Shown in pieces: positions 1-64,000 of a DNA stretch of 64,000 bases (positions are counted from its first letter, which is position 1; each line of letters opens with the position of its first letter). A model generated the notes under the pieces. That model saw only the letters and a list, made by a program, of their open reading frames with translations. It was not told the DNA's origin and did no database searches. This DNA is from Pseudohongiella acticola (lineage in GTDB: Bacteria > Pseudomonadota > Gammaproteobacteria > Pseudomonadales > Pseudohongiellaceae), in assembly GCF_001758195.1 (NCBI RefSeq), contig NZ_MASR01000001.1, positions 992,001-1,056,000 on the forward strand, read 5' to 3'. The position numbers were made by a program, and so were the translations under genes.

Positions 1-278
1 CGCACGAACTCACCGTTGGCAAATCCGGTAAGGTTCATGCTGATGTTACTGCCAAGGTGATTCGTATCGACGGCGAAGTCCATGGTGACATCTCTGGCAA
101 AGAGAAAGTGTTTGTATCCAGCACCAGCAACATCAAGGGTAATATTGTAACCCCAAAAATGACGCTGGAAGAAGGTGCCCGCTTCAAGGGTACAATCGAC
201 ATTGATCCCAGCCATTCCAATGGCAATTCATCAGTGGCTTCTCTCAAATCAGGCAACCCGACCGATAAAACCAGCTAA
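1..278 (+). CDS. Bactofilin, 3' part (5' end outside window)
   Basis: This is the C-terminal part of a polymer-forming cytoskeletal protein of the bactofilin family; the frame is open from base 3. The visible residues form the repetitive right-handed beta-helix typical of the family, with short hydrophobic/glycine turns such as VIRIDGEVHGDI and ISGKEKVFV, followed by a polar, Ser/Asn-rich tail. Bactofilins assemble nucleotide-free filaments on the inner membrane and scaffold cell-wall or polar machinery. The stop lies 3 bp before the next gene, suggesting an operon. The start and any membrane-targeting N-terminus are missing, so the specific role cannot be given. Confidence 0.85.
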   Translation, partial: HELTVGKSGKVHADVTAKVIRIDGEVHGDISGKEKVFVSSTSNIKGNIVTPKMTLEEGARFKGTIDIDPSHSNGNSSVASLKSGNPTDKTS

Positions 279-281
279 ACC

Positions 282-944
282 GTGAACCTGGCCGAGCAAT
301 TGACAATGACAGGAGGCGAGACGCTACCCAGCCGATTAATGCCTGATATTCTGCAAAGACTTGCAGACGTGTCACCGTTAATGGTGCTGGACGTAGGTTT
401 TGCCGTCCATGAAACGGTGGAGCACTTTGGCAACCGCCGATGCAAACTGCACTTCTGTGGTTTGCCGGACGCGCTAAAATCGCCCCCCACGCTCCCGGTG
501 CCTGCCGCCAGAACCGGGAAATTTGTTGATGAGGCCGCTCGTCAGGAAAGTCTGCTTGATGCATGGCGCGAACGCTTTCGAGCGGTATTGAATTTCCCGG
601 CGGATACACAATTTGATCTGTGCCTGTTCTGGGATGCATTCAATTACATGGACGACCTGGCACTCAAGGCCTTCTTTGAAGTACTCCATCCCCACATCCG
701 AAAGGAAACCCTGGGGCATGGCCTGATTCAGCTAAAGGAAGACCAGCAGGTGACGAATCGCGAATACGGGATTCAGGCACAGGACCAATTGGTCATGCGC
801 CTTGGCTACCACAGCGAACTCGCCGTTCATCCCCGCCCGCAGGCCAGAGTCGCGTCCATGCTCAAGGGTTTTGCAGTCAGTCACGGCGTTCTGCGTCGTG
901 ACGGTCTGCTGGAAGTCTCGCTAAAAACCGAGTCGATTTTCTAG
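282..944 (+). CDS. Hypothetical protein, SAM-methyltransferase-like fold
   Basis: This 220-residue protein of uncertain function begins with GTG 3 bp after the bactofilin stop. There is no good Shine-Dalgarno sequence, so translational coupling is likely. Its pattern resembles a degenerate class I methyltransferase: a first strand with LDVG near residue 37, a FDLCLFWDAFNYMDD segment near 110-125 where many such enzymes have strand 4, and a later HGLIQL strand. The glycine-rich SAM-binding loop is not obvious, so it may not bind SAM. There is no signal peptide or membrane segment. An alternative start is ATG at 306. The operon with bactofilin hints at an envelope or cell-shape role, which is inference only. 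Confidence 0.6.
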   Translation: MNLAEQLTMTGGETLPSRLMPDILQRLADVSPLMVLDVGFAVHETVEHFGNRRCKLHFCGLPDALKSPPTLPVPAARTGKFVDEAARQESLLDAWRERFRAVLNFPADTQFDLCLFWDAFNYMDDLALKAFFEVLHPHIRKETLGHGLIQLKEDQQVTNREYGIQAQDQLVMRLGYHSELAVHPRPQARVASMLKGFAVSHGVLRRDGLLEVSLKTESIF

Positions 945-969
945 ACTGAATCAACCCCGCCATCCTGCA

Positions 970-1068
970 CTAGACTTCCAGCAATGCCCTGATACCGTCA
1001 ATGGTCTGATCCACATGCGCCTCGGTACTATAGACTGAGGGATACTGCACATGACCGTATGCCTTCAT
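970..1068 (-). CDS. Short coupled ORF (32 aa), possible gene remnant
   Basis: The amidohydrolase stop at 1065-1067 overlaps an ATG at 1066-1068 (ATGA arrangement). That ATG opens a 32-codon frame beginning MKAYGHVQYPS and ending IRALLEV. The composition looks coding, with an amphipathic C-terminal helix resembling the tail of a larger enzyme such as an aminotransferase, but I cannot identify it. It may be a genuine small protein or the remaining 3' end of a deleted gene. Confidence 0.3.
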   Translation of the reverse strand: MKAYGHVQYPSVYSTEAHVDQTIDGIRALLEV

Positions 1069-2792
1069 TCGCCGATCTGACGCCCACCGACCCAGGTCTG
1101 GGCAACATCAACCTGCCACAGTTGCGATGGCTCAATGGCGAATACATCCTGTTCCAGCAAAATGAAGTCGGCCAGCTTGCCGGGCTCCAGTGAACCCAGG
1201 TGCTCTTCCTGATGCGCTGCATAGGCGGCATCCAGCGTAAAACTGGTTAATGCCTCACCCAGGGTCATGCGCTCTCCCGGAAACCAGCCACCGGGCGGTT
1301 GATCCTGACGATCCTGACGTGTCACCGCCGCGTGCAGACCAAAAAAGGGATTGGGTGATTCCACCGGAAAGTCCGAACCATTGGCAATAACGGCGCCCGC
1401 GTCCATCAATTTACGCCAGGCGTAGGCGCCCTGAATTCGAATTTCACCGAGCCGGTCCTGCGCCATGTTCTTGTCGCTGGTGGCATGGGTCGCCTGCATG
1501 GAAGGAATCACATTGAGCTCGTTGAAACGTAGTATGTCCTCATACCGCAGCACCTGTGCATGTTCGATGCGGTGGCGCTGCGCATGCGTATCGGTGCGCT
1601 GAATCAGCGCTTCGTAGTTGTCCAGCACCAGCATATTGGCGCCATCGCCAATGGCATGCACGTTAACCTGAAATCCGGCCTGCATGGACATTTCCATCAA
1701 TTGCGTCAAGCGTTCGGGCGAGAGCAGCAACAGTCCCTGGTGGCCGACCTGGTCAGAATAATCTTCGTTTAGATAGGCGCCGCGACTACCCAGCGCGCCA
1801 TCAGCGGAAATTTTCACGCTGCGCACCACCAAGGTGTTATCGGCACTGGTAAAATGGCCCTCGGCCAGGCGGTCAGACAGCTGATCATCGCCACCGGCCA
1901 GCATGACATAAACACGAATCGGCAGCGGCCCATCCATCAGCAATTCCTGATAGGCCTGTAATGTCGTGCTGGAAACACCGGCATCATGCACGCTGGTCAA
2001 ACCCTGCTCGGCGAGTGCCAGCATGGCCTGGCGCAGGGCCATTTTCTGATCTTCAAGGCTCAGCGCCGGAATATGCTGCGTGATATAGCTCATGGCCGTA
2101 TCAACAAAGGTGCCGGTCGGTCGACCTTCCGAATCACGAATGATCATGCCGCCGTCCGGGTCAGGTGTACTGGCATCAATTCCCGCCAGTTCCATGGCGG
2201 CCTGATTGGCCCAGCCGGCGTGTCCATCAACCCGACTGAACCACATGGGTGTATCTGCCTGGGCCTGCGCCAGCGAATCGGCACTGGGAAAGTCGTTGCT
2301 GTCCCACAACACCTGGTTCCAGCCTCTGCCCTGAATCCAGCTCAGCTCCGGATTGGCCTGCTGAAATGCTCTCACCCGCTCAACCGCTTCCTGTTCCGAA
2401 CGTGTGCCGGTCATGTCGACACGCAACAGGCTGAGTCCATAGCTGAGCACATGACCATGGGCATCAATCAGGCCTGGCAAAAGCGTTTTGCCTTCACCAT
2501 CAATCACCGTCATGTTGTCATCGGCGGGCAACTCATCGCCTTCTGTAAAAAGTCGGTCGATGGTGTCACCCGTGAACTGGATGGCACTAAAATGCATACG
2601 CTCACGAGTGCTGCCGGCGCCCTCGCCCTGCAACATGGTATAACCGTTGACATTGGTCAGCAGCGTTGTTTGTGCGGCAGCAGAGGCTGACAACAGAAGC
2701 GATGACGACAGCCAGAAAAATGCACATCCGATAACATATCGGCAGGCAGCAAAAGGCGCCTGGCGGCGCTGGGAAGTAAAAAGTGCAGACAT
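1065..2792 (-). CDS. Exported amidohydrolase family 3 (YtcJ-like) metal-dependent hydrolase
   Basis: This 575-residue protein has an N-terminal hydrophobic segment (about residues 20-41, ending SASAAAQ) that looks like a Sec signal peptide after a long charged start. The rest is a typical amidohydrolase-3 protein. The metal motif HxH lies in LIDAHGHV, followed by WFSRVDGHAGW, a His in NVHAIGDGAN, HRIEHAQ, and the catalytic-site Asp in NGSDFPVE. Relatives hydrolyse C-N bonds of cyclic or N-acylated substrates; the substrate here is unknown. It is divergent from the exported FAH-family gene, with about 130 bp between the starts, which suggests shared regulation. The signal peptide implies action in the periplasm. 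Confidence 0.85.
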   Translation of the reverse strand: MSALFTSQRRQAPFAACRYVIGCAFFWLSSSLLLSASAAAQTTLLTNVNGYTMLQGEGAGSTRERMHFSAIQFTGDTIDRLFTEGDELPADDNMTVIDGEGKTLLPGLIDAHGHVLSYGLSLLRVDMTGTRSEQEAVERVRAFQQANPELSWIQGRGWNQVLWDSNDFPSADSLAQAQADTPMWFSRVDGHAGWANQAAMELAGIDASTPDPDGGMIIRDSEGRPTGTFVDTAMSYITQHIPALSLEDQKMALRQAMLALAEQGLTSVHDAGVSSTTLQAYQELLMDGPLPIRVYVMLAGGDDQLSDRLAEGHFTSADNTLVVRSVKISADGALGSRGAYLNEDYSDQVGHQGLLLLSPERLTQLMEMSMQAGFQVNVHAIGDGANMLVLDNYEALIQRTDTHAQRHRIEHAQVLRYEDILRFNELNVIPSMQATHATSDKNMAQDRLGEIRIQGAYAWRKLMDAGAVIANGSDFPVESPNPFFGLHAAVTRQDRQDQPPGGWFPGERMTLGEALTSFTLDAAYAAHQEEHLGSLEPGKLADFILLEQDVFAIEPSQLWQVDVAQTWVGGRQIGE

Positions 2793-2858
2793 AACATGGT
2801 TTCCGGATCTGGGTTATTGTTTGGACCTGTCATGGCAAGTGTACCGCTATCACCGTAG

Positions 2859-2888
2859 TTGGTATACGCTTGAATTTATACGTTATAC
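2859..2888 (+). promoter_or_regulatory. Candidate sigma70 promoter for the FAH-family gene
   Basis: TTGGTA (2859-2864) and TTATAC (2883-2888) are spaced by 18 bp and lie about 37 bp upstream of the ATG at 2926. The intervening sequence contains repeated TATACG/TTATAC blocks that could also bind a regulator. This is the only reasonable promoter I see in the divergent interval. Confidence 0.35.
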
Positions 2889-2925
2889 TGGTCTGATAAT
2901 AATGATAATGAAGGATACTTTTGCC

Positions 2926-3861
2926 ATGCGTTGCCAACTGCTTATATCCCCTGCTATCCGGATTGCGCTCGCCGCGCTCGCCCTCATCTGGACCACGACC
3001 CTGACCGCAGCGGAACTGACGCTGGTCAGATTCGGCCCCGAAGGCGCGGAAAAGCCGGGCCTGATTGATACTGACGGGCAGATTCGCGACCTATCCTCGC
3101 ACCTTGCCGACCTGACGCCTGATCAATTGTCTGATACTAATCTGGCGCGGCTGGCTGCCATTCCCCAGGACAGCCTGCCCGTTGTTGACGCCAATGTCAG
3201 GCTGGCAGCCCCCGTTACCGGGGTCAGCAAAATCATTGCCATCGGTTTCAACTACATTGATCACGCCGCCGAGATGGCAGTAGATGTACCCGAAGAGCCG
3301 CTGGTTTTTACCAAAGCAGTGTCCGCACTGAGCAACCCGTTTGACCCGGTTATTGAGCCACGCGCCGCCACCAAACTCGACTATGAGGCAGAACTGGTGG
3401 TGGTGATCGGCAAACGTGCGCAGTACGTCGATGTCACCGACGCCCTGTCGCACATCGCAGGTTATACCGTCGGCAATGACGTGTCAGAGCGTGCCTTCCA
3501 GCGCGAGCGAGCCGGCCAGTTCGTCAAAGGCAAAAGCGCTGACTCATTCGCGCCATTCGGGCCCTGGCTGGTAACCCGCGACAGTGTCGCTGACGTGCAG
3601 AACCTTGCGGTCTGGTCAGAGATAAACGGCGACATGCGGCAACAAGGGAATACCAATCAGATGGTTTTTGGGATCGCCGAGATCGTCAGCTATGTCAGCC
3701 AGTTCATGACGCTGATGCCCGGCGATCTGATTTATACCGGCACGCCTGAAGGCGTCGGCGACGGGCTGTCGCCGCCACAATACCTCAAACCTGGAGACAG
3801 AATACGCATTGGTATTGAAGGATTGGGTGAGCTGCGCCAGGAGGTCGTGCACGGCCCATGA
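2926..3861 (+). CDS. Exported fumarylacetoacetate hydrolase (FAH) family protein
   Basis: The start at ATG 2926 is chosen because AAGGA lies 10 bp upstream and a clean signal peptide (basic start, hydrophobic core, LTAAE end near residue 29) follows. In-frame ATGs at 2902 and 2908 are less likely. The 311-residue product carries FAH-family C-terminal features: IAIGFNYIDHA, the acidic metal-binding DYEAELVVVIG, YTVGNDVSERAFQ, KGKSADSFAPFGPW and the YTGTPEGVG loop. The family covers C-C hydrolases, hydratases and decarboxylases of aromatic or keto-acid catabolism. Family members are normally cytosolic, so the signal peptide is unusual. The gene overlaps ybaK by 4 bp. Confidence 0.85.
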   Translation: MRCQLLISPAIRIALAALALIWTTTLTAAELTLVRFGPEGAEKPGLIDTDGQIRDLSSHLADLTPDQLSDTNLARLAAIPQDSLPVVDANVRLAAPVTGVSKIIAIGFNYIDHAAEMAVDVPEEPLVFTKAVSALSNPFDPVIEPRAATKLDYEAELVVVIGKRAQYVDVTDALSHIAGYTVGNDVSERAFQRERAGQFVKGKSADSFAPFGPWLVTRDSVADVQNLAVWSEINGDMRQQGNTNQMVFGIAEIVSYVSQFMTLMPGDLIYTGTPEGVGDGLSPPQYLKPGDRIRIGIEGLGELRQEVVHGP

Positions 3862-4331
3862 CACCCGGCATCAATGTTGCAAAAAAAGCCGGCATCAGCC
3901 ATCGGCTGCATGAATATGAACACGATGCCGGGCATCCGTCCTATGGTCTGGAGGCGGCCGAGAAAATGGGTGTTCCCGCTCACCAGGTTTTTAAGACCCT
4001 GGTGGTGGCACTGGACAACCATAGCCTGGCCGTCGCGGTGATACCGGTGTCAGCCATGCTCAACTTGAAACTGGCTGCACGTGCCGCAGGCGCAAAAAAA
4101 GCAGTGATGGCGCCTGCGGCTGACGTTCAGCGCAGCACCGGGTATGTGCTCGGCGGTGTCAGTCCGCTGGGCCAGAAAAAGCGTCTGCCTACTTTTATAG
4201 ACCTTTCTGCCACACAATTCGCCACCGTGTTTGTCAGCGCCGGCCGTCGTGGCCTGGAAATTGAACTCAGCCCCGACAATCTGGCGAAACTGGCCAACGC
4301 AAATTTCTGTGCCCTTGCTGACACCGACTGA
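3858..4331 (+). CDS. ybaK: YbaK/EbsC Cys-tRNA(Pro) deacylase
   Basis: This 157-residue protein is a single-domain member of the YbaK/ProX editing family, which hydrolyses mischarged Cys-tRNA(Pro) in trans in the cytoplasm. Length and sequence fit: the conserved Lys lies in QVFKTLVVAL, followed by a core with AAGAKKAVMAPAADVQRSTGY, VGGVSPLG-like GGVSPLGQKK and a C-terminal VSAGRRGLEIEL. The start overlaps the stop of the FAH gene (ATGA), indicating translational coupling, although the two functions have no obvious link. The next gene is convergent. Confidence 0.92.
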   Translation: MTPGINVAKKAGISHRLHEYEHDAGHPSYGLEAAEKMGVPAHQVFKTLVVALDNHSLAVAVIPVSAMLNLKLAARAAGAKKAVMAPAADVQRSTGYVLGGVSPLGQKKRLPTFIDLSATQFATVFVSAGRRGLEIELSPDNLAKLANANFCALADTD

Positions 4332-4350
4332 CAGGCCAGCGCTCAGACAC

Positions 4351-5616
4351 TTATTCGATAGCGTCATACACCAGCGTTTTGAAGCTCTCCCTGAAACCAT
4401 TGCCATTGGCCGGTGAGATCTGAGCCATAATGACGGTCACCATATTTTCCTCAGGATCGATCCAGAATCGGGTGCCCGCCGAACCATCCCACCAATACTC
4501 GCCTTCATTGACGGTGTGATTATAGGTATCCGCATCAAGCACCACCGCCATACCCCCCAGACTCCAGCCCGATCCACGCCAGTATCCCCCGCTACCGATT
4601 GGCAACAACTGCTGCGGTACGGCATTCTCTGCCATCATACGCACAACAGCAGGACTCACGACCTGTTCGCCGTTGACCAGGCCGTTATCCAGAAACAACT
4701 GTGAAAAACGCAGAAAGTCCATGGTTGATGACACCAGACCAACACCGGCACTGTTCAGTGCGCGCGGCCCGGTCACGGGAATGGCTTCCATTTCATGCGC
4801 CTGCAATTGACCATTGTCGTCACGGCGATAGACCGTAGCCAGACGGTCAGCGCGAGACGGATCGACGTAGAATACGGTGTCATCCATGCCCAGCGGCGCA
4901 AAAATACGCTGCTCAAAAAAGTTTTGTATATCCTGCCCTGTCACGACTTCAATCACACGCCCCAGCACTTCCGCATGCAATCCATATCGATACGCGGTGC
5001 CCGGGTCTTCAAACAACGGCAACGCGGCCACATTGTCGACCACCTGCGCCAGAGTCTGGTCATAGCTGTGCACATTATTGTCGCGATAAAGTGCGCTGTT
5101 GCGGCTGCCAAGACCGGACGTATGGGTCAGCAATTGCGCCAGGGTAATGTCCCCCTGCCGCGGCCGAGTGGCGCTAGCATCAGATGATTCTGCATCCACA
5201 AGTACCGGCTGACCGGCAAACTGCGGCAGGTAGGTTTGCAGCGTGTCATTGACATTCAGCAGCCCCTCATCGTGCAGCATCAGGATGCCCAATGCAGTGA
5301 TCGGTCTAGTCATTGAATAGGTTCGAAACAGGGAGTCGAACACCATTTCCGTCCCTGCCTCGATATCCTGCATGCCAAGCGACTCTGCATACACCAGCTG
5401 GCCATCACGGACAATAGCGGCGACCACCCCGGCAATATCGCCAGCGTCAACGCGGGCCTGCAGATCCTGCGTTGCCAACGCCAGGCTGTCGGCGTCCAGG
5501 CCCACCGTACCCGGCTCGGCAATTTCCAGTGACTGAGCCTGCGCAACCGGTGTTGTCATCGCAGACAACCCGGTGATGGCAATCAAAACACTCATTAATA
5601 ATTTAACTGTTCGCAT
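4351..5616 (-). CDS. Exported serine hydrolase, beta-lactamase (class C/EstB-like) family
   Basis: This 421-residue protein has a clear signal peptide (about residues 1-28, ending PVAQAQS) and a beta-lactamase-related fold. The nucleophile motif is FRTYSMTRP with Ser101; the usual SxxK lysine is Arg104, encoded by AGA. The second motif is in GTAYRYGLHAEVLG, and the WxGxxGT-like third motif is EYWWDGSAGTRFWIDP. Such enzymes act as esterases, D-aminopeptidases or small-ester hydrolases in the periplasm. The Lys-to-Arg change may reduce activity, or it may be a subfamily variant. Confidence 0.85.
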   Translation of the reverse strand: MRTVKLLMSVLIAITGLSAMTTPVAQAQSLEIAEPGTVGLDADSLALATQDLQARVDAGDIAGVVAAIVRDGQLVYAESLGMQDIEAGTEMVFDSLFRTYSMTRPITALGILMLHDEGLLNVNDTLQTYLPQFAGQPVLVDAESSDASATRPRQGDITLAQLLTHTSGLGSRNSALYRDNNVHSYDQTLAQVVDNVAALPLFEDPGTAYRYGLHAEVLGRVIEVVTGQDIQNFFEQRIFAPLGMDDTVFYVDPSRADRLATVYRRDDNGQLQAHEMEAIPVTGPRALNSAGVGLVSSTMDFLRFSQLFLDNGLVNGEQVVSPAVVRMMAENAVPQQLLPIGSGGYWRGSGWSLGGMAVVLDADTYNHTVNEGEYWWDGSAGTRFWIDPEENMVTVIMAQISPANGNGFRESFKTLVYDAIE

Positions 5617-6193
5617 GTCCCGATCCTGTTCATGAAGGTGAATTTCCCAGACCGCAACAGAATGTCGCCATCGTAAAGTTAATTATGATTTCGCCAATGC
5701 ACCAGGCAAGGTGAGGTCAAAGGTGGAGTCAGATGTTAGCTTGTTCGTCGCTCAAGCGGAATCGGATTTCCGGGCAGCGCCGGATACAACAGTTCAATTT
5801 AATGTAAAAATTGGATTGACTCAGTAAAAACCCATGGTTTATGCTTCGGCCAATCAATCGCATGGAATTTAATGGCAAAACAATGTGTTATGAAAAGTAA
5901 CACCCTGTTAATTTTGTGCAGATTGGTAACACTTTCCAGCAGCGCCTGCCTTTGAAAGTGTGCATGATCAAAAAGTGAGACTAACGGTCGCACTGCGTCT
6001 GACCCAATAATAAAAATCAAACTGATGAAGAGAGCCACACAAGGCTCCCGAACGCAGACGAATTAGAGCCAGGTAATACTATTCTGATGCCCAGGGAATC
6101 TATGGGGTTGCTTTATGCGTGTCTGATTTTTAATTAATTGGCAGGCACAAATCTAACCGCTGTAATAAAAAGTATTAAGGGGGGGGAAACCCG
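5617..6193. other. 577-bp intergenic region upstream of a TonB receptor
   Basis: No convincing gene is seen. It holds an inverted repeat GTGTTA-N7-TAACAC at 5885-5903, a second GTAACAC at about 5936, and a short GAGCC/GGCTC hairpin near 6035. A G-rich tract (AAGGGGGGGG) just before the receptor start probably includes its ribosome-binding site. The AT-rich stretch around 5790-5930 is where the promoters for the receptor and/or the divergent hydrolase would be expected. Confidence 0.4.
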
Positions 6194-9100
6194 ATGAGAT
6201 TAAAAGAACTATACCGGTGCATCGCTTGCATGTCACTGGTCGCACCCACACTGGTTTTTGCACAGCAACAGCCACAAATTGAAGAGGTTGTTGTAACCGG
6301 TTCCTTGATCCGTGGCACACCCGTTGACGACGCACTGCCAGTGGAAACATACACCGCTGCTGACATGGAACTGTCAGGTTCACCATCAGCACTGGAATTT
6401 GCCAAGAGTCTGAGCATCTCGGGCGCCACATCGGGCGAATCTTACTACTTCGGCGGCGCTGCGCTGACCGGTAGTGTCAGCTATAACCTGCGCGGCATCG
6501 GTGCGGACAAAACACTGTCCCTGTTCAATGGCCGCCGCGTGACACAGAACACCTCTGTTATTCCATCAATCGCACTGGCCCGAACCGAAATCCTGAAGGA
6601 CGGCGCGGCCGTAACCTACGGTGCGGATGCCACTGGCGGTGTCGTAAACTTCATCAGCCGTGACAACTTTGAAGGCATTGAAGTGCAGGGCGCTTTCAAA
6701 GCCATCGACGGCTCTGACGGTGATTTCAACGTTGGCATTCTGGGCGGTTTTGGTGGCGACACCACAGATGTGATCTGGGCTGCACAATGGGAACACCGTT
6801 CACAGATGGACACCACTGAACGAGATTTTTCCAGCCAGCCTTACTCTGCCAACCCGGCCCCCTGGTCAGACCTGACCAACCTGGGCGCCTGGATTGCCCG
6901 CGGTCCACTGCCTGCTGAGCCCGGTAACACGGCAACCAGCGAATTCGGTCCAGTATACGGCCTGGTTAACGACTTCACAGACGAGTCCTGTAATGCTGTC
7001 GGTGGTATTGTAAACCAGACGTCTTACACGACCTGTAAGTACAACTACATTCCTTACTATGATCTGGTTGCAGACAACGATATCTATCGTCTGTTCGGTC
7101 AGATTAAGACTGAGATCAGCCCACAGCACAGCTTCACTGCGCGCGCGGCTTACTCTCAGGTTTCTACGCCCAATGCCTATGGTTCGCCTTCACAGCCTGT
7201 GATTCGTGGCCCAGCCCGCGCATCAGGTGCGACTTACCAGCTCTACGTTCCCAAGACCAACCCGTACGTGGATGACTTTGCGCAGCGCACTGGTTTTGCC
7301 AACAACCCGCTGTACGCGGTCACTCAGGGTTTCACGCCCATCACCTATCGTGGTTTTGCCCACGGTGGTCTGGATGTGTTCGCCGAAGATGGTCGTCACA
7401 GCACACCGCGTGACATCGACAACCGCTTCATGCACCTGACCGCCGGCTTTGACGGCGAGCTGGACATCGGCAGCGGTATTTTCTACGACGCAGCACTGAC
7501 CTATAACCAGTCTCACACCACGGACGACAACCCCGATATCGCCCTGTATCGTATGCAGGAAGCGCTTAACGGTTTTGGTGGTCCGAACTGTAACGCAACC
7601 GACTTAAGCACTGACCGTTTTGGCACCCAGAACCCTGCAGCAGCCGGTACCAATGGCTGCATGTGGTACAACCCGTTTGCCTCCAACTTCTCTGGCCAGC
7701 CCATCTATGGCCTGTCAAACCCGAGCTACGTGCCGGGTGCCGAGAACTCGGACGAACTGGTGCGCTGGTTGTTCGATAGACGTTACCAGGAAACTGTTAA
7801 CTGGAACGTGACGGCTGACCTCGTGTTCAGTGGTGAAACACCAATCGAACTGCCAGGTGGTATGGTGTCATGGGGCGCAGGTGCCCAGTGGCGTAATACC
7901 AAAGAGCGCGAAACTGTACCCAGCCCGTTCTATAACGGCTCACAGCCTTGCGCATGGCCAGAGCAGGAGCCCAACTCTCCTGAAGCACCCAATTTCGATG
8001 GCTGTACGCCTGACGCACCGGGTCCTTTCCAGTTCTTCGACACCAACGTACCGGATGCCAACAAGCAGACCCAGGAATCCGTATTCACGGAATTCAACCT
8101 GCCCGTGCTGGACACTCTGTACATAGCTGCAGCAGTGCGTTACGAGCAGTTCTCAGGTGATCTGGATGCAACCGTTTACAAGGTATCAGGCAAGTGGGAC
8201 GTCACTGAGAACATCGCTTTGCGCGGTTCTTATGGCACCAACTACCAGGCACCTGGCGCAGACATCAATCCAGGCGAAGTTGAAAGTGGCACCACCAACT
8301 ATACCCGTGCCGGTGGCGCATGGCGTGGTTCCAAGACCTTCACTCGTTCTGACATCGAGCCGGAAGAAGCAACAGTAGCCAGCGTGGGTGCCATCTGGCA
8401 ATCCGAAGGTTTCAGTGCTGGCAGTGACTTCCAGTTCATCATCGACTACTTCGATATCGAAGTTGAGAAAGAGCTGGGTCTGCTGGCGAACACCAACCTG
8501 ATCGCCAACTCCGTGTTCAGCATCCCGCCAAGTGGCTCAGGGTCTGTTCCTAACGATGGAACGGCACTGGCTGACTGTTCACACCCATTGATCGACCGTA
8601 TTACATTCAACGGTGGTCCATGTGTACAGGGCGTGTCTACTGCCTCTGATTTCGCAGAGATTCGTACCGATTTCGGTAACGGTCCTGGTCAGCAAACCAA
8701 AGGTTTCGACATCCAGACCAGCTATGGCATGCCAGCATTCGCGGGCGACCTGGAATTCCGTCTGACGGCAACCAAGGTACAAGAGTTCAAGTTCACACCA
8801 ACGCTGCTCGACGGCTTTGAAGTGGCACCGGCTCGTGACCGCCTGGGCTTCCTGAACTATGAAACAATTGCCAACGCCATTTCCGAGTGGCGCGGCAACT
8901 TCACCACCAACTACTCTCAGGGCGACCACAATTTCCGTCTGTCTGTGCAGTACGTCAGTGGCGTGAAGGACGAGCGTTTCTTCAATGAAGACGGTACCCG
9001 TGTTGGCGATGCAGCATTGACGCCAGCAGGCTTCCAGCCTGGCACACGTACGCCGTTTGGTCCAAGCACTTATGGTATCAACGGTGACGACTGGATCGTT

Positions 9101-9271
9101 GCTGATTTCCATTACACGGTTAACCTGCCAGCTGAAACTACGCTGACAGCGTCCATCGTGAACGTGTTTGACGAAATGCCACCGGCATCACGTCAGGAAC
9201 TGGGCTACGATCCACGCATCGGCAACCCACTGGGCCGTACGTTTGAAATAGGCTTGCGTAAGCAGTTCTAA
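6194..9271 (+). CDS. TonB-dependent outer-membrane receptor (1025 aa)
   Basis: The N-terminal signal peptide ends TLVFAQ and is followed by a TonB box, EEVVVTGSLI. The plug domain includes NLRGIGADKTLSLFNGRR and EILKDGAAVTYGADATGGVVNF, and a long 22-strand-type beta-barrel ends with the aromatic terminal strand GLRKQF. The size and the LFNGRR plug motif match the large receptors common in marine gammaproteobacteria and Caulobacterales; substrates of that group are mostly unknown (peptides, glycans, other oligomers). The gene is monocistronic, with a strong terminator directly after it. Nearby exported hydrolases may act on what it imports, which is inference. Confidence 0.92.
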   Translation: MRLKELYRCIACMSLVAPTLVFAQQQPQIEEVVVTGSLIRGTPVDDALPVETYTAADMELSGSPSALEFAKSLSISGATSGESYYFGGAALTGSVSYNLRGIGADKTLSLFNGRRVTQNTSVIPSIALARTEILKDGAAVTYGADATGGVVNFISRDNFEGIEVQGAFKAIDGSDGDFNVGILGGFGGDTTDVIWAAQWEHRSQMDTTERDFSSQPYSANPAPWSDLTNLGAWIARGPLPAEPGNTATSEFGPVYGLVNDFTDESCNAVGGIVNQTSYTTCKYNYIPYYDLVADNDIYRLFGQIKTEISPQHSFTARAAYSQVSTPNAYGSPSQPVIRGPARASGATYQLYVPKTNPYVDDFAQRTGFANNPLYAVTQGFTPITYRGFAHGGLDVFAEDGRHSTPRDIDNRFMHLTAGFDGELDIGSGIFYDAALTYNQSHTTDDNPDIALYRMQEALNGFGGPNCNATDLSTDRFGTQNPAAAGTNGCMWYNPFASNFSGQPIYGLSNPSYVPGAENSDELVRWLFDRRYQETVNWNVTADLVFSGETPIELPGGMVSWGAGAQWRNTKERETVPSPFYNGSQPCAWPEQEPNSPEAPNFDGCTPDAPGPFQFFDTNVPDANKQTQESVFTEFNLPVLDTLYIAAAVRYEQFSGDLDATVYKVSGKWDVTENIALRGSYGTNYQAPGADINPGEVESGTTNYTRAGGAWRGSKTFTRSDIEPEEATVASVGAIWQSEGFSAGSDFQFIIDYFDIEVEKELGLLANTNLIANSVFSIPPSGSGSVPNDGTALADCSHPLIDRITFNGGPCVQGVSTASDFAEIRTDFGNGPGQQTKGFDIQTSYGMPAFAGDLEFRLTATKVQEFKFTPTLLDGFEVAPARDRLGFLNYETIANAISEWRGNFTTNYSQGDHNFRLSVQYVSGVKDERFFNEDGTRVGDAALTPAGFQPGTRTPFGPSTYGINGDDWIVADFHYTVNLPAETTLTASIVNVFDEMPPASRQELGYDPRIGNPLGRTFEIGLRKQF

Positions 9272-9295
9272 TCAAAAGTATTGTGCTCCAAAGAA

Positions 9296-9327
9296 AAGCC
9301 CTGCTCATTTGAGCGGGGCTTTTTTTT
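9296..9327 (+). terminator. Rho-independent terminator of the TonB receptor gene
   Basis: The stem AAGCCCTGCT / AGCGGGGCTT (one G-U wobble) with a short ATTTG-type loop is followed by a run of seven or eight T, 25 bp after the receptor stop. Confidence 0.85.
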
Positions 9328-9559
9328 GCCTGCAACAACGGTATGAAACTTGCTGTAGTCCTTTTGCTTGCGCCAGATTCGGGCCAAAACCAGTCATTTA
9401 ACGCATATATTACGGGTCTTCCCGGCGTTTTGTGCTCCGGAACAGGGCGACAACAACCTGTTCGCGCCAAAAGCAGGCATGTTCAGATCATGCGAACTGT
9501 TTTGGACAGCGAACTTCTTGAATGAACCGTCATGAGGCACGGACAGCAAAACATGGCTG

Positions 9560-12500
9560 TTGCGGGACAAACGGCTGATGAAAGCAACACAACACATTTT
9601 CCGGGTCAGACGCACATACAACGTCTGGGTCGGGAATGAGACACTGGAAGACTATGCGCTACGCTTCACGGCTATAAAAGCGCGGCGCTGGAGTATAGAG
9701 CACGTCGCCAAGACGGCGCTGGGTGCTACCGCATTTCTTGCGCTCGAAGCCATCGCTGCCGCTGTCACTCTCAGTTACGGGACTCTCAATGCCATAGCTG
9801 CCATGGTCGCCGTTGCCTTTGTTATTCTGCTGACCGGATTCCCGATAGCCTACAATGCCGCCAAATATGGTCTGGACATCGACCTGCTCACCCGTGGCGC
9901 CGGCTTTGGCTATCTGGGCTCCACGATTACGTCACTGATTTACGCATCATTCACCTTCATTTTCTTTGCTATTGAAGGCGCCATTCTTGCCTCGGCGTTA
10001 CAGGCGCTGCTCGGAATTCCGCTGTGGCTTGGTTACATCATCTGCGCGGTGGCTGTTATTCCAATCGTGACCCATGGCATCACCATCATCAGCAAATTCC
10101 AGGTCGGCACACAGACTTTCTGGCTGCTACTGCAATGCACCGCGCTGGCGGTCATTACCTGGTTTGAGTTTGCCCGGGTCAGCGACTGGACTGTTTATGT
10201 GCCGGCCACGACAGACGTCACCACCGGTACCAATAACGGTTTCAGTCTGGCTTTGTTCGGGTCTTCAGCTGCCATTCTGTTTTCACTGGTGGCTCAGATC
10301 GGCGAACAGGTCGACTACCTGCGTTTCATGCCGGAAAAGAAAAGGGATAATCGTCGACGCTGGTGGTTCTGGCTGCTATTGGCGGGTCCCGGCTGGATCG
10401 TCATCGGACTCATCAAGATGCTGCTGGGTTCATTTCTGGCCTATCTGGCTATTACCGCAGGCGATACTCCCGAACGGGCCGCCGACCCGACCTACATGTA
10501 CCAGATGGTGTTTAACTACCTGACACAATCGCCCACGCTGTCTCTGGTGCTGGCCGGATTGATGGTGGTTGTGTCGCAAATGAAAATCAACGTGACCAAC
10601 GCTTACGCCGGCTCCATTGCCTGGTCGAATTTTTTTTCCCGGCTTACTCACAGCCATCCCGGTCGTGTGGTCTGGCTGGTGTTCAATGTGGCGATCGCGC
10701 TGCTGTTAATGGAACTGGGCATGTACAGGGCACTGGAAGCCATCCTGGGCCTGTTTGCCATCGTCACACTAAGCTGGCTGGGATCATTGTCTGCTGATCT
10801 GCTGATCAACAAACCACTGGGTCTGAGTCCGTCCTATGTCGAATTCAAGCGAGCACATTTGTATGACATCAATCCGGTGGGCACCGTCTCCGTGATCATC
10901 GCCTCCGGCGTCGGTATTCTGTGCTACATGGGGATTTTTGGTGACACACCAAGGCATCTGGCTCATTTCATCAGCCTGGGTATCTGCTTTGTTTCGGTGC
11001 CTGCGCTGGCTGTAATTACCCGTGGCCGCTTTTATCTTGCCCGACAGTCGCCACAGATTGATGATCTGCTGCAGGTACAGGATGTCGATAACACGCTGGA
11101 GTGCTGTATCTGCGAGAGCCGCTTCGAACGCGATGATATTGCCTATTGTCCCGCATATCAGGGCGCCATCTGCTCACTGTGCTGCTCGCTCGACTCTCGC
11201 TGCATGGATGTCTGCAAACCGGACGGACGACTAAGCAATCAGCTGGAGCAATGGTTGCACCCTCTTTTACCGGCGGTCGTTTTCACCGCTGTTAACCGGC
11301 GCGTGATGAGATACGCGATGATGTTCACCACTGCCAATCTGTTCAGCGCGGCACTGCTGGCGCTGGTTTATTATCACATGCAACCGGCAACAACTGGCGA
11401 AATCGCGCTTCTGCAACAATCACTGTGGACACTGTTTTTTATTACACTGATCATTCTGGGAGTGATCTGCTGGCTGCACCTGCTGGCCAGTGAAAGCCGG
11501 GAGGTAGCGCAACAGGAATCATCAAGGCAAACCAGCCGCCTGCTGCAGGAAATTGAAGCGCATAATCTCACCGACCTGGAGCTGCAGAAAGCCAAAGACC
11601 TGGCCGAGCGTGCAAACGATGCCAAAAGCCGTTACCTGTCTGGCATCAGTCATGAGCTACGCACACCGTTGCAGGCCATACTGGGTTATGCCCAATTGTT
11701 GACCCAACGAGCCGACATGCCGGAGAAGCATCGCAATGGCATACAGATTATTAAGCGCAGTGGCGAGCACCTGGCTGGACTGATAGAAGGGCTGCTGGAT
11801 ATTTCAAAAATTGAAGCTGGACGTCTGGAAATATATCGAAACCGGGTCAAGTTACCCGATCTCATCGATCAGATGATCCAGATGTTCCGCACCATGGCGC
11901 TGGAGAAAGGGATTGAATTCAGCTGTCATATCCACAACAAACTGCCGGACTATGTGACTACAGATGAAAAGCGCCTGCGTCAGATACTGATTAACCTGCT
12001 CTCCAATGCCATCAAGTACACACACGCAGGTAGTGTAGAATTTCATGTTCAGTATCGCAGCGAGGTCGCCGAGTTCTCAGTGGTTGACACCGGTGTCGGT
12101 ATTAATGAAAAAGATCTCCACCGCATTCTGGATCCGTTTGAACGGGTCAGAAACATCGATGTGCCCAACATTCCCGGAACCGGTCTGGGACTGACCATTG
12201 TGCGCCTGCTCACGGAGATCATGGGTGGCGAACTCGACATCTCCAGCGTGCCCAATGAAGGCAGCTGTTTCAAGGTCTCACTGATGCTGTCCCGGATCAG
12301 TGAACCGATTGTGGAAACGCCACCCCAGCGCCTGATCAGCGGCTACAGCGGGGCACGCCAGATCATCATGGTGGTGGACGACGACCCGATTCATCGAGGC
12401 CTCATGGGGGACCTGCTGCACCCGCTGGGGCTGACCACGTTTGAAGCACGTGACGCACATGATTGCCTGGACGCATTAAAAACGGTGACCCCTGACATCT

Positions 12501-12979
12501 TCCTGATAGATGTCAGCATGCCTGATATTGATGGCCTGGCGCTGGCGGAGATGTTGCGCAAGAAGGGCTTTCAGCAACCGATCATCATGATATCTGCGGA
12601 TGCCCACGAGCGCCATCGCAGCACGCAGACACCCAGTGCCCATGACGACTATCTGGTCAAGCCCATCAACAATCAACAGTTGCTGGAAAGCATTGGCAGC
12701 CTGTTGTCTCTGGACTGGATACGCAACAGTGACATCGCGGAAGTCGACCCCATAAATACGGCTAATGATTATCATCCGGGACTGGCGGCTATCATCGATC
12801 ATGCGATCGTGCGCGAACTACTCACCTACGCCGACCTCGGATACAAACGCGGCGTCAATAGCAAACTGGAAGAACTGGCCACCAGCGGCCTGTTGGACGA
12901 AAAAGCCCTGGCCTACTGCCAGCAACTGGCCAGTGCCATGCAATTCTCGACCCTGGCCAAAGCGTTCAGGGCCACCTGA
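9560..12979 (+). CDS. Hybrid histidine kinase with NCS1 permease-like sensor domain
   Basis: This 1139-residue inner-membrane protein begins with about 490 residues of 12-TM transporter-like sequence resembling the nucleobase:cation symporter-1 family (the LTRGAGFGYLGS, FSLVAQIGEQVDYLRFMP and INVTNAYAGSIAWSNFFSRLTHSHPGR segments). A linker then carries nine Cys between residues 515 and 552, followed by two more TM segments (about 585-645). HisKA has SGISHELRTPL with phospho-His698; HATPase_c has NLLSNAIKYT and GTGLGLTI; a REC domain has acceptor Asp984. A C-terminal helical region (about 1070-1139) may be an extra relay element. The design parallels CbrA/CrbS, where an SLC5 transporter is fused to a kinase. 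The LuxR regulator follows, and the urease genes converge on the pair, so it plausibly senses a nitrogenous solute. Confidence 0.85.
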   Translation: MRDKRLMKATQHIFRVRRTYNVWVGNETLEDYALRFTAIKARRWSIEHVAKTALGATAFLALEAIAAAVTLSYGTLNAIAAMVAVAFVILLTGFPIAYNAAKYGLDIDLLTRGAGFGYLGSTITSLIYASFTFIFFAIEGAILASALQALLGIPLWLGYIICAVAVIPIVTHGITIISKFQVGTQTFWLLLQCTALAVITWFEFARVSDWTVYVPATTDVTTGTNNGFSLALFGSSAAILFSLVAQIGEQVDYLRFMPEKKRDNRRRWWFWLLLAGPGWIVIGLIKMLLGSFLAYLAITAGDTPERAADPTYMYQMVFNYLTQSPTLSLVLAGLMVVVSQMKINVTNAYAGSIAWSNFFSRLTHSHPGRVVWLVFNVAIALLLMELGMYRALEAILGLFAIVTLSWLGSLSADLLINKPLGLSPSYVEFKRAHLYDINPVGTVSVIIASGVGILCYMGIFGDTPRHLAHFISLGICFVSVPALAVITRGRFYLARQSPQIDDLLQVQDVDNTLECCICESRFERDDIAYCPAYQGAICSLCCSLDSRCMDVCKPDGRLSNQLEQWLHPLLPAVVFTAVNRRVMRYAMMFTTANLFSAALLALVYYHMQPATTGEIALLQQSLWTLFFITLIILGVICWLHLLASESREVAQQESSRQTSRLLQEIEAHNLTDLELQKAKDLAERANDAKSRYLSGISHELRTPLQAILGYAQLLTQRADMPEKHRNGIQIIKRSGEHLAGLIEGLLDISKIEAGRLEIYRNRVKLPDLIDQMIQMFRTMALEKGIEFSCHIHNKLPDYVTTDEKRLRQILINLLSNAIKYTHAGSVEFHVQYRSEVAEFSVVDTGVGINEKDLHRILDPFERVRNIDVPNIPGTGLGLTIVRLLTEIMGGELDISSVPNEGSCFKVSLMLSRISEPIVETPPQRLISGYSGARQIIMVVDDDPIHRGLMGDLLHPLGLTTFEARDAHDCLDALKTVTPDIFLIDVSMPDIDGLALAEMLRKKGFQQPIIMISADAHERHRSTQTPSAHDDYLVKPINNQQLLESIGSLLSLDWIRNSDIAEVDPINTANDYHPGLAAIIDHAIVRELLTYADLGYKRGVNSKLEELATSGLLDEKALAYCQQLASAMQFSTLAKAFRAT

Positions 12980-13037
12980 GCAGTGGAGAACAGAATTTTA
13001 TATCAGCGCGATAGCAACCACGGAGCGTGACACAAAC

Positions 13038-14015
13038 ATGCCAGAAACACAGAGACGTTACGAGAACCCTATGAATAAAAAATCGTATTCTAATGTTATT
13101 TTGGTGGTCGACGATTCTCCGGAATCGCTGAGCTTTGTCAACGACACACTGGAAGAAGCCGGCTACGATGTGCTGGTAGCCCTTGAGGGCAAACAGGCGC
13201 TGACCATCGCCCGACGTATCCGGCCCGACATGATCCTGATGGACGCCATCATGCCGCACAAGGACGGTTTCGATACTTGTAGAGAGCTTCGTGCCATTCC
13301 TGAGCTGTCTTCGATACCGGTCATCTTTATGACCGGTCTGACTGACTCAGGCAGTGTTGTGCGCGGCCTTGAGGCGGGAGGCGTTGACTACCTGACCAAG
13401 CCGATCAATCCGGATGAATTGCTGGCACGGATGACCGTGCACCTGAGCAATGCCAAATTGACCAGCAGCGCCTATAACGCGCTGGATTCCACTGGCCAGC
13501 ATTTGTTCTCGGTCGACACACAGGGCCAGGTCCTTTGGGCCACACCACAGACACTGGCGCTGTTCGCACGTGCCGGGGCCAGTGAAAACTGGCAAAAGAC
13601 GGAACTGGCAGACGCGCTGAGTGACTGGCTCTCTCCCCCGTCACCCAGACAGCGTCAGGCAGAACAAACCCTGATTCTGACAGTCACCAGCAAGAATGGA
13701 CCTATAGTGCAGGAGAAAAAACTGACAGTTGCTTTTATTCGTCATATCAACGGTGAAGAGAAACTGCTCAAACTGTCGGAGGCCAACGAAAGTTCAGGTG
13801 AAGACCTGTTGCGGGAGAAACTTGAACTGACCAAGCGGGAATCCGAAGTGCTTACGTGGATCAGCCAGGGTAAAACCAACTGGGAAACAGCACAGATACT
13901 ACAGATGAGTCCGCGTACGGTTAATAAGCATCTAGAGCAGATTTTCAAGAAACTTAATGTTCAAAATCGTACCGCTGCCGCTCGTATTGCGCTCAGTATT
14001 CTGGAGCGAGACTGA
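13038..14015 (+). CDS. REC-LuxR response regulator
   Basis: The product is 325 residues from ATG 13038; ATG 13071 is an alternative, and neither has a strong Shine-Dalgarno sequence. It has an N-terminal receiver domain with DD at 25-26, phosphoacceptor Asp69 in MILMDAIMP and a conserved Lys in YLTKPINP. A PAS-like middle section (about 145-235, HLFSVDTQGQVLWATP) follows. The C-terminal LuxR/GerE helix-turn-helix spans about 260-322 (LTKRESEVLTWISQGKTN, MSPRTVNKHLEQIFKKL). It lies 58 bp after the hybrid kinase and is almost certainly its cognate DNA-binding partner. It ends in a hairpin shared with the convergent urease cluster, whose genes are likely targets (inference). Confidence 0.9.
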   Translation: MPETQRRYENPMNKKSYSNVILVVDDSPESLSFVNDTLEEAGYDVLVALEGKQALTIARRIRPDMILMDAIMPHKDGFDTCRELRAIPELSSIPVIFMTGLTDSGSVVRGLEAGGVDYLTKPINPDELLARMTVHLSNAKLTSSAYNALDSTGQHLFSVDTQGQVLWATPQTLALFARAGASENWQKTELADALSDWLSPPSPRQRQAEQTLILTVTSKNGPIVQEKKLTVAFIRHINGEEKLLKLSEANESSGEDLLREKLELTKRESEVLTWISQGKTNWETAQILQMSPRTVNKHLEQIFKKLNVQNRTAAARIALSILERD

Positions 14016-14033
14016 GAGAACTACAGTCTCGCT
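14005..14033. terminator. Bidirectional hairpin between the regulator and the urease cluster
   Basis: A perfect 10-bp stem, AGCGAGACTG / CAGTCTCGCT, has a 9-nt loop and overlaps the stop of the LuxR regulator 17 bp from the end of the convergent small gene. There is no long U-tract on either strand. It probably acts as a shared, perhaps weak, terminator or 3' mRNA stabiliser. Confidence 0.5.
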
Positions 14034-14049
14034 TCCATGACCTCCTGCC

Positions 14050-14277
14050 TCAGTGTCTGTTTTTCTGCCTGCGATGACGGATAGCTCGCAAACTCGCGGG
14101 GATAAGAAGAGCCACCAGAGATATGGCCAATACCACTGTGACACCGTGTATCAGGCCATGCACCCAAAGCCCATCGAGTCCATGGCCAGGGTGAGCAGCA
14201 GCCAGACCGGGCAGCGTCCATAGCAAAAGGCTTGCAGCCCCTGCATTCTTTAGATTCCTGACTGACGTTATTTTCAT
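14050..14277 (-). CDS. Small exported/membrane protein with His-rich segment, end of urease operon
   Basis: I do not recognise this 75-residue protein. It has a signal-peptide-like N-terminus (about 1-28, ending LPGLAAA), then a short extracytoplasmic His-rich stretch [17 protein letters not shown], one TM segment (about 44-62) and a basic tail RHRRQKNRH. The AHPGHG start resembles the mature N-terminus of HupE nickel permeases, but the multi-helix permease is absent. Its ATG overlaps the ureG stop (ATGA at 14274-14277), so it is translationally coupled to urease maturation genes. A role in nickel handling is a reasonable guess. Confidence 0.7.
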
Positions 14278-14975
14278 TGCATACTCCTTTCTGATTTTGC
14301 CAGGTCTGACTTGCTGAACACATGGGTTTCCGTCGTTGCTCCTTCGGGCAAACGTGTCGGCAACATGCCCTGTTCGATAATAAACCCGATGATTTCTGAC
14401 AAACCTGTGCCTGCCTTCAAATTGCTGAATACAAAGGGCCGTTCTCCACGCATGCGAGTAGCGTCGTCATGCATTACCTGTAGCGAGGCCCCCACCAAGG
14501 GCGCCAGATCTGTTTTATTGATGATTAACAGGTCAGACCGGGTAATGCCAGGCCCCCCTTTGCGTGGAATCTTGTCACCTGCAGAGACGTCGATGACGTA
14601 CAGCGTAAGATCAGAAAGTTCCGGGCTGAAGGTGGCGCTCAGGTTGTCGCCGCCACTCTCCACGAAAATGACTTCCAGTTCACCGTGCCGTTCAATCAAT
14701 TCGTCAATGGCAGCAAGATTCATGGATGCGTCTTCACGTATGGCGGTGTGCGGACATCCTCCAGTTTCCACACCAATAATTCTGTCGGCACTCAGGGCTT
14801 CATGCCGGGTCAGAAAGTTGGCATCCTCTTTGGTGTAGATGTCATTGGTGACAACAGCGATGTCATAGTAATCACGCAGTTCACTGCACAAGGCTTTTAG
14901 TAAAGCGGTCTTGCCGGACCCGACGGGGCCGCCAACGCCAATTCTCAGGGTCTGGCCGGATTTATCAGTTATCAT
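14274..14975 (-). CDS. ureG: Urease accessory GTPase UreG
   Basis: UreG is a SIMIBI GTPase that delivers nickel to apo-urease with UreD, UreF and UreE in the cytoplasm. The start ATG 14975 is preceded by a GGAG site and gives the normal 233-residue length; an upstream in-frame extension to 15140 is not supported. The P-loop is GGPVGSGKT (about 15-23). The nickel-binding CPH motif is residues 74-76 in [25 protein letters not shown] and NKTDL (G4) are also present. It lies downstream of ureF by 91 bp and is coupled to the small His-rich gene. Confidence 0.97.
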
Positions 14976-15066
14976 GATGATCTCCTCTGCGCTATCAACT
15001 ATTCCGGGTTGCGCGATTATTCTGAATGACGCACGTGTTCTGGTTTTCGAGTAGAAGCTGCACCGG

Positions 15067-15735
15067 TCATGATCGGAACAACCTCGAATATTGGGTTTCG
15101 TGATGCATACTGGCCAGGCTAAGCGCGGGCAGACTGACACCTATATCATCATCTGCCACGTTCCCGGCTACATCTATGACAGCAGAAATCCGCCCCTGTA
15201 GGGTATGCATCATGCGTTGCGCCTGGGTCTGCCCCATAGGTAAGAGTTTGGTGGCCGCATTGACCTGGTTTTCAATCCACGACCAGCAGAAACCAATTGC
15301 TGCCATTTCCGACCTGATCTGCCAGTAACGTGCCGCCTGCGCAAAGACGGTGACAAAACTCACCGGGCCCTGCATGGCAATCACGGGCATACCAAACTCA
15401 GGCATCAGTTTCTGTAGTGCCAACCCTGTGGCAGTATCAGTCAGTTGTAACTCCCGGGTTTCGCGACTAGCCAGTATCAGTGCATTCCAGTAGCGAACGG
15501 CATCAACGTCGCTCTCTGCCAGTGCACGATCAAGACGCAATAGTATCGGCAGGTCCAATGCAGCGAGGCTGAACCGTAACTGCATACTCAGCCAGCGTTC
15601 GATATCACTATCCGACTTTAACCATGACGCCTCAATCGCGTACTCAAGACCATGGGAAAAGGCATAGGCGCCCACGGGTAATCCGGCACTGCTAAGGTGC
15701 AACAAGCGCAGTAAGGCGTGGTCAGTGGTGTTCAT
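15067..15735 (-). CDS. ureF: Urease accessory protein UreF
   Basis: This 222-residue all-helical protein bridges UreD and UreG in the urease activation complex and gates nickel transfer. The start ATG 15735 lies inside the end of ureE (14-bp overlap) and gives [20 protein letters not shown], the expected UreF beginning. The family hallmarks [17 protein letters not shown], a central helix bundle, and the C-terminal [21 protein letters not shown] are all present. Longer in-frame starts upstream would run through ureE and are rejected. Confidence 0.95.
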
Positions 15736-16258
15736 GCTTGCCCGAGATGTCCAGCGCTTCGATCGAGCCAGCTTTGCTGTTTGGTGGCGCCAAAGGCTGC
15801 TGGTGCGAATGGGAATGACCGCCATGACCGGTGTAGGCGCCCTGTTCAGGCACAAACACATGATGCGCGTGCTGCAGCGTCAAACCCAGCAGCACCAGCA
15901 TTTCTTCCAGTACGTGATCTGGCAGAATGCGAAGTGATCGCGGCCCTACCTGCACTTTGACATGACGATTGCCCAGGTGGTAGCAGGCGCGACTGAACGT
16001 CTCCCAGTCATCACAGGAGGCGATAACAACCGGCTCTATGGCACCTTCGACCAGCACCAGCCGACCACACTGACTACGCAGATATTCGCCCACCATCAAT
16101 GGTGTGCCGCGTGCAAGAAAGAGCCTGACTTCTTCGCCTTCTGTGGAAAATAGTCTCATACGTCCGCGATCACGCTGCTCGTGAGTCAGTATAACCCGGA
16201 CATCGACCGGCGCTTTACACTGGGTGCCCAGCCTTTCGTGCACTTCCAACATGTCCAT
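15722..16258 (-). CDS. ureE: Urease nickel chaperone UreE
   Basis: UreE is a dimeric metallochaperone that hands nickel to UreG. The N-terminal peptide-binding domain (about 1-75) is followed by the metal-binding domain with GNRHVKVQVGPRSLRI and the conserved His in LGNRH. The C-terminal tail is His-rich (GHGGHSHSHQQ and a final GKHEHH), like Klebsiella UreE, indicating nickel storage capacity. At 178 residues it is slightly longer than average because of this tail. It lies 16 bp after ureC and overlaps ureF. Confidence 0.95.
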   Translation of the reverse strand: MDMLEVHERLGTQCKAPVDVRVILTHEQRDRGRMRLFSTEGEEVRLFLARGTPLMVGEYLRSQCGRLVLVEGAIEPVVIASCDDWETFSRACYHLGNRHVKVQVGPRSLRILPDHVLEEMLVLLGLTLQHAHHVFVPEQGAYTGHGGHSHSHQQPLAPPNSKAGSIEALDISGKHEHH

Positions 16259-16274
16259 GTCCTCAATAGAATTT

Positions 16275-17978
16275 CTAAAACAGACTGTAGCGTTGCGCCA
16301 ATGGCAGCACCGTGGCCGGCTCGCAGGTCAATAGTTCACCATTGGCCCTGACTTCATAAGTCTGCGCATCCACCTCAATAACCGGTAACCAGTCATTAAG
16401 AATCATGTCCTGCTTGCGTATGGCGCGCGTGTTGCGGCAGGCGCTTAACTTCCGGTTGAGTCCCAGCTTGCTGAGCATGCCGGACTCAAGCGCGAGCTGG
16501 CTGGTAAAGGTCACTGACAATGACGCCGCTGCGCCTCCCAGAGAACCAAACATGGGCCGGTAATGTGACGGTTGTGGCGTCGGGATGGATGCATTCGGAT
16601 CGCCCATCGGCGCAGCCGCGATCATGCCTGACTTTATGATCAGTGAGGGTTTAATTCCGAAAAACGCAGGTTTCCACAATACCAGATCTGCCAGTTTTCC
16701 GGGTTCAATGGAACCGACTTCGTGAGCGATTCCATGGGTGATGGCCGGATTAATGGTGTATTTGGCGACATAGCGGCGAGCGCGAAAATTGTCCGACGTG
16801 GCGCTGTCTTCTTTCAAGGGGCCGCGTTGAACTTTCATTTTGTGTGCGGTTTGCCAGGTTCGTGTAATGACCTCACCAACCCGTCCCATGGCCTGCGAAT
16901 CTGAGGCGATCATGCTGAACGCGCCAAGGTCGTGCAGGATATCTTCAGCGGCTATGGTTTCCTTGCGGATACGCGAGTCCGCGAAAGCGACATCTTCGGG
17001 TATCGCCGCGTCCAGGTGGTGACATACCATGAGCATATCCAGATGTTCATCAACCGTGTTGATGGTGTATGGCCGGGTCGGATTGGTTGAAGAGGGCAAT
17101 ACATTCGCCACTGAACACGCCTTGATGATATCCGGCGCGTGCCCGCCTCCTGCACCCTCAGTGTGATAGGTATGAATGGCACGGCCCTTGAACGCAGCCA
17201 GGGTGTCGTCGACAAATCCCGACTCGTTTAGTGTATCGGTATGAATGGCGACCTGAACATCATAGTAGTCAGCCACATTCAGGCAGTTATTGATGGATGC
17301 CGGCGTTGTTCCCCAGTCTTCATGCAACTTGAGACCGCAAGCGCCTGCCAGCAACTGCTCAATCAAAGGTTCGGGCAGACTGCCGTTGCCCTTGCCCAGA
17401 AAGCCGAAGTTCATTGGCATGGCATCTGTGGCCTGCAGCATTTTGCCCATATTCCAGATGCCAGGAGTGCAGGTCGTGGCTTTGGTGCCGGTGGCCGGCC
17501 CGGTGCCACCGCCCAGCATGGTAGTGATGCCAGACATGGTCGCCTCTTCCACTTGCTGGGGGCAGATAAAATGAATATGTGAATCGATACCGCCGGCCGT
17601 CAGTATTTCACCCTCACCGGCAATAATCTCGGTACCTGGGCCAATAATGATGGTGACGCCATCCTGCACATCCGGATTTCCCGCTTTACCTATAGCGATA
17701 ATGCGGCCATGTTTGATACCAACATCGGCTTTAACGACACCCCAATGGTCGAGTATCAGCGCGTTGGTGATGACAACATCCATGCTCTGCGCGTCGCCCC
17801 GCTGGCTTTGACCCATGCCGTCACGAATGACCTTGCCGCCACCGAATTTGACTTCATCACCATAGCGCGTGAAATCCTTTTCCACCTGCAACCAGAGGTC
17901 CGTGTCAGCCAGACGCACGCGATCACCCGTGGTCGGTCCGAACATTTGCGCGTACGTCGCGCGATCCATACTTGCCAC
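16275..17978 (-). CDS. ureC: Urease alpha subunit UreC
   Basis: This catalytic subunit of urease hydrolyses urea to ammonia and carbamate in the cytoplasm. The 567-residue sequence keeps every active-site residue at the standard Klebsiella numbering: His134 and His136 (SHIHF), the carbamylated Lys217 (LKLHEDWG), His246, His272, flap Cys319/His320 (MVCHHLD) and Asp360 (ASDSQAMG). The start [18 protein letters not shown] fits the family. It is part of the ureDABCEFG operon, 27 bp after ureB. Confidence 0.99.
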
Positions 17979-18005
17979 TATAGAATCTCCCGCTTCAAGT
18001 CCGAT

Positions 18006-18341
18006 CTAGTCCAGGGGGCCCATAACATCACCACGAAAGCCAAACACTCTGCGGTCACCTGCATACGCTACCAGTTCGACTTCACGGCTTTGTCCCGGTT
18101 CGAAACGAACAGCAGTGCCTGCTGCGATATTAAGGTGGAAACCACGCACTCGACTGCGGTCAAGGCGCAAGGCGGGATTGACCTCGGCAAAATGATAATG
18201 CGAACCGATCTGTACTGGCCTGTCACCTGTATTTACAACAGATACTGTGATTGTTTCTCTGCCAGCATTGAGTTCAATGACATCGGTTGCGGTTCGAACC
18301 TCGCCTGGAACCAGGTAATTTTGGGTCTCACTATTACTCAT
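18006..18341 (-). CDS. ureB: Urease beta subunit UreB
   Basis: This 111-residue structural subunit assembles with UreA and UreC into the (abc)3 urease. It begins [15 protein letters not shown] and includes [17 protein letters not shown] and the C-terminal [16 protein letters not shown], all characteristic. It is separate from ureA, so this is the three-subunit bacterial arrangement. It is 52 bp downstream of ureA. Confidence 0.98.
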
Positions 18342-18393
18342 GGTTTTTGCCTGATGAATACATATAAAGTTGGCCTCACCTGTTTACTCATAT

Positions 18394-18696
18394 CTAGTTG
18401 ATCGGATCATGAACAGTCACCAGCTTGGTGCCATCAGGAAACGTCGCTTCTACCTGAACCTCGGGAATCATGCTGGCAACTCCATCCATGACCTGATCGA
18501 TAGACAATATTTCTTTCCCGTAACTCATCAGTTCCGCAACAGAGCGACCGTCGCGCGCACCTTCCATGATCTCCATGGAAATCAGTGCCACCGCTTCCGG
18601 GTAATTGAGTTTCAATCCTCGCGCCAGTCTGCGTTCGGCCAGCAGCGCAGCGGTGAAAAGCAGCAGTTTGTCTTTCTCTCTGGGCAGTAGTTCCAT
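18394..18696 (-). CDS. ureA: Urease gamma subunit UreA
   Basis: This 100-residue subunit has the expected opening [16 protein letters not shown], the [23 protein letters not shown]-type helix (about 30-52) and a C-terminal [21 protein letters not shown]. Length matches the family exactly. It precedes ureB; ureD ends 81 bp upstream. Confidence 0.98.
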
Positions 18697-18777
18697 GCTG
18701 TTACTAATAGGTCCCGTCGGTTTATGTTGGCTTAATGATGTTATGCATTTTTCTTGCCACTGTATGAAACCACACAG

Positions 18778-19674
18778 CTATGTTGCCCATATGCGCGGCG
18801 GGCACATTTTACTGCCGGTCAAGAACGGGCGCACAACCTGCCAGAACCCGATAAACACCCGCCGGGCTTCTTCGGAGCTGTGCCCCAGATAACGCCCGAT
18901 AAGGAAGCCGTTCATAAGAGTGACATTGGCCTGACCTGCATGACTGAGTGTCGACAGCGTGTCACGCAGGTTGCTCATTAGTGCTTGCAGGCTAGCCTCA
19001 TCAGGATGTCCGGGAAACGGCCCGGCGACAAAAACACCACTCACGGGACAGGCGTTCATGCCCACGCTTGCTGCTATCAGGTCGAAAGATGCCTCATTTA
19101 GGTGCAGGTTCTCCAGCAACACCGGCATGCCCTCCATGCGGATAATTAGTCGCTGATGCAGCTCACCATGTGTGAACGGCAGATCGCTGACGGGCAACCC
19201 AAGGCAGCATATCTCCCAACCCAGATAGGTACTGCCGGCGCTCATATTGACTGTGGTATCGGTGCGGCCATAGGCACCCGGGAACACAATCATTTCCTGC
19301 GGAAGCCACTCCAGCACCGCATTCGCTGCCAGTTCGAATACCTGACTCTGCTGTTGCAAACGACGATCGCCACGAGCGCGGTAGATACGGCCAGCTCCCG
19401 GCGTTGTCACCAGCACCCGTGTGCCCTTCTGCAAATCAAGATCGATCGTGAGTCGGTCTCCCGACACCAGACCTCCCGGCGGATGCAAAAGATAGATATG
19501 CGCGATACCAGTACCTTCGGGATAAAAAGGTTTCTGCACATACAGGGGGCCCTGATGTATACAGCTGGTCAGGCGACAACCACGCGCCCGCTGCCTGAAT
19601 GTCAGCGCCAGGCTGGCGTGCCACTCACTTCCCGATGCCGTCTCGGCAATCGGTTCAGCCAGCACGGCACTCAT
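18778..19674 (-). CDS. ureD: Urease accessory protein UreD (UreH)
   Basis: UreD is a beta-helical protein that binds apo-urease and recruits UreF/UreG; it carries the channel for nickel delivery. The 298-residue sequence shows the family blocks GPLYVQKPFYPEG, HPPGGLVSGD, TTPGAGRIYRA and EWLPQEMIVFPGA. Its start overlaps the urtE stop (ATGA at 19671-19674), coupling urea import to urease assembly. Confidence 0.96.
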   Translation of the reverse strand: MSAVLAEPIAETASGSEWHASLALTFRQRARGCRLTSCIHQGPLYVQKPFYPEGTGIAHIYLLHPPGGLVSGDRLTIDLDLQKGTRVLVTTPGAGRIYRARGDRRLQQQSQVFELAANAVLEWLPQEMIVFPGAYGRTDTTVNMSAGSTYLGWEICCLGLPVSDLPFTHGELHQRLIIRMEGMPVLLENLHLNEASFDLIAASVGMNACPVSGVFVAGPFPGHPDEASLQALMSNLRDTLSTLSHAGQANVTLMNGFLIGRYLGHSSEEARRVFIGFWQVVRPFLTGSKMCPPRIWAT

Positions 19675-20363
19675 ACCGCGAGGTGACGCCTGATGAGCTC
19701 ATCGCTGAGCCCGGCCATGCTATCGCTGGCCACCACACGCCCTTTTTCCATCAAGCGAAACTCACTGCCGACGCGCTTGGCAAACCCCAGTTTCTGTTCG
19801 ACCAGGACAACGGTCAACCCTTCAGCATTAAGTTTCATGATCACATCCCCAATCTGACTGACTATATTGGGCTGAATACCCTCATTGGGTTCGTCCAGCA
19901 CCAGTACCTTGGGGTCAGTTACCAGCGCCCGGCCGATTGCCAATTGCTGTTGCTGTCCACCCGACAGGTCACCACCGCGACGATGCAACATTTCGGCCAG
20001 AACCGGAAACAGCTCGAATATCCGCTCCGGTATTTTCTTGACTCCGTCTCGACGACAGGGCAAACCTATCTGCAGATTTTCTTCTACCGTCAGCGTGGAA
20101 AAAATGTCACGCCCTTGTGGCACAAAGCCCAGCCCCATCCGAGCGCGTTGATGCGCCGCTACGTGCTGAATCGCCTTGCCGTCCAGAAGCACCTCGCCCG
20201 CCGCAATTGGCAGCAAGCCCATCAGGCATTTGAGCAAAGTAGTTTTACCAACGCCATTGCGCCCCATGATGCAGGTGCAGGATCCCTGCTCAATTTTCAG
20301 GTCAACGTCCCATAGAATCCGGGAACCGCCATAGCGCTGGCTGAGTTGTCGAATCTCGATCAT
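19671..20363 (-). CDS. urtE: Urea ABC transporter ATPase UrtE
   Basis: This 230-residue LivF-type ABC ATPase forms the UrtABCDE high-affinity urea importer with UrtD. Visible motifs are Walker A GRNGVGKTT, signature LSGGQQQQLAIG, Walker B VLVLDEP followed by NEGIQPN (typical of UrtE), and the H-loop region VLVEQKLG. It is translationally coupled to urtD (4-bp overlap) and to ureD. Confidence 0.96.
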   Translation of the reverse strand: MIEIRQLSQRYGGSRILWDVDLKIEQGSCTCIMGRNGVGKTTLLKCLMGLLPIAAGEVLLDGKAIQHVAAHQRARMGLGFVPQGRDIFSTLTVEENLQIGLPCRRDGVKKIPERIFELFPVLAEMLHRRGGDLSGGQQQQLAIGRALVTDPKVLVLDEPNEGIQPNIVSQIGDVIMKLNAEGLTVVLVEQKLGFAKRVGSEFRLMEKGRVVASDSMAGLSDELIRRHLAV

Positions 20364-21139
20364 GATTCTTCCCCCAGATACACTTCCACCACCGCCGGAT
20401 TGTTTTGCACCTGATCCATTGTGCCTTCGGCGAGCACACTGCCCTGATGAAGCACCGTAACGGTGCGCGCGATACTGCGCACAAATTCCATATCGTGTTC
20501 GACCACTACCACCGTGCGCTCGCCAGCCAGCGAGGTCAGCAACTCTGCGGTTTTTTCGGTTTCCTGCGCCGTCATGCCTGCCACCGGTTCATCAATCAGC
20601 ATCAGCCTGGGGTCGGACACCAGCAACATGCCGATTTCCAGCCACTGTTTCTGTCCATGCGACAGCACACCGGCGGGTTTGTGTCTGAGCGCAGACAGTC
20701 CAATTGTGGTCAGCACGGCATCAATTCGGTCACGCTGCTCCGAGTCCAGTTTCGCCATCAGGGTAAACCACACTCCCTTACCGGTTTTCAGGGACAGCTC
20801 AAGATTCTCTGACACGCTGAGTGCCTCGAACACGGTCGGTTTCTGAAACTTACGCCCGATGCCCAGCCGCGCGATGGCTGCTTCATCATGTTTGAGCAGA
20901 TCCACGGTCTGCCCGAAGTACACCTGTCCACTGTCACAGCGGGTCTTGCCCGTTATCACGTCCATCAGCGTAGTTTTGCCAGCACCGTTGGCGCCTATCA
21001 GGCAGCGCAGTTCGCCATCATTGATATAGAGGCTCAGGTCATTCAGTGCCTTGAAACCGTCGAAACTGACCGATAATGCTTCTATGTAGAGAATGACCTT
21101 ATGCGAGACATCCGGCGCTTTAATTCTACCTGGACTCAT
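20360..21139 (-). CDS. urtD: Urea ABC transporter ATPase UrtD
   Basis: This 259-residue LivG-type ATPase is the second nucleotide-binding subunit of the urea importer. Walker A is GANGAGKTT, the signature LSHGQKQWLEIG, Walker B LMLIDEP with VAGMTAQE, and VVVEHDMEFV contains the switch His. A short N-terminal extension (about 18 residues) precedes the domain. Start and stop both overlap neighbouring urt genes by 4 bp. Confidence 0.96.
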   Translation of the reverse strand: MSPGRIKAPDVSHKVILYIEALSVSFDGFKALNDLSLYINDGELRCLIGANGAGKTTLMDVITGKTRCDSGQVYFGQTVDLLKHDEAAIARLGIGRKFQKPTVFEALSVSENLELSLKTGKGVWFTLMAKLDSEQRDRIDAVLTTIGLSALRHKPAGVLSHGQKQWLEIGMLLVSDPRLMLIDEPVAGMTAQETEKTAELLTSLAGERTVVVVEHDMEFVRSIARTVTVLHQGSVLAEGTMDQVQNNPAVVEVYLGEES

Positions 21140-22287
21140 GATCCAGCCCCCCCTGTCAGCTTCAGCCTGTCATCCTCACCGCTGCTGTCTGACTGTTGCT
21201 TTTTCTTCAGCAAGCCAGCCAGACCTTTGGGCAGGAAAACCGTGACAAAGACAAACAACGCACCCAGCATGAACAGCCAGCTTTCCGGCGCCAGTGAGGT
21301 AAACCGGGTCTTGGCGTAGCTGACCAGGATGGCACCGACCACAGCGCCATAGAGAGTGCCACGGCCACCGACAGCAACCCACACCACGATCTCAATGGAA
21401 TTGACCGGGCTGAACTCGCCCGGGTTAATGATACCTACTTGCGGCGCATACAGGGCACCGGCCAGGGCCGCGATCAATGCCGAATAAACAAACAGCCAGA
21501 CCTTGAAATGATCAGTGCGATAACCCAGAAATCTGGCACGGGCTTCACTGTCACGGATGGATACCAGCACCCGCCCCAGACGCGAGCGCATAATCAACTG
21601 GCTGCTGACAAAAACCAGGCCCAGCAGCAGCGCCGTGATCACGAACAGTCCCACTCGGGTGCTGTCAGCACTGAGCTCAAACCCGGCAATCTCCTTGAAG
21701 TCGGTCAGCCCGTTGTTACCGCCAAAGCCCATCTCATTGCGAAAGAACGCCAGCATCAGAGCATAGGTCAATGCCTGGGTCATGATCGACAGATAAACCC
21801 CTGTGACACGTGACCGGAATGCCAGCCAGCCAAAAACCAGTGCCAGCAGTCCTGGCACCAGACCCACCATCAGCATGGCAAACCAGAGTTGGTCCATGCC
21901 AAACCAGTACCAGGGCAGACTTTCCCAGTTCAGGAACACCATAAAATCAGGGAGATCCGGATTGCCATACACACCCCGATCCCCGATCTGACGCATCAGG
22001 TACATACCCATGGCATAACCGCCCAGCGCGAAGAAGGCACCATGACCGAGACTGAGGATGCCGCAGTAGCCCCAGATCACATCAACCGCCAGCGCCAGCA
22101 TCGCGTAGCACAGGTACTTTCCCAGCAGGGTAATGGTATAGGTGCTGACATGCAGGGCCGAGTTTTCGGGCAACAACAGGTTGGATAATGACGCCAGCAC
22201 GGTGGCTGTAAACAGAACCACAACAAATAGCGTAATGGTATTGCTGCCACGACGCAGTTCGCCCCAGGCATGACCAAGTTGGCTCAT
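21136..22287 (-). CDS. urtC: Urea ABC transporter permease UrtC
   Basis: This LivM-type inner-membrane permease (383 residues, about 9-10 TM helices) has the family signatures AVDVIWGYCGILSLGHGAFFALGGYAMGMYL and GVYLSIMTQALTYAL. The DNPDLPDFMVFLNW-type periplasmic insertion with tryptophans is typical of UrtC. The C-terminus is a charged cytoplasmic tail. It is coupled to urtB upstream and urtD downstream by 4-bp overlaps. Confidence 0.95.
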   Translation of the reverse strand: MSQLGHAWGELRRGSNTITLFVVVLFTATVLASLSNLLLPENSALHVSTYTITLLGKYLCYAMLALAVDVIWGYCGILSLGHGAFFALGGYAMGMYLMRQIGDRGVYGNPDLPDFMVFLNWESLPWYWFGMDQLWFAMLMVGLVPGLLALVFGWLAFRSRVTGVYLSIMTQALTYALMLAFFRNEMGFGGNNGLTDFKEIAGFELSADSTRVGLFVITALLLGLVFVSSQLIMRSRLGRVLVSIRDSEARARFLGYRTDHFKVWLFVYSALIAALAGALYAPQVGIINPGEFSPVNSIEIVVWVAVGGRGTLYGAVVGAILVSYAKTRFTSLAPESWLFMLGALFVFVTVFLPKGLAGLLKKKQQSDSSGEDDRLKLTGGAGS

Positions 22288-23927
22288 TCAGCGGCCCTCC
22301 CTTTCTGTGGAAACAGGCCTTTGGGGCGCACCTGAATAAACAGGATGATAAAGACCAGCGTGATGATCTTGGCCAGCACCGCTCCGGTCATCGGTTCCAT
22401 GAATTTGTTGGCTACGCCGAGCGAGAATGCACCTACCAGCGTGCCCCATAAATTACCGACACCACCAAAAACCACCACCATGAATGAGTCGATGATGTAG
22501 TCTTGCCCCAGATTCGGGCCAACGTTGGTCAACTGGCTGAGCGCTACACCGGCGATACCGGCGATACCGGATCCCAGGCCAAACGTCATCGCATCCACCC
22601 AGTCAGTGCGGATACCCATGGCTTTGGCCATATCACGATTCTGCGAAACCGCGCGTACCTGTAAACCCAACGACGTCTTTCTTAATATCCACAACAGAAT
22701 GACAAACACGATGACTGAAAACAGTAAAATGAACAGCCGGTTGTTGGTAAGTGACAACACCGGATTGATATCCCAGGAGCCACTCATCCAGTCCGGTGAT
22801 ACCACCAGTCGGTTCAAAGGCGAGAAAATCGTTCTGACTGCCTGTTGCAGTATCAGACTGATGCCGAAAGTTGCCAGCAACGTTTCCAGAGGCCGTCCGT
22901 TCAGATATCGAATCACAAACCGCTGGATGAACATGCCAACCAGACCGGACACGGCGAACGCCGTCGGTATGGCAACCCATAACGAATAATTGATGAATTC
23001 CGGCATCAGCATCTGCACCACATAAGTGGTATAGGCGCCCAGCATCAGCATTTCTCCATGCGCCATATTGATGACCCCCATTACACCGAAGGTCACCGCA
23101 AGGCCAATGGCGGCCAGTAACAACACAGAGCCCAGGCTCAGGCCATAAAATGCCTGCTCCATCAATTCATAGAATCGCACTTTACGCTCAATGCTCGCCA
23201 TGGCTGAGGCCATCGCTGAGCGCACCTCTGGATCCTGTTCGTTGCGACCCAGTTCATCGAGAAAACTGCGCAACAGGTTACGCACGGGGCCCTGCAGATT
23301 CCCATGCAAGGTCGCCACGGCCGCAAGCCTGTCAGTCTGTGGTGCATCAGTCACCAGCACATTCATGGCCAGCGCCACATTGATCATGGCCGCGACTGCA
23401 GGTATCTGCTCGTCAGCAATCGCTTCATTCAGCAACACCAGATTATCTTCATCCAGGTCGCTGAGCATGATGCGGGCAGCCTGTTCACGTTCAGCGTCAT
23501 TGCCGTGAACCAGCCTGATCCGCGCCACCGATGCCTGCAGTACCGCACGCAACCTGTTATTGATGCGCACCTGCTCGAGCGCATCTGCATTAATGTCGGT
23601 CAGCACATCACCGTCAAACACATCAGTTAACGTCACCCGGCCGCCGTCGCTCTCGCGGCGTTCGACCAGTTCCAGACTGTCGCTGTGATAATAAAGTGCA
23701 CCGTCCTGCAGGGCCATGAACAGCGGCAACACCGTCCGACCGCCAGCCTGTTCAATCTCAGAGACCAATGACGGCATGCGACGCAGATTGGCATCGGTCA
23801 GTTCCTGCAACAAAGGGGTCAGAGGGTTGTCGTTAGCAGCCACCGTCGACTGCTCTGATTCAGGGGCTTGCTGCGCTGCCGCCAATCGGAAAACGAAGCA
23901 GCAGATCAACAAACAGAGGGTTCTCAC
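22284..23927 (-). CDS. urtB: Urea ABC transporter permease UrtB
   Basis: This 547-residue LivH-type permease carries the long N-terminal periplasmic domain characteristic of UrtB. A signal-like segment (1-18) is followed by about 230 residues containing HEAT-like helical sequence. The membrane domain (about 250-540) then includes GVINMAHGEMLMLGAYTTY and the family GLGSGIAGIAGVALSQLTNVGPNLGQ-type segment. It is 88 bp downstream of urtA. Confidence 0.95.
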   Translation of the reverse strand: MRTLCLLICCFVFRLAAAQQAPESEQSTVAANDNPLTPLLQELTDANLRRMPSLVSEIEQAGGRTVLPLFMALQDGALYYHSDSLELVERRESDGGRVTLTDVFDGDVLTDINADALEQVRINNRLRAVLQASVARIRLVHGNDAEREQAARIMLSDLDEDNLVLLNEAIADEQIPAVAAMINVALAMNVLVTDAPQTDRLAAVATLHGNLQGPVRNLLRSFLDELGRNEQDPEVRSAMASAMASIERKVRFYELMEQAFYGLSLGSVLLLAAIGLAVTFGVMGVINMAHGEMLMLGAYTTYVVQMLMPEFINYSLWVAIPTAFAVSGLVGMFIQRFVIRYLNGRPLETLLATFGISLILQQAVRTIFSPLNRLVVSPDWMSGSWDINPVLSLTNNRLFILLFSVIVFVILLWILRKTSLGLQVRAVSQNRDMAKAMGIRTDWVDAMTFGLGSGIAGIAGVALSQLTNVGPNLGQDYIIDSFMVVVFGGVGNLWGTLVGAFSLGVANKFMEPMTGAVLAKIITLVFIILFIQVRPKGLFPQKGRAAE

Positions 23928-24015
23928 GCGTTCACTCCATGACGAAGGATGCCGTCGGCTTTCAGTCGGGCCCGCGAGGGGCCCGGCGGAGGTGGATCCA
24001 GAGCCTGATCGAAGC

Positions 24016-25302
24016 TCAGTTGCTTTGTCCTGAACAGGTTTCTGTCACAGTATTAAAATTGCCGCAGCGAACCGGAGCGGTCCAGTCCGACATCAGGTCA
24101 CGGGAACCGGGCAGGAAGTCTGACCAGGCATCACCCGGCACCAGCTCGTCAGTCTCCGACACCACCTGGAATTGGCCATCAGACTGGATTTCTCCAATCA
24201 AAACCGGCTTGGACAAATGATGATTCTTGTTCATCACCGCCATACCGCCCGACAGATTCGGCGTCTCTATGCCGATCATCGCTTGTTCGACAGCATCTAC
24301 GTCCGTGGTGCCCGCTTTCTCGACGGCTCTGACCCACATATTGAAGCCGATGTAGGTGGCCTCCATAGGGTCGTTTGTCACACGACTGGTGTCGCCGATG
24401 AATTCATGCCACTGGGCGATGAAGGCATCGTTTGCAGGTGTATCAACACTCTGAAAATAATTCCACGCGGCCATATGACCGACCAATGGCCGCGAGTCGA
24501 TTCCAGACAGTTCTTCTTCGCCAACAGAAAACGCGATGACCGGAATATCCAGAGACGAAATGCCCTGATTACCGAGTTCACGGTAGAACGGCACATTGGC
24601 GTCACCATTGATGGTTGATACCACGGCAGTCGCTTTACCGGCGCTGCCAAAACGGCTGATATCCGCAACAATACTCTGCCAGTCTGAATGACTGAACGGT
24701 GTGTAGTTGATCATGATATCCGAGTCAGCCACACCCTGATCTTTCAGGTAGGCTTCCAGAATCCGGTTGGTTGTGCGTGGATAAACATAATCGGTTCCCG
24801 CCAGCACCCAGCGCTCGATACCCAGATCATTCATCAGGTAGTCGACGGCCGGAATCGCCTGTTGATTCGGCGCGGCACCGGTGTAGAAAATGTTCTTGGA
24901 TGATTCCTCGCCTTCATACTGCACAGGATAGAACAGCAGGCCATTGAGCTCTTCCAGTACCGGCAGCATGGCTTTACGTGATACCGACGTCCAGGCGCCA
25001 AAAATGACATCTACCTCATCCTGCGCCAGCAGCTGTCGGGTGCGTTCAGCGAACAGCGGCCAATCCGATGCAGGGTCAACTACAACCGCCTCCAGTGGTC
25101 GCCCCAGCACACCGCCTTTCTCATTCTGCGCTTCCACCATCATCAAAACGGTGTCCTTCAATGTGGTTTCGCTGATTGCCATGGTGCCGGACAATGAATG
25201 TAATACCCCGACTTTGATCGGCTCCTGGGCGCCAGCGCCCAGGCTGAAAAGACAGGCAGCAGCAGTGACTATGGTTCGGGATAATAATGAAGTGTTGCGC
25301 AT
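24016..25302 (-). CDS. urtA: Urea ABC transporter substrate-binding protein UrtA
   Basis: The start ATG 25302 is preceded by AAGGAG at suitable spacing and followed by a signal peptide ending LGAGAQ, giving 428 residues; an in-frame upstream extension to 25389 is not supported. The mature protein is a periplasmic type I binding protein: EPIKVGVLHSLSGTMAISE, the YTGAAPNQQAIP region, and ATYIGFNMWVRAVEKAG, all close to characterised UrtA. It captures urea for UrtBCDE. UrtA is commonly under global nitrogen control, but I found no NtrC-type site. Confidence 0.96.
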   Translation of the reverse strand: MRNTSLLSRTIVTAAACLFSLGAGAQEPIKVGVLHSLSGTMAISETTLKDTVLMMVEAQNEKGGVLGRPLEAVVVDPASDWPLFAERTRQLLAQDEVDVIFGAWTSVSRKAMLPVLEELNGLLFYPVQYEGEESSKNIFYTGAAPNQQAIPAVDYLMNDLGIERWVLAGTDYVYPRTTNRILEAYLKDQGVADSDIMINYTPFSHSDWQSIVADISRFGSAGKATAVVSTINGDANVPFYRELGNQGISSLDIPVIAFSVGEEELSGIDSRPLVGHMAAWNYFQSVDTPANDAFIAQWHEFIGDTSRVTNDPMEATYIGFNMWVRAVEKAGTTDVDAVEQAMIGIETPNLSGGMAVMNKNHHLSKPVLIGEIQSDGQFQVVSETDELVPGDAWSDFLPGSRDLMSDWTAPVRCGNFNTVTETCSGQSN

Positions 25303-25383
25303 GATGAGCTCCTTAATAAATCTGATCTCATTTTGGAGATTCAGACGGACTAACAACAAGTCGGCGATTAACCATGATGTCTG

Positions 25384-25395
25384 CGTCAATTGACG
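25384..25395. promoter_or_regulatory. Palindrome upstream of urtA
   Basis: CGTCAATTGACG is a perfect 12-bp palindrome 82 bp upstream of the urtA start, in the 125-bp gap after the HupE-like gene. It could be an operator for an internal urt promoter. It is short enough to occur by chance. Confidence 0.25.
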
Positions 25396-25427
25396 TAGCG
25401 ACCTGTCAAATGCTGCAAAGGGCTGGT

Positions 25428-26468
25428 TCAGATGCCCATAACCCGTTCAATAGTCCAGAACAGGCCAAGTCCACCGGCGGCAAAGGCACTGGCGCGGATC
25501 ATCTTCTGATCAAGATGGACCTTGCGCATCAACAGCAACAGCAACAGCACTGTCATGACAAACATGAGCTGTCCGATCTCGACGCCGACATTAAAAAACA
25601 ATAGCGCCACAACCGTATCCGCCGCCGACACGCCGAGGCCGCCAAGCACACTGGCGAACCCGAGACCATGAATCAGACCGAAGCCTGTGGTGATACCTAT
25701 GCGCCATCTGAATGAGGTTTCCGCACTGCGCTGCACTGCCTGTGGGTTATTGTCAGCCCGATGCGCCAACAGGGCTTCGCGTGCCATAAAAACAACAGAC
25801 AGAGCGATGATGGCTTCTACCGGGACGATAGGAACGTTAACAACACCCAGATAGGCCAGTGCGAGAGAGATTGAGTGACCCAGAGTGAACGCCGAGATGA
25901 GCCACAACAAACCAGTGCCACGTGCCATCATGGCCAGACAAAGCACAAATGCCAGGTGGTCGAGTCCGATCAGAACATGTTCGGTACCCAGCATCAGGTA
26001 ACGCCACGCAGTCAGCAGAAAGCCATCAGGCTCCTGTGCCGCCGCAGCAGTCCAGTCAGGCAGACTGAATTCGGCACCAACGCGTCCACCAGATAACATG
26101 GTGGACGCCACGCTGCCATCAAGCAGATGCAGCTCCAGCATGCCCCCGTCGCGGCCCCAGCGGGTCCGGATCAATCCACTGCTGGTTTCATCACAGGTGA
26201 CGTCAAAGCTCACCGTGACAGCGTTGGTAGACTCAAGACGCTCATCACGTTCCAGAACAGAGCACCCTTCCGGCCAGATGACCGGCAGCTCGGCGTCCAG
26301 ATTGACTGGCAGATTGGCATCGAATCGAAACCAGAGCCCTTCATCTTCGACGTTCTGTTGTACCAGTGTAAATTGGGCAAGGTCCAGGTAATGCGCGACG
26401 GCGACCGGGAATGACATCAGCAACAACAGGGCCCCTGCCAGCTGCCATCGCAAACGTTTAACCACCAC
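25428..26468 (-). CDS. HupE/UreJ-family membrane protein, probable nickel/cobalt permease
   Basis: This 346-residue protein has a signal peptide ending PVAVAH, a periplasmic beta-rich domain (about 27-155) and then six or seven TM helices. HupE/UreJ metal motifs are visible in the membrane part: GTEHVLIGLDHLAF, FTLGHSISLALA, FGLIHGLGFAS and FNVGVEIGQ, with several intramembrane His. Family members import Ni2+ or Co2+ for hydrogenase or urease. The position between the exported ureohydrolases and the urea/urease genes supports nickel supply. The start overlaps the PpiC gene by 11 bp. Confidence 0.85.
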   Translation of the reverse strand: MVVKRLRWQLAGALLLLMSFPVAVAHYLDLAQFTLVQQNVEDEGLWFRFDANLPVNLDAELPVIWPEGCSVLERDERLESTNAVTVSFDVTCDETSSGLIRTRWGRDGGMLELHLLDGSVASTMLSGGRVGAEFSLPDWTAAAAQEPDGFLLTAWRYLMLGTEHVLIGLDHLAFVLCLAMMARGTGLLWLISAFTLGHSISLALAYLGVVNVPIVPVEAIIALSVVFMAREALLAHRADNNPQAVQRSAETSFRWRIGITTGFGLIHGLGFASVLGGLGVSAADTVVALLFFNVGVEIGQLMFVMTVLLLLLLMRKVHLDQKMIRASAFAAGGLGLFWTIERVMGI

Positions 26469-27303
26469 TTGCTCCTAATACAATCGTGAAGCGCTCTTTA
26501 ATGGTTTCGGTACGGGCGCTGACATTCTGACGCCGGTGATGCGCGGACCAGTCCTGATCCAGACGCTCGCGCACGGCCTTATAAGGCATCAGTTCCGGCT
26601 CTCCTTTATGGCTTACTCGGGCAAAGTGAAAGCCTCGTACCGATTCAACCGGCCCCACCCACTGATCGACAGGCGCCGATTTGAGGGTTTCATAGAACTC
26701 GCCGCCAAAGCTGCTGCGTAAAATACTCTCCGAATAGCTGTTAAGATTCTTGCCAAGCCAGAAAGGCTCACCTTCAACCGTACTCCCTGCCTTCAACGTT
26801 GTCAGAACCTCATCAGCATCAGCGGGCAGCTCTTCGAAGTACACTTGAGTAAAGCTCAGGGTAGGTTCGGTGTAATAGGACTCCATATTCTCCATGTAAA
26901 AGTCGAGCAGCTCGGCCTCATCTACCGGTTCAGGAGAGCCGGCCCACAACATACGGACTTTTTCTACCAGATGGGCGCGCATCTTGCTGTCACTCAGGTG
27001 CATCTGCTGCGCCAGCGCTTCACGAAACAGCACTTCTTCATCAACCCACTCTGAGATCAGCAACTGTGTTTCTGCTTCAGATGGCTGACGCCCTTCCAGC
27101 CAGGCGAAATTTTCCTGCAGCATCGCAACTGTTGCATCATCAATGACCACGACGTCTCGGTCACCGGCCGCCATTGCGTCACTGGTGTCGCTATTGCCGG
27201 ACCAGGCGTTGTAGGCAAAGATGACAACCGCTACCAAGGCAAATATTGACAACGGCTCGGTCAGAAGCTTTCTGCTTTTTTCGGCCACTTTAATGTCACT
27301 CAT
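26458..27303 (-). CDS. Membrane-anchored PpiC/parvulin-type peptidyl-prolyl isomerase
   Basis: This 281-residue protein has one TM anchor (about 17-34, LSIFALVAVVIFAYNAW) and a periplasmic body. A SurA/PrsA-like helical region includes WVDEEVLFREALAQQMHLSD, and a rotamase-like domain spans about 145-250 (TLSFTQVYFEELP, DQWVGPVESVRGFHFARVSHK). It probably assists folding of exported proteins. It sits directly after the four exported ureohydrolases and overlaps the HupE-like gene, so clients could be either. Confidence 0.8.
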   Translation of the reverse strand: MSDIKVAEKSRKLLTEPLSIFALVAVVIFAYNAWSGNSDTSDAMAAGDRDVVVIDDATVAMLQENFAWLEGRQPSEAETQLLISEWVDEEVLFREALAQQMHLSDSKMRAHLVEKVRMLWAGSPEPVDEAELLDFYMENMESYYTEPTLSFTQVYFEELPADADEVLTTLKAGSTVEGEPFWLGKNLNSYSESILRSSFGGEFYETLKSAPVDQWVGPVESVRGFHFARVSHKGEPELMPYKAVRERLDQDWSAHHRRQNVSARTETIKERFTIVLGASGG

Positions 27304-27372
27304 GTTCCACCCCCATGTAATTCAATCTTGTGATTGTGCATTCTCCAACCCTTAGCCTGATCACGGTTCCGC

Positions 27373-28779
27373 TCAGTTCTGCCCGTGATCCACGGTCACC
27401 GGATCCAGATAACTGTCATCGTCCAGACCCAGCTTGCGCATGGCGACACCACTCAGGCAGGTGTTCATCATGTAGTTGGCATTCATCGCACTGACATAGC
27501 TCAGGTCCAGCATCGGTGCCAGGTCCATGATTTCGAATCCTGCAATCTGCGTCTCTGCACATAACCTACGCAATAAAGGTGCCAGCTCTCGAATTGTCAG
27601 GCCGCCAGCAGCCGCCCGGCCAGCGGCACGCAATTGCGCTGGATCAATGACACTGACATCAAGCGAAATATAGACGCGATCAGTAGCAGACTTGGCCTCG
27701 TCGATAATGCGCGCTGCCACAGCATCCCAGCCATGGCGCTCCACTTCGGCCATGGTGTGGTATCTAACGCCCTGTTCGCGCAACCACTGAAATGCTGCCG
27801 GCGTTGCCTGCGAACCACGCAGCCCAACCTGAATCACATTGCCACCTTCCACCACGCGCTCCGTGATCAGGCGATAGACAGCATCACGATCAGACAGAAA
27901 ATGTGCACGCGTGGGCTCGGCGTTATAATTTGCACCAAAATGAATCACGGTCAGCGCTTCGTCTGCCTCATTGTCTTGCACTGCTTTAACTGTCGGATAC
28001 ATCAAGGAATGATCGCCGCCAACAATGAAGGGGATGGCACCGGCCTCAGCAATTTCCATGATGCGCTGGTAGACATGCTCCATGCCCCGATGCACACTCA
28101 TGCGGTCGACCGCAACATCCCCATAGTCAACAACATTCAGTGTCGCCAGCGGATCTACCATGGAGTAAACGTCGCGCTCGCCCAGAATATGCATACTGCG
28201 AATCGCCTCTGGCGCATTGCGGGCGTCACGGGCACCACTGCTCATACTTTGTGGTATGCCTACAATTGCCACCTCAACATCGCCGGCGATGAGATCGGCC
28301 TGATCGATGGCGACCAGAGCACCGGCAAAGGTTGGAATGCCGCCCCACTGGTGAACATAACGATGCACACTGAAAGGGCCGGGCTCACGCAGGTATTCAT
28401 TGAGCGCTTGCGGCCGCACCACCTTGAAGCCGTTAAAGCTGCTGGCTTCCGGGTTCAATGGAATCTGCGCCATGTCGACACCGGGGCGAAAGGCCATCGC
28501 TTCAACCGCCATCATCATGTCGGCGACAAACTGTTCTATCTGCCCCGGGTTTCTTCGCTCCAGCTCCTGGTTCAGCTTTTGTCGCGTCGGGATAACACGC
28601 AAGGGCTGAAATCCACGGAGAAAATCAATCTGCTCGTCGCTCAGACCACTCAGTTTGCTCATGATTTGTGGCGGTATGTCAGCCTCGGCCTGCTGTGCAA
28701 AACTGCTGGTGGGTGCTGCGACGAACAGCATCCAAAGCGTCATTACGGCCAACAGCCGACAGGGTAGTGTCCGCATCAT
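27373..28779 (-). CDS. Exported ureohydrolase pseudoenzyme, type A copy 1
   Basis: This 468-residue arginase/agmatinase-family protein has a signal peptide ending TSSFAQQ and a family-wide N-terminal extension of about 120 residues. The ureohydrolase fold is clear (IVGGDHSLMYP with His256; GGLTIREL). Of the six standard metal ligands, four are replaced: the DAHxD motif reads GANYN (Gly282, Asn284, Asn286), and the DVD motif reads DVS (Asp374 kept, Ser376). It is therefore predicted unable to form the dinuclear centre. It is coupled by ATGA to the intact type B gene upstream and has a GAGGAG site. A structural or regulatory partner role is inferred. Confidence 0.85.
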   Translation of the reverse strand: MMRTLPCRLLAVMTLWMLFVAAPTSSFAQQAEADIPPQIMSKLSGLSDEQIDFLRGFQPLRVIPTRQKLNQELERRNPGQIEQFVADMMMAVEAMAFRPGVDMAQIPLNPEASSFNGFKVVRPQALNEYLREPGPFSVHRYVHQWGGIPTFAGALVAIDQADLIAGDVEVAIVGIPQSMSSGARDARNAPEAIRSMHILGERDVYSMVDPLATLNVVDYGDVAVDRMSVHRGMEHVYQRIMEIAEAGAIPFIVGGDHSLMYPTVKAVQDNEADEALTVIHFGANYNAEPTRAHFLSDRDAVYRLITERVVEGGNVIQVGLRGSQATPAAFQWLREQGVRYHTMAEVERHGWDAVAARIIDEAKSATDRVYISLDVSVIDPAQLRAAGRAAAGGLTIRELAPLLRRLCAETQIAGFEIMDLAPMLDLSYVSAMNANYMMNTCLSGVAMRKLGLDDDSYLDPVTVDHGQN

Positions 28780-30203
28780 TGTGGATTCTCCTCAACGTAG
28801 TTGTCCTGCGCATGATCAATGGTTACCGGGTTCAGATAATCGATGTCATGCCCCAACTTTCGCATCGCAACACCCACCAGGCAGGCTTTGATGATGGCGG
28901 CACTGTGCAACGCTGTTGTATACCCCGGATCCAGTGCCGGCGCTATTTCGACAATATCGAAACCTATCAGCTCTTGCTGGGCGCAGAGTTTACGCACAAT
29001 CGGGATTGCTTCGCGCGGTGTCAGACCGCCGGAAACCGGCGTACCGGTGCCGACAATATAGGAAGGATCGAGCACATCGACATCGAAGGAGATATGCAGT
29101 TTGCGCCCATCACGTTTGGCTTCATCAAGCACTCGCTGCATGACATAGTCCCAACCATAACGCTCGACCTCGGCCATTGAGTGGTATTTGAAGCCTTGCT
29201 CCTGCATCCAGCGATAGCCACTTTCGCTGGGCCCGCCAGAGCGCAGCCCGACCTGTATGTAGTCGCTGCCGGTGATGTGGTTATCCCGCATCAGACGGTA
29301 AATCGGCTGCCCGTGTGAGATGTGATGAGGGCTGTCGCCCATTCCCACGTCATGATGTGCATCAAAGTGAATAACACTGACATTGCCTTTGCCGTAGACA
29401 TCCACCAGCCCCGCCACATTGGGGTATTCCAGTGAATGGTCGCCGCCGACTATCAAGGGTATGGCACCGGTTTCGGCAATTTCCCGCACCACTTCCCGAA
29501 CATGCTGCATGCTGCGTTCAGTGCTGTCGTTGTCAATGGCGATATCACCATAATCGACAATATTCAATTCACGACTGGGGCTGATCTGGGTGTATTGATC
29601 GTTACCCGCCATACCACCGGTGGTACGCATTACCAGAGGGCCATAACCGGCGTCGCGCCAGCCTGAGCCCATGTTCAAGGGCGCGCCTACAATGGCCACT
29701 TCGACCTCCCCGGCAATCAGGTCTTCAGGAGTCAGCGCCACCGGTGCGCCGGCAAACGTTGGGATACCCCGGGCCAGACTGACGGGTCCCGGCTCGCGCT
29801 CCGGGTCAAAGCTTCTGGGTCGGCGCACCATCCAGGCATTAAAATCCGGCGATTCGGTATTCAGTGGCAACCACGCCATGTCACGACCCTGCACAAAGCC
29901 GGTCTGGTCTTCTACCCACATCATGGCATCAACATAGGCAACGACCTGTTCAGCCGAGCGCTTCTCCAGCGCGGCAATCAGATCTTCCGTGGTAGACGCG
30001 TATCGGCGAGTCTTGCTGCTGTCTTTCAGGTACGCGAGCTGCACGTCAGTCAGCACCGACAACTTAGCGTCCAGTGATGCGGGAAACTCGACAACTGCTG
30101 TTCTCTCTTCCGCGTCGTCTTGCTGCGCCAATGCGGCTGACATGGCAGTGCTGATAGCCACCACCAGAGCAATGACGCCGAACATTTTTGTACTATTCTT
30201 CAT
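28776..30203 (-). CDS. Exported arginase/agmatinase-family ureohydrolase, type B copy 1
   Basis: The start ATG 30203 is chosen because AGGA precedes it at good spacing and a signal peptide ending SAALAQ follows; an upstream TTG-initiated frame to 30242 is less likely. The 475-residue product has all six metal ligands of the family: His256 (GGDHS), Asp281, His283 and Asp285 (DAHHD), Asp374 and Asp376 (SFDVDVLDP). Such enzymes cleave guanidino groups to urea plus an amine; candidates are agmatine, arginine, guanidinobutyrate or guanidine. It is far longer than cytosolic agmatinases (about 300 residues) because of the N-terminal region. The metal could be manganese or nickel. Confidence 0.92.
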   Translation of the reverse strand: MKNSTKMFGVIALVVAISTAMSAALAQQDDAEERTAVVEFPASLDAKLSVLTDVQLAYLKDSSKTRRYASTTEDLIAALEKRSAEQVVAYVDAMMWVEDQTGFVQGRDMAWLPLNTESPDFNAWMVRRPRSFDPEREPGPVSLARGIPTFAGAPVALTPEDLIAGEVEVAIVGAPLNMGSGWRDAGYGPLVMRTTGGMAGNDQYTQISPSRELNIVDYGDIAIDNDSTERSMQHVREVVREIAETGAIPLIVGGDHSLEYPNVAGLVDVYGKGNVSVIHFDAHHDVGMGDSPHHISHGQPIYRLMRDNHITGSDYIQVGLRSGGPSESGYRWMQEQGFKYHSMAEVERYGWDYVMQRVLDEAKRDGRKLHISFDVDVLDPSYIVGTGTPVSGGLTPREAIPIVRKLCAQQELIGFDIVEIAPALDPGYTTALHSAAIIKACLVGVAMRKLGHDIDYLNPVTIDHAQDNYVEENPQ

Positions 30204-30238
30204 ACCGGATTCCTGTTGCCAAGTCGTAAAAGCAGCCA

Positions 30239-31636
30239 TCAATTCTGACCATGGTCCACCGTCGTGGGATCAAGGTAGTTCTCGTCGGTGATCCCCTGCT
30301 TACGCATGGCAATACCCGTCAGACAGGCGTTGAGCATGTAATTCGCGTTCATGGCACTGACGTAACTCAGATCCAGCATGGGCGCAAAGTCCATTAGCTC
30401 AAGGCCGGCAACGTCATTCTCAGCGCACAGACGTCTGAGCAGCGGTGTGATTTCCCGGATGGTCAGACCACCGGGCACTGCCCGGCCTGCGGCGGTCAGC
30501 TCGGTCGGATCAAGCACACTGACATCGAGAGAGATATACAGTGGATTACGCGCATCCTCTGCTTCCTCCAGAACAGCCGCCATGACTTCCTGCCAACCGT
30601 TCACTTCTACGGATGCCATGGTGTGATACCTGACCTCGTTGTCGCGCAGCCATTCGAATGACGCCTTGTTTGCCTGCGATCCACGCAGGCCTACCTGTAT
30701 CAGGTTTTCACCTTCTATGACGCCTTCTGACACCAGGCGGTAAACCGCATCGCGGTCTGAAATCGTGTGCGCGCGGGTAGGCTCGGCATTGTAATTGGCA
30801 CCAAAATGCACCACCGTCAGCGACTGCTCCGCATCGGACATCTGCACCGCTTTCACATTGGGGTACATCAGGGAGTGGTCCCCACCAATCAGAAAAGGCA
30901 CCGCACCGGTATTGGCTATCTCCAGTACCATGTCGTAGACATGATCCAGCCCGCGCTCCAGGCTCATCCTGTCGACCGAGATGTCGCCATAGTCAACGAT
31001 ATTAAGGACAGCGCCGGGGTCAACCATGGCATAAACATCCAGATTGCCGGCCACATGCATTGCCCGCAACACGTTGGGTGCATTGCGGCCGTCACGACTA
31101 CCGCTGCTCATGCTTTGCGGAATACCGGCAATCGCTACCTCCACATTGCCCGCGACCAGGTCTTCGGGGGTGACCGCAACAGGTGCACCGGCGAAAGTAG
31201 GGATACCTGCCCATTGATTGATATAACGATGCACATTGACGGGTCCCGGATCACGCAGGCGCTCCTTCAGGATCTCCGGCTGCACAACTTTAAAACTGTT
31301 GAACCGGCTGGCTTCAGGGTTCAGCGGTATTTCTGCCATGTCGATGCCGGGCCGATAAGCATGTGCTTCGACTGCATCGATCATGTCACTGACGTACTGC
31401 TGAACTTGCTCAGGCGTTCGACGCTCAAGATCCTGGTACAGCTTCTCCCGCGTCGCAATCACGCGCATCGGTTGTTCTGTGCCCAGAAAAGCAACCTGCT
31501 CTTCTGTTAACAATTCAAATTTGGCTCTGATATCAGCGGGAATACGAGCCTGGGCTAATGCCATTGCGGAATAGGCAGACACAAGCACACTCAGGGCCAG
31601 CGCCGACATAAGGTGACATCCAGTCCTGTGTATCAT
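30239..31636 (-). CDS. Exported ureohydrolase pseudoenzyme, type A copy 2
   Basis: This 465-residue protein is a close paralogue of the 27373-28779 product. The signal peptide ends SAMALAQ. The ureohydrolase scaffold is retained (GGDHSLMYP with His254; GGLTIREITP), but the same four metal ligands are lost: Gly279, Asn281 and Asn283 in HFGANYN, and Ser373 in SLDVSVLDP. Identical losses in two copies indicate that the degenerate form is old and maintained, not random decay. The ATG overlaps the stop of the upstream type B gene (ATGA at 31633-31636), consistent with stoichiometric production of a pair. Confidence 0.85.
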   Translation of the reverse strand: MIHRTGCHLMSALALSVLVSAYSAMALAQARIPADIRAKFELLTEEQVAFLGTEQPMRVIATREKLYQDLERRTPEQVQQYVSDMIDAVEAHAYRPGIDMAEIPLNPEASRFNSFKVVQPEILKERLRDPGPVNVHRYINQWAGIPTFAGAPVAVTPEDLVAGNVEVAIAGIPQSMSSGSRDGRNAPNVLRAMHVAGNLDVYAMVDPGAVLNIVDYGDISVDRMSLERGLDHVYDMVLEIANTGAVPFLIGGDHSLMYPNVKAVQMSDAEQSLTVVHFGANYNAEPTRAHTISDRDAVYRLVSEGVIEGENLIQVGLRGSQANKASFEWLRDNEVRYHTMASVEVNGWQEVMAAVLEEAEDARNPLYISLDVSVLDPTELTAAGRAVPGGLTIREITPLLRRLCAENDVAGLELMDFAPMLDLSYVSAMNANYMLNACLTGIAMRKQGITDENYLDPTTVDHGQN

Positions 31637-33099
31637 GGCGCATTCTCCTCGTTGTTCTGCTCGTGGTTCTGAACGTGATAGTCGTCCTGTGCGTGATCAA
31701 TGGTGATCGGGTTCAGGTAGTCCGGATCAAAACCCAGCTTGCGCATGGAAACGCCAATCAGACAGGCCTGCACGATCGCGGCGCTGTGCAGGTTGGTGAC
31801 ATAGGTCGGATCTATTTCTGGCGCAATCTCAACAATGTCGAAACCGACAACCTCCTGCTGTGCACATAACTTGCGAATGATGGGAATGGCTTCGCGCGGT
31901 GTCAGTCCGCCGGAAACCGGCGTACCCGTGCCAGCGATATACGAAGGGTCCAGCACATCAACGTCGAAGGAGATGTGCAGCTTGCGGCCATCGGCCTTGG
32001 CTTCGCTGAGTATTCTTTCCAGCACATAATCCCAGCCATAGCGTTCAACCTCAGCCATGGAATGATATTTGAACCCCTGTTCACGCATCCATTTGTAGCC
32101 ACTTTCACTGGGACTGCCAGAGCGCAGACCGACCTGGATGTAGTCACCGCCTTTTATGTGGCCATCTGCCAACAGGCGATAGATAGGCTGACCGTGATCG
32201 ATAAAGTGGGCGCGGTCTCGACCTACGTCGTAATGAGCATCAAAGTGAATCACACTGAGATTGTCTTCGCCGTAAACATCGACCAATGCTGCGACGTTGG
32301 GATATTCCAACGAATGATCACCGCCCACAATAAACGGTACGGCGCCGGTTTCTGCAATCTCCCGTACAATCTCACGCACGTGCTGCATGCTGCGCTCGGT
32401 GCTGTCCTGATCAATGGCTATGTCGCCGTAGTCGACAATATTCAGCTCGCGGCTGGGGCTGATCTGGGTGTACTGGTCGTTACCACCGACCCGACCAATC
32501 AGTCGCAGAGCCAACGGACCGTGTTGAGCACCACGCCAGCCAGAGCCCATGTTCAGGGGGGCACCAACGATGGCGACATCAACGTCGCCGGCAATCAGAT
32601 CTTCAGGCGTCAGTGCGATGGGTGCGCCAGCAAAGGTTGGAATACCACTACGACCACCATAACGGGACAGGTCGATAGGCCCCGGCTCGCGATCGGGATC
32701 AAAACTACGCGGTCGGCGTACGGCATAGGCATTAAAGTCCGGGCTATCCGTATTCAGCGGGATATGATCAAGGTCCACGCCTTCCTGAAACGCTTGCTGC
32801 TCTGTCACCCAGATCATGGCATCAACATAGGCGCGCACCTCAGGCGCTGTGCGTTTTTCAAGCGCTTCAATCAACAACTCTGGAGTACTGGCAAACCGGC
32901 GCGTGGGACCGGTGCTTAAAAACTCCATTTCAGCTTCGGTGAGCGTGGACAGTTTTTCGTCCAGCGAGCTCGGGAATTCGATAGGTTCACGTTCTTCTTC
33001 GTCATCATCCTGTGCCAGCAGTGGTATCGACAGGGTGTACATAAGCAACCCGATTGCTGCCAGGGTTATACGAGATATGCATGTCTGTGTTGTTTTCAT
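31633..33099 (-). CDS. Exported arginase/agmatinase-family ureohydrolase, type B copy 2
   Basis: This 488-residue protein is the first of the four ureohydrolases in the direction of transcription, with AAGGA upstream of ATG 33099. A signal peptide ending SIPLLAQ is followed by a very acidic mature start, DDDEEEREP. Metal ligands are complete: His262, Asp287, His289, Asp291, Asp379 and Asp381. The substrate-specificity region GTGTPVSGGLTPREA is typical of agmatinase-like enzymes. The C-terminus carries a polar Asn/Gln/Glu-rich tail. It is predicted to be the catalytic partner of the type A protein that follows it. Confidence 0.92.
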   Translation of the reverse strand: MKTTQTCISRITLAAIGLLMYTLSIPLLAQDDDEEEREPIEFPSSLDEKLSTLTEAEMEFLSTGPTRRFASTPELLIEALEKRTAPEVRAYVDAMIWVTEQQAFQEGVDLDHIPLNTDSPDFNAYAVRRPRSFDPDREPGPIDLSRYGGRSGIPTFAGAPIALTPEDLIAGDVDVAIVGAPLNMGSGWRGAQHGPLALRLIGRVGGNDQYTQISPSRELNIVDYGDIAIDQDSTERSMQHVREIVREIAETGAVPFIVGGDHSLEYPNVAALVDVYGEDNLSVIHFDAHYDVGRDRAHFIDHGQPIYRLLADGHIKGGDYIQVGLRSGSPSESGYKWMREQGFKYHSMAEVERYGWDYVLERILSEAKADGRKLHISFDVDVLDPSYIAGTGTPVSGGLTPREAIPIIRKLCAQQEVVGFDIVEIAPEIDPTYVTNLHSAAIVQACLIGVSMRKLGFDPDYLNPITIDHAQDDYHVQNHEQNNEENAP

Positions 33100-33134
33100 G
33101 CGAGGTCCTTTGAATTACTGCAGAAGGTGGCGAG

Positions 33135-33182
33135 GCCTTGTCTGTCATCTCCCCATAAAACCAGGGCGATGACAGACAAGGC
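33135..33182. promoter_or_regulatory. Strong hairpin between TonB receptor and ureohydrolase genes
   Basis: Two perfect 15-bp arms, GCCTTGTCTGTCATC (33135-33149) and GATGACAGACAAGGC (33168-33182), enclose an 18-nt loop. There is no T-run after it on the minus strand, so it is unlikely to be a simple intrinsic terminator. In the transcript it would lie about 35 nt upstream of the first ureohydrolase start and could partly terminate or stabilise ends produced by processing. Confidence 0.6.
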
Positions 33183-33249
33183 GACGCACTTACTACTCCA
33201 CTGGTTTACTCAACCAAATTTCCTGAATTATCCGGCCTGTGACTTTGCA

Positions 33250-36200
33250 TCACAGGGCCACATTGATACCCAGATAGTAAGCTCGGCCAACCGGGCTGAC
33301 CGGATAACTACGCTCAGTGGCGAAGGGCTTTTCATCGGTCAGGTTGCTGACACCGCCATAGATCCGTACGGTAGAGCTGTAGTCCCAGTTGCCTGACAAG
33401 TTGTGAGAAAAGAACTCATCCGTAAAGATGCCAGGACCATAGTTCTGAACTGCGGTTTCGATGGGACCGGTCAGCGCCATTTCACTCAGGTACTGGGATC
33501 GCAGAGAAACACTGAACGGACCGGTGGCAACACTGAAGTTCAATTGCCCTGCCCACTCTGGACGATTCATTTCCATCAGATCATCGTCGACCACCGCTTC
33601 TTCACCCGGGTTTGACGGTTCAATGAACTCCAGTTCAAGCTGCTTCGTTACTGCGCCACCCAGACCTATCTGATAATCGCCGATATTAAAACCGTAGTTA
33701 ACATTGAGGTCGACACCCGTTGCCTTGGCTTCACCGAAGTTAAGCTGTACCTGACGCAGGAAAGTAAAACCGCCTGACTGCGCGGACGTTGGTTCGCGGT
33801 TACGATCCAGCAGTTCACAGAACGGGTTGTCCAGTGAAGGTGAGTCGTAACAACTGGTGGCAATGTTCTGCGCCGATATTTCCGAGATGGCGTCTTCGAT
33901 CACGATATCCCAGTAATCCAGGCTGACTGTCAACCCTTCGATGAAACGCGGCTGCACAACAACACCAAAGGTCTTGGTAATTGCCTCTTCCGGCTCAAGG
34001 TCGGGGTTACCACCAATAACACCTGGGAAACCAGCTGATAGCGGATCCACAAATATGTAGTTGCCGCTGGCGTCAAAGATATTCTCGTTCGGGACATTTT
34101 TTGACTGAAGGTCTGCAACACAGTTGTTCTGACGCGTTGTTGGATTTGGAGCGCTGCTCAGCTGCGAAACATCACAAGGGTCATTCGGGCGGAAGTTTTG
34201 ACCCTGCTCCGGGGAAAACAGTTCGAACAGGTTTGGCACTCGAACCGCTTTACTGTAATTGGCGCGGAAACGAATATCCTGAACCGGCGCCCAAAGACCA
34301 CCCACTTTAAAGGTATCACTTTCACCGAAGGTTGAATAATCCGCCCGACGGAAAGCACCGTCCAATGTCAGCGTTTCGATCAGGGGCAGGTTACTGAGCA
34401 ATGGGATTTCAAACTCACCAAAGATGTCCCACACGTCGTAGCTCGCGCTGGTGCTCAATGCGCGGTTGCCGGGCGAACCACCAAGACTCTGGGCATTGCT
34501 TACGTCACCGATCCAGTCGCCCGCCTCAAACGCAACGCCATCAACAGTCACACCACTGACCGGCAGGACGCCCTGGTCATAGCTGTCATACTCTTGTGCA
34601 CTGGTCTCTTCACGCCACTCACCGCCAAAAGCAAAGGAAACCGGGCCGGCAGGCAAGGTAAAGAACTCACTGCTATTACCGCTGACAAAGCCGCTGATAA
34701 CAGATTGCTCAATTTCTTCCTTAACGGTGCGTGTGTAAGTGAAGAAGTCGATGGACTCCTGACTGATTGATCCCTTACCACCAAAAAGGTTGGCGGGCTG
34801 GCACTGACCATCACCTGGCTGGAAGCTGAAGAATGATGATAATGCACCACCGCCCAGATAGGCAGGGAAGTTGAACGGGGTCGTTCTCGGGTAGGCCGTT
34901 GCGCTAAGATCGGAACGACATACAGGCTGGCCAGTCGCCGGATCGGTGGTGACGTCAATTGCCGCAAAAAAACGATCGGTAATCGGCGTGAACGGTGATT
35001 TGTAATGACGATTGAATTTACCGTAGTTGGCTGCCACTTCGTAGTCCAGGCCCCATTGATCAAGGCTGCCACGCAAACCGCCAACGAAACGAACGGTGGT
35101 GCGACGGTTGACGGATTCGTTGTCACCCCAGTCATCAGAGTCGCGGTTGATGTACAAACCGCCAGGACCGACAAAACCTACACCAGGATTATTGGCAAAC
35201 GAGGCCAACTGACTTGGCAGGAAGGGGTTATCAGGTGCAGCATACAACAGGTCGGTAGCCTGATTGCCGCCGCCACCAAACACTACTTCGTGATACACAT
35301 ACTTGGTTTCCGCAAACAACTCCATTGTCGGCGACAGCTCATAACGACCATTGAGGTTGATCGAGTATTTGTCGTCTTGCGGTATGACAAATGGCCGGTT
35401 CGGAGCAATATAGCTTTGCGCCGCACCAAACTGGTTGAAGTTACCCGTGACCAGACCGTCCTCATAAGAAACCAGCTCCCCAGCTTCATTTATGACCCAG
35501 CAGCCACCAACTGCGCCGTACGATCCTGCGCCATCCAGACTGGAATTGTAACCGGTAAAGCTGTCCAGACAGTCGGAGGTGCCATTACCATTAAGGTCAG
35601 GCTCCTGCCCCAACGGTACCGAGGTACCAAAGTCGCCCAGCGCGACAACGCCGTAGGGTGAGGTAATGTTAAAAGTTCTGCCGGGCAAAAGCGCGCGTGG
35701 ACTTGACGTTGAGGGTCGGTCAAACAATGCCTGCTCTGCGGCGGTCAGCGTAGGTGCGGTACCGAATTCGTTCTGATAATTGCTGGCAAAGGTAGCGGCA
35801 CTTGGAATTCGCAGGCCGTAGGGAAACAGGCCGGTGTTGTTGAAATTGTAATATTGCGCAAGGTTAGGCGTGTTAGCCGCGGTAATATCGCCCTGCTGGA
35901 AGCGAAACGCCGGGTTTACATCACCTGTGGCCCGTCCGTCATTGGCAAGAAAACTACGATCTCCCGCTCGCAGACCATCGCTGGAGTCATGCTGTAACGA
36001 CACGGTAAAGTTACCGCGATTGTCATCAAAATTCTGACCAATCAATGCACGCAGGCTCAGCGTATTGGCATCGCCTTCACCCGATATACCCGTGCGAAAA
36101 TCAATATCTACACCTTCGTAATCGTCGCGCAACACAAAATTGACAACACCCGTGACCGCATCAGCACCATAAACTGCCGAAGCACCACCAGTGAGCACTT

Positions 36201-36675
36201 CAACACGTTCGATCAATGCCGAAGGAATGGTTGAGACATCCACTGAGGATGTACCTTCAATCCCAGAGACGTGGCGGCGGCCATTGACCAGTGTCAGCGT
36301 TCGCTGCGAACCCAGGGAGCGCAAATTCAAAGCACTGCCACCAACGTTGCTGGAGCGGGTGCTGTTGGCAGCAGTACCACCGATTGAGTTTGTGCTGGTA
36401 ACCGATGACAGCAACGCCGGGTTCTCGTTCAGTATCTCACCAATATCCACGGTGGCCGAACTGGACAGGTCTTCTGCGCTAATAACAGACAATGGCTGTG
36501 TGGAGGTCGCATTGTCTACGCGCTGGATGCGGCTGCCGGTGACAACCAGCTCTTCGATAACAGGTGTGTCCGATTGTTGTGCGTAGGTAAACGGTGTTGA
36601 GGCAACGCCCGCCAACATGGCGATCGCAACAGTGAGACGACGTCGTGCAAAGGAATTGTGTGGCTTCGTGTTCAT
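33250..36675 (-). CDS. TonB-dependent outer-membrane receptor (1141 aa)
   Basis: The signal peptide ends FTYAQQ, and the TonB box region reads IEELVVTGSRI. The plug contains LRSLGSQRTLTLVNGRRHV and VEVLTGGASAVYGADAVTGVVNF. The very large barrel with long loops ends YYLGINVAL. The LVNGRR type corresponds to large receptors of unknown or peptide-like substrates. It is the first gene of a co-directional run leading through exported ureohydrolases to urea import and urease, so a guanidino-containing ligand such as an arginine-rich peptide or derivative is plausible (inference). Confidence 0.93.
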   Translation of the reverse strand: MNTKPHNSFARRRLTVAIAMLAGVASTPFTYAQQSDTPVIEELVVTGSRIQRVDNATSTQPLSVISAEDLSSSATVDIGEILNENPALLSSVTSTNSIGGTAANSTRSSNVGGSALNLRSLGSQRTLTLVNGRRHVSGIEGTSSVDVSTIPSALIERVEVLTGGASAVYGADAVTGVVNFVLRDDYEGVDIDFRTGISGEGDANTLSLRALIGQNFDDNRGNFTVSLQHDSSDGLRAGDRSFLANDGRATGDVNPAFRFQQGDITAANTPNLAQYYNFNNTGLFPYGLRIPSAATFASNYQNEFGTAPTLTAAEQALFDRPSTSSPRALLPGRTFNITSPYGVVALGDFGTSVPLGQEPDLNGNGTSDCLDSFTGYNSSLDGAGSYGAVGGCWVINEAGELVSYEDGLVTGNFNQFGAAQSYIAPNRPFVIPQDDKYSINLNGRYELSPTMELFAETKYVYHEVVFGGGGNQATDLLYAAPDNPFLPSQLASFANNPGVGFVGPGGLYINRDSDDWGDNESVNRRTTVRFVGGLRGSLDQWGLDYEVAANYGKFNRHYKSPFTPITDRFFAAIDVTTDPATGQPVCRSDLSATAYPRTTPFNFPAYLGGGALSSFFSFQPGDGQCQPANLFGGKGSISQESIDFFTYTRTVKEEIEQSVISGFVSGNSSEFFTLPAGPVSFAFGGEWREETSAQEYDSYDQGVLPVSGVTVDGVAFEAGDWIGDVSNAQSLGGSPGNRALSTSASYDVWDIFGEFEIPLLSNLPLIETLTLDGAFRRADYSTFGESDTFKVGGLWAPVQDIRFRANYSKAVRVPNLFELFSPEQGQNFRPNDPCDVSQLSSAPNPTTRQNNCVADLQSKNVPNENIFDASGNYIFVDPLSAGFPGVIGGNPDLEPEEAITKTFGVVVQPRFIEGLTVSLDYWDIVIEDAISEISAQNIATSCYDSPSLDNPFCELLDRNREPTSAQSGGFTFLRQVQLNFGEAKATGVDLNVNYGFNIGDYQIGLGGAVTKQLELEFIEPSNPGEEAVVDDDLMEMNRPEWAGQLNFSVATGPFSVSLRSQYLSEMALTGPIETAVQNYGPGIFTDEFFSHNLSGNWDYSSTVRIYGGVSNLTDEKPFATERSYPVSPVGRAYYLGINVAL

Positions 36676-37262
36676 TAGGTGTCATACCCCCCGGTATCTC
36701 TAGCAGTTGACCGCCAGTATCTGGCTCAAGTGTTGTTGTGTCTTATGTGCCTGCCAGTTCAATGAATGCAACTGGCCAGGGCTAACACCGAGGGGAGAGC
36801 AATATGTGTGCCACTAAAATTTTGTTAATATTTTTCAGTAATTTAAAATATTTGATCTAAAAACATAACCGGAGAACGATTCATTTCGGGGCAAAAAATG
36901 GCAGCCAGATCACATTATTGTGCACAATAATTTACTTTTTATTGTTTAAAACTAGTCACTTACAGGCACAAAAATACCGATAAGTAAAAAACAAAGCTAC
37001 CCAAATAGTTTAAATTTACCGCACAAAACAACTCAGAAGAATACGCTGGAGTACTTATAAAAAGGCACACATACGCAGTTACGCGCAGCACCAACATCGA
37101 GTGCGTGTTTTAGCCTAGAGAAAGAAAGCAACTACGTCGAACAACGTAGATCGTTCAGAGCTGGAGTACAAAGAATAACAGAATGGAAAGCCTACGGCAG
37201 GGATAGAGAGGGAAATATCCGGGGCAACCAGGCGGTCGCCCCGGACTCAATTCAGGAACTTC
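36676..37262. other. AT-rich intergenic region with palindrome, upstream of receptor/ureohydrolase cluster
   Basis: No gene is seen in this 587-bp region. It is clearly more AT-rich than its surroundings, especially about 36810-37030. At 36914-36931 it contains a perfect 18-bp palindrome, ATTATTGTGCACAATAAT. This is the expected control region of the 20-gene minus-strand cluster. Confidence 0.5.
36914..36931. promoter_or_regulatory. Perfect 18-bp palindromic operator candidate
   Basis: The sequence ATTATTGTG/CACAATAAT reads identically on both strands and lies 239 bp upstream of the receptor start. The size and central TGTGCACA suit a dimeric helix-turn-helix repressor or activator such as GntR, LacI or LysR type. 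No regulator gene of these types is adjacent. Confidence 0.45.
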
Positions 37263-37907
37263 CTACAGTGAGGAATCCTGGAATTCAACATGCACTTCTA
37301 CCTGGATATCGTCACCGACACCAAATGAAACCATGTTATCCAGACCAAAATCAGATCGCTGGAACTCGGCAGTTGCGGAGAAGCCCAGCGTGTAACGTCG
37401 CGTCAGGAAATTACGCCCACCGCCGTTAAAGTTAACCGTCATGGTCATAGGTCCGGTAGTCCCCAGAAGCGTCAGGTCACCTTCAAAAACAAAGGTATCC
37501 TCATCAATGGCTTCAACAAAAGACGTTGTTCTGAAGACTGCTTGCGGGAAATTCTCCACATCAAACCAGTCAGAGCCGCGGAGATCTTCCGCGAATGCCT
37601 CGTTATTGACATCCAGGGACGCTGTTTCAATGATCACTTCCAGACTGGAATTCTCAACATTTTCAGAATCGAAATCGAGTGTGGCGTCAAAATCATCAAA
37701 GCGACCGATGTAGCGGGAGAATCCCAGATGGTCCACTTTCCAGATCAAGGTGGCGTGCTCCTTGTCCAGCGTGAACTGACCACCTCTGAGTTCGGCGACA
37801 CTGGTCTCAAAATCCGGCGTGATCAATCGATCACAGGACACCAGAACCGCAGAACCGGCCAACACCAGCAAGAACTGGCGGTATTTATTAAACATATTTG
37901 CGAGCAT
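37263..37907 (-). CDS. YceI-family lipoprotein
   Basis: This 214-residue protein has a lipobox-like signal ending AVLVSC (Cys about 25), so it is probably a lipoprotein. The body is a YceI beta-barrel lipocalin: FTLDKEHATLIWKVDHLGFSRYIGRFDDFDATLDFD, then GSDWFDVENFPQAVFRTT, and a C-terminal DIQVEVHVEF. YceI proteins bind isoprenoid chains such as ubiquinone. The start ATG 37907 has AAGGAA upstream. It is the last gene of an apparent three-gene operon with a second YceI protein and a PQQ dehydrogenase. Confidence 0.9.
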   Translation of the reverse strand: MLANMFNKYRQFLLVLAGSAVLVSCDRLITPDFETSVAELRGGQFTLDKEHATLIWKVDHLGFSRYIGRFDDFDATLDFDSENVENSSLEVIIETASLDVNNEAFAEDLRGSDWFDVENFPQAVFRTTSFVEAIDEDTFVFEGDLTLLGTTGPMTMTVNFNGGGRNFLTRRYTLGFSATAEFQRSDFGLDNMVSFGVGDDIQVEVHVEFQDSSL

Positions 37908-37933
37908 GGAAATTTCCTTGGTGTTGACCCCTG

Positions 37934-38503
37934 TTATTGCAACATATCCGCGTAAACATCGACTTCAATCACGATGTCATTCGGAATGGCCGAGGTATTG
38001 GCAAAATAACCCTGACCAACACCGTAATCCAGGCGCTGCACAGTCACTTCGCTGGTCAGATTAAAACGCATGCCATCAATATCCAGGTCAAACGGGAAGT
38101 CGATGGGATGAGTCTGGTCACGAATCGTCAGCATACCTTTGGCAGTGAACGAGTCAACGCCAGTCACTTCGCACTGATCAGCGACAAAGGTGGCCGTTGG
38201 AAACTGGTCTACGTCAAACAGTTCGATGTCGAACATGTAGCTCTTGGTTTCCTCGTCGCCTACGTACAGATCCTCAATCGGGATGGTAACGTCAATCTTG
38301 CACTCAGAAGGGCTCAGTGGATCGATTTCAAACGTCGCCTGTACATTGCGGAATTCGCCCTGGTACGGGGTGTCCGAGTACGAATATTTGAAGATCACTG
38401 TTGAGTCTTCGGGGTCGATTTCCCATGTCGCTGCCTGGGCCGATACAGAGGCAGCCAGCAGCAGCGGCGCAAGCGCCGCCTGAGTGAATTTATTACGTTT
38501 CAT
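37934..38503 (-). CDS. Periplasmic YceI-family protein
   Basis: This 189-residue protein has a signal peptide ending SVSAQAA followed by a YceI lipocalin fold: TWEIDPEDSTVIFKYSY, FDVDQFPTATFVAD and DIVIEVDVYADML. AAGGAG precedes the start. It lies 39 bp after the PQQ dehydrogenase and 26 bp before the YceI lipoprotein. The family binds quinone-like isoprenoids in the periplasm. A Cys pair (SPSECKID and VADQCEV) may form a disulfide. Confidence 0.9.
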   Translation of the reverse strand: MKRNKFTQAALAPLLLAASVSAQAATWEIDPEDSTVIFKYSYSDTPYQGEFRNVQATFEIDPLSPSECKIDVTIPIEDLYVGDEETKSYMFDIELFDVDQFPTATFVADQCEVTGVDSFTAKGMLTIRDQTHPIDFPFDLDIDGMRFNLTSEVTVQRLDYGVGQGYFANTSAIPNDIVIEVDVYADMLQ

Positions 38504-38542
38504 TACTTCTACTCCTTGGTATCACAATTTCGTTATAGCACT

Positions 38543-40468
38543 TTACGGAAGCGTATAAATAACCAGTTCGGATGGATTGCCTCGTTCACTGACAACCATG
38601 CCAAGGTATTGCTTGCCTTCATGCGCGTAGGTAAATGGCTGACCGGTCTGAGTGCCAGGCATCTCGATTTCGGCAACAATCTCGCCAGTTTGCTTGTCAT
38701 GTGCGCGCAGTGTCGGACCACCACCAGTGCCTTCACCCGAGAACAGCAGGGTTTTTGTCAGCAACAGGCCCGAGCGGGTTTCAACGCCCGTCCGGGGAAT
38801 GTCGACACCTTCCAGTGCAGCATTGTTAGCGATAGATGCGGGTGTATCCGCGTTCGCAATCATCCACTCGTGTTCGCCTTCAACCATATCGATGCCGGTA
38901 ATGCGGCCATACGGTGGCTTGGCAATCGGCAGGCCCATGGCTCGCGGCACCCGCACACCCAGTGCCATGCTGAAGTCGATATCCGAATTTTGGTCTTTGT
39001 CCACCGACAGAACGGTCGCCACTGTCCTGGAAGGCACATACAACATGCCGGTTTCAGGGTCCATTGCCGCCCCTTCCCAGTTCGCACCACCGGTCGCAGA
39101 TGGCAGGCTCAGCGTGCCCTGAGTGCCATCGGCTGCATCTTTCACAGACGGTGGAGAATACAGGTTTGTGCCCAGACGGAAGGGTTTGATGGCTTCCAGC
39201 GCAGCCGCGTAGATTTCCGGTGTGAAATCCACCAGATCATCCTCGGTAATGCCCTGACGATCAAAGCCGGCCGGTTTGGTCGGGAAAGGCTGAGTTGGCG
39301 CGTACCACTCGCCCGGCACATCGCCGGCTGGTACAGGCAGTTCTTCGATTGGCCAGATGGGCTCACCGGTGGCGCGGTCATAGGTATACACGAATGACTG
39401 TTTGGTCACCTGCATGACGATCTCACGACCGTTGGGCAGATCGGCCAGGATTGGCGCAGCGGGGTTGTCCCAGTCCCAGATATCATGATGAATCATTTGT
39501 TGGTGCCACTGGCGCTCACCGGTGGCAATATCCACCGCCACCAGACTGCTGGAGAACAGGTTGTCGCCTGGACGGTCACCGCCATAACGGTCGCCGGTTG
39601 CGGCTTCCACGGGCAGATACACCATGCCCAGATCAGGATCACCTGACATCGGCGCCCAGACACCGGTGTTACCGGTATAATCGGCACTGTTTTCCAACCA
39701 TGTGTCATACCCGAATTCGCCCGGACGCGGAATCGTGTGGAATGTCCACAGATGCTCGCCAGTGCTGGCGCTGTACGCCCGCACATCACCCTTGACGTTG
39801 GCCATTGACGGCGGACGCATGGACACGGCCATGGCCGGACCCACAACAATGACATCGTTCATGACAAAGGGCGGCATGGATGAACCGATATCAATGTCCT
39901 CACGGCCTTCGCCCAGACGCAGGCCTTCCTGCATGTCGATAACGCCATTGTTACCAAATTCGGGATCGGGCAGACCGGTATCTGCATCCAGAGACACCAG
40001 GAAGAAACCCGGTGTAATAGTCAGTACACGACGCTTGTCACCATCACGCCAGAACGCCACGCCACGGCCAGAACCTTTACGGGGCGCGGCATCGAAACGC
40101 TCACCTTCCTGCGCACGCCATTGCCACAGCAATTGCCCGGTTACGGCGTCCAGGGCCACGATGTCACGCTGCGCGCCAATGGTGGTATACAACACGCCAT
40201 CAACTTCCAGCGGTGTAAAGGTGGCATTGAATTCGGGCTGAGAGCCGAACAGACCTGTGGGCAGACGCCAGGCAATCTCCAGGGAGTTGACGTTGTCGGC
40301 GTTGATCTGGTCCAGTGGCGAATAGCGCTGAGCGGCCATATTACCGTTGTAATCAGGCCAGTCTCCAGCAGAAACGTCTGTGCCGGACTGGCTCCAGACC
40401 GCAGTTGAACAGACCAGCGAACTGACGCCCAGCGCCAGCGCCGATATCACACGCTTAGTTCTAATCAT
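38543..40468 (-). CDS. Periplasmic PQQ-dependent dehydrogenase (quinoprotein)
   Basis: This 641-residue protein has a signal peptide ending STAVWSQ and repeated beta-propeller blades with tryptophan-docking motifs (ALDAVTGQLLWQW, AYSASTGEHLWTF, AVDIATGERQWHQQ, YDRATGEPIWPI). It resembles the soluble part of membrane glucose/quinate dehydrogenases and lacks their N-terminal TM helices. HDIWDWDNPAAP is a conserved active-site block. It should oxidise an alcohol or sugar with PQQ and calcium and pass electrons to quinone or cytochrome. No cytochrome is adjacent, but two YceI isoprenoid-binding proteins follow. PQQ synthesis genes are not in the window. Confidence 0.88.
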   Translation of the reverse strand: MIRTKRVISALALGVSSLVCSTAVWSQSGTDVSAGDWPDYNGNMAAQRYSPLDQINADNVNSLEIAWRLPTGLFGSQPEFNATFTPLEVDGVLYTTIGAQRDIVALDAVTGQLLWQWRAQEGERFDAAPRKGSGRGVAFWRDGDKRRVLTITPGFFLVSLDADTGLPDPEFGNNGVIDMQEGLRLGEGREDIDIGSSMPPFVMNDVIVVGPAMAVSMRPPSMANVKGDVRAYSASTGEHLWTFHTIPRPGEFGYDTWLENSADYTGNTGVWAPMSGDPDLGMVYLPVEAATGDRYGGDRPGDNLFSSSLVAVDIATGERQWHQQMIHHDIWDWDNPAAPILADLPNGREIVMQVTKQSFVYTYDRATGEPIWPIEELPVPAGDVPGEWYAPTQPFPTKPAGFDRQGITEDDLVDFTPEIYAAALEAIKPFRLGTNLYSPPSVKDAADGTQGTLSLPSATGGANWEGAAMDPETGMLYVPSRTVATVLSVDKDQNSDIDFSMALGVRVPRAMGLPIAKPPYGRITGIDMVEGEHEWMIANADTPASIANNAALEGVDIPRTGVETRSGLLLTKTLLFSGEGTGGGPTLRAHDKQTGEIVAEIEMPGTQTGQPFTYAHEGKQYLGMVVSERGNPSELVIYTLP

Positions 40469-40753
40469 TCGTAACTCCCTGAATTCAGGCTATTTTCTTT
40501 TTATGAATCGCTTGACTCGATGCCGCACAACGACCACGGAGAAAACCGAAAGTCGTCATCTCAGGCAGCAACGCAGCCACATTTAGGTACACGCAAGAAT
40601 AAGGCATCCATGCATGCTAAGCAAGCTGGGCGGTCCTTTTGCAATAGTGAGACAAGCCCGGAAATGCTCAGGTTGCGGCTATGACAGCAAAACCTCTAGA
40701 TACGCGTCACAGGCTTGAGAGAGATTGCCGAGCTTGCCTCGAGCGCCCCCTTT

Positions 40754-40769
40754 TGTGACAAAGATCACA
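40754..40769. promoter_or_regulatory. Consensus CRP/Vfr-type binding site
   Basis: TGTGA-CAAAGA-TCACA matches both half-sites of the gammaproteobacterial CRP consensus exactly. It is centred at about 40761.5, roughly 45 bp upstream of the transcription start expected from the adjacent promoter, close to a class II activator position for the plus-strand cluster. Confidence 0.6.
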
Positions 40770-40772
40770 TTT

Positions 40773-40800
40773 TTGTCACTACTCTGCTCTTCTATTATAG
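40773..40800 (+). promoter_or_regulatory. Candidate promoter of the phosphorelay/c-di-GMP cluster
   Basis: TTGTCA (40773-40778) and TTATAG (40795-40800) are spaced by 16 bp directly downstream of the CRP-type site and about 95 bp before the first ATG at 40896. An alternative -10, TATTAT, starts at 40793. Confidence 0.4.
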
Positions 40801-40895
40801 AGATCATGGATTTGTGTTTGGCCAGGATTGAACTTTGACATACTGTCATGTAATTATCAGATTTTGCATATGGAGCCGCTGAGCGGATTTAGTTT

Positions 40896-43352
40896 ATGCA
40901 TTCCAGTTTCCATGAAGAGTTAGCCGTACTCAGTGAGGAGTATCAACGACACCTGGCTGACTATCGTTTAAACCTTGAGCAATGCTGGCAAGAGCTACAA
41001 AACTCTCCGACGTCCGCAACGTTGAAGGAAATCTCCAGTATCGCCCATCGATTGGCTGGATCGGGCAAGGCATACGGATTCGACTCGCTGTCACACGTCG
41101 CCAAGGGCCTGGAAATGGCCTGTAATTCTGCTGCCACCAAACCGGCCCCGGAGTTCAGCCACACCCTGGATCAACACGTGGTCGATCTGCTTGACTGCCT
41201 TCGCACCAACACGTCACATGCACATGGCAACGAATCCACTCCAGTTTCTCATCATCACCAAGTGTCGGCCGGCGATGATGCTGCAACCATACTGATTTTT
41301 GACGACGACACTGATTTCTGCAAAATGCTTAGTCACCTGTTGCGAAGCACCGGGTATACCGTGCATGGAATTGACACCCTGGACGCCTTTGTTAGCTGCA
41401 TCGAGCGTTACCGCCCCGGAGCGGTTATCGTCGATATGGATTTTTTTGGCAAGCGCTTCGCCGGTGCCAATAAGGTGCTTGAATGGCGTCAACGCAACGG
41501 TGAACCCATTCCGGTGATTTTTGTTTCCGGCTACGATTCGTTCGAGTTGCGTCTCGCCGCTGTCCGGGCCGGTGGTAATTTCTTCCTCAGCAAGCCCCTG
41601 GACGAAGACCGGCTGCTGCATTTACTGGATTCAGAGCTCAATCTGGGCCCAAAGAACCCCTGCCGCGTATTGCTTGTAGATGATGATACTGACCTGCTAA
41701 GGCTGTACAAGTCGACACTGACTCAGGCGGGCTTTGCCGTTCAAACCGCCTCAGGGGCCACCTCCGCCCTCTTCCTGTTGAATCAGGAGCTGCCTAACCT
41801 GGTATTGATAGACGTCCACATGCCTCACTGTAACGGCATTGAGTTGGGGCAATTGATCCGTCAGCATGAAAAGTTCAGCCACGTCCCCTTGCTGTTTATG
41901 TCTGCCGCCAATGATATTGACACCCAGCTGGCATGTGCCAGATTGACCAGCGATGAATATGTGTCCAAACCCATCGAACCCTGGCGCCTGGTCATGCTTG
42001 TCAAATCCCGTTCGAGTCGTCAACGCTCACCTGGCTCAGTCGCTTCCTCACATGGTGGCATCGAACAACAGCGGGATCCACTCACCGCCCTGCACTCTCT
42101 GGGCTCCTTTCGTGCACGAGTGCAGAGCCGCCTTGACAGTCTGCAATCGCACCAGACATTCGCCGTGTTGAAGCTGGACGTCAGGGATTTCCATACCGTG
42201 AACAATGTTTATGGACGCATCACTGGCGATCAGGTGTTACAACGATTGGCATGGGAATTGTCACAGTGTCTTGACGATGACGGTATTCTGGGCCGCGAAA
42301 GCGGCGACGAATTTCTGATCATGACCGGCACGGGGGCGACAGCTACCTCAGTGACACAATTGGCAGAATCACTCGCAGCCACCACCAGAAAACCGATGCA
42401 ATTTGATGACCAGCGTACGATTGTCCTGTCATCAGATATTGGCATCGCCATGACAACGCTGGATACAAAAATTGCTGATGATTTGATACGCCATGCGGAC
42501 AGCGCCTTGTTTGTTGCACGACGATCAAGCGCACCAACCGTGAAATACTTTGATGCCTCGCTGGAGGATCATCAGCGGGATCGTTTCAACCTCGCACAGG
42601 AAGTCAGGCACGCCTTACAGCAAAATCAATTCACCGCTGCCTACCAGGCGGTTTTTTCGTTCAAGGATGGTTCGCTGATCGGTTTTGAGGCGCTGGCTCG
42701 CTGGCAACACCCCAGTAGGGGATTGATTGGACCAGGCGCCTTCATGCAGGTTATGGAGGAACAGGGGTTCATATCAGAGTTAACTTTGCTGATGCTGGAG
42801 ACTGCTCTGAAACAGCTCGCACATTGGCGAAAAACGCATAGCAATCTGTTTATGTCCATCAACCTGTCTGCCCTGGACATTCAAAAACCGGATTTTATCG
42901 ACGCGCTGAAAAATCTGCTTAATATTTATCAGTTAACACCGGACAGCGTTGTACTTGAAATCACAGAAACCGCGTTATTGGCAGATTGGCAGACTGCCAT
43001 TCAGACAATAGACATATTACGGGCAATGGGCGTAAAACTGGCTCTTGATGACTTTGGCACCGGTTACAGCTCATTGAGTTACCTCAACAGAATTAGACCG
43101 TCAACATTAAAAATTGACAAAAGCTTTGTGTCCGAGTGGTCCGAATCGCATGACGAAAGCCTGTTACGCACAATGGTCCATCTTGGGCACGACATGGACA
43201 TGAATGTCGTCGCGGAAGGCATTGAAACTGTTGAGGAGCTCAATTTCCTGAAAGACATCAACTGCAATTGCTATCAGGGATTCCTGCGCGCCAGACCCAT
43301 GTTTAAAGACGATGTTGCCTTGGCCGACTGGTTCAGCGCGAGCAAGCCTTAG
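40896..43352 (+). CDS. HPt-REC-REC-GGDEF-EAL signalling protein
   Basis: This 818-residue cytoplasmic protein has five domains. HPt has His51 in SSIAHRLAGSGKAYGF. REC1 spans about 130-248 (Asp180), REC2 about 256-375 (Asp306) and GGDEF about 390-550. The GGDEF signature reads SGDEF (469-473), so cyclase activity is doubtful. The EAL domain (about 560-815) keeps EAL598-600, the ETALL-type Glu, DDFGTGYSS, KIDKSFV and VVAEGIET, which suggests an active c-di-GMP phosphodiesterase. It could receive phosphate from the neighbouring kinases through its own HPt and receivers. It precedes the GAF-PAS kinase by 95 bp. Confidence 0.9.
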   Translation: MHSSFHEELAVLSEEYQRHLADYRLNLEQCWQELQNSPTSATLKEISSIAHRLAGSGKAYGFDSLSHVAKGLEMACNSAATKPAPEFSHTLDQHVVDLLDCLRTNTSHAHGNESTPVSHHHQVSAGDDAATILIFDDDTDFCKMLSHLLRSTGYTVHGIDTLDAFVSCIERYRPGAVIVDMDFFGKRFAGANKVLEWRQRNGEPIPVIFVSGYDSFELRLAAVRAGGNFFLSKPLDEDRLLHLLDSELNLGPKNPCRVLLVDDDTDLLRLYKSTLTQAGFAVQTASGATSALFLLNQELPNLVLIDVHMPHCNGIELGQLIRQHEKFSHVPLLFMSAANDIDTQLACARLTSDEYVSKPIEPWRLVMLVKSRSSRQRSPGSVASSHGGIEQQRDPLTALHSLGSFRARVQSRLDSLQSHQTFAVLKLDVRDFHTVNNVYGRITGDQVLQRLAWELSQCLDDDGILGRESGDEFLIMTGTGATATSVTQLAESLAATTRKPMQFDDQRTIVLSSDIGIAMTTLDTKIADDLIRHADSALFVARRSSAPTVKYFDASLEDHQRDRFNLAQEVRHALQQNQFTAAYQAVFSFKDGSLIGFEALARWQHPSRGLIGPGAFMQVMEEQGFISELTLLMLETALKQLAHWRKTHSNLFMSINLSALDIQKPDFIDALKNLLNIYQLTPDSVVLEITETALLADWQTAIQTIDILRAMGVKLALDDFGTGYSSLSYLNRIRPSTLKIDKSFVSEWSESHDESLLRTMVHLGHDMDMNVVAEGIETVEELNFLKDINCNCYQGFLRARPMFKDDVALADWFSASKP

Positions 43353-43447
43353 GCACTTGAACCGCCTCACATACCAACACACTGGATTTTATTGCCGTAT
43401 GTGACACAATCCAGAGATCCCCAGGCAGGCTGGCGCGTGAGGCATTA

Positions 43448-45421
43448 ATGAAATCACCGGAAATACCCAACAATGAATCAACACGCCTGAATGCCCTGCA
43501 GTCAACCGGCTTGTTGTTCAGTGAAAAAGAGGAGCGTTTTGACCGTATTACGCGGATCGCTCAGCGCATGTTTGACGTCGATATCGCCCTGTTGTCTTTG
43601 GTTGCCGACGATATTCAGTGGTTTAAATCCCGCCAGGGCCTGGATGCCACCCAAACTGATCGAAATATTTCGTTCTGCGGCCATACGATATTGCAGGATG
43701 ATATTTTTGTTATCCCAGACGCTTCCCGCGATGCCCGCTTTGCAGACAACCCGCTGGTTACCGATGCCCCGAATATACGATTCTACGCGGGCGCTCCGGT
43801 CCGGGTTGATGGCAGCAAAATCGGCACACTCTGCCTGATACACCCGGAAGCCAAAACCCTGTCCAGCGAGTCCCTGCAGATGCTGCGCGATCTCGCCGAC
43901 CTTGTAGAGCTGGAGCTGCGCCAGATCAAAATCAAACAACAACTGCAACGAGCGGAACTGGCAGAGCAGCGACTGGCGTCTGTCATTTACGGGACCAACA
44001 CAGGCACCTGGGAGTGGAATGTCCAGGCCGGCAGCACCGTTATTAACGAACGCTGGGCAGATATTATTGGCTACACGGTTGAGGAACTGCTACCCACAAA
44101 CATCGATACCTGGAAGAAGCTGACCCACCCGGACGACCTGGAAAAAACCTATCAGGCGCTATCGGCGCACTTCGAGGGCGACACCGAGTTCTATGACACG
44201 ACCTACAGGATGCGTCACAAGCTGGGGCACTGGGTCTGGGTTCAGGATCGCGGCCGCCTGCTCAGTCGCAGCGCCGATGGACAACCGTTGGTGATATCAG
44301 GCACTCATACCGACGTCAGTGCTCAAATAAAATCGCAACAGGCTCTGCATACCAGCGAGGCGCGGCTGCGCGGTTTGTTTGAACTTTCACCGTTTGGTAT
44401 TGCCCTGAATGATTACGACACCGGTGCCTTTATTGAATTAAACCCTGCCATGCTGGCGCCAACCGGCTATTCGCAGGAAGAGTTCACCCGCCTTAGTTAT
44501 TGGCAGATTACGCCTGAGGAGTACGCGCCACAGGAAGAGGAACAGTTGCTCAGCATGCAGCAAACCGGTCGTTACGGCCCCTATGAAAAAGAATACATGC
44601 GCAAGGACGGCAGTCGCTACCCGGTGCTCCTTAACGGCATGGTTGTGCATGATGCCGACGGCAAGAAACTGATCTGGTCTATCATTGAAGACATCTCCGA
44701 ACGCAAACGTATGGATCGTATGAAAAACGAATTTGTATCCACCGTAAGCCACGAATTACGAACACCGTTGACGGCCATTCGCGGTGCCTTGACGCTGATC
44801 AGTTCCGGCACACTTGGCGCCGTGCCAGAGCCAGCCGCAGAGATGGTGTCTGTCGCAGAAAGAAACAGCCAGCGCCTGCTAACACTGATAAACGACCTGC
44901 TTGATATGGAAAAACTGCTGGTAGGCAAGATGCCTTTTAACCTGCAATGGCAAGCGCTCATACCTCTGATCCGGAACACGTTAAAGCAGAACCAGCCTTA
45001 TGCTGAGCCTTATCAGGTCAGTCTGAACTTTACCGACAATGGTCACGACGTGGATGTAATGGTCGACCCTGTCCGCTTCGAGCAAGTCATGGCAAACCTG
45101 CTGTCAAACGCGATCAAATTCTCACCCGCTGGAACCGAGGTTCTGATTTCACTGGAGGTGGCTGCCGAAAGTGTTTGCATAATTGTGTCAGACCAGGGCC
45201 CGGGCATACCCGATGAGTTTCGCACCCGAATCTTCCATAAGTTTTCCCAGGCCGACTCGTCAGACTCACGGCAACGCGGCGGCACGGGCCTGGGCCTGGC
45301 AATAACCCGGGAACTGGTCGAAAAGATGAACGGCCAGATTGATTTTCGCTCGGCACCTGGTTCAGGTACGCAGTTTATGGTGGAATTTCCGTCACGGCCC
45401 AGCAACGAACCCGGGGCATGA
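43448..45421 (+). CDS. GAF-PAS-PAS sensor histidine kinase
   Basis: This 657-residue soluble kinase has a GAF domain (about 20-165; FDVDIALLSLVADDIQWFKS, ISFCGHTI), two PAS domains (about 180-300 with PAC-like RMRHKLGHWVWVQDRGRLL, and about 300-425), HisKA (STVSHELRTPLTAIRGAL) and HATPase_c (NLLSNAIKFSPAG, DQGPGIPDEF, GTGLGLAITREL). It has no TM segment, so it senses an internal signal. It overlaps the next kinase by 4 bp, implying matched production. Its N-terminal GAF resembles those of redox- or phytochrome-like kinases, but the chromophore is unknown. Confidence 0.92.
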   Translation: MKSPEIPNNESTRLNALQSTGLLFSEKEERFDRITRIAQRMFDVDIALLSLVADDIQWFKSRQGLDATQTDRNISFCGHTILQDDIFVIPDASRDARFADNPLVTDAPNIRFYAGAPVRVDGSKIGTLCLIHPEAKTLSSESLQMLRDLADLVELELRQIKIKQQLQRAELAEQRLASVIYGTNTGTWEWNVQAGSTVINERWADIIGYTVEELLPTNIDTWKKLTHPDDLEKTYQALSAHFEGDTEFYDTTYRMRHKLGHWVWVQDRGRLLSRSADGQPLVISGTHTDVSAQIKSQQALHTSEARLRGLFELSPFGIALNDYDTGAFIELNPAMLAPTGYSQEEFTRLSYWQITPEEYAPQEEEQLLSMQQTGRYGPYEKEYMRKDGSRYPVLLNGMVVHDADGKKLIWSIIEDISERKRMDRMKNEFVSTVSHELRTPLTAIRGALTLISSGTLGAVPEPAAEMVSVAERNSQRLLTLINDLLDMEKLLVGKMPFNLQWQALIPLIRNTLKQNQPYAEPYQVSLNFTDNGHDVDVMVDPVRFEQVMANLLSNAIKFSPAGTEVLISLEVAAESVCIIVSDQGPGIPDEFRTRIFHKFSQADSSDSRQRGGTGLGLAITRELVEKMNGQIDFRSAPGSGTQFMVEFPSRPSNEPGA

Positions 45422-48204
45422 CCCGAATGTCATTTACTGTATCCCGAGACAACTGGCGTTTTATGTTAATGGTTTTAGTCCTGTTCGCGGCACTTATGAT
45501 ACCGCTGGAACTGGGCCTCAGAACCTACCGGGATGCAGCCAACAGCGAGCTGGCGCAAGACATTCTGGAGCAGTCCAACCGCCTGCGTGCATTGCTGGAA
45601 TCAGAGATAAATACCGCGGCTTTTCTGGCCACAGGGGTCGAGTCGTACATTGTCGCAAAAAACGGTGATATAGACCCTGAGGAGATCCAGCGAATCCTGG
45701 CACTGGTTTTCGAGCGGGGCCGACACTTTCGCAATATCGGTTTGGCGCCAGACAATCAAATCGAATGGGTGTTTCCGCTGACAGGCAACGAATCAGCCGT
45801 CGGCCTGCGTTATGCCGATCTGCCGGAACAATGGCCGGCTGTTGAACGAGCGATGACAACAGGTGAAGGCCAATTTAACGGACCTGTCGATCTGGTGCAG
45901 GGAGGCCGTGGCCTGCTCTATCGTGCACCGATTATGATCGATGGCGCTTATTGGGGTCTGCTAAGTACCGTCATTGATGCCGACAGCCTGCTGGGACTGA
46001 TGGACTCTGTCTCGGGCGAACTGTCAGGATTGCTGGCACTGCGGCACGCCGCTGCGGGCAGACCGGTCGGCCCGGTGTTTTACGGGCCACCCAGTCACTT
46101 TGAGAACCCACTCAACGTACTTTCCATCGGCGTCCCGGGTGGCGAATGGCAAATGGCTGTGCAGGCCCGGGACGAGTCCCTGGTTTACGGCGGACGTTAT
46201 TACTTGCTCGGCGTGTTATTTGTCATGCTGCTCTCTGTTTTGCTGGGCCTGGCCCTGCGCCTGGTCTGGCAGCGTAATCTGGTGAACCGGTTGGATGTAG
46301 AAATCAAAGCCCGAACGGCTGATCTGCGTCAAAGCCATGATCTGCTTGACTCTGTATTGTCTGCAGCGCGCTCATTCGCAATAATTGCCACTGACACGAA
46401 GGGCATCATTACTCTATTTAATAAGGGTGCTGAACAAATGCTGGGGTATTCAGCGCACGACATGGTGGGCAAACGGCACCCGACTGCATTTCTGCTGGCC
46501 GATGAGCTAAATGAGCGCGAAGCCAGACTGGAGGAGGAGTTGGAGCGACCTTTGGTCGGCGACGAGGCACTGACACTGAAAGCACGGCAGGGCCTCGAAG
46601 AGATTATTAACCTGCATTACCGGCATCGCGACGGTCATCTGGTTCCTGTGCAGGCCGTGGTCAGCGCGATAACCAGCCAGGACGGAAGTGTTCAGGGTTA
46701 TTTGGGCATTGCCGAGGATGTGTCGGAACGACGTCGCAATGAAACGCTCAAGAATCAGTTTATCTCAACGGTCAGTCACGAGTTAAGAACACCACTGACA
46801 TCGATTGCGGGCGCTCTGGGGCTAATAAAATCCGGCACGCTTGGGGAGCTTTCGCAGCCAGCGCAAGAGATGGTATCTCTGGCACATAACAACAGCCAGC
46901 GGCTGGCCAGCCTGATCAACGATCTGCTCGATATTGAAAAAATAGCGGCTGGTAAATTGAGTTTCGACTCCCAGTGGGTCAGCGTGGCTGATCAGTTGAA
47001 ACTGGCACAAGCGTCAATTGACAATTACTCTCGTGATCAACAGGTTATTATCCGGGAGAGTGAAGGTTGCTCTTTGGTTCAGATCAAAGTAGATCAGCAA
47101 CGCTTCCAGCAGGTGATCGCCAACCTGCTGTCCAACGCCATCAAGTTTTCGCCATCCAATGGTCAGGTTTGGCTTTACGCAGAGCTGGTAAAGGATCAAG
47201 TACGAATCAGTGTCGAAGATCAGGGCGAGGGAATCTCTGAAGAATTCAGGGAGTCGATATTTCAGCGCTTTGCGCAAGCAGACTCATCAGACCAGCGCAA
47301 CAAAGGCGGAACCGGTCTCGGGCTGGCCATAAGCAAAGAACTTGTCGAGAAAATGGGCGGCACAATCGATTTTAGCGCAAACGAGCCACGTGGAAGCATT
47401 TTTTGGGTTGAATTTCCGTGCCGCATGCCAACGTCGAACTTGTCCAAACCTGACACAGATACTCTGTCTGACCCTCGACTGCTGGTAATCGAAGATGACG
47501 TTGATGCCGCACACATGCTGAAAATCTTACTCGAAGAAGTGGGTTACCACGTGACCGTGGCGTCCACTGCATATCGAGCTTTGCAGTTATGTTCGGAGCA
47601 ATCTTTTGCCGCCATCACGCTGGACCTTGGTCTTCCGGACATGGACGGCATCGACCTGCTTGCTGGCATACGCAAAATTGACGGACTACTGAGCGTACCC
47701 ATCATTGTTGTTTCTGGTCGGGTGCAACAGGGAGAGCTCGAACTACTGGAGCACCAGCCCGAACTGGAAATCATCCCCAAACCGATCAATAGCGATCGAT
47801 TGCTGCAGGTGCTCAGGCTCCATACCAATCCAGCCACTACTCAGGGCCGTATTCTGCATGTAGAGGACAGCCATGACCTTCATCGCGTAGTTCGTGAAGT
47901 TGCTGGTTCCGAGTTCCGGTTCCACCTTGCTACCAGCCTGAAAACGTCCAGGGAACTTTTGCAGACCCAGGCGTTTGACCTGGTTTTACTTGATCTTGGC
48001 ATGCCGGATGGCAATGGTGCCGACCTGATAACAGATATACGCCAACTTCAACCACTGTGCGCCATCATGCTGCTCACCGGCCAGAATGTGGATTCGGAAC
48101 TGAGGGCCCGGGTTGACGCGGCGCTAATGAAATCTGCGCTGAGTTTACCGGCGCTGCTCTCGCGCATCGAACTCTTAATACGAAAAGTCGATAATGAACA
48201 TTGA
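45418..48204 (+). CDS. CHASE-PAS hybrid histidine kinase with two receivers
   Basis: This 928-residue inner-membrane protein has TM1 (about 15-33), a periplasmic CHASE domain (about 40-250; FLATGVESYIV, FRNIGLAPDNQIEWVFPLTGNE is the family-type core) and TM2 (about 262-284). A PAS domain (about 310-440), HisKA (STVSHELRTPLTSIAGAL) and HATPase_c (NLLSNAIKFSPSNGQ, GTGLGLAISKEL) follow, then two REC domains (about 683-797 and 807-920). Both receivers keep a phosphoacceptor Asp (TLDLGLPDMDG and LLDLGMPDGNG). CHASE domains bind small extracellular ligands. It overlaps the upstream kinase and precedes a stand-alone receiver. Confidence 0.92.
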   Translation: MTRMSFTVSRDNWRFMLMVLVLFAALMIPLELGLRTYRDAANSELAQDILEQSNRLRALLESEINTAAFLATGVESYIVAKNGDIDPEEIQRILALVFERGRHFRNIGLAPDNQIEWVFPLTGNESAVGLRYADLPEQWPAVERAMTTGEGQFNGPVDLVQGGRGLLYRAPIMIDGAYWGLLSTVIDADSLLGLMDSVSGELSGLLALRHAAAGRPVGPVFYGPPSHFENPLNVLSIGVPGGEWQMAVQARDESLVYGGRYYLLGVLFVMLLSVLLGLALRLVWQRNLVNRLDVEIKARTADLRQSHDLLDSVLSAARSFAIIATDTKGIITLFNKGAEQMLGYSAHDMVGKRHPTAFLLADELNEREARLEEELERPLVGDEALTLKARQGLEEIINLHYRHRDGHLVPVQAVVSAITSQDGSVQGYLGIAEDVSERRRNETLKNQFISTVSHELRTPLTSIAGALGLIKSGTLGELSQPAQEMVSLAHNNSQRLASLINDLLDIEKIAAGKLSFDSQWVSVADQLKLAQASIDNYSRDQQVIIRESEGCSLVQIKVDQQRFQQVIANLLSNAIKFSPSNGQVWLYAELVKDQVRISVEDQGEGISEEFRESIFQRFAQADSSDQRNKGGTGLGLAISKELVEKMGGTIDFSANEPRGSIFWVEFPCRMPTSNLSKPDTDTLSDPRLLVIEDDVDAAHMLKILLEEVGYHVTVASTAYRALQLCSEQSFAAITLDLGLPDMDGIDLLAGIRKIDGLLSVPIIVVSGRVQQGELELLEHQPELEIIPKPINSDRLLQVLRLHTNPATTQGRILHVEDSHDLHRVVREVAGSEFRFHLATSLKTSRELLQTQAFDLVLLDLGMPDGNGADLITDIRQLQPLCAIMLLTGQNVDSELRARVDAALMKSALSLPALLSRIELLIRKVDNEH

Positions 48205-48229
48205 TAAACAGCACCCGGAGAATCATTAA

Positions 48230-48622
48230 GTGAACGAGTTGACCCGTGTCATGTATGTCGAGGACGAGCCCGATATTCGGGCCGTTGCCAAGCTAGCCCT
48301 GGAAGCGGTAGGTGGGTTGACCGTCAGCCTTTGTGAACGCGGTGACCGCGCCGTCGAGGAAGCTGAAGCGTTTTGTCCACAAATGATATTGCTGGATGTT
48401 ATGATGCCAGGCATGGATGGCCCAAGTGTGTTGCAAGCGATACGACAGAGTACTCAGCTAAAAAATATACCTGTTGCGTTCATGACGGCAAAAGTACAGC
48501 CACATGAAATCGAGTACTTCAAAAGTCTGGGGGCGGTGGGTGTAATCGCCAAACCATTCGATCCAATGACACTGTCGCAGTTAGTGCGTGACTTATGGGA
48601 AAAAGCTGAGAAACCATTGTGA
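48230..48622 (+). CDS. Single-domain CheY-like response regulator
   Basis: This 130-residue protein is a bare receiver domain: EDEPD acidic pocket (residues 11-15), acceptor Asp56 in MILLDVMMPGMDG, Thr in FMTAK and Lys in VIAKPFDP. It starts with GTG 48230, with GGAG about 10 bp upstream. With no output domain, it likely shuttles phosphate between the hybrid kinases and the HPt domains of neighbouring proteins. Its stop overlaps the GTG start of the next gene. Confidence 0.93.
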   Translation: MNELTRVMYVEDEPDIRAVAKLALEAVGGLTVSLCERGDRAVEEAEAFCPQMILLDVMMPGMDGPSVLQAIRQSTQLKNIPVAFMTAKVQPHEIEYFKSLGAVGVIAKPFDPMTLSQLVRDLWEKAEKPL

Positions 48623-50256
48623 ATTTGACCAGGCAATTGCAGGCAATTCAGATTCAATATCTGGAGAAACTGCCACAGACGCTGACACAAATCGAATCCC
48701 TGGCGCACCGGCTGCCAAAATCTGATCCGGGCGACGAGAATTGGCAACAACTCGGCCAATTGCTACACAAACTATCCGGGTCGGCGGGTACTTTCGGTTT
48801 GCCCGCGCTCAGTGCACAGGCAGCAAAATTGCATCGCCAGTTCGAGGCTGCTCTACTCGTGGATGGCGACAGCTACGCACGTGAGTGTCATTTATTCATA
48901 TCCGAAATTGAAACACTCGACACATTTGCAGAACTTGATGGCATCCCTGCAAAACCCTCTGCAGACGCCCAGGACGAAGGCAGTAGCAACAACAACCGAC
49001 CTCTGGTGTCGGAAGTCTGGCTGTTGGAAGATGACGCAGACTTAGGTTCAACGTTGATTTCGCATCTTCAGGCTTTCAATTTTTCGGCCCGGCTTTTTAC
49101 GTCGTTTACGGATTTGATCCATACATTCGAAAGCGAGCAGCCTGAAGTGCTGATACTGGATGTATTACTGGGCGACGAAGGTCGTTCAACTGAATTACTG
49201 GAACAAAGTTCGATGCTGACCGGAGCGTCATCACGATTGATTTTTATCAGCGCCAAAGATGATTTTACTATTCGCCTGCAGGCTGCCAGCCTGGGCGCTG
49301 AAGCATTTTTTGTCAAACCACTGGACATACCCAGGCTCATTACACGACTGGAACAAGTGACTGCACGACTGCATGCCCCTCCTGAACGCGTCTTGATCAT
49401 AGACGACGATGAACTGCTGGCACGTTACTATCAACAGCTCATGATCAACGCAAACATGCAAGTCGACATCTTGCATGAACCAGACCGCGTGATCGACTAC
49501 TTGCTACAGAACAGCCCTGACATTATCCTCATGGACTTACAAATGCCTGACATTGAAGGGCAGACGCTTGCCGCCGTGATTCGTCAATATGACCAGTGGG
49601 TCGGCTTGCCCATCATTTACCTGTCAGCCGAGGATGATCCGGACCATCAAGCCACTGCGCTAAACCACGGGGCTGACGATTTCCTGGTAAAACCAGTGCC
49701 AGACCAGCATCTGATTTCCGCCGTCAAGCACAAAGTGTCACGCTCCCGGCAGTTGCTTGAGTTGATGACCAAAGACAGCCTTACCGGCCTGCTCAAGCAT
49801 GCTGCGATAAAGGAATCGATACGGCGTGAGTGGGGAATTGCCAAACGCAAAAGCGAAATTTTCTGCGTTGCCATGCTGGATATTGATCATTTCAAGCAGG
49901 TTAATGACCGCTTTGGTCATGCGATTGGCGACGAAGTCATCGCATCTGTAGCGACATTGCTCCGCAAACGACTGCGGAACACCGATGTGCTTGGACGTTA
50001 TGGAGGCGAAGAGTTTGTGGTTTTGATGAATAATTGTGATGCCGTTGAAGCCAAAAAAATTCTGGAGAATTTTCGGCAACGATTCCAGGAGCTGGTATTC
50101 ACCTCTGAAGAGAAACAGTTTAGCGCCACAATTTCAATAGGTATTGCGGAATACCAGCCTGGCAGCGACATGGATGCGGATGCTTTATTGATCAACGCAG
50201 ACAAGGCAATGTACACAGCCAAAGAGACTGGTCGAAACAGAGTCATCGTGTCCTAA
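48619..50256 (+). CDS. HPt-REC-REC-GGDEF diguanylate cyclase
   Basis: This 545-residue cytoplasmic protein has HPt His50 (QLLHKLSGSAGTFG), REC1 (about 130-245, Asp181), REC2 (about 256-370, Asp306) and GGDEF (about 380-545). The active-site motif GGEEF is at 462-466, and an intact inhibitory I-site RNTD (Arg453-Asp456) lies five residues upstream, so it is predicted to be an active, product-inhibited diguanylate cyclase. The GTG start is coupled to the preceding CheY-like gene. Together with the EAL protein at the other end of the cluster, it gives opposed c-di-GMP outputs on one relay. Confidence 0.93.
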   Translation: MNLTRQLQAIQIQYLEKLPQTLTQIESLAHRLPKSDPGDENWQQLGQLLHKLSGSAGTFGLPALSAQAAKLHRQFEAALLVDGDSYARECHLFISEIETLDTFAELDGIPAKPSADAQDEGSSNNNRPLVSEVWLLEDDADLGSTLISHLQAFNFSARLFTSFTDLIHTFESEQPEVLILDVLLGDEGRSTELLEQSSMLTGASSRLIFISAKDDFTIRLQAASLGAEAFFVKPLDIPRLITRLEQVTARLHAPPERVLIIDDDELLARYYQQLMINANMQVDILHEPDRVIDYLLQNSPDIILMDLQMPDIEGQTLAAVIRQYDQWVGLPIIYLSAEDDPDHQATALNHGADDFLVKPVPDQHLISAVKHKVSRSRQLLELMTKDSLTGLLKHAAIKESIRREWGIAKRKSEIFCVAMLDIDHFKQVNDRFGHAIGDEVIASVATLLRKRLRNTDVLGRYGGEEFVVLMNNCDAVEAKKILENFRQRFQELVFTSEEKQFSATISIGIAEYQPGSDMDADALLINADKAMYTAKETGRNRVIVS

Positions 50257-50325
50257 CCGCCTTACCTTATCCAACCGATCGCCAGTCTGTGTCAAGCAGC
50301 AGCTTTAATCATCATAAAGAAATAG

Positions 50326-51561
50326 CTAATAACGTCGCAGGTGACCATTACCTTGTGCCGCAAGGCCTGCGAACTGCTGAATTTCCTGCGCCAGCTCATG
50401 GTAATCTTTCAACCCGGTTTTCCACGTCTCCGGCACGTCACTGCTACCTGCCCCCAACAGCATGCCCAAAACCAGTCCCCGGTGCACACTGTCACCACCG
50501 GCCTCAGCGTTGGCCCGGAGTGTTTTGATCAGGTCACCGTCATGCTCGCAGCCAAGAGCCGCCATCAGCGGCAATGCCTGCTCTATGTAGCAGGCAGTTG
50601 CAAAATAGTCTGGGCTTTTTAGGGCAGCCGGTTCGCCCTGAAATGTCATGTGCAGACGCCATGTTTCGTCAGCCGGAATATTATCCGGACCGTCATTGTC
50701 CCGGTATATCTGGAACAGTTTCTGGCCCGATATCGCCGGGGCTGGCAGCTGTGCCAGCAAATACTGAAAGATGCTGCGCGGAGCACCCCCGTTCAATAAC
50801 CGCAGTAACGCAGGTACCAAAAAACTGAGACCGCTGCTCACCATCTCCGAGCGGTGTGTCAACTGCTGATGAGACAGCGCCATGCCAGTGGCAAGGTAGC
50901 GGTTATCGGGATTCAGCATGGCTACGGCCAGAGGCCTGATCAAACCGCCGACGCTGTCGATGGACCATACCCGGCGCTGGTGTTCGGCACAGTTTTCCGG
51001 GGCTACGCCCTGGCTATAGTGCTCAAACCAGCGCCGCAGGTAAATTTCGGTATAGGGGTCCGGGTTGTCGCGCGGATGCGTCATGTACTCAACAAAGTCA
51101 TCCAGAAAACCATCCTGGCTGTAACCATCGCGTTTGCTGACCGATCGCATCAGCACCCGCAACAGGCCCGCGCCCAGAGTCGACTCGCCGGCCTTAAGGC
51201 CATGGTGATAGTGCATGCGCTCGTCCACCGACGCGGTTGCATTGCCATGTTCGCCTTCCCGGTCGTCCAGATTAAAACCGAAGTCACTGTAGCTGGTGCG
51301 GTAGAATCGCGCGTGCTGGTGCAGAATGTCATAAGCGCGCCCGCTGGCTTCTGATTTCCTTATATCGGGCTGGTACTTCATACCCAGCATAAAGGCATCA
51401 GGGTGCGGATGCGGAGCCGGGTAATAACGGTCCACTCCGTCGGGGAAGTGCTCGCGAATATGTTCGGTTGCATAGTACCAGTGCACCGGCATGGCCAGTG
51501 CATCGCCAATGAATGCGCCCCACAGGGCATTTTCAATACGCTGGGCAATCGGGTCCTGCAT
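50326..51561 (-). CDS. ADP-ribosylglycohydrolase (DraG-like) family protein
   Basis: This 411-residue protein starts at ATG 51561, chosen because AAGGAG lies 8 bp upstream; in-frame ATGs further upstream lack a site. The N-terminal ENALWGAFIGDALAMPVHW and the C-terminal AEAGGDSVHRGLVLGMLLGA carry the acidic metal-binding pattern of dinuclear-Mg ADP-ribosylhydrolases. The family removes ADP-ribose from proteins or small molecules, as DraG does for nitrogenase reductase. No nitrogenase or DraT-like transferase is nearby, so the target is unknown. The gene is convergent with the diguanylate cyclase. Confidence 0.85.
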   Translation of the reverse strand: MQDPIAQRIENALWGAFIGDALAMPVHWYYATEHIREHFPDGVDRYYPAPHPHPDAFMLGMKYQPDIRKSEASGRAYDILHQHARFYRTSYSDFGFNLDDREGEHGNATASVDERMHYHHGLKAGESTLGAGLLRVLMRSVSKRDGYSQDGFLDDFVEYMTHPRDNPDPYTEIYLRRWFEHYSQGVAPENCAEHQRRVWSIDSVGGLIRPLAVAMLNPDNRYLATGMALSHQQLTHRSEMVSSGLSFLVPALLRLLNGGAPRSIFQYLLAQLPAPAISGQKLFQIYRDNDGPDNIPADETWRLHMTFQGEPAALKSPDYFATACYIEQALPLMAALGCEHDGDLIKTLRANAEAGGDSVHRGLVLGMLLGAGSSDVPETWKTGLKDYHELAQEIQQFAGLAAQGNGHLRRY

Positions 51562-51756
51562 CGCTCTGCTCCTTTTGCTGTTCATACCCTGGTTTTGGTA
51601 CACCAGAATTTGATTGTCTACTTCAACGACTTTAGACTACAGATACGGGCAGCTCATGCAAATACCTGTCTCAGCTGATATCACCAACGACAGGTGGGCG
51701 CCTTGAGATACGTTCTAATGCGACACGTTCTGTGAAATTGCAAAGGAGTGAACGAT

Positions 51757-53112
51757 ATGCGACTTGAAAAAATCAAAACCCCTGGCCTGGCACACCTATC
51801 CTACTTTCTGAGCGCCGATGGTGAGGCCGCCGTCATTGATCCACGTCGGGACATCGAGGTCTACCTGGAGCTGGCCCGGGCCGAAGGCGCCATCATTACG
51901 CATGTTTTCGAGACCCACCGGAATGAAGACCTGATTTCGGGTGCGCCGCTTGTGAAACATGCCACCGGCGCCGAGGTTTGGCATGGACCAAACCCTGAAC
52001 AGCCTATACGTTATGCAACGGAGACACATGATGGTCAGGTTTTCGAGATCGGAGGCGCAATGTTGCAAGTTCTGGAGACTCCTGGTCACACCGATGACAG
52101 TTTGTCTTTTGTACTCTATGACATGAATTTTGACAATGGCCCGATCGGTGTCTTTACAGGTGACGCACTGTTCGTTGGCGACGTCGGACGAACAGATTTC
52201 TATCCAGAGAGAAAAACAGAAGTTGCGGGCATGCTCTTCGACAGCCTCCAAAAATTGGTCGGGCTTGGCGACCAGTGCCTTATTTTCCCGGCCCATGGCG
52301 CCGGCTCGGTTTGCGGTTCCGGCATGGCTGATCGGGAGTTTTCGTCTATCGGCCATGAGAGAATAAACAATCCACGGTTACAAATCGCCGACAGAGACAC
52401 GTTCATCAACGTAAAGCTGAATGAGCATCACTATATTCCACCTTATTTCGAGCAAATGGAACGTTGTAATATGTTAGGTACGGAGCCAGCGCCGCCTGCA
52501 CCGCTACCGTGTTCTCCAGCTCTTTTACTCGATCCCGGCGAGCGTATTTGTCTGGATGTACGCGGCATATTCGACTTTGCAGGCGGTCATCGACGGGATG
52601 CACTTTGTATACCCGACGACATGCTTGCCGCTTTTGCTGGGTGGCTGCTGCCAGCGGAAAGATCGATTCTGCTTATTGCCAGAGACGACGGTCAGGCACT
52701 GGACGCTGCGACAACCCTTCATCGCATAGGCTTTGATCGTATTGATGGTTATTTCAGTGGAGTTATGCCGCTGGCAGTCAATAATGGCCCGCTTGAAACG
52801 CTTGAGTTTGCGCACACAAAAACGATTCGTTCACGACTCGACAACCCGCCGCAAGGATGGACCTTGCTGGATGTACGGGCCAAGGATGAATATGAGGGCG
52901 GGCATATCGAGGGTGCCCGCCATGCTTATGTGGGACAGCTCTCCGACACAATACCAGACATAGACCCAGGTAATCCCGTCACTGTCATGTGTGGAAGTGG
53001 CGCTCGCGCTACCATCGCCGCATCAGTACTCCGACGCCAGGGCTTTACCAACGTCGATGTCTATATTGGGTCGATGAAGGCATGGCGCTCTGCAGGACAA
53101 TCGACGACGTGA
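51757..53112 (+). CDS. Metallo-beta-lactamase fold / rhodanese fusion
   Basis: The start ATG 51757 has AAGGAG 8 bp upstream; the GTG at 51748 lies too close to that site. The 451-residue product has an MBL domain (about 1-235) related to persulfide dioxygenases: ETHRNEDLISGA in place of HxHxDH, PGHTDDS, FTGDALFVGDVGRTD and IFPAHGAGS. Two rhodanese domains follow. The first (about 255-345) lacks a catalytic Cys; the second (about 350-445) has the active-site loop VMCGSGARATIA. It probably handles sulfane sulfur in the cytoplasm. The altered metal motif appears in a sizeable subfamily, as I recall. Confidence 0.85.
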   Translation: MRLEKIKTPGLAHLSYFLSADGEAAVIDPRRDIEVYLELARAEGAIITHVFETHRNEDLISGAPLVKHATGAEVWHGPNPEQPIRYATETHDGQVFEIGGAMLQVLETPGHTDDSLSFVLYDMNFDNGPIGVFTGDALFVGDVGRTDFYPERKTEVAGMLFDSLQKLVGLGDQCLIFPAHGAGSVCGSGMADREFSSIGHERINNPRLQIADRDTFINVKLNEHHYIPPYFEQMERCNMLGTEPAPPAPLPCSPALLLDPGERICLDVRGIFDFAGGHRRDALCIPDDMLAAFAGWLLPAERSILLIARDDGQALDAATTLHRIGFDRIDGYFSGVMPLAVNNGPLETLEFAHTKTIRSRLDNPPQGWTLLDVRAKDEYEGGHIEGARHAYVGQLSDTIPDIDPGNPVTVMCGSGARATIAASVLRRQGFTNVDVYIGSMKAWRSAGQSTT

Positions 53113-53163
53113 CCCTGGATCGAGGGAGCCAGATGCCGTAATACCGATTTTGAGAAAATAATC

Positions 53164-54081
53164 ATGAATAAACTGCGATACTGGTGGCGTATTTTTCGTG
53201 ACGCCGGGATACTCTGGATTGAGTGCAATGCCTTCAGCTATGCGGGATCACTCGCGTTCTATACTCTGTTCTCACTTGCTCCCACCATCATAATTGCCGT
53301 CACGGTCGCCAGCCTGGTCATGGGTGAGGCCTCCGCGCAGAGCCGGGTTGTCGAGGAATTCCAGGCTTTCATGGGCGATGACGCAGCAAGCCTGGTTGAG
53401 GAAGCGGTGGCCAATTCCCAGGTCGAATCCGGTGGTATCCTGCCCACAGTTGCCGGGATCGCGGCATTGATGGTGGGCGCTACAACTGTGTTTGCCCAAA
53501 TGCAATATGCGCTTAACGACATCTGGAAGGTCAAACCCAAACCGTCCCGAAGCACATTGCTGATTTTTATCAGGAAACGCTTTTTCTCGCTGATGCTGGT
53601 GCTGGCACTGGGTTTCATTCTGCTGGTGTCTTTGATGCTGGGTGTCGCATTGCGGGCCACACTTGAGTTCACTGTCTCGGTGGTTCCCGCCGTGGAGCTG
53701 CTGTTAAATGGCGTAGAGGCTGTCGTCTCTTTAGCGGTGATAACACTGTTGTTCACTGCAATTTTCAAGGTTCTGCCTGATGTTGTTTTGGGCTGGAAGC
53801 AGGTGTTTATCGGCGCGCTGGTCACTGCACTGCTGTTTTCGCTGGGCCGCTACGCCATCGCCACCTATCTCGCCTATGAAGCGCCCGATTCCACTTATGG
53901 TGCCGCCGGCGCCGTGGTACTGATTTTGATGTGGGTGTTTTATTCGTCGCTTATCCTGCTATACGGGGCCGCTTTCACAAAAGTCCATCTTCTGGCCAGC
54001 GGCAAAGAGGTGCGTCCTCGTAGCACAGCCGTGCTGATCGACAGCGACGACGAGCAGACGTCAGACCCGGAAAACAATTAG
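53164..54081 (+). CDS. YihY/virulence factor BrkB-family membrane protein
   Basis: This 305-residue inner-membrane protein has about six TM helices and the family hallmarks AFSYAGSLAFYTLFSLAPTIIIAV near the N-terminus, MQYALNDIWKVKPKP, and the C-terminal YGAAGAVVLILMWVFYSSLILLYGAAF segment, followed by a polar acidic tail. It was once called ribonuclease BN; its true function is unclear, with transport or lipid movement suggested for relatives. It lies 51 bp after the MBL-rhodanese gene. Confidence 0.92.
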   Translation: MNKLRYWWRIFRDAGILWIECNAFSYAGSLAFYTLFSLAPTIIIAVTVASLVMGEASAQSRVVEEFQAFMGDDAASLVEEAVANSQVESGGILPTVAGIAALMVGATTVFAQMQYALNDIWKVKPKPSRSTLLIFIRKRFFSLMLVLALGFILLVSLMLGVALRATLEFTVSVVPAVELLLNGVEAVVSLAVITLLFTAIFKVLPDVVLGWKQVFIGALVTALLFSLGRYAIATYLAYEAPDSTYGAAGAVVLILMWVFYSSLILLYGAAFTKVHLLASGKEVRPRSTAVLIDSDDEQTSDPENN

Positions 54082-54186
54082 GGCACTGGCAGTCTGGCTC
54101 AATGCTGATACTGTGTTCTTCATGGTTTCACGCTCGCGACGCGATTTACATTTTATTTACTGGCACTGAATTACAAGGAGTCTGTC

Positions 54187-54963
54187 ATGACAAGGTCTCA
54201 ATCGGTTTCACTCGCAGTTTTGTTGCTGTCTTTGCTGGTATCTGCCTGTGCTACTTCACCAACTGGTCGCTCGCAAATGCTGCTGGTTTCCGAAGGCCAG
54301 ATGGCAGCCATGGGGGAAGAAGCGTTTAACCAGCTCAAGCAGGAGAATACCGTCAGCAGGGATCAGGCGCTGACGCGCCATGTCAATTGTGTGGCCGATG
54401 CCGTGCTAAGCCAGGTAAATACCGGTCAGAATTGGGAAGTGGTGCTGTTTGAAGACGATTCGGTCAATGCCTTCGCACTGCCCGGTGGCAAGATCGGCAT
54501 TTTCAGCGGGCTGCTCAGGGCAGCCGAAAATCAGCACCAGCTTGCAACGGTGATCGGGCATGAGATTGCGCACGTCACCGCGCGGCACTCTGCCGCCCGA
54601 CTCTCTAACCAACTGGCAACCCAGCTGGGCGTGTCGGTTCTCGCCCAGACCACCGGCATGGATCCGGGCCTGATTGGGACGGGCGCGCAGATTTTGCTGA
54701 CCCTGCCCTACTCACGTGCTGATGAAACCGAAGCCGACCGGCTTGGCCTCGACTACATGGCTCAGGCGGGATTTGATCCCCGCGAAAGCGTCACTCTGTG
54801 GCGTAACATGGCGCGCGAGGCCGGAGAGCGACCACCAGCGTTTCTGTCCACTCACCCAACAACCCAAAGCCGCATTCGTGATCTGGACCAGCAGATGCCC
54901 GCTGCCGTTGCAACCTTCGACGCGGCCCGGGACCAGGGGCGGCGGCCTGATTGCCAGCGCTAA
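54187..54963 (+). CDS. M48-family metallopeptidase lipoprotein (LoiP/YcaL-like)
   Basis: This 258-residue protein has lipobox LVSAC (Cys21) and zinc motif HEIAH (125-129) in a VIGHEIAHVTARHSA helix, with the third ligand Glu in RADETEADRLGLDYM. NAFALPGGKIGIFSGLL is a conserved strand/loop before the active site. Such periplasmic peptidases degrade misfolded outer-membrane proteins. AAGGAG lies just upstream of the ATG. It is probably a single gene. Confidence 0.95.
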   Translation: MTRSQSVSLAVLLLSLLVSACATSPTGRSQMLLVSEGQMAAMGEEAFNQLKQENTVSRDQALTRHVNCVADAVLSQVNTGQNWEVVLFEDDSVNAFALPGGKIGIFSGLLRAAENQHQLATVIGHEIAHVTARHSAARLSNQLATQLGVSVLAQTTGMDPGLIGTGAQILLTLPYSRADETEADRLGLDYMAQAGFDPRESVTLWRNMAREAGERPPAFLSTHPTTQSRIRDLDQQMPAAVATFDAARDQGRRPDCQR

Positions 54964-55234
54964 CGCAACCTCCGGTTACTGTGTCGTGGCGGTTGATGTC
55001 GTATTCACAACTTTTGAAATCTCGTCCAATAGCACATCACAGTGTTTTGCAGGCGGCGCCGAACAAGCTTTTTCTCCATTTTGATACTCCCGGGCGAATG
55101 CAATGGAACAGCCCGATTATGTACCAAAAGGTATCAGGAAGAGATACTTCGGAATTTTACAGGGTATCGGTTATTGATCCTCCACACGTTTCCGCATAAC
55201 CTGACACTCCTCTCGCAGGCAGAAGGATATGGCA

Positions 55235-56233
55235 ATGGTACCGGTATTGGAGGTTGCAGGATTAAACAAGACCTACTCAAGTAAAGGCGAGACCGTCAAG
55301 GCTGTGAACAATATCAGCTTCAGCGTGAACCCGGGTGAGATCGTAGGTGTGCTCGGCCCCAACGGATCTGGCAAGACCACGACGCTGAAATCCATCTGCG
55401 GCCTGAATGCCATGGATACCGGTTTAATACGGGTGAACGGTGAGGACATTGAGCATCAGCAATGGGCAGCCATGTTGAGCACTGGCGCTGTTCTGGAGGG
55501 CGCACGGAATGTCTACTGGCGACTGACGCCGCAAGAGAACATCGTTTACTTCGCCGGGCTAAAAGGTGTGCCGCGCAACGAAGCGTGCCTGCGCGCGCAA
55601 GAGCTGATCGACAGGCTCTCTCTGAACAAATATTGCGACCAGCAGGTCAGAATGCTCTCCAAAGGCAATCAGCAGAAAGTCGCCATAGCCTGCGCTCTGG
55701 TTCACAGACCATCGCTGATCCTGCTTGATGAGCCGACTCTCGGGCTTGATGTAGACATGGTGCGCGACATGAAAGACTGGTTGCGGCAACTGGTAGACAC
55801 CCGCCTAAGCGCAATGCTGGTTACGTCCCATGACATGGATTTTATCGAAGCCATCTGCGATCGCGTCATTATCCTGTATCAAGGCGAGGTCATATCACAG
55901 AACAGCGTAGAGGAATTACGCCGCCAGTTTTCTCCGCAAAAGACGTTTGATCTGCAAGTGCAGGGGCACCCTTCGGGTAGCGTCAAAGCGGATCTGGAAA
56001 CCAGTCAGTGGAGCATAGAAGAAAACGCGACGTCATCGCGACTGACGCTGCGAACCGGTGATCTGGATACCCTGTCTCTGGCGCTGGCATCTCTGGAACA
56101 GTCAGGTCACAGGCTGATTGACATCAACGTCACCAGCGACGCACTGGAGGATATTTTTATCCACACGATCAAGCGTACGTCCAGCCCTGCAGCAGAATCA
56201 ATCAGTCAAGCGAGCGCAGGAGGTGAGCAATGA
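55235..56233 (+). CDS. ABC transporter ATP-binding protein (ABC-2 type exporter)
   Basis: The start ATG 55235 has AAGGA 7 bp upstream; ATG 55229 is too close to that site. The 332-residue product has Walker A GPNGSGKTTT, signature LSKGNQQKVAIA, Walker B LILLDEP, TLGLDVD and the H-loop TSHDMDF. A C-terminal domain (about 235-330) typical of drug/polysaccharide exporters follows. It overlaps the permease gene by 4 bp. The substrate is unknown. The 265 bp upstream of the gene shows nothing recognisable. Confidence 0.93.
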   Translation: MVPVLEVAGLNKTYSSKGETVKAVNNISFSVNPGEIVGVLGPNGSGKTTTLKSICGLNAMDTGLIRVNGEDIEHQQWAAMLSTGAVLEGARNVYWRLTPQENIVYFAGLKGVPRNEACLRAQELIDRLSLNKYCDQQVRMLSKGNQQKVAIACALVHRPSLILLDEPTLGLDVDMVRDMKDWLRQLVDTRLSAMLVTSHDMDFIEAICDRVIILYQGEVISQNSVEELRRQFSPQKTFDLQVQGHPSGSVKADLETSQWSIEENATSSRLTLRTGDLDTLSLALASLEQSGHRLIDINVTSDALEDIFIHTIKRTSSPAAESISQASAGGEQ

Positions 56234-57012
56234 AGACCGGCGGCATCTCTTTCTGGTGGCTGACCTTTAGCAACGAAGCGCGTTTTGCGCTGACAATGCT
56301 TCGACGCTATCTGTTTGACACGCTGGTTGGGTTGCTCGCAGTGTATTTACTGTTCATGGTTGTCTTCCTTGGCCTCAGGACTTTTTTAGCTGGCGACATG
56401 GCAGCCGACCAACTCGATATGGTAGTAGTGGGTTACATCATGTGGATGTTTGCGGTACTCGCCTACAGCGCCACTGCGGAGTCGATTATTGATGAAGCCA
56501 GACAGGGCACGCTGGAACAGCTTGTCATGGCACCGGCAGGACTTGGCAGGCTACTGATCGTGCGGATGCTGGTGAGTCTGATCGCGACCATTGCTTTCAA
56601 CACAAGCCTGTTGTTCCTGGCCATGTTCAGCACCGGTCGCTGGCTGGAGATTCCTTATCTGCACAGTCTTGGCATCATTCTGCTGGGCTTGCCTGCGGTA
56701 CACGGACTTGGCTTCGCCATAGCCGGCATCGCACTGGTCCACAAGCGCGTCGGCGCAGTATCCAGCATCATGCAGTTTGTCTTGCTCGCATTCGTCAGCC
56801 TTCCGGCTTGGCCAATGAACGCCCTGTCACTGCTTCCATTTACCGCAGCCGCCAATTCAGTTAATCAACTGGTGACCCAGCAAACCGAATTCCCTTTGTG
56901 GTGGTACGGGTTTATTCTCCTTAATGGACTTTTTTACCTGATGGCCGGCCTACTGGTATTCCGGTACTTTGAAGCCAGAGCAAAATCATTGAATGTGCTT
57001 GGGCATTATTGA
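56230..57012 (+). CDS. ABC-2 type transporter permease
   Basis: This 260-residue inner-membrane protein has about six TM helices. Between them is the amphipathic coupling region ESIIDEARQGTLEQLVMAPAGL, characteristic of ABC-2 permeases. Its start lies within the ATPase stop (ATGA), so the two form an exporter. There is no dedicated neighbour that reveals the cargo. Confidence 0.9.
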   Translation: MKTGGISFWWLTFSNEARFALTMLRRYLFDTLVGLLAVYLLFMVVFLGLRTFLAGDMAADQLDMVVVGYIMWMFAVLAYSATAESIIDEARQGTLEQLVMAPAGLGRLLIVRMLVSLIATIAFNTSLLFLAMFSTGRWLEIPYLHSLGIILLGLPAVHGLGFAIAGIALVHKRVGAVSSIMQFVLLAFVSLPAWPMNALSLLPFTAAANSVNQLVTQQTEFPLWWYGFILLNGLFYLMAGLLVFRYFEARAKSLNVLGHY

Positions 57013-57094
57013 TTGCCTGCAGACCCGTTGAAAAACCAAATACAAAGGGGAGCTGAAAGGGAATATCAGGCAGATTCGAAGAATACGTCGTGCC

Positions 57095-57982
57095 TTGACA
57101 CTCGCTTCTGTCAGTCAGAACCACGAGAATGCGATCGTTAACAACCTCATGTATTTCATAAATCTTGTCGTTCTTTACGATTTTTTTGTGTATACGCTGA
57201 CTATCAATTCGGTGCACAGAAACCTTGAGACCGCCAGGCTTTGTTACCTCACAGTGGCATCGGTTGATGCCAGTGTCGCCACAGCTTCGTATATTCACCG
57301 ACATACCGATATTTGCAACCCACAGCTCAATGATCAAATGACGCTTGAGCTACAGAATGCATACCATCCGCTATTGACAAGCTACGTACCCAACTCCTAC
57401 CCCGCTGCCCAGACATCAGCCCTGATAACGGGGTCCAACATGGCGGGCAAAACCACGTTTATCAAAACCGTCGGCGTCAACTATATTCTGGCTCGTGCGC
57501 TTTGGCTGTGTCACGCCACCAGCGCACAGTTTCCTGCTCTCAACATCCACTCCTCAATAAAGACTGAAGACGGACTCGAAGAGGGGAAAAGCTTCTATTT
57601 CTCGGAACTGGAAAGACTAAAAGAGTTTGTTCGCTTAACCACTAAGGGCGAGCGCTGCATATTCCTGATCGACGAAATTTACCGCGGTACCAACACCGTC
57701 GAGAGGATCGCCGGTGCTGCAGCGGTTCTTCAGAACCTGGCTCAGAGTAATATTGTTATGGTAACGACTCACGACATTGAGCTAACCAGATTCCTGAGTA
57801 AACAGTATGGAATTTGGCATTTTGAAGAAACCGGCAACGTCACCGAACCATTCGACTACAAACTCAGACCGGGGATTTGTACCACACGAAACGCTATCAA
57901 ATTGATGTCTAATATTGGATACCCGGAACACATTACTGAGTCCGCCAAGGCAGTTGCACGTGTTCTGGAGAGTGAAAGCTAG
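57095..57982 (+). pseudogene. MutS-like ATPase domain protein, apparently N-terminally truncated
   Basis: The 295-residue frame opens with TTG; the first ATG is at 57149, and the frame is open back to 57032 with no good start. It encodes the end of a MutS core (NNLMYFINLVVLYDFFVY) followed by the full ATPase domain: Walker A TGSNMAGKTTFIKT, TSIKTEDGLEEGKSFYFSEL-like switch region, Walker B CIFLIDEIYRGTN and MVTTHDIEL. The proteins it resembles are about twice as long with an N-terminal membrane and lever part, which is missing here. It is probably a 5'-deleted gene, although a short functional ATPase cannot be excluded. There is no mismatch-recognition domain. Confidence 0.65.
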
Positions 57983-58039
57983 AAAGACCTGTAGACGGCC
58001 TGGGCGACTACATTTCCTGCACCTACTTCAGCTTCCTGT

Positions 58040-58480
58040 CTATTTCACTAATTTGCTGAGTATTCCGGCGAGAACTTTATCACCTTCAGCTTTCCTGGAC
58101 TTGTACTGAGTCCAGTAACCCCCGATCACCAAAACGGCCCCTGAAAAAATGCCGGGTAGCAATATTGAATTGATATTTTGAATGCTGAAATTGGAAATAG
58201 TAAGGAAACACACGAACACGATCAGAAAACCACCAAGCCCAAATGAAATCCACGGACCCCAACTCGGCCACAGAAAAGGATCGCGTTTCTCATTTTTATT
58301 CAACAGGTTATCGACATATCGTCTTTCTTTGACAGAAAGCATCCTGCCCATCGCTTTTCCTCCAACATAGATTGCTGCACCTGATATTGCTGCATAATGA
58401 ATTAAAAGTGTAGTATTTTCTGACTGTACGGTTTGTTCTACCGCTTGTCTGCAGTTGAAATGAAATAAATTAACCGACAA
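58040..58480 (-). CDS. Hypothetical membrane protein
   Basis: I do not recognise this 146-residue protein. It has about three hydrophobic segments (about 27-43, WISFGLGGFLIVFVCFLTI near 76-94, and ILLPGIFSGAVLVIGGYW near 106-122) with a basic loop MLSVKERRYVDNLLNKNEKRDP between the first two. The start is a TTG without a clear ribosome-binding site, so the N-terminus is uncertain. The region is more AT-rich than its neighbours, which suggests horizontal acquisition. Confidence 0.5.
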   Translation of the reverse strand: MSVNLFHFNCRQAVEQTVQSENTTLLIHYAAISGAAIYVGGKAMGRMLSVKERRYVDNLLNKNEKRDPFLWPSWGPWISFGLGGFLIVFVCFLTISNFSIQNINSILLPGIFSGAVLVIGGYWTQYKSRKAEGDKVLAGILSKLVK

Positions 58481-58631
58481 AGAAGTAAAACAGAATCACC
58501 GGTTCCTTATATCAAGTGGCAAACGCGCTCAGTTGGGGCCGCTTAGAGCCTCGAAGAGTTTGAGGTGATAGCCAACAAGCATTGATCTACTCAACCACGC
58601 ATTAATTGCAGTCGAGCTCGCGGAGAAGCGT

Positions 58632-59360
58632 ATGTTTAGATTAAAAACAACTGTAGCTGGGTTTTTAACACTCGTCCTGATGACACAGGCAAACGCGCAA
58701 ACTGAGCCGGAGATGGTTCAGTTGCCGGCGGCGTGCATTGAAGTCGGATCCTTGCTGATGCAACATCATGCCAACCCGTTGCGAGAGACGTGTCTGGATT
58801 CTTTTTCAATCGGCCGGTACGAAGTCACTTTCCTGGAATATGATCAATTCACCGAGGACACCGGGCGTGCGAAGCGACACGATATTGGCTTCGGTCGCGA
58901 GGACAGACCCGTCATCGATGTGGACTGGTTTGAAGCAGCGGCCTACGCTGAGTGGCTTAGTGACAAAACCGGGAAACGATACCGTTTACCAACCGATGCG
59001 GAATGGGAGTACGCAGCCAGGGGGCACGCCGAAATTGGGTACCGTTTCAGTTGGGGCAGAGAACTGGAGGTAAACAGGGCCAATTGCCGTAACTGTGGCA
59101 GCCAGTGGAGTGGACAGATGACGTCACCTGTGGGCAGTTTCGACCCAAATGTATTCGGGCTCTATGACATGCATGGCAATGTGTGGGAGTGGACTTCAGA
59201 CTGTTATCGAACGGATACTAACGACAACAATTGCGGCGGCGTGGTGCGAGGCGGATCATGGGATACCCAGACAGACCAATTGGTATTCTGGTTGCGCGCG
59301 TCATATCTTCGTGGGAAGTCGGCGCGTGATGTAGGGTTCCGGTTGGTGTTGGAGCATTGA
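58632..59360 (+). CDS. Exported SUMF1/FGE-fold protein
   Basis: This 242-residue protein has a signal peptide ending QANAQ and a formylglycine-generating-enzyme-like (SUMF1) domain: FSIGRYEVTFLEYDQF, PVIDVDWFEAAAYAEWLSDKTGKRYRLPTDAEWEYAARG, LYDMHGNVWEWTSD, VVRGGSW and DVGFRLV. The two catalytic cysteines of true FGE, expected after RGGS, are absent (DTQTDQ follows), so sulfatase activation is unlikely. A structural Cys pair (NCRNCG) and others may form disulfides. It is probably a binding or structural protein, or an EgtB/PvdO-like enzyme. GGAG precedes the ATG. Confidence 0.88.
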   Translation: MFRLKTTVAGFLTLVLMTQANAQTEPEMVQLPAACIEVGSLLMQHHANPLRETCLDSFSIGRYEVTFLEYDQFTEDTGRAKRHDIGFGREDRPVIDVDWFEAAAYAEWLSDKTGKRYRLPTDAEWEYAARGHAEIGYRFSWGRELEVNRANCRNCGSQWSGQMTSPVGSFDPNVFGLYDMHGNVWEWTSDCYRTDTNDNNCGGVVRGGSWDTQTDQLVFWLRASYLRGKSARDVGFRLVLEH

Positions 59361-59414
59361 TACTGATTCGGCCACTTGCAACAGGGGTACACCGTGCCAC
59401 AACGAAGCGAGTGC

Positions 59415-59506
59415 TCGAACTGGGGAGCTCTCGCTAACCAAAGTCCACAAACAAAAAAGGCCCGCATAAAGCGGACCTTTTGTTGTTTGGCGCACCCGGA
59501 GAGATT
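59415..59506. repeat. 92-bp direct repeat, copy 1 (tRNA 3' end plus terminator)
   Basis: This segment is repeated at 59584-59675 with about two mismatches. It contains a hairpin (59455-59482) and, on the minus strand, the last 19 nt of a tRNA including CCA (59488-59506). After this the two copies diverge. Confidence 0.85.
59455..59482 (-). terminator. tRNA-type terminator, copy 1
   Basis: On the minus strand the stem AAAAGGTCCGC/GCGGGCCTTTT (one G-U pair) is followed by T-rich sequence, the usual layout directly after a tRNA gene. Confidence 0.7.
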
Positions 59507-59513
59507 GATTCGC

Positions 59514-59583
59514 AATCCGCATTGGCGGATTACTCACCCCTTGCGGGGCGCCCTGACGGGCGTCCAAAACGCAGTGCGTTTTG
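59514..59583. repeat. Cluster of four small palindromes between the repeats
   Basis: Four adjacent inverted repeats fill the spacer: AATCCGC/GCGGATT (59514-59531), CCCC/GGGG (59537-59548), GCCC/GGGC (59550-59561) and CAAAACGCA-G-TGCGTTTTG (59565-59583). The layout recalls REP-like extragenic elements. Confidence 0.6.
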
Positions 59584-59675
59584 TCGAACTGGGGAGTTCT
59601 CACTAACCAAAGTCCACAAACAAAAAAGGCCCGCATAAAGCGGACCTTTTGTTGTTTGGCGCACCCGGAGAGATT
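59584..59675. repeat. 92-bp direct repeat, copy 2
   Basis: This is the second copy, offset 169 bp from the first. It continues into a longer piece of the same tRNA (to about 59705). Confidence 0.85.
59624..59651 (-). terminator. tRNA-type terminator, copy 2
   Basis: The hairpin and T-rich run are the same as in copy 1, located just beyond the CCA end of the tRNA fragment. Confidence 0.7.
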
Positions 59676-59705
59676 CGAACTCCCGACCAAGTGGTTCGAA
59701 GCCCC
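59657..59705 (-). pseudogene. tRNA 3'-half fragment (anticodon loop to CCA), likely att site
   Basis: Read on the minus strand, this gives an anticodon loop CTTCGAA (anticodon UCG, hence Arg), the stem half CCACT, a T-arm GGGAG-TTCGAAT-CTCTC, an acceptor strand CGGGTGC and GCCA. The D-arm, 5' acceptor strand and 5' anticodon stem are missing, and the sequence beyond 59705 does not fold as tRNA. A tRNA 3' half left behind is typical of integration at a tRNA gene by a tyrosine-recombinase element. The tRNA identity is tentative. Confidence 0.6.
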
Positions 59706-60007
59706 TATTGCAAGCGCTATATGATTGTTTTTATTAACTTTAATAGTGCGTCCGTTGCGTGATTTTGCACTATAAAGCACAACAATGCACAACCAAACCC
59801 GCAAAAGTCCCACAAGGACTTAGCGCAGAATACGGGGAAGAGGCACTAGCCCGAAAATATACTGAAAACCTTGTCTGTGGCCAAAGTGAGGCATAACACT
59901 AGATTTAGGAAGCCTAGTTGACACCTAGTGCATTAGGAATCAATCTGATCAATGTCTCGCTTGTGAGGTAGAATAGAAATTAGTGGCAAAAACAGGGTTT
60001 ATTTCAA
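59706..60007. other. 302-bp AT-rich intergenic region next to tRNA scar
   Basis: No gene was found. It contains short repeated words (GCACAAC/GCACAACC around 59777-59795; CTAG-containing repeats around 59899-59930) of the kind found near integrase arm sites. Base composition differs from the preceding genes. Confidence 0.35.
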
Positions 60008-60832
60008 GTGGCAGAAAACAAATTTGTCTGCGAGTTCAATCTTCCAAAAATGGACTGTGCCGCTGAAGAGCAGATGGTTCGAATGGCATTTGCGCATATT
60101 GAACCACCTCCGACTCTTATTTTTGATCTAAAAAATCGCAGCCTTAGAATAGTCCACAGTGGCAAACTATCTGACATTCAGTCACGACTTGAAGCATTGC
60201 GCCTGGGTGCAAAATTGCAATCAGTGCGTGAACTTAGTGAAGATGAACTGACTCAGACCATGAAGCAGTCAGATGTAGATCATGCGCGCGAATCGTACGC
60301 ACTCAAGTGGTTGTTAGCTATCAACGGGACTATGTTTTCTCTTGAGTTGATAGTCGGCTGGATAGCGCAATCTACCGGCTTGATCGCCGATTCCTTAGAT
60401 ATGTTCGCAGATGCCGCAGTTTATGGGCTGGCACTGTATGCGGTAGGGCGCGCTAGCAGCTTGAAGTTACGTGCAGCCCATCTGGCGGGGCTTTTACAGA
60501 TGCTGCTCGCGTTGAGCGTACTTGGTGAGGTCGTGCGACGTTTCTTTTTGGGTAGTGAGCCTGTTTCCGGATTGATGATAAGCTTTGGGATGCTAGCGTT
60601 GGCAGCCAACATCGCTTGCCTGATAATAATTCATCGCGAGAAAGACAGCGGCGCACATATGAAGGCCAGCTGGATTTTTTCGGCAAATGACGTTATCGCC
60701 AACGTTGGCGTCATTCTCGCCGGGGTGTTGGTGACCTGGACAGGATCAAGTTATCCAGACCTGGTGATTGGTTTCATTATTGGTGCCATTGTATTAAACG
60801 GTGCCTGGCGCATTCTTCAGCTTAAAAATTAG
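60008..60832 (+). CDS. HMA-like domain plus CDF-type cation transporter
   Basis: This 274-residue protein starts with GTG; no strong Shine-Dalgarno sequence is seen. An N-terminal heavy-metal-associated-like domain (about 1-80) has PKMDCAAEEQM, with one Cys rather than CxxC. Six TM helices of the cation diffusion facilitator type follow, with DSLDMFADAAVYGLALYAVG in TM2 and SANDVIANVGVILAG in TM5 holding the D/N metal positions. It lacks an obvious C-terminal cytoplasmic domain. It probably exports a divalent metal. The receptor, MerR regulator and second CDF gene beside it make a metal-response module. Confidence 0.85.
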   Translation: MAENKFVCEFNLPKMDCAAEEQMVRMAFAHIEPPPTLIFDLKNRSLRIVHSGKLSDIQSRLEALRLGAKLQSVRELSEDELTQTMKQSDVDHARESYALKWLLAINGTMFSLELIVGWIAQSTGLIADSLDMFADAAVYGLALYAVGRASSLKLRAAHLAGLLQMLLALSVLGEVVRRFFLGSEPVSGLMISFGMLALAANIACLIIIHREKDSGAHMKASWIFSANDVIANVGVILAGVLVTWTGSSYPDLVIGFIIGAIVLNGAWRILQLKN

Positions 60833-60872
60833 CACATTGGACATTTGTACATGCCTCTATGATGAACGCAAC

Positions 60873-62834
60873 CTAGAACAACACTTTAATACCCCCATTC
60901 ACAATAAAACCATCAAGCGGGGCATAAATATCCCTGAATTGAGGATTCGATAGGCTGCCGGTGTAGATAGTATCGAACCGTGTTTGACGGGTATCACCAA
61001 AGTTTTCGAAATTAAGGAATAGCTTTACGTTTTCCGCCAAAGTCTTCTCTGTCATCACACCTGTGACCCAATAGCTTTTACCTCTGGCACCGTCGCTCAG
61101 ACGCTGCGGTCCATAGTAATAAGCTTCAAGTCCTATCCTGAAATCATCTTCGCGCTCATAGATTAGAACATTGTTGAGCCGGTGTTCTGACACCAGCGGC
61201 GCTCTGGATACCGTACCCGCATAGTGCTCGCGCACATTCGCGTGCGTATAACCCAGAAACAGCTTGAAGTCGCCGTATGTGGCTGTAACAGTGATCTCTA
61301 CGCCCCGCGTATCGACATATCCATCGGGTTGCGTAAATTCAAGGTTATCTCCCTGCTCCTGCAACTCCAGTGGATCGTCCACGCGTGTGTAAAACAGCAG
61401 CGAATTTAGCGTAATAAGGTTACCGTTACTCTGGGGTATCCGATAGGTCACATCCATGTTGACACCTTTGGACTGCTCCTCATTCATCGAGCTGCGGTCC
61501 AACGGTAATACATTGCGGAACTGCACACTCTCTGCTTCTTCAATGAATAATGAAGGCAAACGATAGCCCAGACCACCACCAGCGCGAACAGTGATGTCAG
61601 TCGTCGGCTCGTACAAAAACGCGACACGCGGCAGAGTAATGGTACCGTGATCATCGTTGTGGTCTACACGAACGCCTGCTTCAATACTGACGGTGTCGGT
61701 CAGCGGTCGGGAGTTTTGAATGAATGCACCCAGCGTATACTGAGAGAAATCCTGATTAAAGCCCGGTACGGCGTCCTGTTGTTCAAATTCTTCAGTGATC
61801 AGGCTCAAGCCCGTTATCCATTCGGCAGCACCCTTCGGCAGCGCGTAGTGCAGCTCGCTGAAGCTTGATTTTTGTACCCCCGCAAATCCAAAGTCGGCCA
61901 TTTCAAGCTCTCGATCAAAGTGTCCCAGACTGTTTCTGAAATTTAAAGTCCCCTCTCCCAGCGGGCGACTATATTCAAGCTGACTTGACAACCGCTTGGT
62001 ACGATTGTCTTCGTAATAGGGCTCGGCGACCGGCCTGTCTTTGATGTAATCCATATTGCCGCCGAGGCGATCTTCCACAACGGCGGTAATGCCGATGCTC
62101 AGCTCGCTTGAATCATCCAGATAGAAAAATGCGCGCGGATTCAGCGTCCATCGCTCAAATTGAGGAATAGCTGACAAGCCGACATCCGACGGATCATAGG
62201 CAGTGTTTTCGTTCCATGAAGCGAAAAGTGTGGTACCTACCTTGTCGCTGCGCGAAGCGTGAAAAGCACTGGCATCGAGTCCACCCGCCGAGGTTCGATT
62301 TAGTAACATGCTGGTCTCTGGCTCGTAATCAGGCACTTTGGTGATCAGATTCACTAAACCCGCTATTGCGCCGCCTCCATACAAGGTAGAAGAGGAGCCC
62401 TTGATGACCTCAACTGCCTGCAGATCCAGAGGCGCGATCTGGAGCAACCCAAGTCCACCGGCAAAACCCGAATACAATGGCAAGCCATCGCGCAACATTT
62501 GTGTGTAGCGGCCGTCCAGCCCCTGGATACGGATACTCGAGTTAAATGTGGTCGCCGAAGTCTGTTGAACCTGAATGCCGGTGCTTTCATTCAACAACAT
62601 CCTGATGTCACCAGGTTTCATGTTCACCTTTTCACCAAGCTCTTCACCCGAGATTAATTCCACTCGTGTTGGCAAATCTTCCAATGAACGACGGCTTCGG
62701 GTAGAGGTCACCAGGATTTCTTCGACTGCCTCTTCCTGGGTATCTTCATCATCATCAGATTGGCCATACGCATCAGGTTGAACGATACAAAATACTAATA
62801 CTCCACACACTAACGGGGACCAAAAAGACTGCAT
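60873..62834 (-). CDS. TonB-dependent receptor under MerR-type promoter
   Basis: The start ATG 62834 has AAGGAG about 9 bp upstream, giving 653 residues; a longer in-frame extension to 62924 would run into the promoter and is rejected. The signal peptide ends DAYGQ, and an acidic stretch DDDEDTQEEAVEE precedes the TonB box region EEILVTSTRS. The plug has IRIQGLDGRYTQMLRDGLPLY-type sequence and VEVIKGSSSTLYGGGAIAGLVNLIT. The barrel ends GFIVNGGIKVLF. Its size fits siderophore/metal-chelate receptors of the FepA/CirA/ZnuD type. Control by a MerR regulator suggests a metal-related ligand. Confidence 0.92.
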   Translation of the reverse strand: MQSFWSPLVCGVLVFCIVQPDAYGQSDDDEDTQEEAVEEILVTSTRSRRSLEDLPTRVELISGEELGEKVNMKPGDIRMLLNESTGIQVQQTSATTFNSSIRIQGLDGRYTQMLRDGLPLYSGFAGGLGLLQIAPLDLQAVEVIKGSSSTLYGGGAIAGLVNLITKVPDYEPETSMLLNRTSAGGLDASAFHASRSDKVGTTLFASWNENTAYDPSDVGLSAIPQFERWTLNPRAFFYLDDSSELSIGITAVVEDRLGGNMDYIKDRPVAEPYYEDNRTKRLSSQLEYSRPLGEGTLNFRNSLGHFDRELEMADFGFAGVQKSSFSELHYALPKGAAEWITGLSLITEEFEQQDAVPGFNQDFSQYTLGAFIQNSRPLTDTVSIEAGVRVDHNDDHGTITLPRVAFLYEPTTDITVRAGGGLGYRLPSLFIEEAESVQFRNVLPLDRSSMNEEQSKGVNMDVTYRIPQSNGNLITLNSLLFYTRVDDPLELQEQGDNLEFTQPDGYVDTRGVEITVTATYGDFKLFLGYTHANVREHYAGTVSRAPLVSEHRLNNVLIYEREDDFRIGLEAYYYGPQRLSDGARGKSYWVTGVMTEKTLAENVKLFLNFENFGDTRQTRFDTIYTGSLSNPQFRDIYAPLDGFIVNGGIKVLF

Positions 62835-62932
62835 GATAAGAGCTCCTTTATGAACTGCAATTTTGGCTGACATCTGAATCAATGATGGAGGAGTCAGCTT
62901 TGTAGAACGCCGCTTTGGTGGCAATGGCCGAC

Positions 62933-62963
62933 ATTTAAAACCCTGTAGCTACTCCAGGGTCAA
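62933..62963 (-). promoter_or_regulatory. MerR-type promoter with 19-bp spacer for the TonB receptor
   Basis: On the minus strand, -35 TTGACC (62958-62963) and -10 TTAAAT (62933-62938) are separated by 19 bp. The spacer holds the imperfect dyad ACCCTGGAGTAGCTACAGGGT (62940-62960, written here 5' to 3' on the minus strand). The elongated spacer with a centred dyad is diagnostic of MerR-family activation. The merR start at 62998 is 35 bp away on the other strand. Confidence 0.8.
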
Positions 62964-62997
62964 TAGGGTATTATCTGGAAAAATTATAGAGGTGAGC

Positions 62998-63429
62998 ATG
63001 CGGATAGGACAGCTAAGCCAAGCAACTGGCATAGGGATTGAAACAATTCGCTACTATGAGAAAGTTGGGTTGCTGCCCGACCCTGCACGATTGCCGAATG
63101 GTTATCGCGATTATGGCCCTGGGCACCTGGACAGATTGGCATTCATTCGCCAATGCCGCTCTCTGGATATATCAATCGCTGATATAGCGCGTTTGCTCGA
63201 TTTTCGACATGGTAGTCCAACAGATTGCGATGCGATCAATCAGCTGGTCGATGAACATCTGGCTCAGATTCGTACTCAAATTGTCAGCATGCGTGCGCTA
63301 GAGAGCCAGCTCATTGAGTTGCGTAAACGCTGTTCAAAAGGAAAGAGAACGCCTGATTGCGGTATTCTCAATGAATTGACAACCTCAGCCCGTGGCAAAA
63401 TGGCAATCAAACGGTTCCCTTCACATTGA
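62998..63429 (+). CDS. MerR-family heavy-metal regulator (CadR/PbrR-like)
   Basis: The start ATG 62998 is preceded by GAGG; GTG 62992 is an alternative. The 143-residue product has the N-terminal winged helix MRIGQLSQATGIGIETIRYYEKVGLL, the GYRDYGPGHLDRLAFIRQCRSLDIS segment, and a dimerisation helix. Metal-site cysteines are in PTDCDAIN and in LRKRCSKGKRTPDCGIL, the three-Cys pattern of Cd/Pb/Zn sensors. It is expected to bind the adjacent dyad and activate the receptor gene by DNA untwisting on metal binding. Confidence 0.93.
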   Translation: MRIGQLSQATGIGIETIRYYEKVGLLPDPARLPNGYRDYGPGHLDRLAFIRQCRSLDISIADIARLLDFRHGSPTDCDAINQLVDEHLAQIRTQIVSMRALESQLIELRKRCSKGKRTPDCGILNELTTSARGKMAIKRFPSH

Positions 63430-63476
63430 TTAGCAACTGATCAACCTCACAGCCAATCACAGTCTATGGTGTCATT

Positions 63477-64000
63477 CTATCCGTGCCCATATATCTTGGT
63501 ATCCTGGTGACAGTGATCAGGGTGTTCAAACTCCAGCGTGGAATGCCGTATGTTGAACTCCGCCTCCAGCGCCTTTTTTAGCCGATGTTTGGTCTGCTCA
63601 AACTGATCCCAGGCGCCGGCATCAATGACTACATGAGCGTCTAGCGAGGCTTCATGCTCACCCATTTGCCAGCAATGCACATGATGAACATCAACCACGC
63701 CTTCGATCCTGGTGAGTACCTGAATGACAGCGTCCGTATCAATATTCAAAGGGCTCCCCAACATCAATGTTCTGATACTTCCACCGATTTCTGTCAGGCC
63801 AAGATAAAGAATATAGCTTGCGATGACGATGGTGATGACAGGGTCAACCCAACGCAGGTCGTAGAGCAGGATGAAAACACCGCCAATGATCACGGCGACT
63901 GATGCGAGCGCATCGGACAGATTATGCAGAAACAGCGCACGGATGTTGACGCTGTCTTTCTGCATTGAATAGGTGAGTAAGGCTGTCAGCGCATCCACGG
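63477..64000 (-). CDS. CzcD/ZitB-type cation diffusion facilitator, partial
   Basis: The C-terminal 174 or so residues of a CDF transporter are present; the frame is open to the window end. The last TM helices include FLHNLSDALASVAVIIGG, which carries the HxxxD metal site of TM5, and RWVDPVITIVIASYILYLG. The cytoplasmic domain has GVVDVHHVHCWQMGEHEASLDAHVVID and a His-rich end (HPDHCHQ, YGHG). It exports zinc, cadmium or cobalt by proton antiport. It is convergent with the merR gene. Confidence 0.92.
   Translation of the reverse strand, partial: VDALTALLTYSMQKDSVNIRALFLHNLSDALASVAVIIGGVFILLYDLRWVDPVITIVIASYILYLGLTEIGGSIRTLMLGSPLNIDTDAVIQVLTRIEGVVDVHHVHCWQMGEHEASLDAHVVIDAGAWDQFEQTKHRLKKALEAEFNIRHSTLEFEHPDHCHQDTKIYGHG

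Follow-up and report, generated by a model that had tools for sequence, protein, structure and literature searches.

The closest described systems are the metformin and dimethylguanidine hydrolases, in which an inactive ureohydrolase subunit is required for activity. In the available sections of the two reports (PMC11271267, PMC11399263), the degenerate subunit of each pair is called MfmB, MetCb or beta, and the published heteromeric ureohydrolases with a dead subunit are those of the metformin/dimethylguanidine lineage. The locus compared with them here comes from Pseudohongiella acticola.

Two pairs of intact and degenerate genes

The window, the whole stretch of 64,000 nucleotides that was analysed, carries two tandem pairs of arginase-family genes with predicted export signals on the minus strand (33099-27373). 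We call the intact member of each pair B and the degenerate member A:

31633-33099, minus strand: B1, putatively exported ureohydrolase, first gene of pair 1; HDHDDD, six metal ligands intact
30239-31636, minus strand: A1, putatively exported pseudo-ureohydrolase; HGNNDS, with His141 to Asp, Asp234 to Ser, Thr246 to Arg and Glu277 to Asp
28776-30203, minus strand: B2, putatively exported ureohydrolase; HDHDDD, six ligands intact
27373-28779, minus strand: A2, putatively exported pseudo-ureohydrolase; HGNNDS, same signature as A1

The four tandem genes had been reported in an earlier note, and both the ORF list and Pfam confirm them (Arginase PF00491 matches all four, E 1.4e-45 to 2e-72, above the Pfam cut-off). 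Its division into two copies with six ligands and two that have lost four also stands in the alignment and ligand table, A1 and A2 retaining only His101 and Asp232. Residue positions follow arginase numbering.

In both window pairs (B1/A1, B2/A2) the stop codon of B overlaps the start of the next A in an ATGA, with GAGGAG upstream. Export of A and B is predicted from signal peptides judged by eye, such as the N-terminus of B1, MKTTQTCISRITLAAIGLLMYTLSIPLLAQ. B2 has alternative starts at TTG 30242 and ATG 30239, the second of which was chosen by a permissive signal-peptide script; ATG 30203 is preceded by AGGA and, judged by eye, gives the more convincing signal peptide. The script was positive for 44 of 48 A and 45 of 48 B proteins, contig edges cutting four A and two B, and made an internal pick for the third A gene; its count was left out of the evidence. 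A third B–A pair lies elsewhere in the same genome (L008).

The active site of the degenerate member

The earlier note took the identical losses in the two degenerate copies as a sign that the form is maintained, with GANYN as its fixed feature. The losses are indeed the same in both window copies, but the degenerate member of the third pair reads TSHDDS, and A genes of the window and its relatives show ten complete ligand patterns. What is fixed is not GANYN but a signature of four active-site residues, and it is here, in His141, Asp234, Thr246 and Glu277, that maintenance shows across the 29 A rows. The ligands themselves are lost by degrees: a basal Novosphingobium A (HDHDDS) keeps five of six, the A of L011 (NGNNDS) one of six, and type II A proteins retain His126, Asp128 and Asp232.

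Only six columns separate A from B and the solitary relatives described below at a level of at least 90% in each group, and four of these are catalytic: His141 to Asp, Asp234 to Ser, Thr246 to Arg or Lys, and Glu277 to Asp. In the arginase family His141 is the proton shuttle and Glu277 a guanidinium ligand. His141, Asp234 and Glu277 are replaced in all 29 A rows, the basal Novosphingobium protein included, and so is Thr246 (Arg in 28, Lys in one); by its residues A is not an active-type member of the family. Every one of the 32 B and solitary rows keeps all four residues, in the case of Asp234 partly by labelling, as rows were called B for possessing six ligands and their six-ligand intactness is built in. 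His141 and Glu277 are present in 25/25 B rows and 7/7 solitary rows. As the four columns are fixed while other ligands drift, the alignment indicates that the old active site of A is remodelled, not just eroded.

The AlphaFold2 single-chain model of A2 is mediocre (mean pLDDT 71.3; a second single-chain model reached 70.5), and the loop that holds the arginine, residues 384-389, falls below 50. The best PDB matches of A2 are arginase-family structures (best Foldseek E values 3.6e-22 for A2 and 4.9e-22 for B1).

For the trees we dropped rows sharing 85% identity or more with another row, together with one truncated A; a second tree was built with the ligand and TGTP-loop columns removed and 18 distant rows left out. 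In this second tree A forms one clade of 29 rows (support 100/100) and B a separate clade of 25 (99/97), with the solitary intact homologues branching outside and a weakly supported sister grouping of A and B (82/44). Genomic adjacency, which the earlier note had proposed checking, was counted as well. A same-strand B adjoins 46 of 48 A genes, two are unassessable at contig edges and none is without one, in a count that drops eight duplicate loci, the agmatinase locus L009 and rows shorter than 380 residues. Among the 46 adjoining B genes 45 are full-length and one (L021) is the beginning of a B-like gene, truncated where its contig stops. This adjacency, the single clade and a dN/dS for A of 0.04-0.08, indicating purifying selection comparable with that on B, support the reading of A as a maintained pseudoenzyme.

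The earlier note also expected homologous clusters to keep A. Clusters lacking it were looked for from the A side only, which turned up no A without B, but intact homologues also occur singly, with no A (L033, L088, L092-L095 and L060 14779-16416), seven of seven with six ligands. They are the nearest relatives of the pair in the tree and their N-termini look export-like by eye. No A gene lies beside them, within a flank of only about 1.5 kb for L092-L095, and the L060 gene is about 10 kb from a B–A pair. A B-like protein can thus do without a partner, a point against the A–B complex proposed below. The literature matches listed contained no description of them.

Neighbourhood and proposed function

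In Pseudohongiella the pairs lie upstream of genes for PpiC, HupE/UreJ, UrtABCDE and urease on the same strand, and the window holds a receptor gene and two regulatory genes as well:

33250-36675, minus strand: TonB-dependent receptor (Pfam PF00593, PF07715), 1141 residues, directly upstream of B1
26458-27303, minus strand: PpiC-type peptidyl-prolyl isomerase (Pfam PF13145), next gene in congeneric clusters by synteny
25428-26468, minus strand: HupE/UreJ family protein (Pfam PF13795), syntenic
24016-25389, minus strand: UrtA, urea ABC transporter binding protein (TIGR03407, above cut-off)
22284-23927, minus strand: UrtB permease (TIGR03409, above cut-off)
21136-22287, minus strand: UrtC permease (TIGR03408, above cut-off)
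20360-21139, minus strand: UrtD ATPase (TIGR03411, above cut-off)
19671-20363, minus strand: UrtE ATPase (TIGR03410, above cut-off)
14274-19674, minus strand: urease genes ureD, A, B, C, E, F and G, named by reading translations
16275-17978, within the urease genes: UreC-like protein, found by sequence in nine of 15 genomes of the genus
13053-14015, plus strand: LuxR-type response regulator adjoining the kinase gene, with a tentative start codon; syntenic in L058 and L060
9560-12979, plus strand: hybrid sensor kinase with a long membrane domain (HisKA, HATPase_c, Response_reg)

The earlier note was silent on the Urt/urease neighbourhood and on urea re-import. A TonB receptor also stands upstream of the first B in congeneric clusters, by synteny, and is a candidate outer-membrane importer of the substrate. 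The PpiC-type isomerase is probably membrane-anchored, judged by eye, and the HupE/UreJ protein is a candidate nickel permease, by its family name only. Urease was found in exactly those nine of 15 Pseudohongiella genomes that carry A/B; two of the six genomes with neither are incomplete (85% and 72%). The sensor kinase travels with the cluster within the genus. Its membrane domain had looked NCS1-like by eye, which we do not claim: a Pfam search allowing E up to 10 returned just one weak match, to something unrelated (residues 506-535 of the searched piece), and NCBIfam and PDB searches of the domain gave no match. A search for guanidine riboswitches gave no hit, either in the window at the gathering threshold or in 13000-41000 at E up to 1. 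Taken together, the genes around the pairs in Pseudohongiella suggest that urea is released outside the inner membrane and then re-imported.

In the sequence available, the link to urea shows only in the Pseudohongiella type I clusters and, in part, a Novosphingobium plasmid, which has urease nearby. Type I pairs outside the genus (L014-L017, L036, L041), with 8 to 10 kb of flank on one side for L015, L016 and L017, gave no TonB, PpiC, HupE or urease match, and no Urt match except a weak UrtD-like one in L041. Among 23 type II loci, PpiC and HupE homologues occur only in L035 and urease in none. Besides the ureohydrolases, no protein cluster is common to more than five of 32 loci, a test weakened by spurious ORFs in GC-rich loci. 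Tandem genes from Mesorhizobium (L061) were rejected as a further pair: both are intact and fall outside the A/B clade in alignment and tree.

On balance we lean towards the B–A pair being a periplasmic hetero-oligomer that hydrolyses a guanidino compound, with the urea imported and then split in this genus. Each gene pair would encode one functional unit. B would bear a dinuclear metal site (Mn or Ni) and hydrolyse a guanidino compound, which probably reaches the periplasm through the TonB receptor, to urea and an amine. A would be a metal-free partner that arose once, in which a network of the conserved arginine and carboxylates, Asp232 kept among them, probably takes over from the metals, so that A can fold and sit against B. 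If it behaves like MetCb, A would stabilise B, and it may also cover or mould the substrate pocket of B. In Pseudohongiella, UrtABCDE would import the released urea and the adjacent urease split it; nickel supply would fall to HupE/UreJ and UreEFG, and folding of the exported proteins to PpiC. Complex formation, the role of the arginine, the place of the reaction, the direction of the pathway and the substrate class are what we infer from the genes.

A fuller picture is distinctly more tentative, and we would not yet expect all of it to hold. It makes A/B a second, independent enzyme-pseudoenzyme ureohydrolase, periplasmic, in which a network of Arg246, Asp141, Asp232 and Asp277 replaces the metals. 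With its genomic neighbours in Pseudohongiella (TonB receptor, PpiC, the putative nickel permease, the Urt importer and urease, plus a sensor kinase of its own), it would form an undescribed urea-stripping pathway outside the inner membrane, acting on guanidino compounds. If this is true, an exported step is added to guanidine metabolism. The gene order predicts a route for extracellular guanidino nitrogen in Pseudohongiella, hydrolysis outside the inner membrane and then urea import, and a second origin would open two questions to comparison: what drives ureohydrolases to take on inactive partners, and what fills the place of a lost metal cluster.

The alternative that survives best keeps the hetero-oligomer but gives it a larger main substrate, such as an arginine-containing peptide or a natural product with a guanidino group that enters through the TonB receptor, with urea as a by-product. 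The size and position of that receptor would suit this, as would the separate agmatinase-like gene elsewhere in the genome (L009), and other arginase-family enzymes reportedly act on peptides. We think it a serious but unlikely competitor, as a urea importer and urease following on the same strand in the genus fit urea as the wanted nutrient.

It is less probable again that A acts alone, as a periplasmic binding or sensor protein whose remodelled pocket holds a guanidino compound, urea or another ligand and presents it, for example, to B or to the sensor kinase, with no need of a stable complex with B. The dead site is non-random, with its fixed Asp/Asp/Ser/Arg/Asp set, and a kinase with a membrane domain accompanies the cluster in the genus. 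However, A adjoins B in every assessable case, also at loci that gave no strong match to the sensor or transporters of the window, and an arginine directed toward the former guanidinium site should repel a positively charged substrate.

The idea that A is an enzyme of different chemistry, or one with a single metal ion, draws on the TSHDDS (type II) and HDHDDS (basal Novosphingobium) patterns, which keep several ligands. We consider it improbable, as His141, Glu277 and Asp234 are lost even in the basal protein and the window copies have only two ligands left. Decay of A into a functionless duplicate carried by the operon is the least credible reading: the ligands drift, A is apparently broken into fragments in one congener (L059) and two congeners have one A fewer (L045 and L046, arranged B-A-B), but purifying selection and a single clade spanning several gammaproteobacterial groups and one Novosphingobium plasmid make mere decay very unlikely, and adjacency to B and the fixed signature speak against it too.

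Comparison with known ureohydrolases

Guanidinobutyrase, guanidinopropionase and agmatinase (3nio, 3nip, 4dz4) are among the closest solved sequences to B and have the HG and TGTP motifs in common with it, but they are shorter, lack the N-terminal extension, fall in a different clade from A/B and are single-gene enzymes. GdmH, the guanidinase (7esr, 9fek), shares the arginase fold and ranks near the top of the PDB matches to A/B, both by sequence and by fold. It hydrolyses guanidine, with which the structure titles agree, and is not known to be exported. It is a single active gene rather than a gene pair, and lies outside the A/B clade, grouping with Mfm (98/79) and not with B.

The likeness to the metformin and dimethylguanidine hydrolases is one of arrangement. 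MfmAB, MetCaCb, MefH and DmgH of Pseudomonas and Aminobacter also have tandem genes, one six-ligand subunit and one degenerate subunit, and a HupE/UreJ gene stands beside mfmB on NZ_CP100554 as one does near A/B. Mfm genes sit with hypAB, whereas the neighbours of A/B are PpiC, HupE/UreJ, Urt and urease; reading the window's ORFs, we noticed no hypAB, with HupE/UreJ (by Pfam) and ureEFG (by reading) present. The Mfm subunits, of 348-357 residues, are without the long N-terminal part of A/B. MfmB has a ligand pattern of RGQDNN in our alignment and keeps Glu277, without the Asp141/Ser234/Arg246 set of A. The alpha2beta4 hexamer and nickel dependence are features of the Mfm/MetC/DmgH system.

In the tree MfmA groups with MfmB and then with GdmH, and A groups with B. 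Common descent of A with MfmB was rejected by an AU test of an A + MfmB clade (p-AU 3.35e-11, with the caveat that MfmA and MfmB have long branches). The earlier note's precedent, metformin hydrolase, is the right analogue (PMC11271267, PMC11399263), but A/B is not of the Mfm lineage. From the alignment and tree, A/B resembles metformin hydrolase in design, not in descent, and the arginase family appears to have paired an enzyme with a dead partner a second time, independently.

Four tandem genes and a third pair

The earlier note described four tandem genes of the arginase/agmatinase family, and we find them at those positions in the window, each matching the Pfam Arginase family. We call the intact genes B and the degenerate ones, which encode pseudo-ureohydrolases, A. 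Ligand states are given in the order of the six metal-binding positions, which we take to be His101, Asp124, His126, Asp128, Asp232 and Asp234 in arginase numbering. In transcription order the genes are:

33099-31633, minus strand: B1, first; ligands HDHDDD
31636-30239, minus strand: A1, second; ligands HGNNDS
30203-28776, minus strand: B2, third; ligands HDHDDD
28779-27373, minus strand: A2, fourth; ligands HGNNDS

Two copies thus keep all six ligands and two have lost four, as claimed. The further claim that the losses are identical holds for A1 and A2 but not for A3, part of a third pair about 1.37 Mb from the window pairs in which A3 lies upstream of B3. A3 reads TSHDDS, so ligand losses vary within one genome. 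In alignment A2 shares 65% identity with A1 and 43% with B1 and with B2. An ATGA overlap joins each B stop to the next A start in both window pairs, with GAGGAG upstream, and the A and B N-termini, judged by eye from the translations, resemble Sec signal peptides ending A-Q. A genome search found seven arginase-family genes in the 3.6 Mb genome, among them a short one (L009) with features of an agmatinase.

Relatives and the adjacency of A and B

A profile built from three A proteins matched 32 loci in GTDB genomes, all titled MAG, with titles that include Pseudohongiella, Woeseiaceae, Lysobacterales, Chromatiales and Paraglaciecola (placement by record title only). In a plasmid search one record, that of Novosphingobium sp. 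RL4, matched at length. To these we added 18 stretches from congeneric genomes, and once eight duplicates and the agmatinase locus had been dropped there were 96 rows, each of at least 380 residues. Rows were labelled by ligand state, HDHDDD as B (48, including the solitary L033) and all else as A (48), so the uniformity of the B ligands is by construction; A and B as real groups rest on the trees. The A rows show ten complete ligand patterns, with one further row truncated: TSHDDS (22), HGHNDS (7), HGNNDS (6), FGHNDS (3), HGHDDS (3), ASHNDS (2), and NGNNDS, HDHGDS, TGHDDS and TNHDDS once each. The Novosphingobium A, outside this count, is HDHDDS.

The co-occurrence of degenerate and intact neighbours that the earlier note proposed to look for is borne out. 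A same-strand B lies within 200 bases (stop-to-stop frame) of 46 of the 48 A genes; 45 of these are full-length and the other, in L021, is a B-like frame running into the contig end. The remaining two A genes are at contig edges and unassessable, and no assessable A gene lacks a B. As the loci were found by the A profile, this count speaks to A genes that lack a B and not to B genes that lack an A. Intact genes without an A do exist: L033 is the sole intact row without an adjacent A among the 96, genome searches gave further solitary intact homologues (L088, L092-L095), and Novosphingobium has one intact gene apart from its pair. By eye, a PpiC-like gene also seems to follow the solitary gene of L092 (588-1418, genome G966), in which case the pairing with the isomerase may be older than the A/B split.

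On Mesorhizobium ciceri pMc1284 (L061, 6013-8028) two ureohydrolase genes stand in tandem; both keep their ligands, and their neighbours are an amino-acid ABC transporter and a urea-carboxylase-associated gene. The ligand positions of two arginase-family proteins, from L080 and L075 (genomes G021 and G030), read GDQDDD in alignment and their TGTP loop is altered; they are possibly another degenerate group.

Matches are rare. Scoring the four or five best candidates of each genome and accepting A-profile hits with E of 1e-60 or less, we found them in 1/369 genomes of the class sample (P. acticola itself), 2/398 of the phylum sample (P. acticola and G704, solitary) and 7/293 of the order sample, where three were members of the genus with pairs and four had one solitary-type match each.

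Gene neighbourhood and the link to urease

The pairs are accompanied in the window by:

upstream of the pairs: TonB-dependent receptor
downstream, same strand: PpiC-type isomerase
downstream, same strand: HupE/UreJ
downstream, same strand: UrtA-E (urea ABC transporter), each above its own NCBIfam cut-off
downstream, same strand: urease ureDABCEFG, named by reading translations
9560-12979, plus strand: hybrid histidine kinase with a membrane domain of about 570 residues
13053-14015, plus strand: LuxR-type regulator, adjoining the kinase

Upstream of the TonB gene (37263-38503, minus strand) are two small tandem proteins with export-like N-termini, one with a YceI domain. An Rfam 5_ureB_sRNA match (17543-17825, plus strand; 87 bits) lies antisense inside ureC and could stem from conservation of the coding sequence and not from an sRNA gene.

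Congeners repeat the order TonB–B–A–B–A–PpiC–HupE–Urt–Ure as far as their stretches reach, except that L045 and L046 have B–A–B. Pairs occur in 9 of 15 genomes from the genus, P. acticola included, and searching for UreC turned up urease in precisely the same nine (in G005, a fragment of 161 residues where a contig starts). Two of the six genomes without pairs are incomplete assemblies (85% and 72%), and as the genomes are related these co-occurrences are not independent events. Besides its pair and the additional intact gene, the Novosphingobium plasmid carries two PpiC/HupE sets, urease, and kinase and regulator homologues, with no Urt match within the 31 kb examined.

Type I pairs (B before A, as in the window) outside the genus (L014-L017, L036, L041) show no TonB, PpiC, HupE or urease, 8 to 10 kb on one side being examined for L015, L016 and L017; a weak UrtD-like match in L041 is their sole Urt signal. 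Among 23 type II loci (A before B, the A ligands for the most part TSHDDS), PpiC and HupE homologues are found in L035 only, and no urease or Urt was seen. As the urea neighbours are missing there, the pair itself is, as far as seen, the conserved unit, and the link to urea import a feature of the genus. Within the genus, the gene context implies that urea would be produced outside the inner membrane and then imported.

The kinase membrane domain has no convincing match in Pfam, NCBIfam or PDB. The kinase is found in the same nine genus genomes as urease, plus G001, and with its regulator is a candidate sensor for a guanidino substrate or urea. G001 (L058) keeps the kinase, the regulator, the TonB gene and a 219-residue B fragment (6503-7159) and lacks both the A genes and UreC: a relic locus that looks as though the cluster's middle had dropped out.

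A maintained pseudoenzyme and its descent

Pairwise dN/dS among four genomes of the genus, a rough measure with synonymous sites near saturation in most pairs, was 0.044-0.074 for A1 (the lowest value resting on few changes), 0.046-0.075 for A2 and 0.050-0.074 for A3. The B values were 0.024-0.044 (B1, leaving out the window against L047, 0.306 at dS 0.02), 0.028-0.074 (B2) and 0.041-0.086 (B3). Over 30239-33099 the window and L047 (G011) are near-identical at synonymous sites (dS 0.02 for B1, 0.04 for A1), while B2 (0.80) and A2 (1.39) are far apart; an exchange between lineages may have moved pair 1 as one unit.

With a 90% threshold applied to each group, only six columns set the 29 A rows apart from the 32 that are B or solitary: H302D, M338L, D381S, T391A, T393R and E424D in B1 numbering. 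D381S follows partly from the construction of the labels; the other five do not. Aligned to arginase motifs, four columns are His141 (the proton shuttle), Asp234 (a metal ligand), Thr246 and Glu277 (which binds guanidinium), and T391, a fifth, lies in the same TGTP loop. His141 is Asp, Asp234 Ser and Glu277 Asp in 29/29 A rows, and position 246 is Arg in 28 and Lys in one. Asp232 is retained in all 29 while the remaining ligands drift. The old active site of A has thus been remodelled and held, including in the basal A with five of six ligands. Our guess is that Arg246 occupies the former metal position.

Single-chain AlphaFold2 models of A2 and B1 (mean pLDDT 71.3 and 70.5, from 18- and 16-row alignments) have arginase-family structures as best PDB matches and a helical N-terminal part, of mixed confidence, ahead of the core; the loop with the signature Arg has pLDDT below 50.

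Built from 89 rows without the six ligand columns, a maximum-likelihood tree recovered A (29 rows, 100/99) and B (26 rows, 94/72) as single clades within an A+B clade (100/97) adjoining two solitary rows. MfmA and MfmB, the subunits of metformin hydrolase, paired together, away from A+B. A second tree, which took in more solitary rows, dropped some of the distant ones and left out the TGTP-loop columns as well, again gave A (29 rows, 100/100) and B (25 rows, 99/97), with weak support for them as sisters (82/44) and the solitary intact lineages outside. A forced common clade of A and MfmB was rejected (p-AU 3.35e-11), strongly, yet not immune to model error, MfmA and MfmB being long branches.

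By BLAST, MfmB shares 21.2% identity with A1 and 23.3% with A2, under the 25% cut-off of a published survey of 56 pairs (PMC11271267); some relatives are slightly over it (for example L014, 25.2%). Open-access literature searches gave, among the matches listed, no exported or periplasmic ureohydrolase pairs and no Pseudohongiella with such genes. The metformin degrader Pseudomonas hydrolytica KHPS2 has a HupE/UreJ gene immediately after mfmB (L063, 45036-45719), which parallels the window HupE/UreJ and hints at nickel.

A is a conserved pseudoenzyme tied to B. Published work has shown MetCb/MfmB/MefH-beta to be the non-catalytic subunit of a hetero-oligomer whose active subunit is unstable or inactive without its partner (PMC11271267, PMC11399263, PMC11647477). 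By analogy, A is most likely a non-catalytic subunit of this kind, without which B would be unstable or inactive, and the A/B pair would resemble metformin hydrolase in its working, not by descent.
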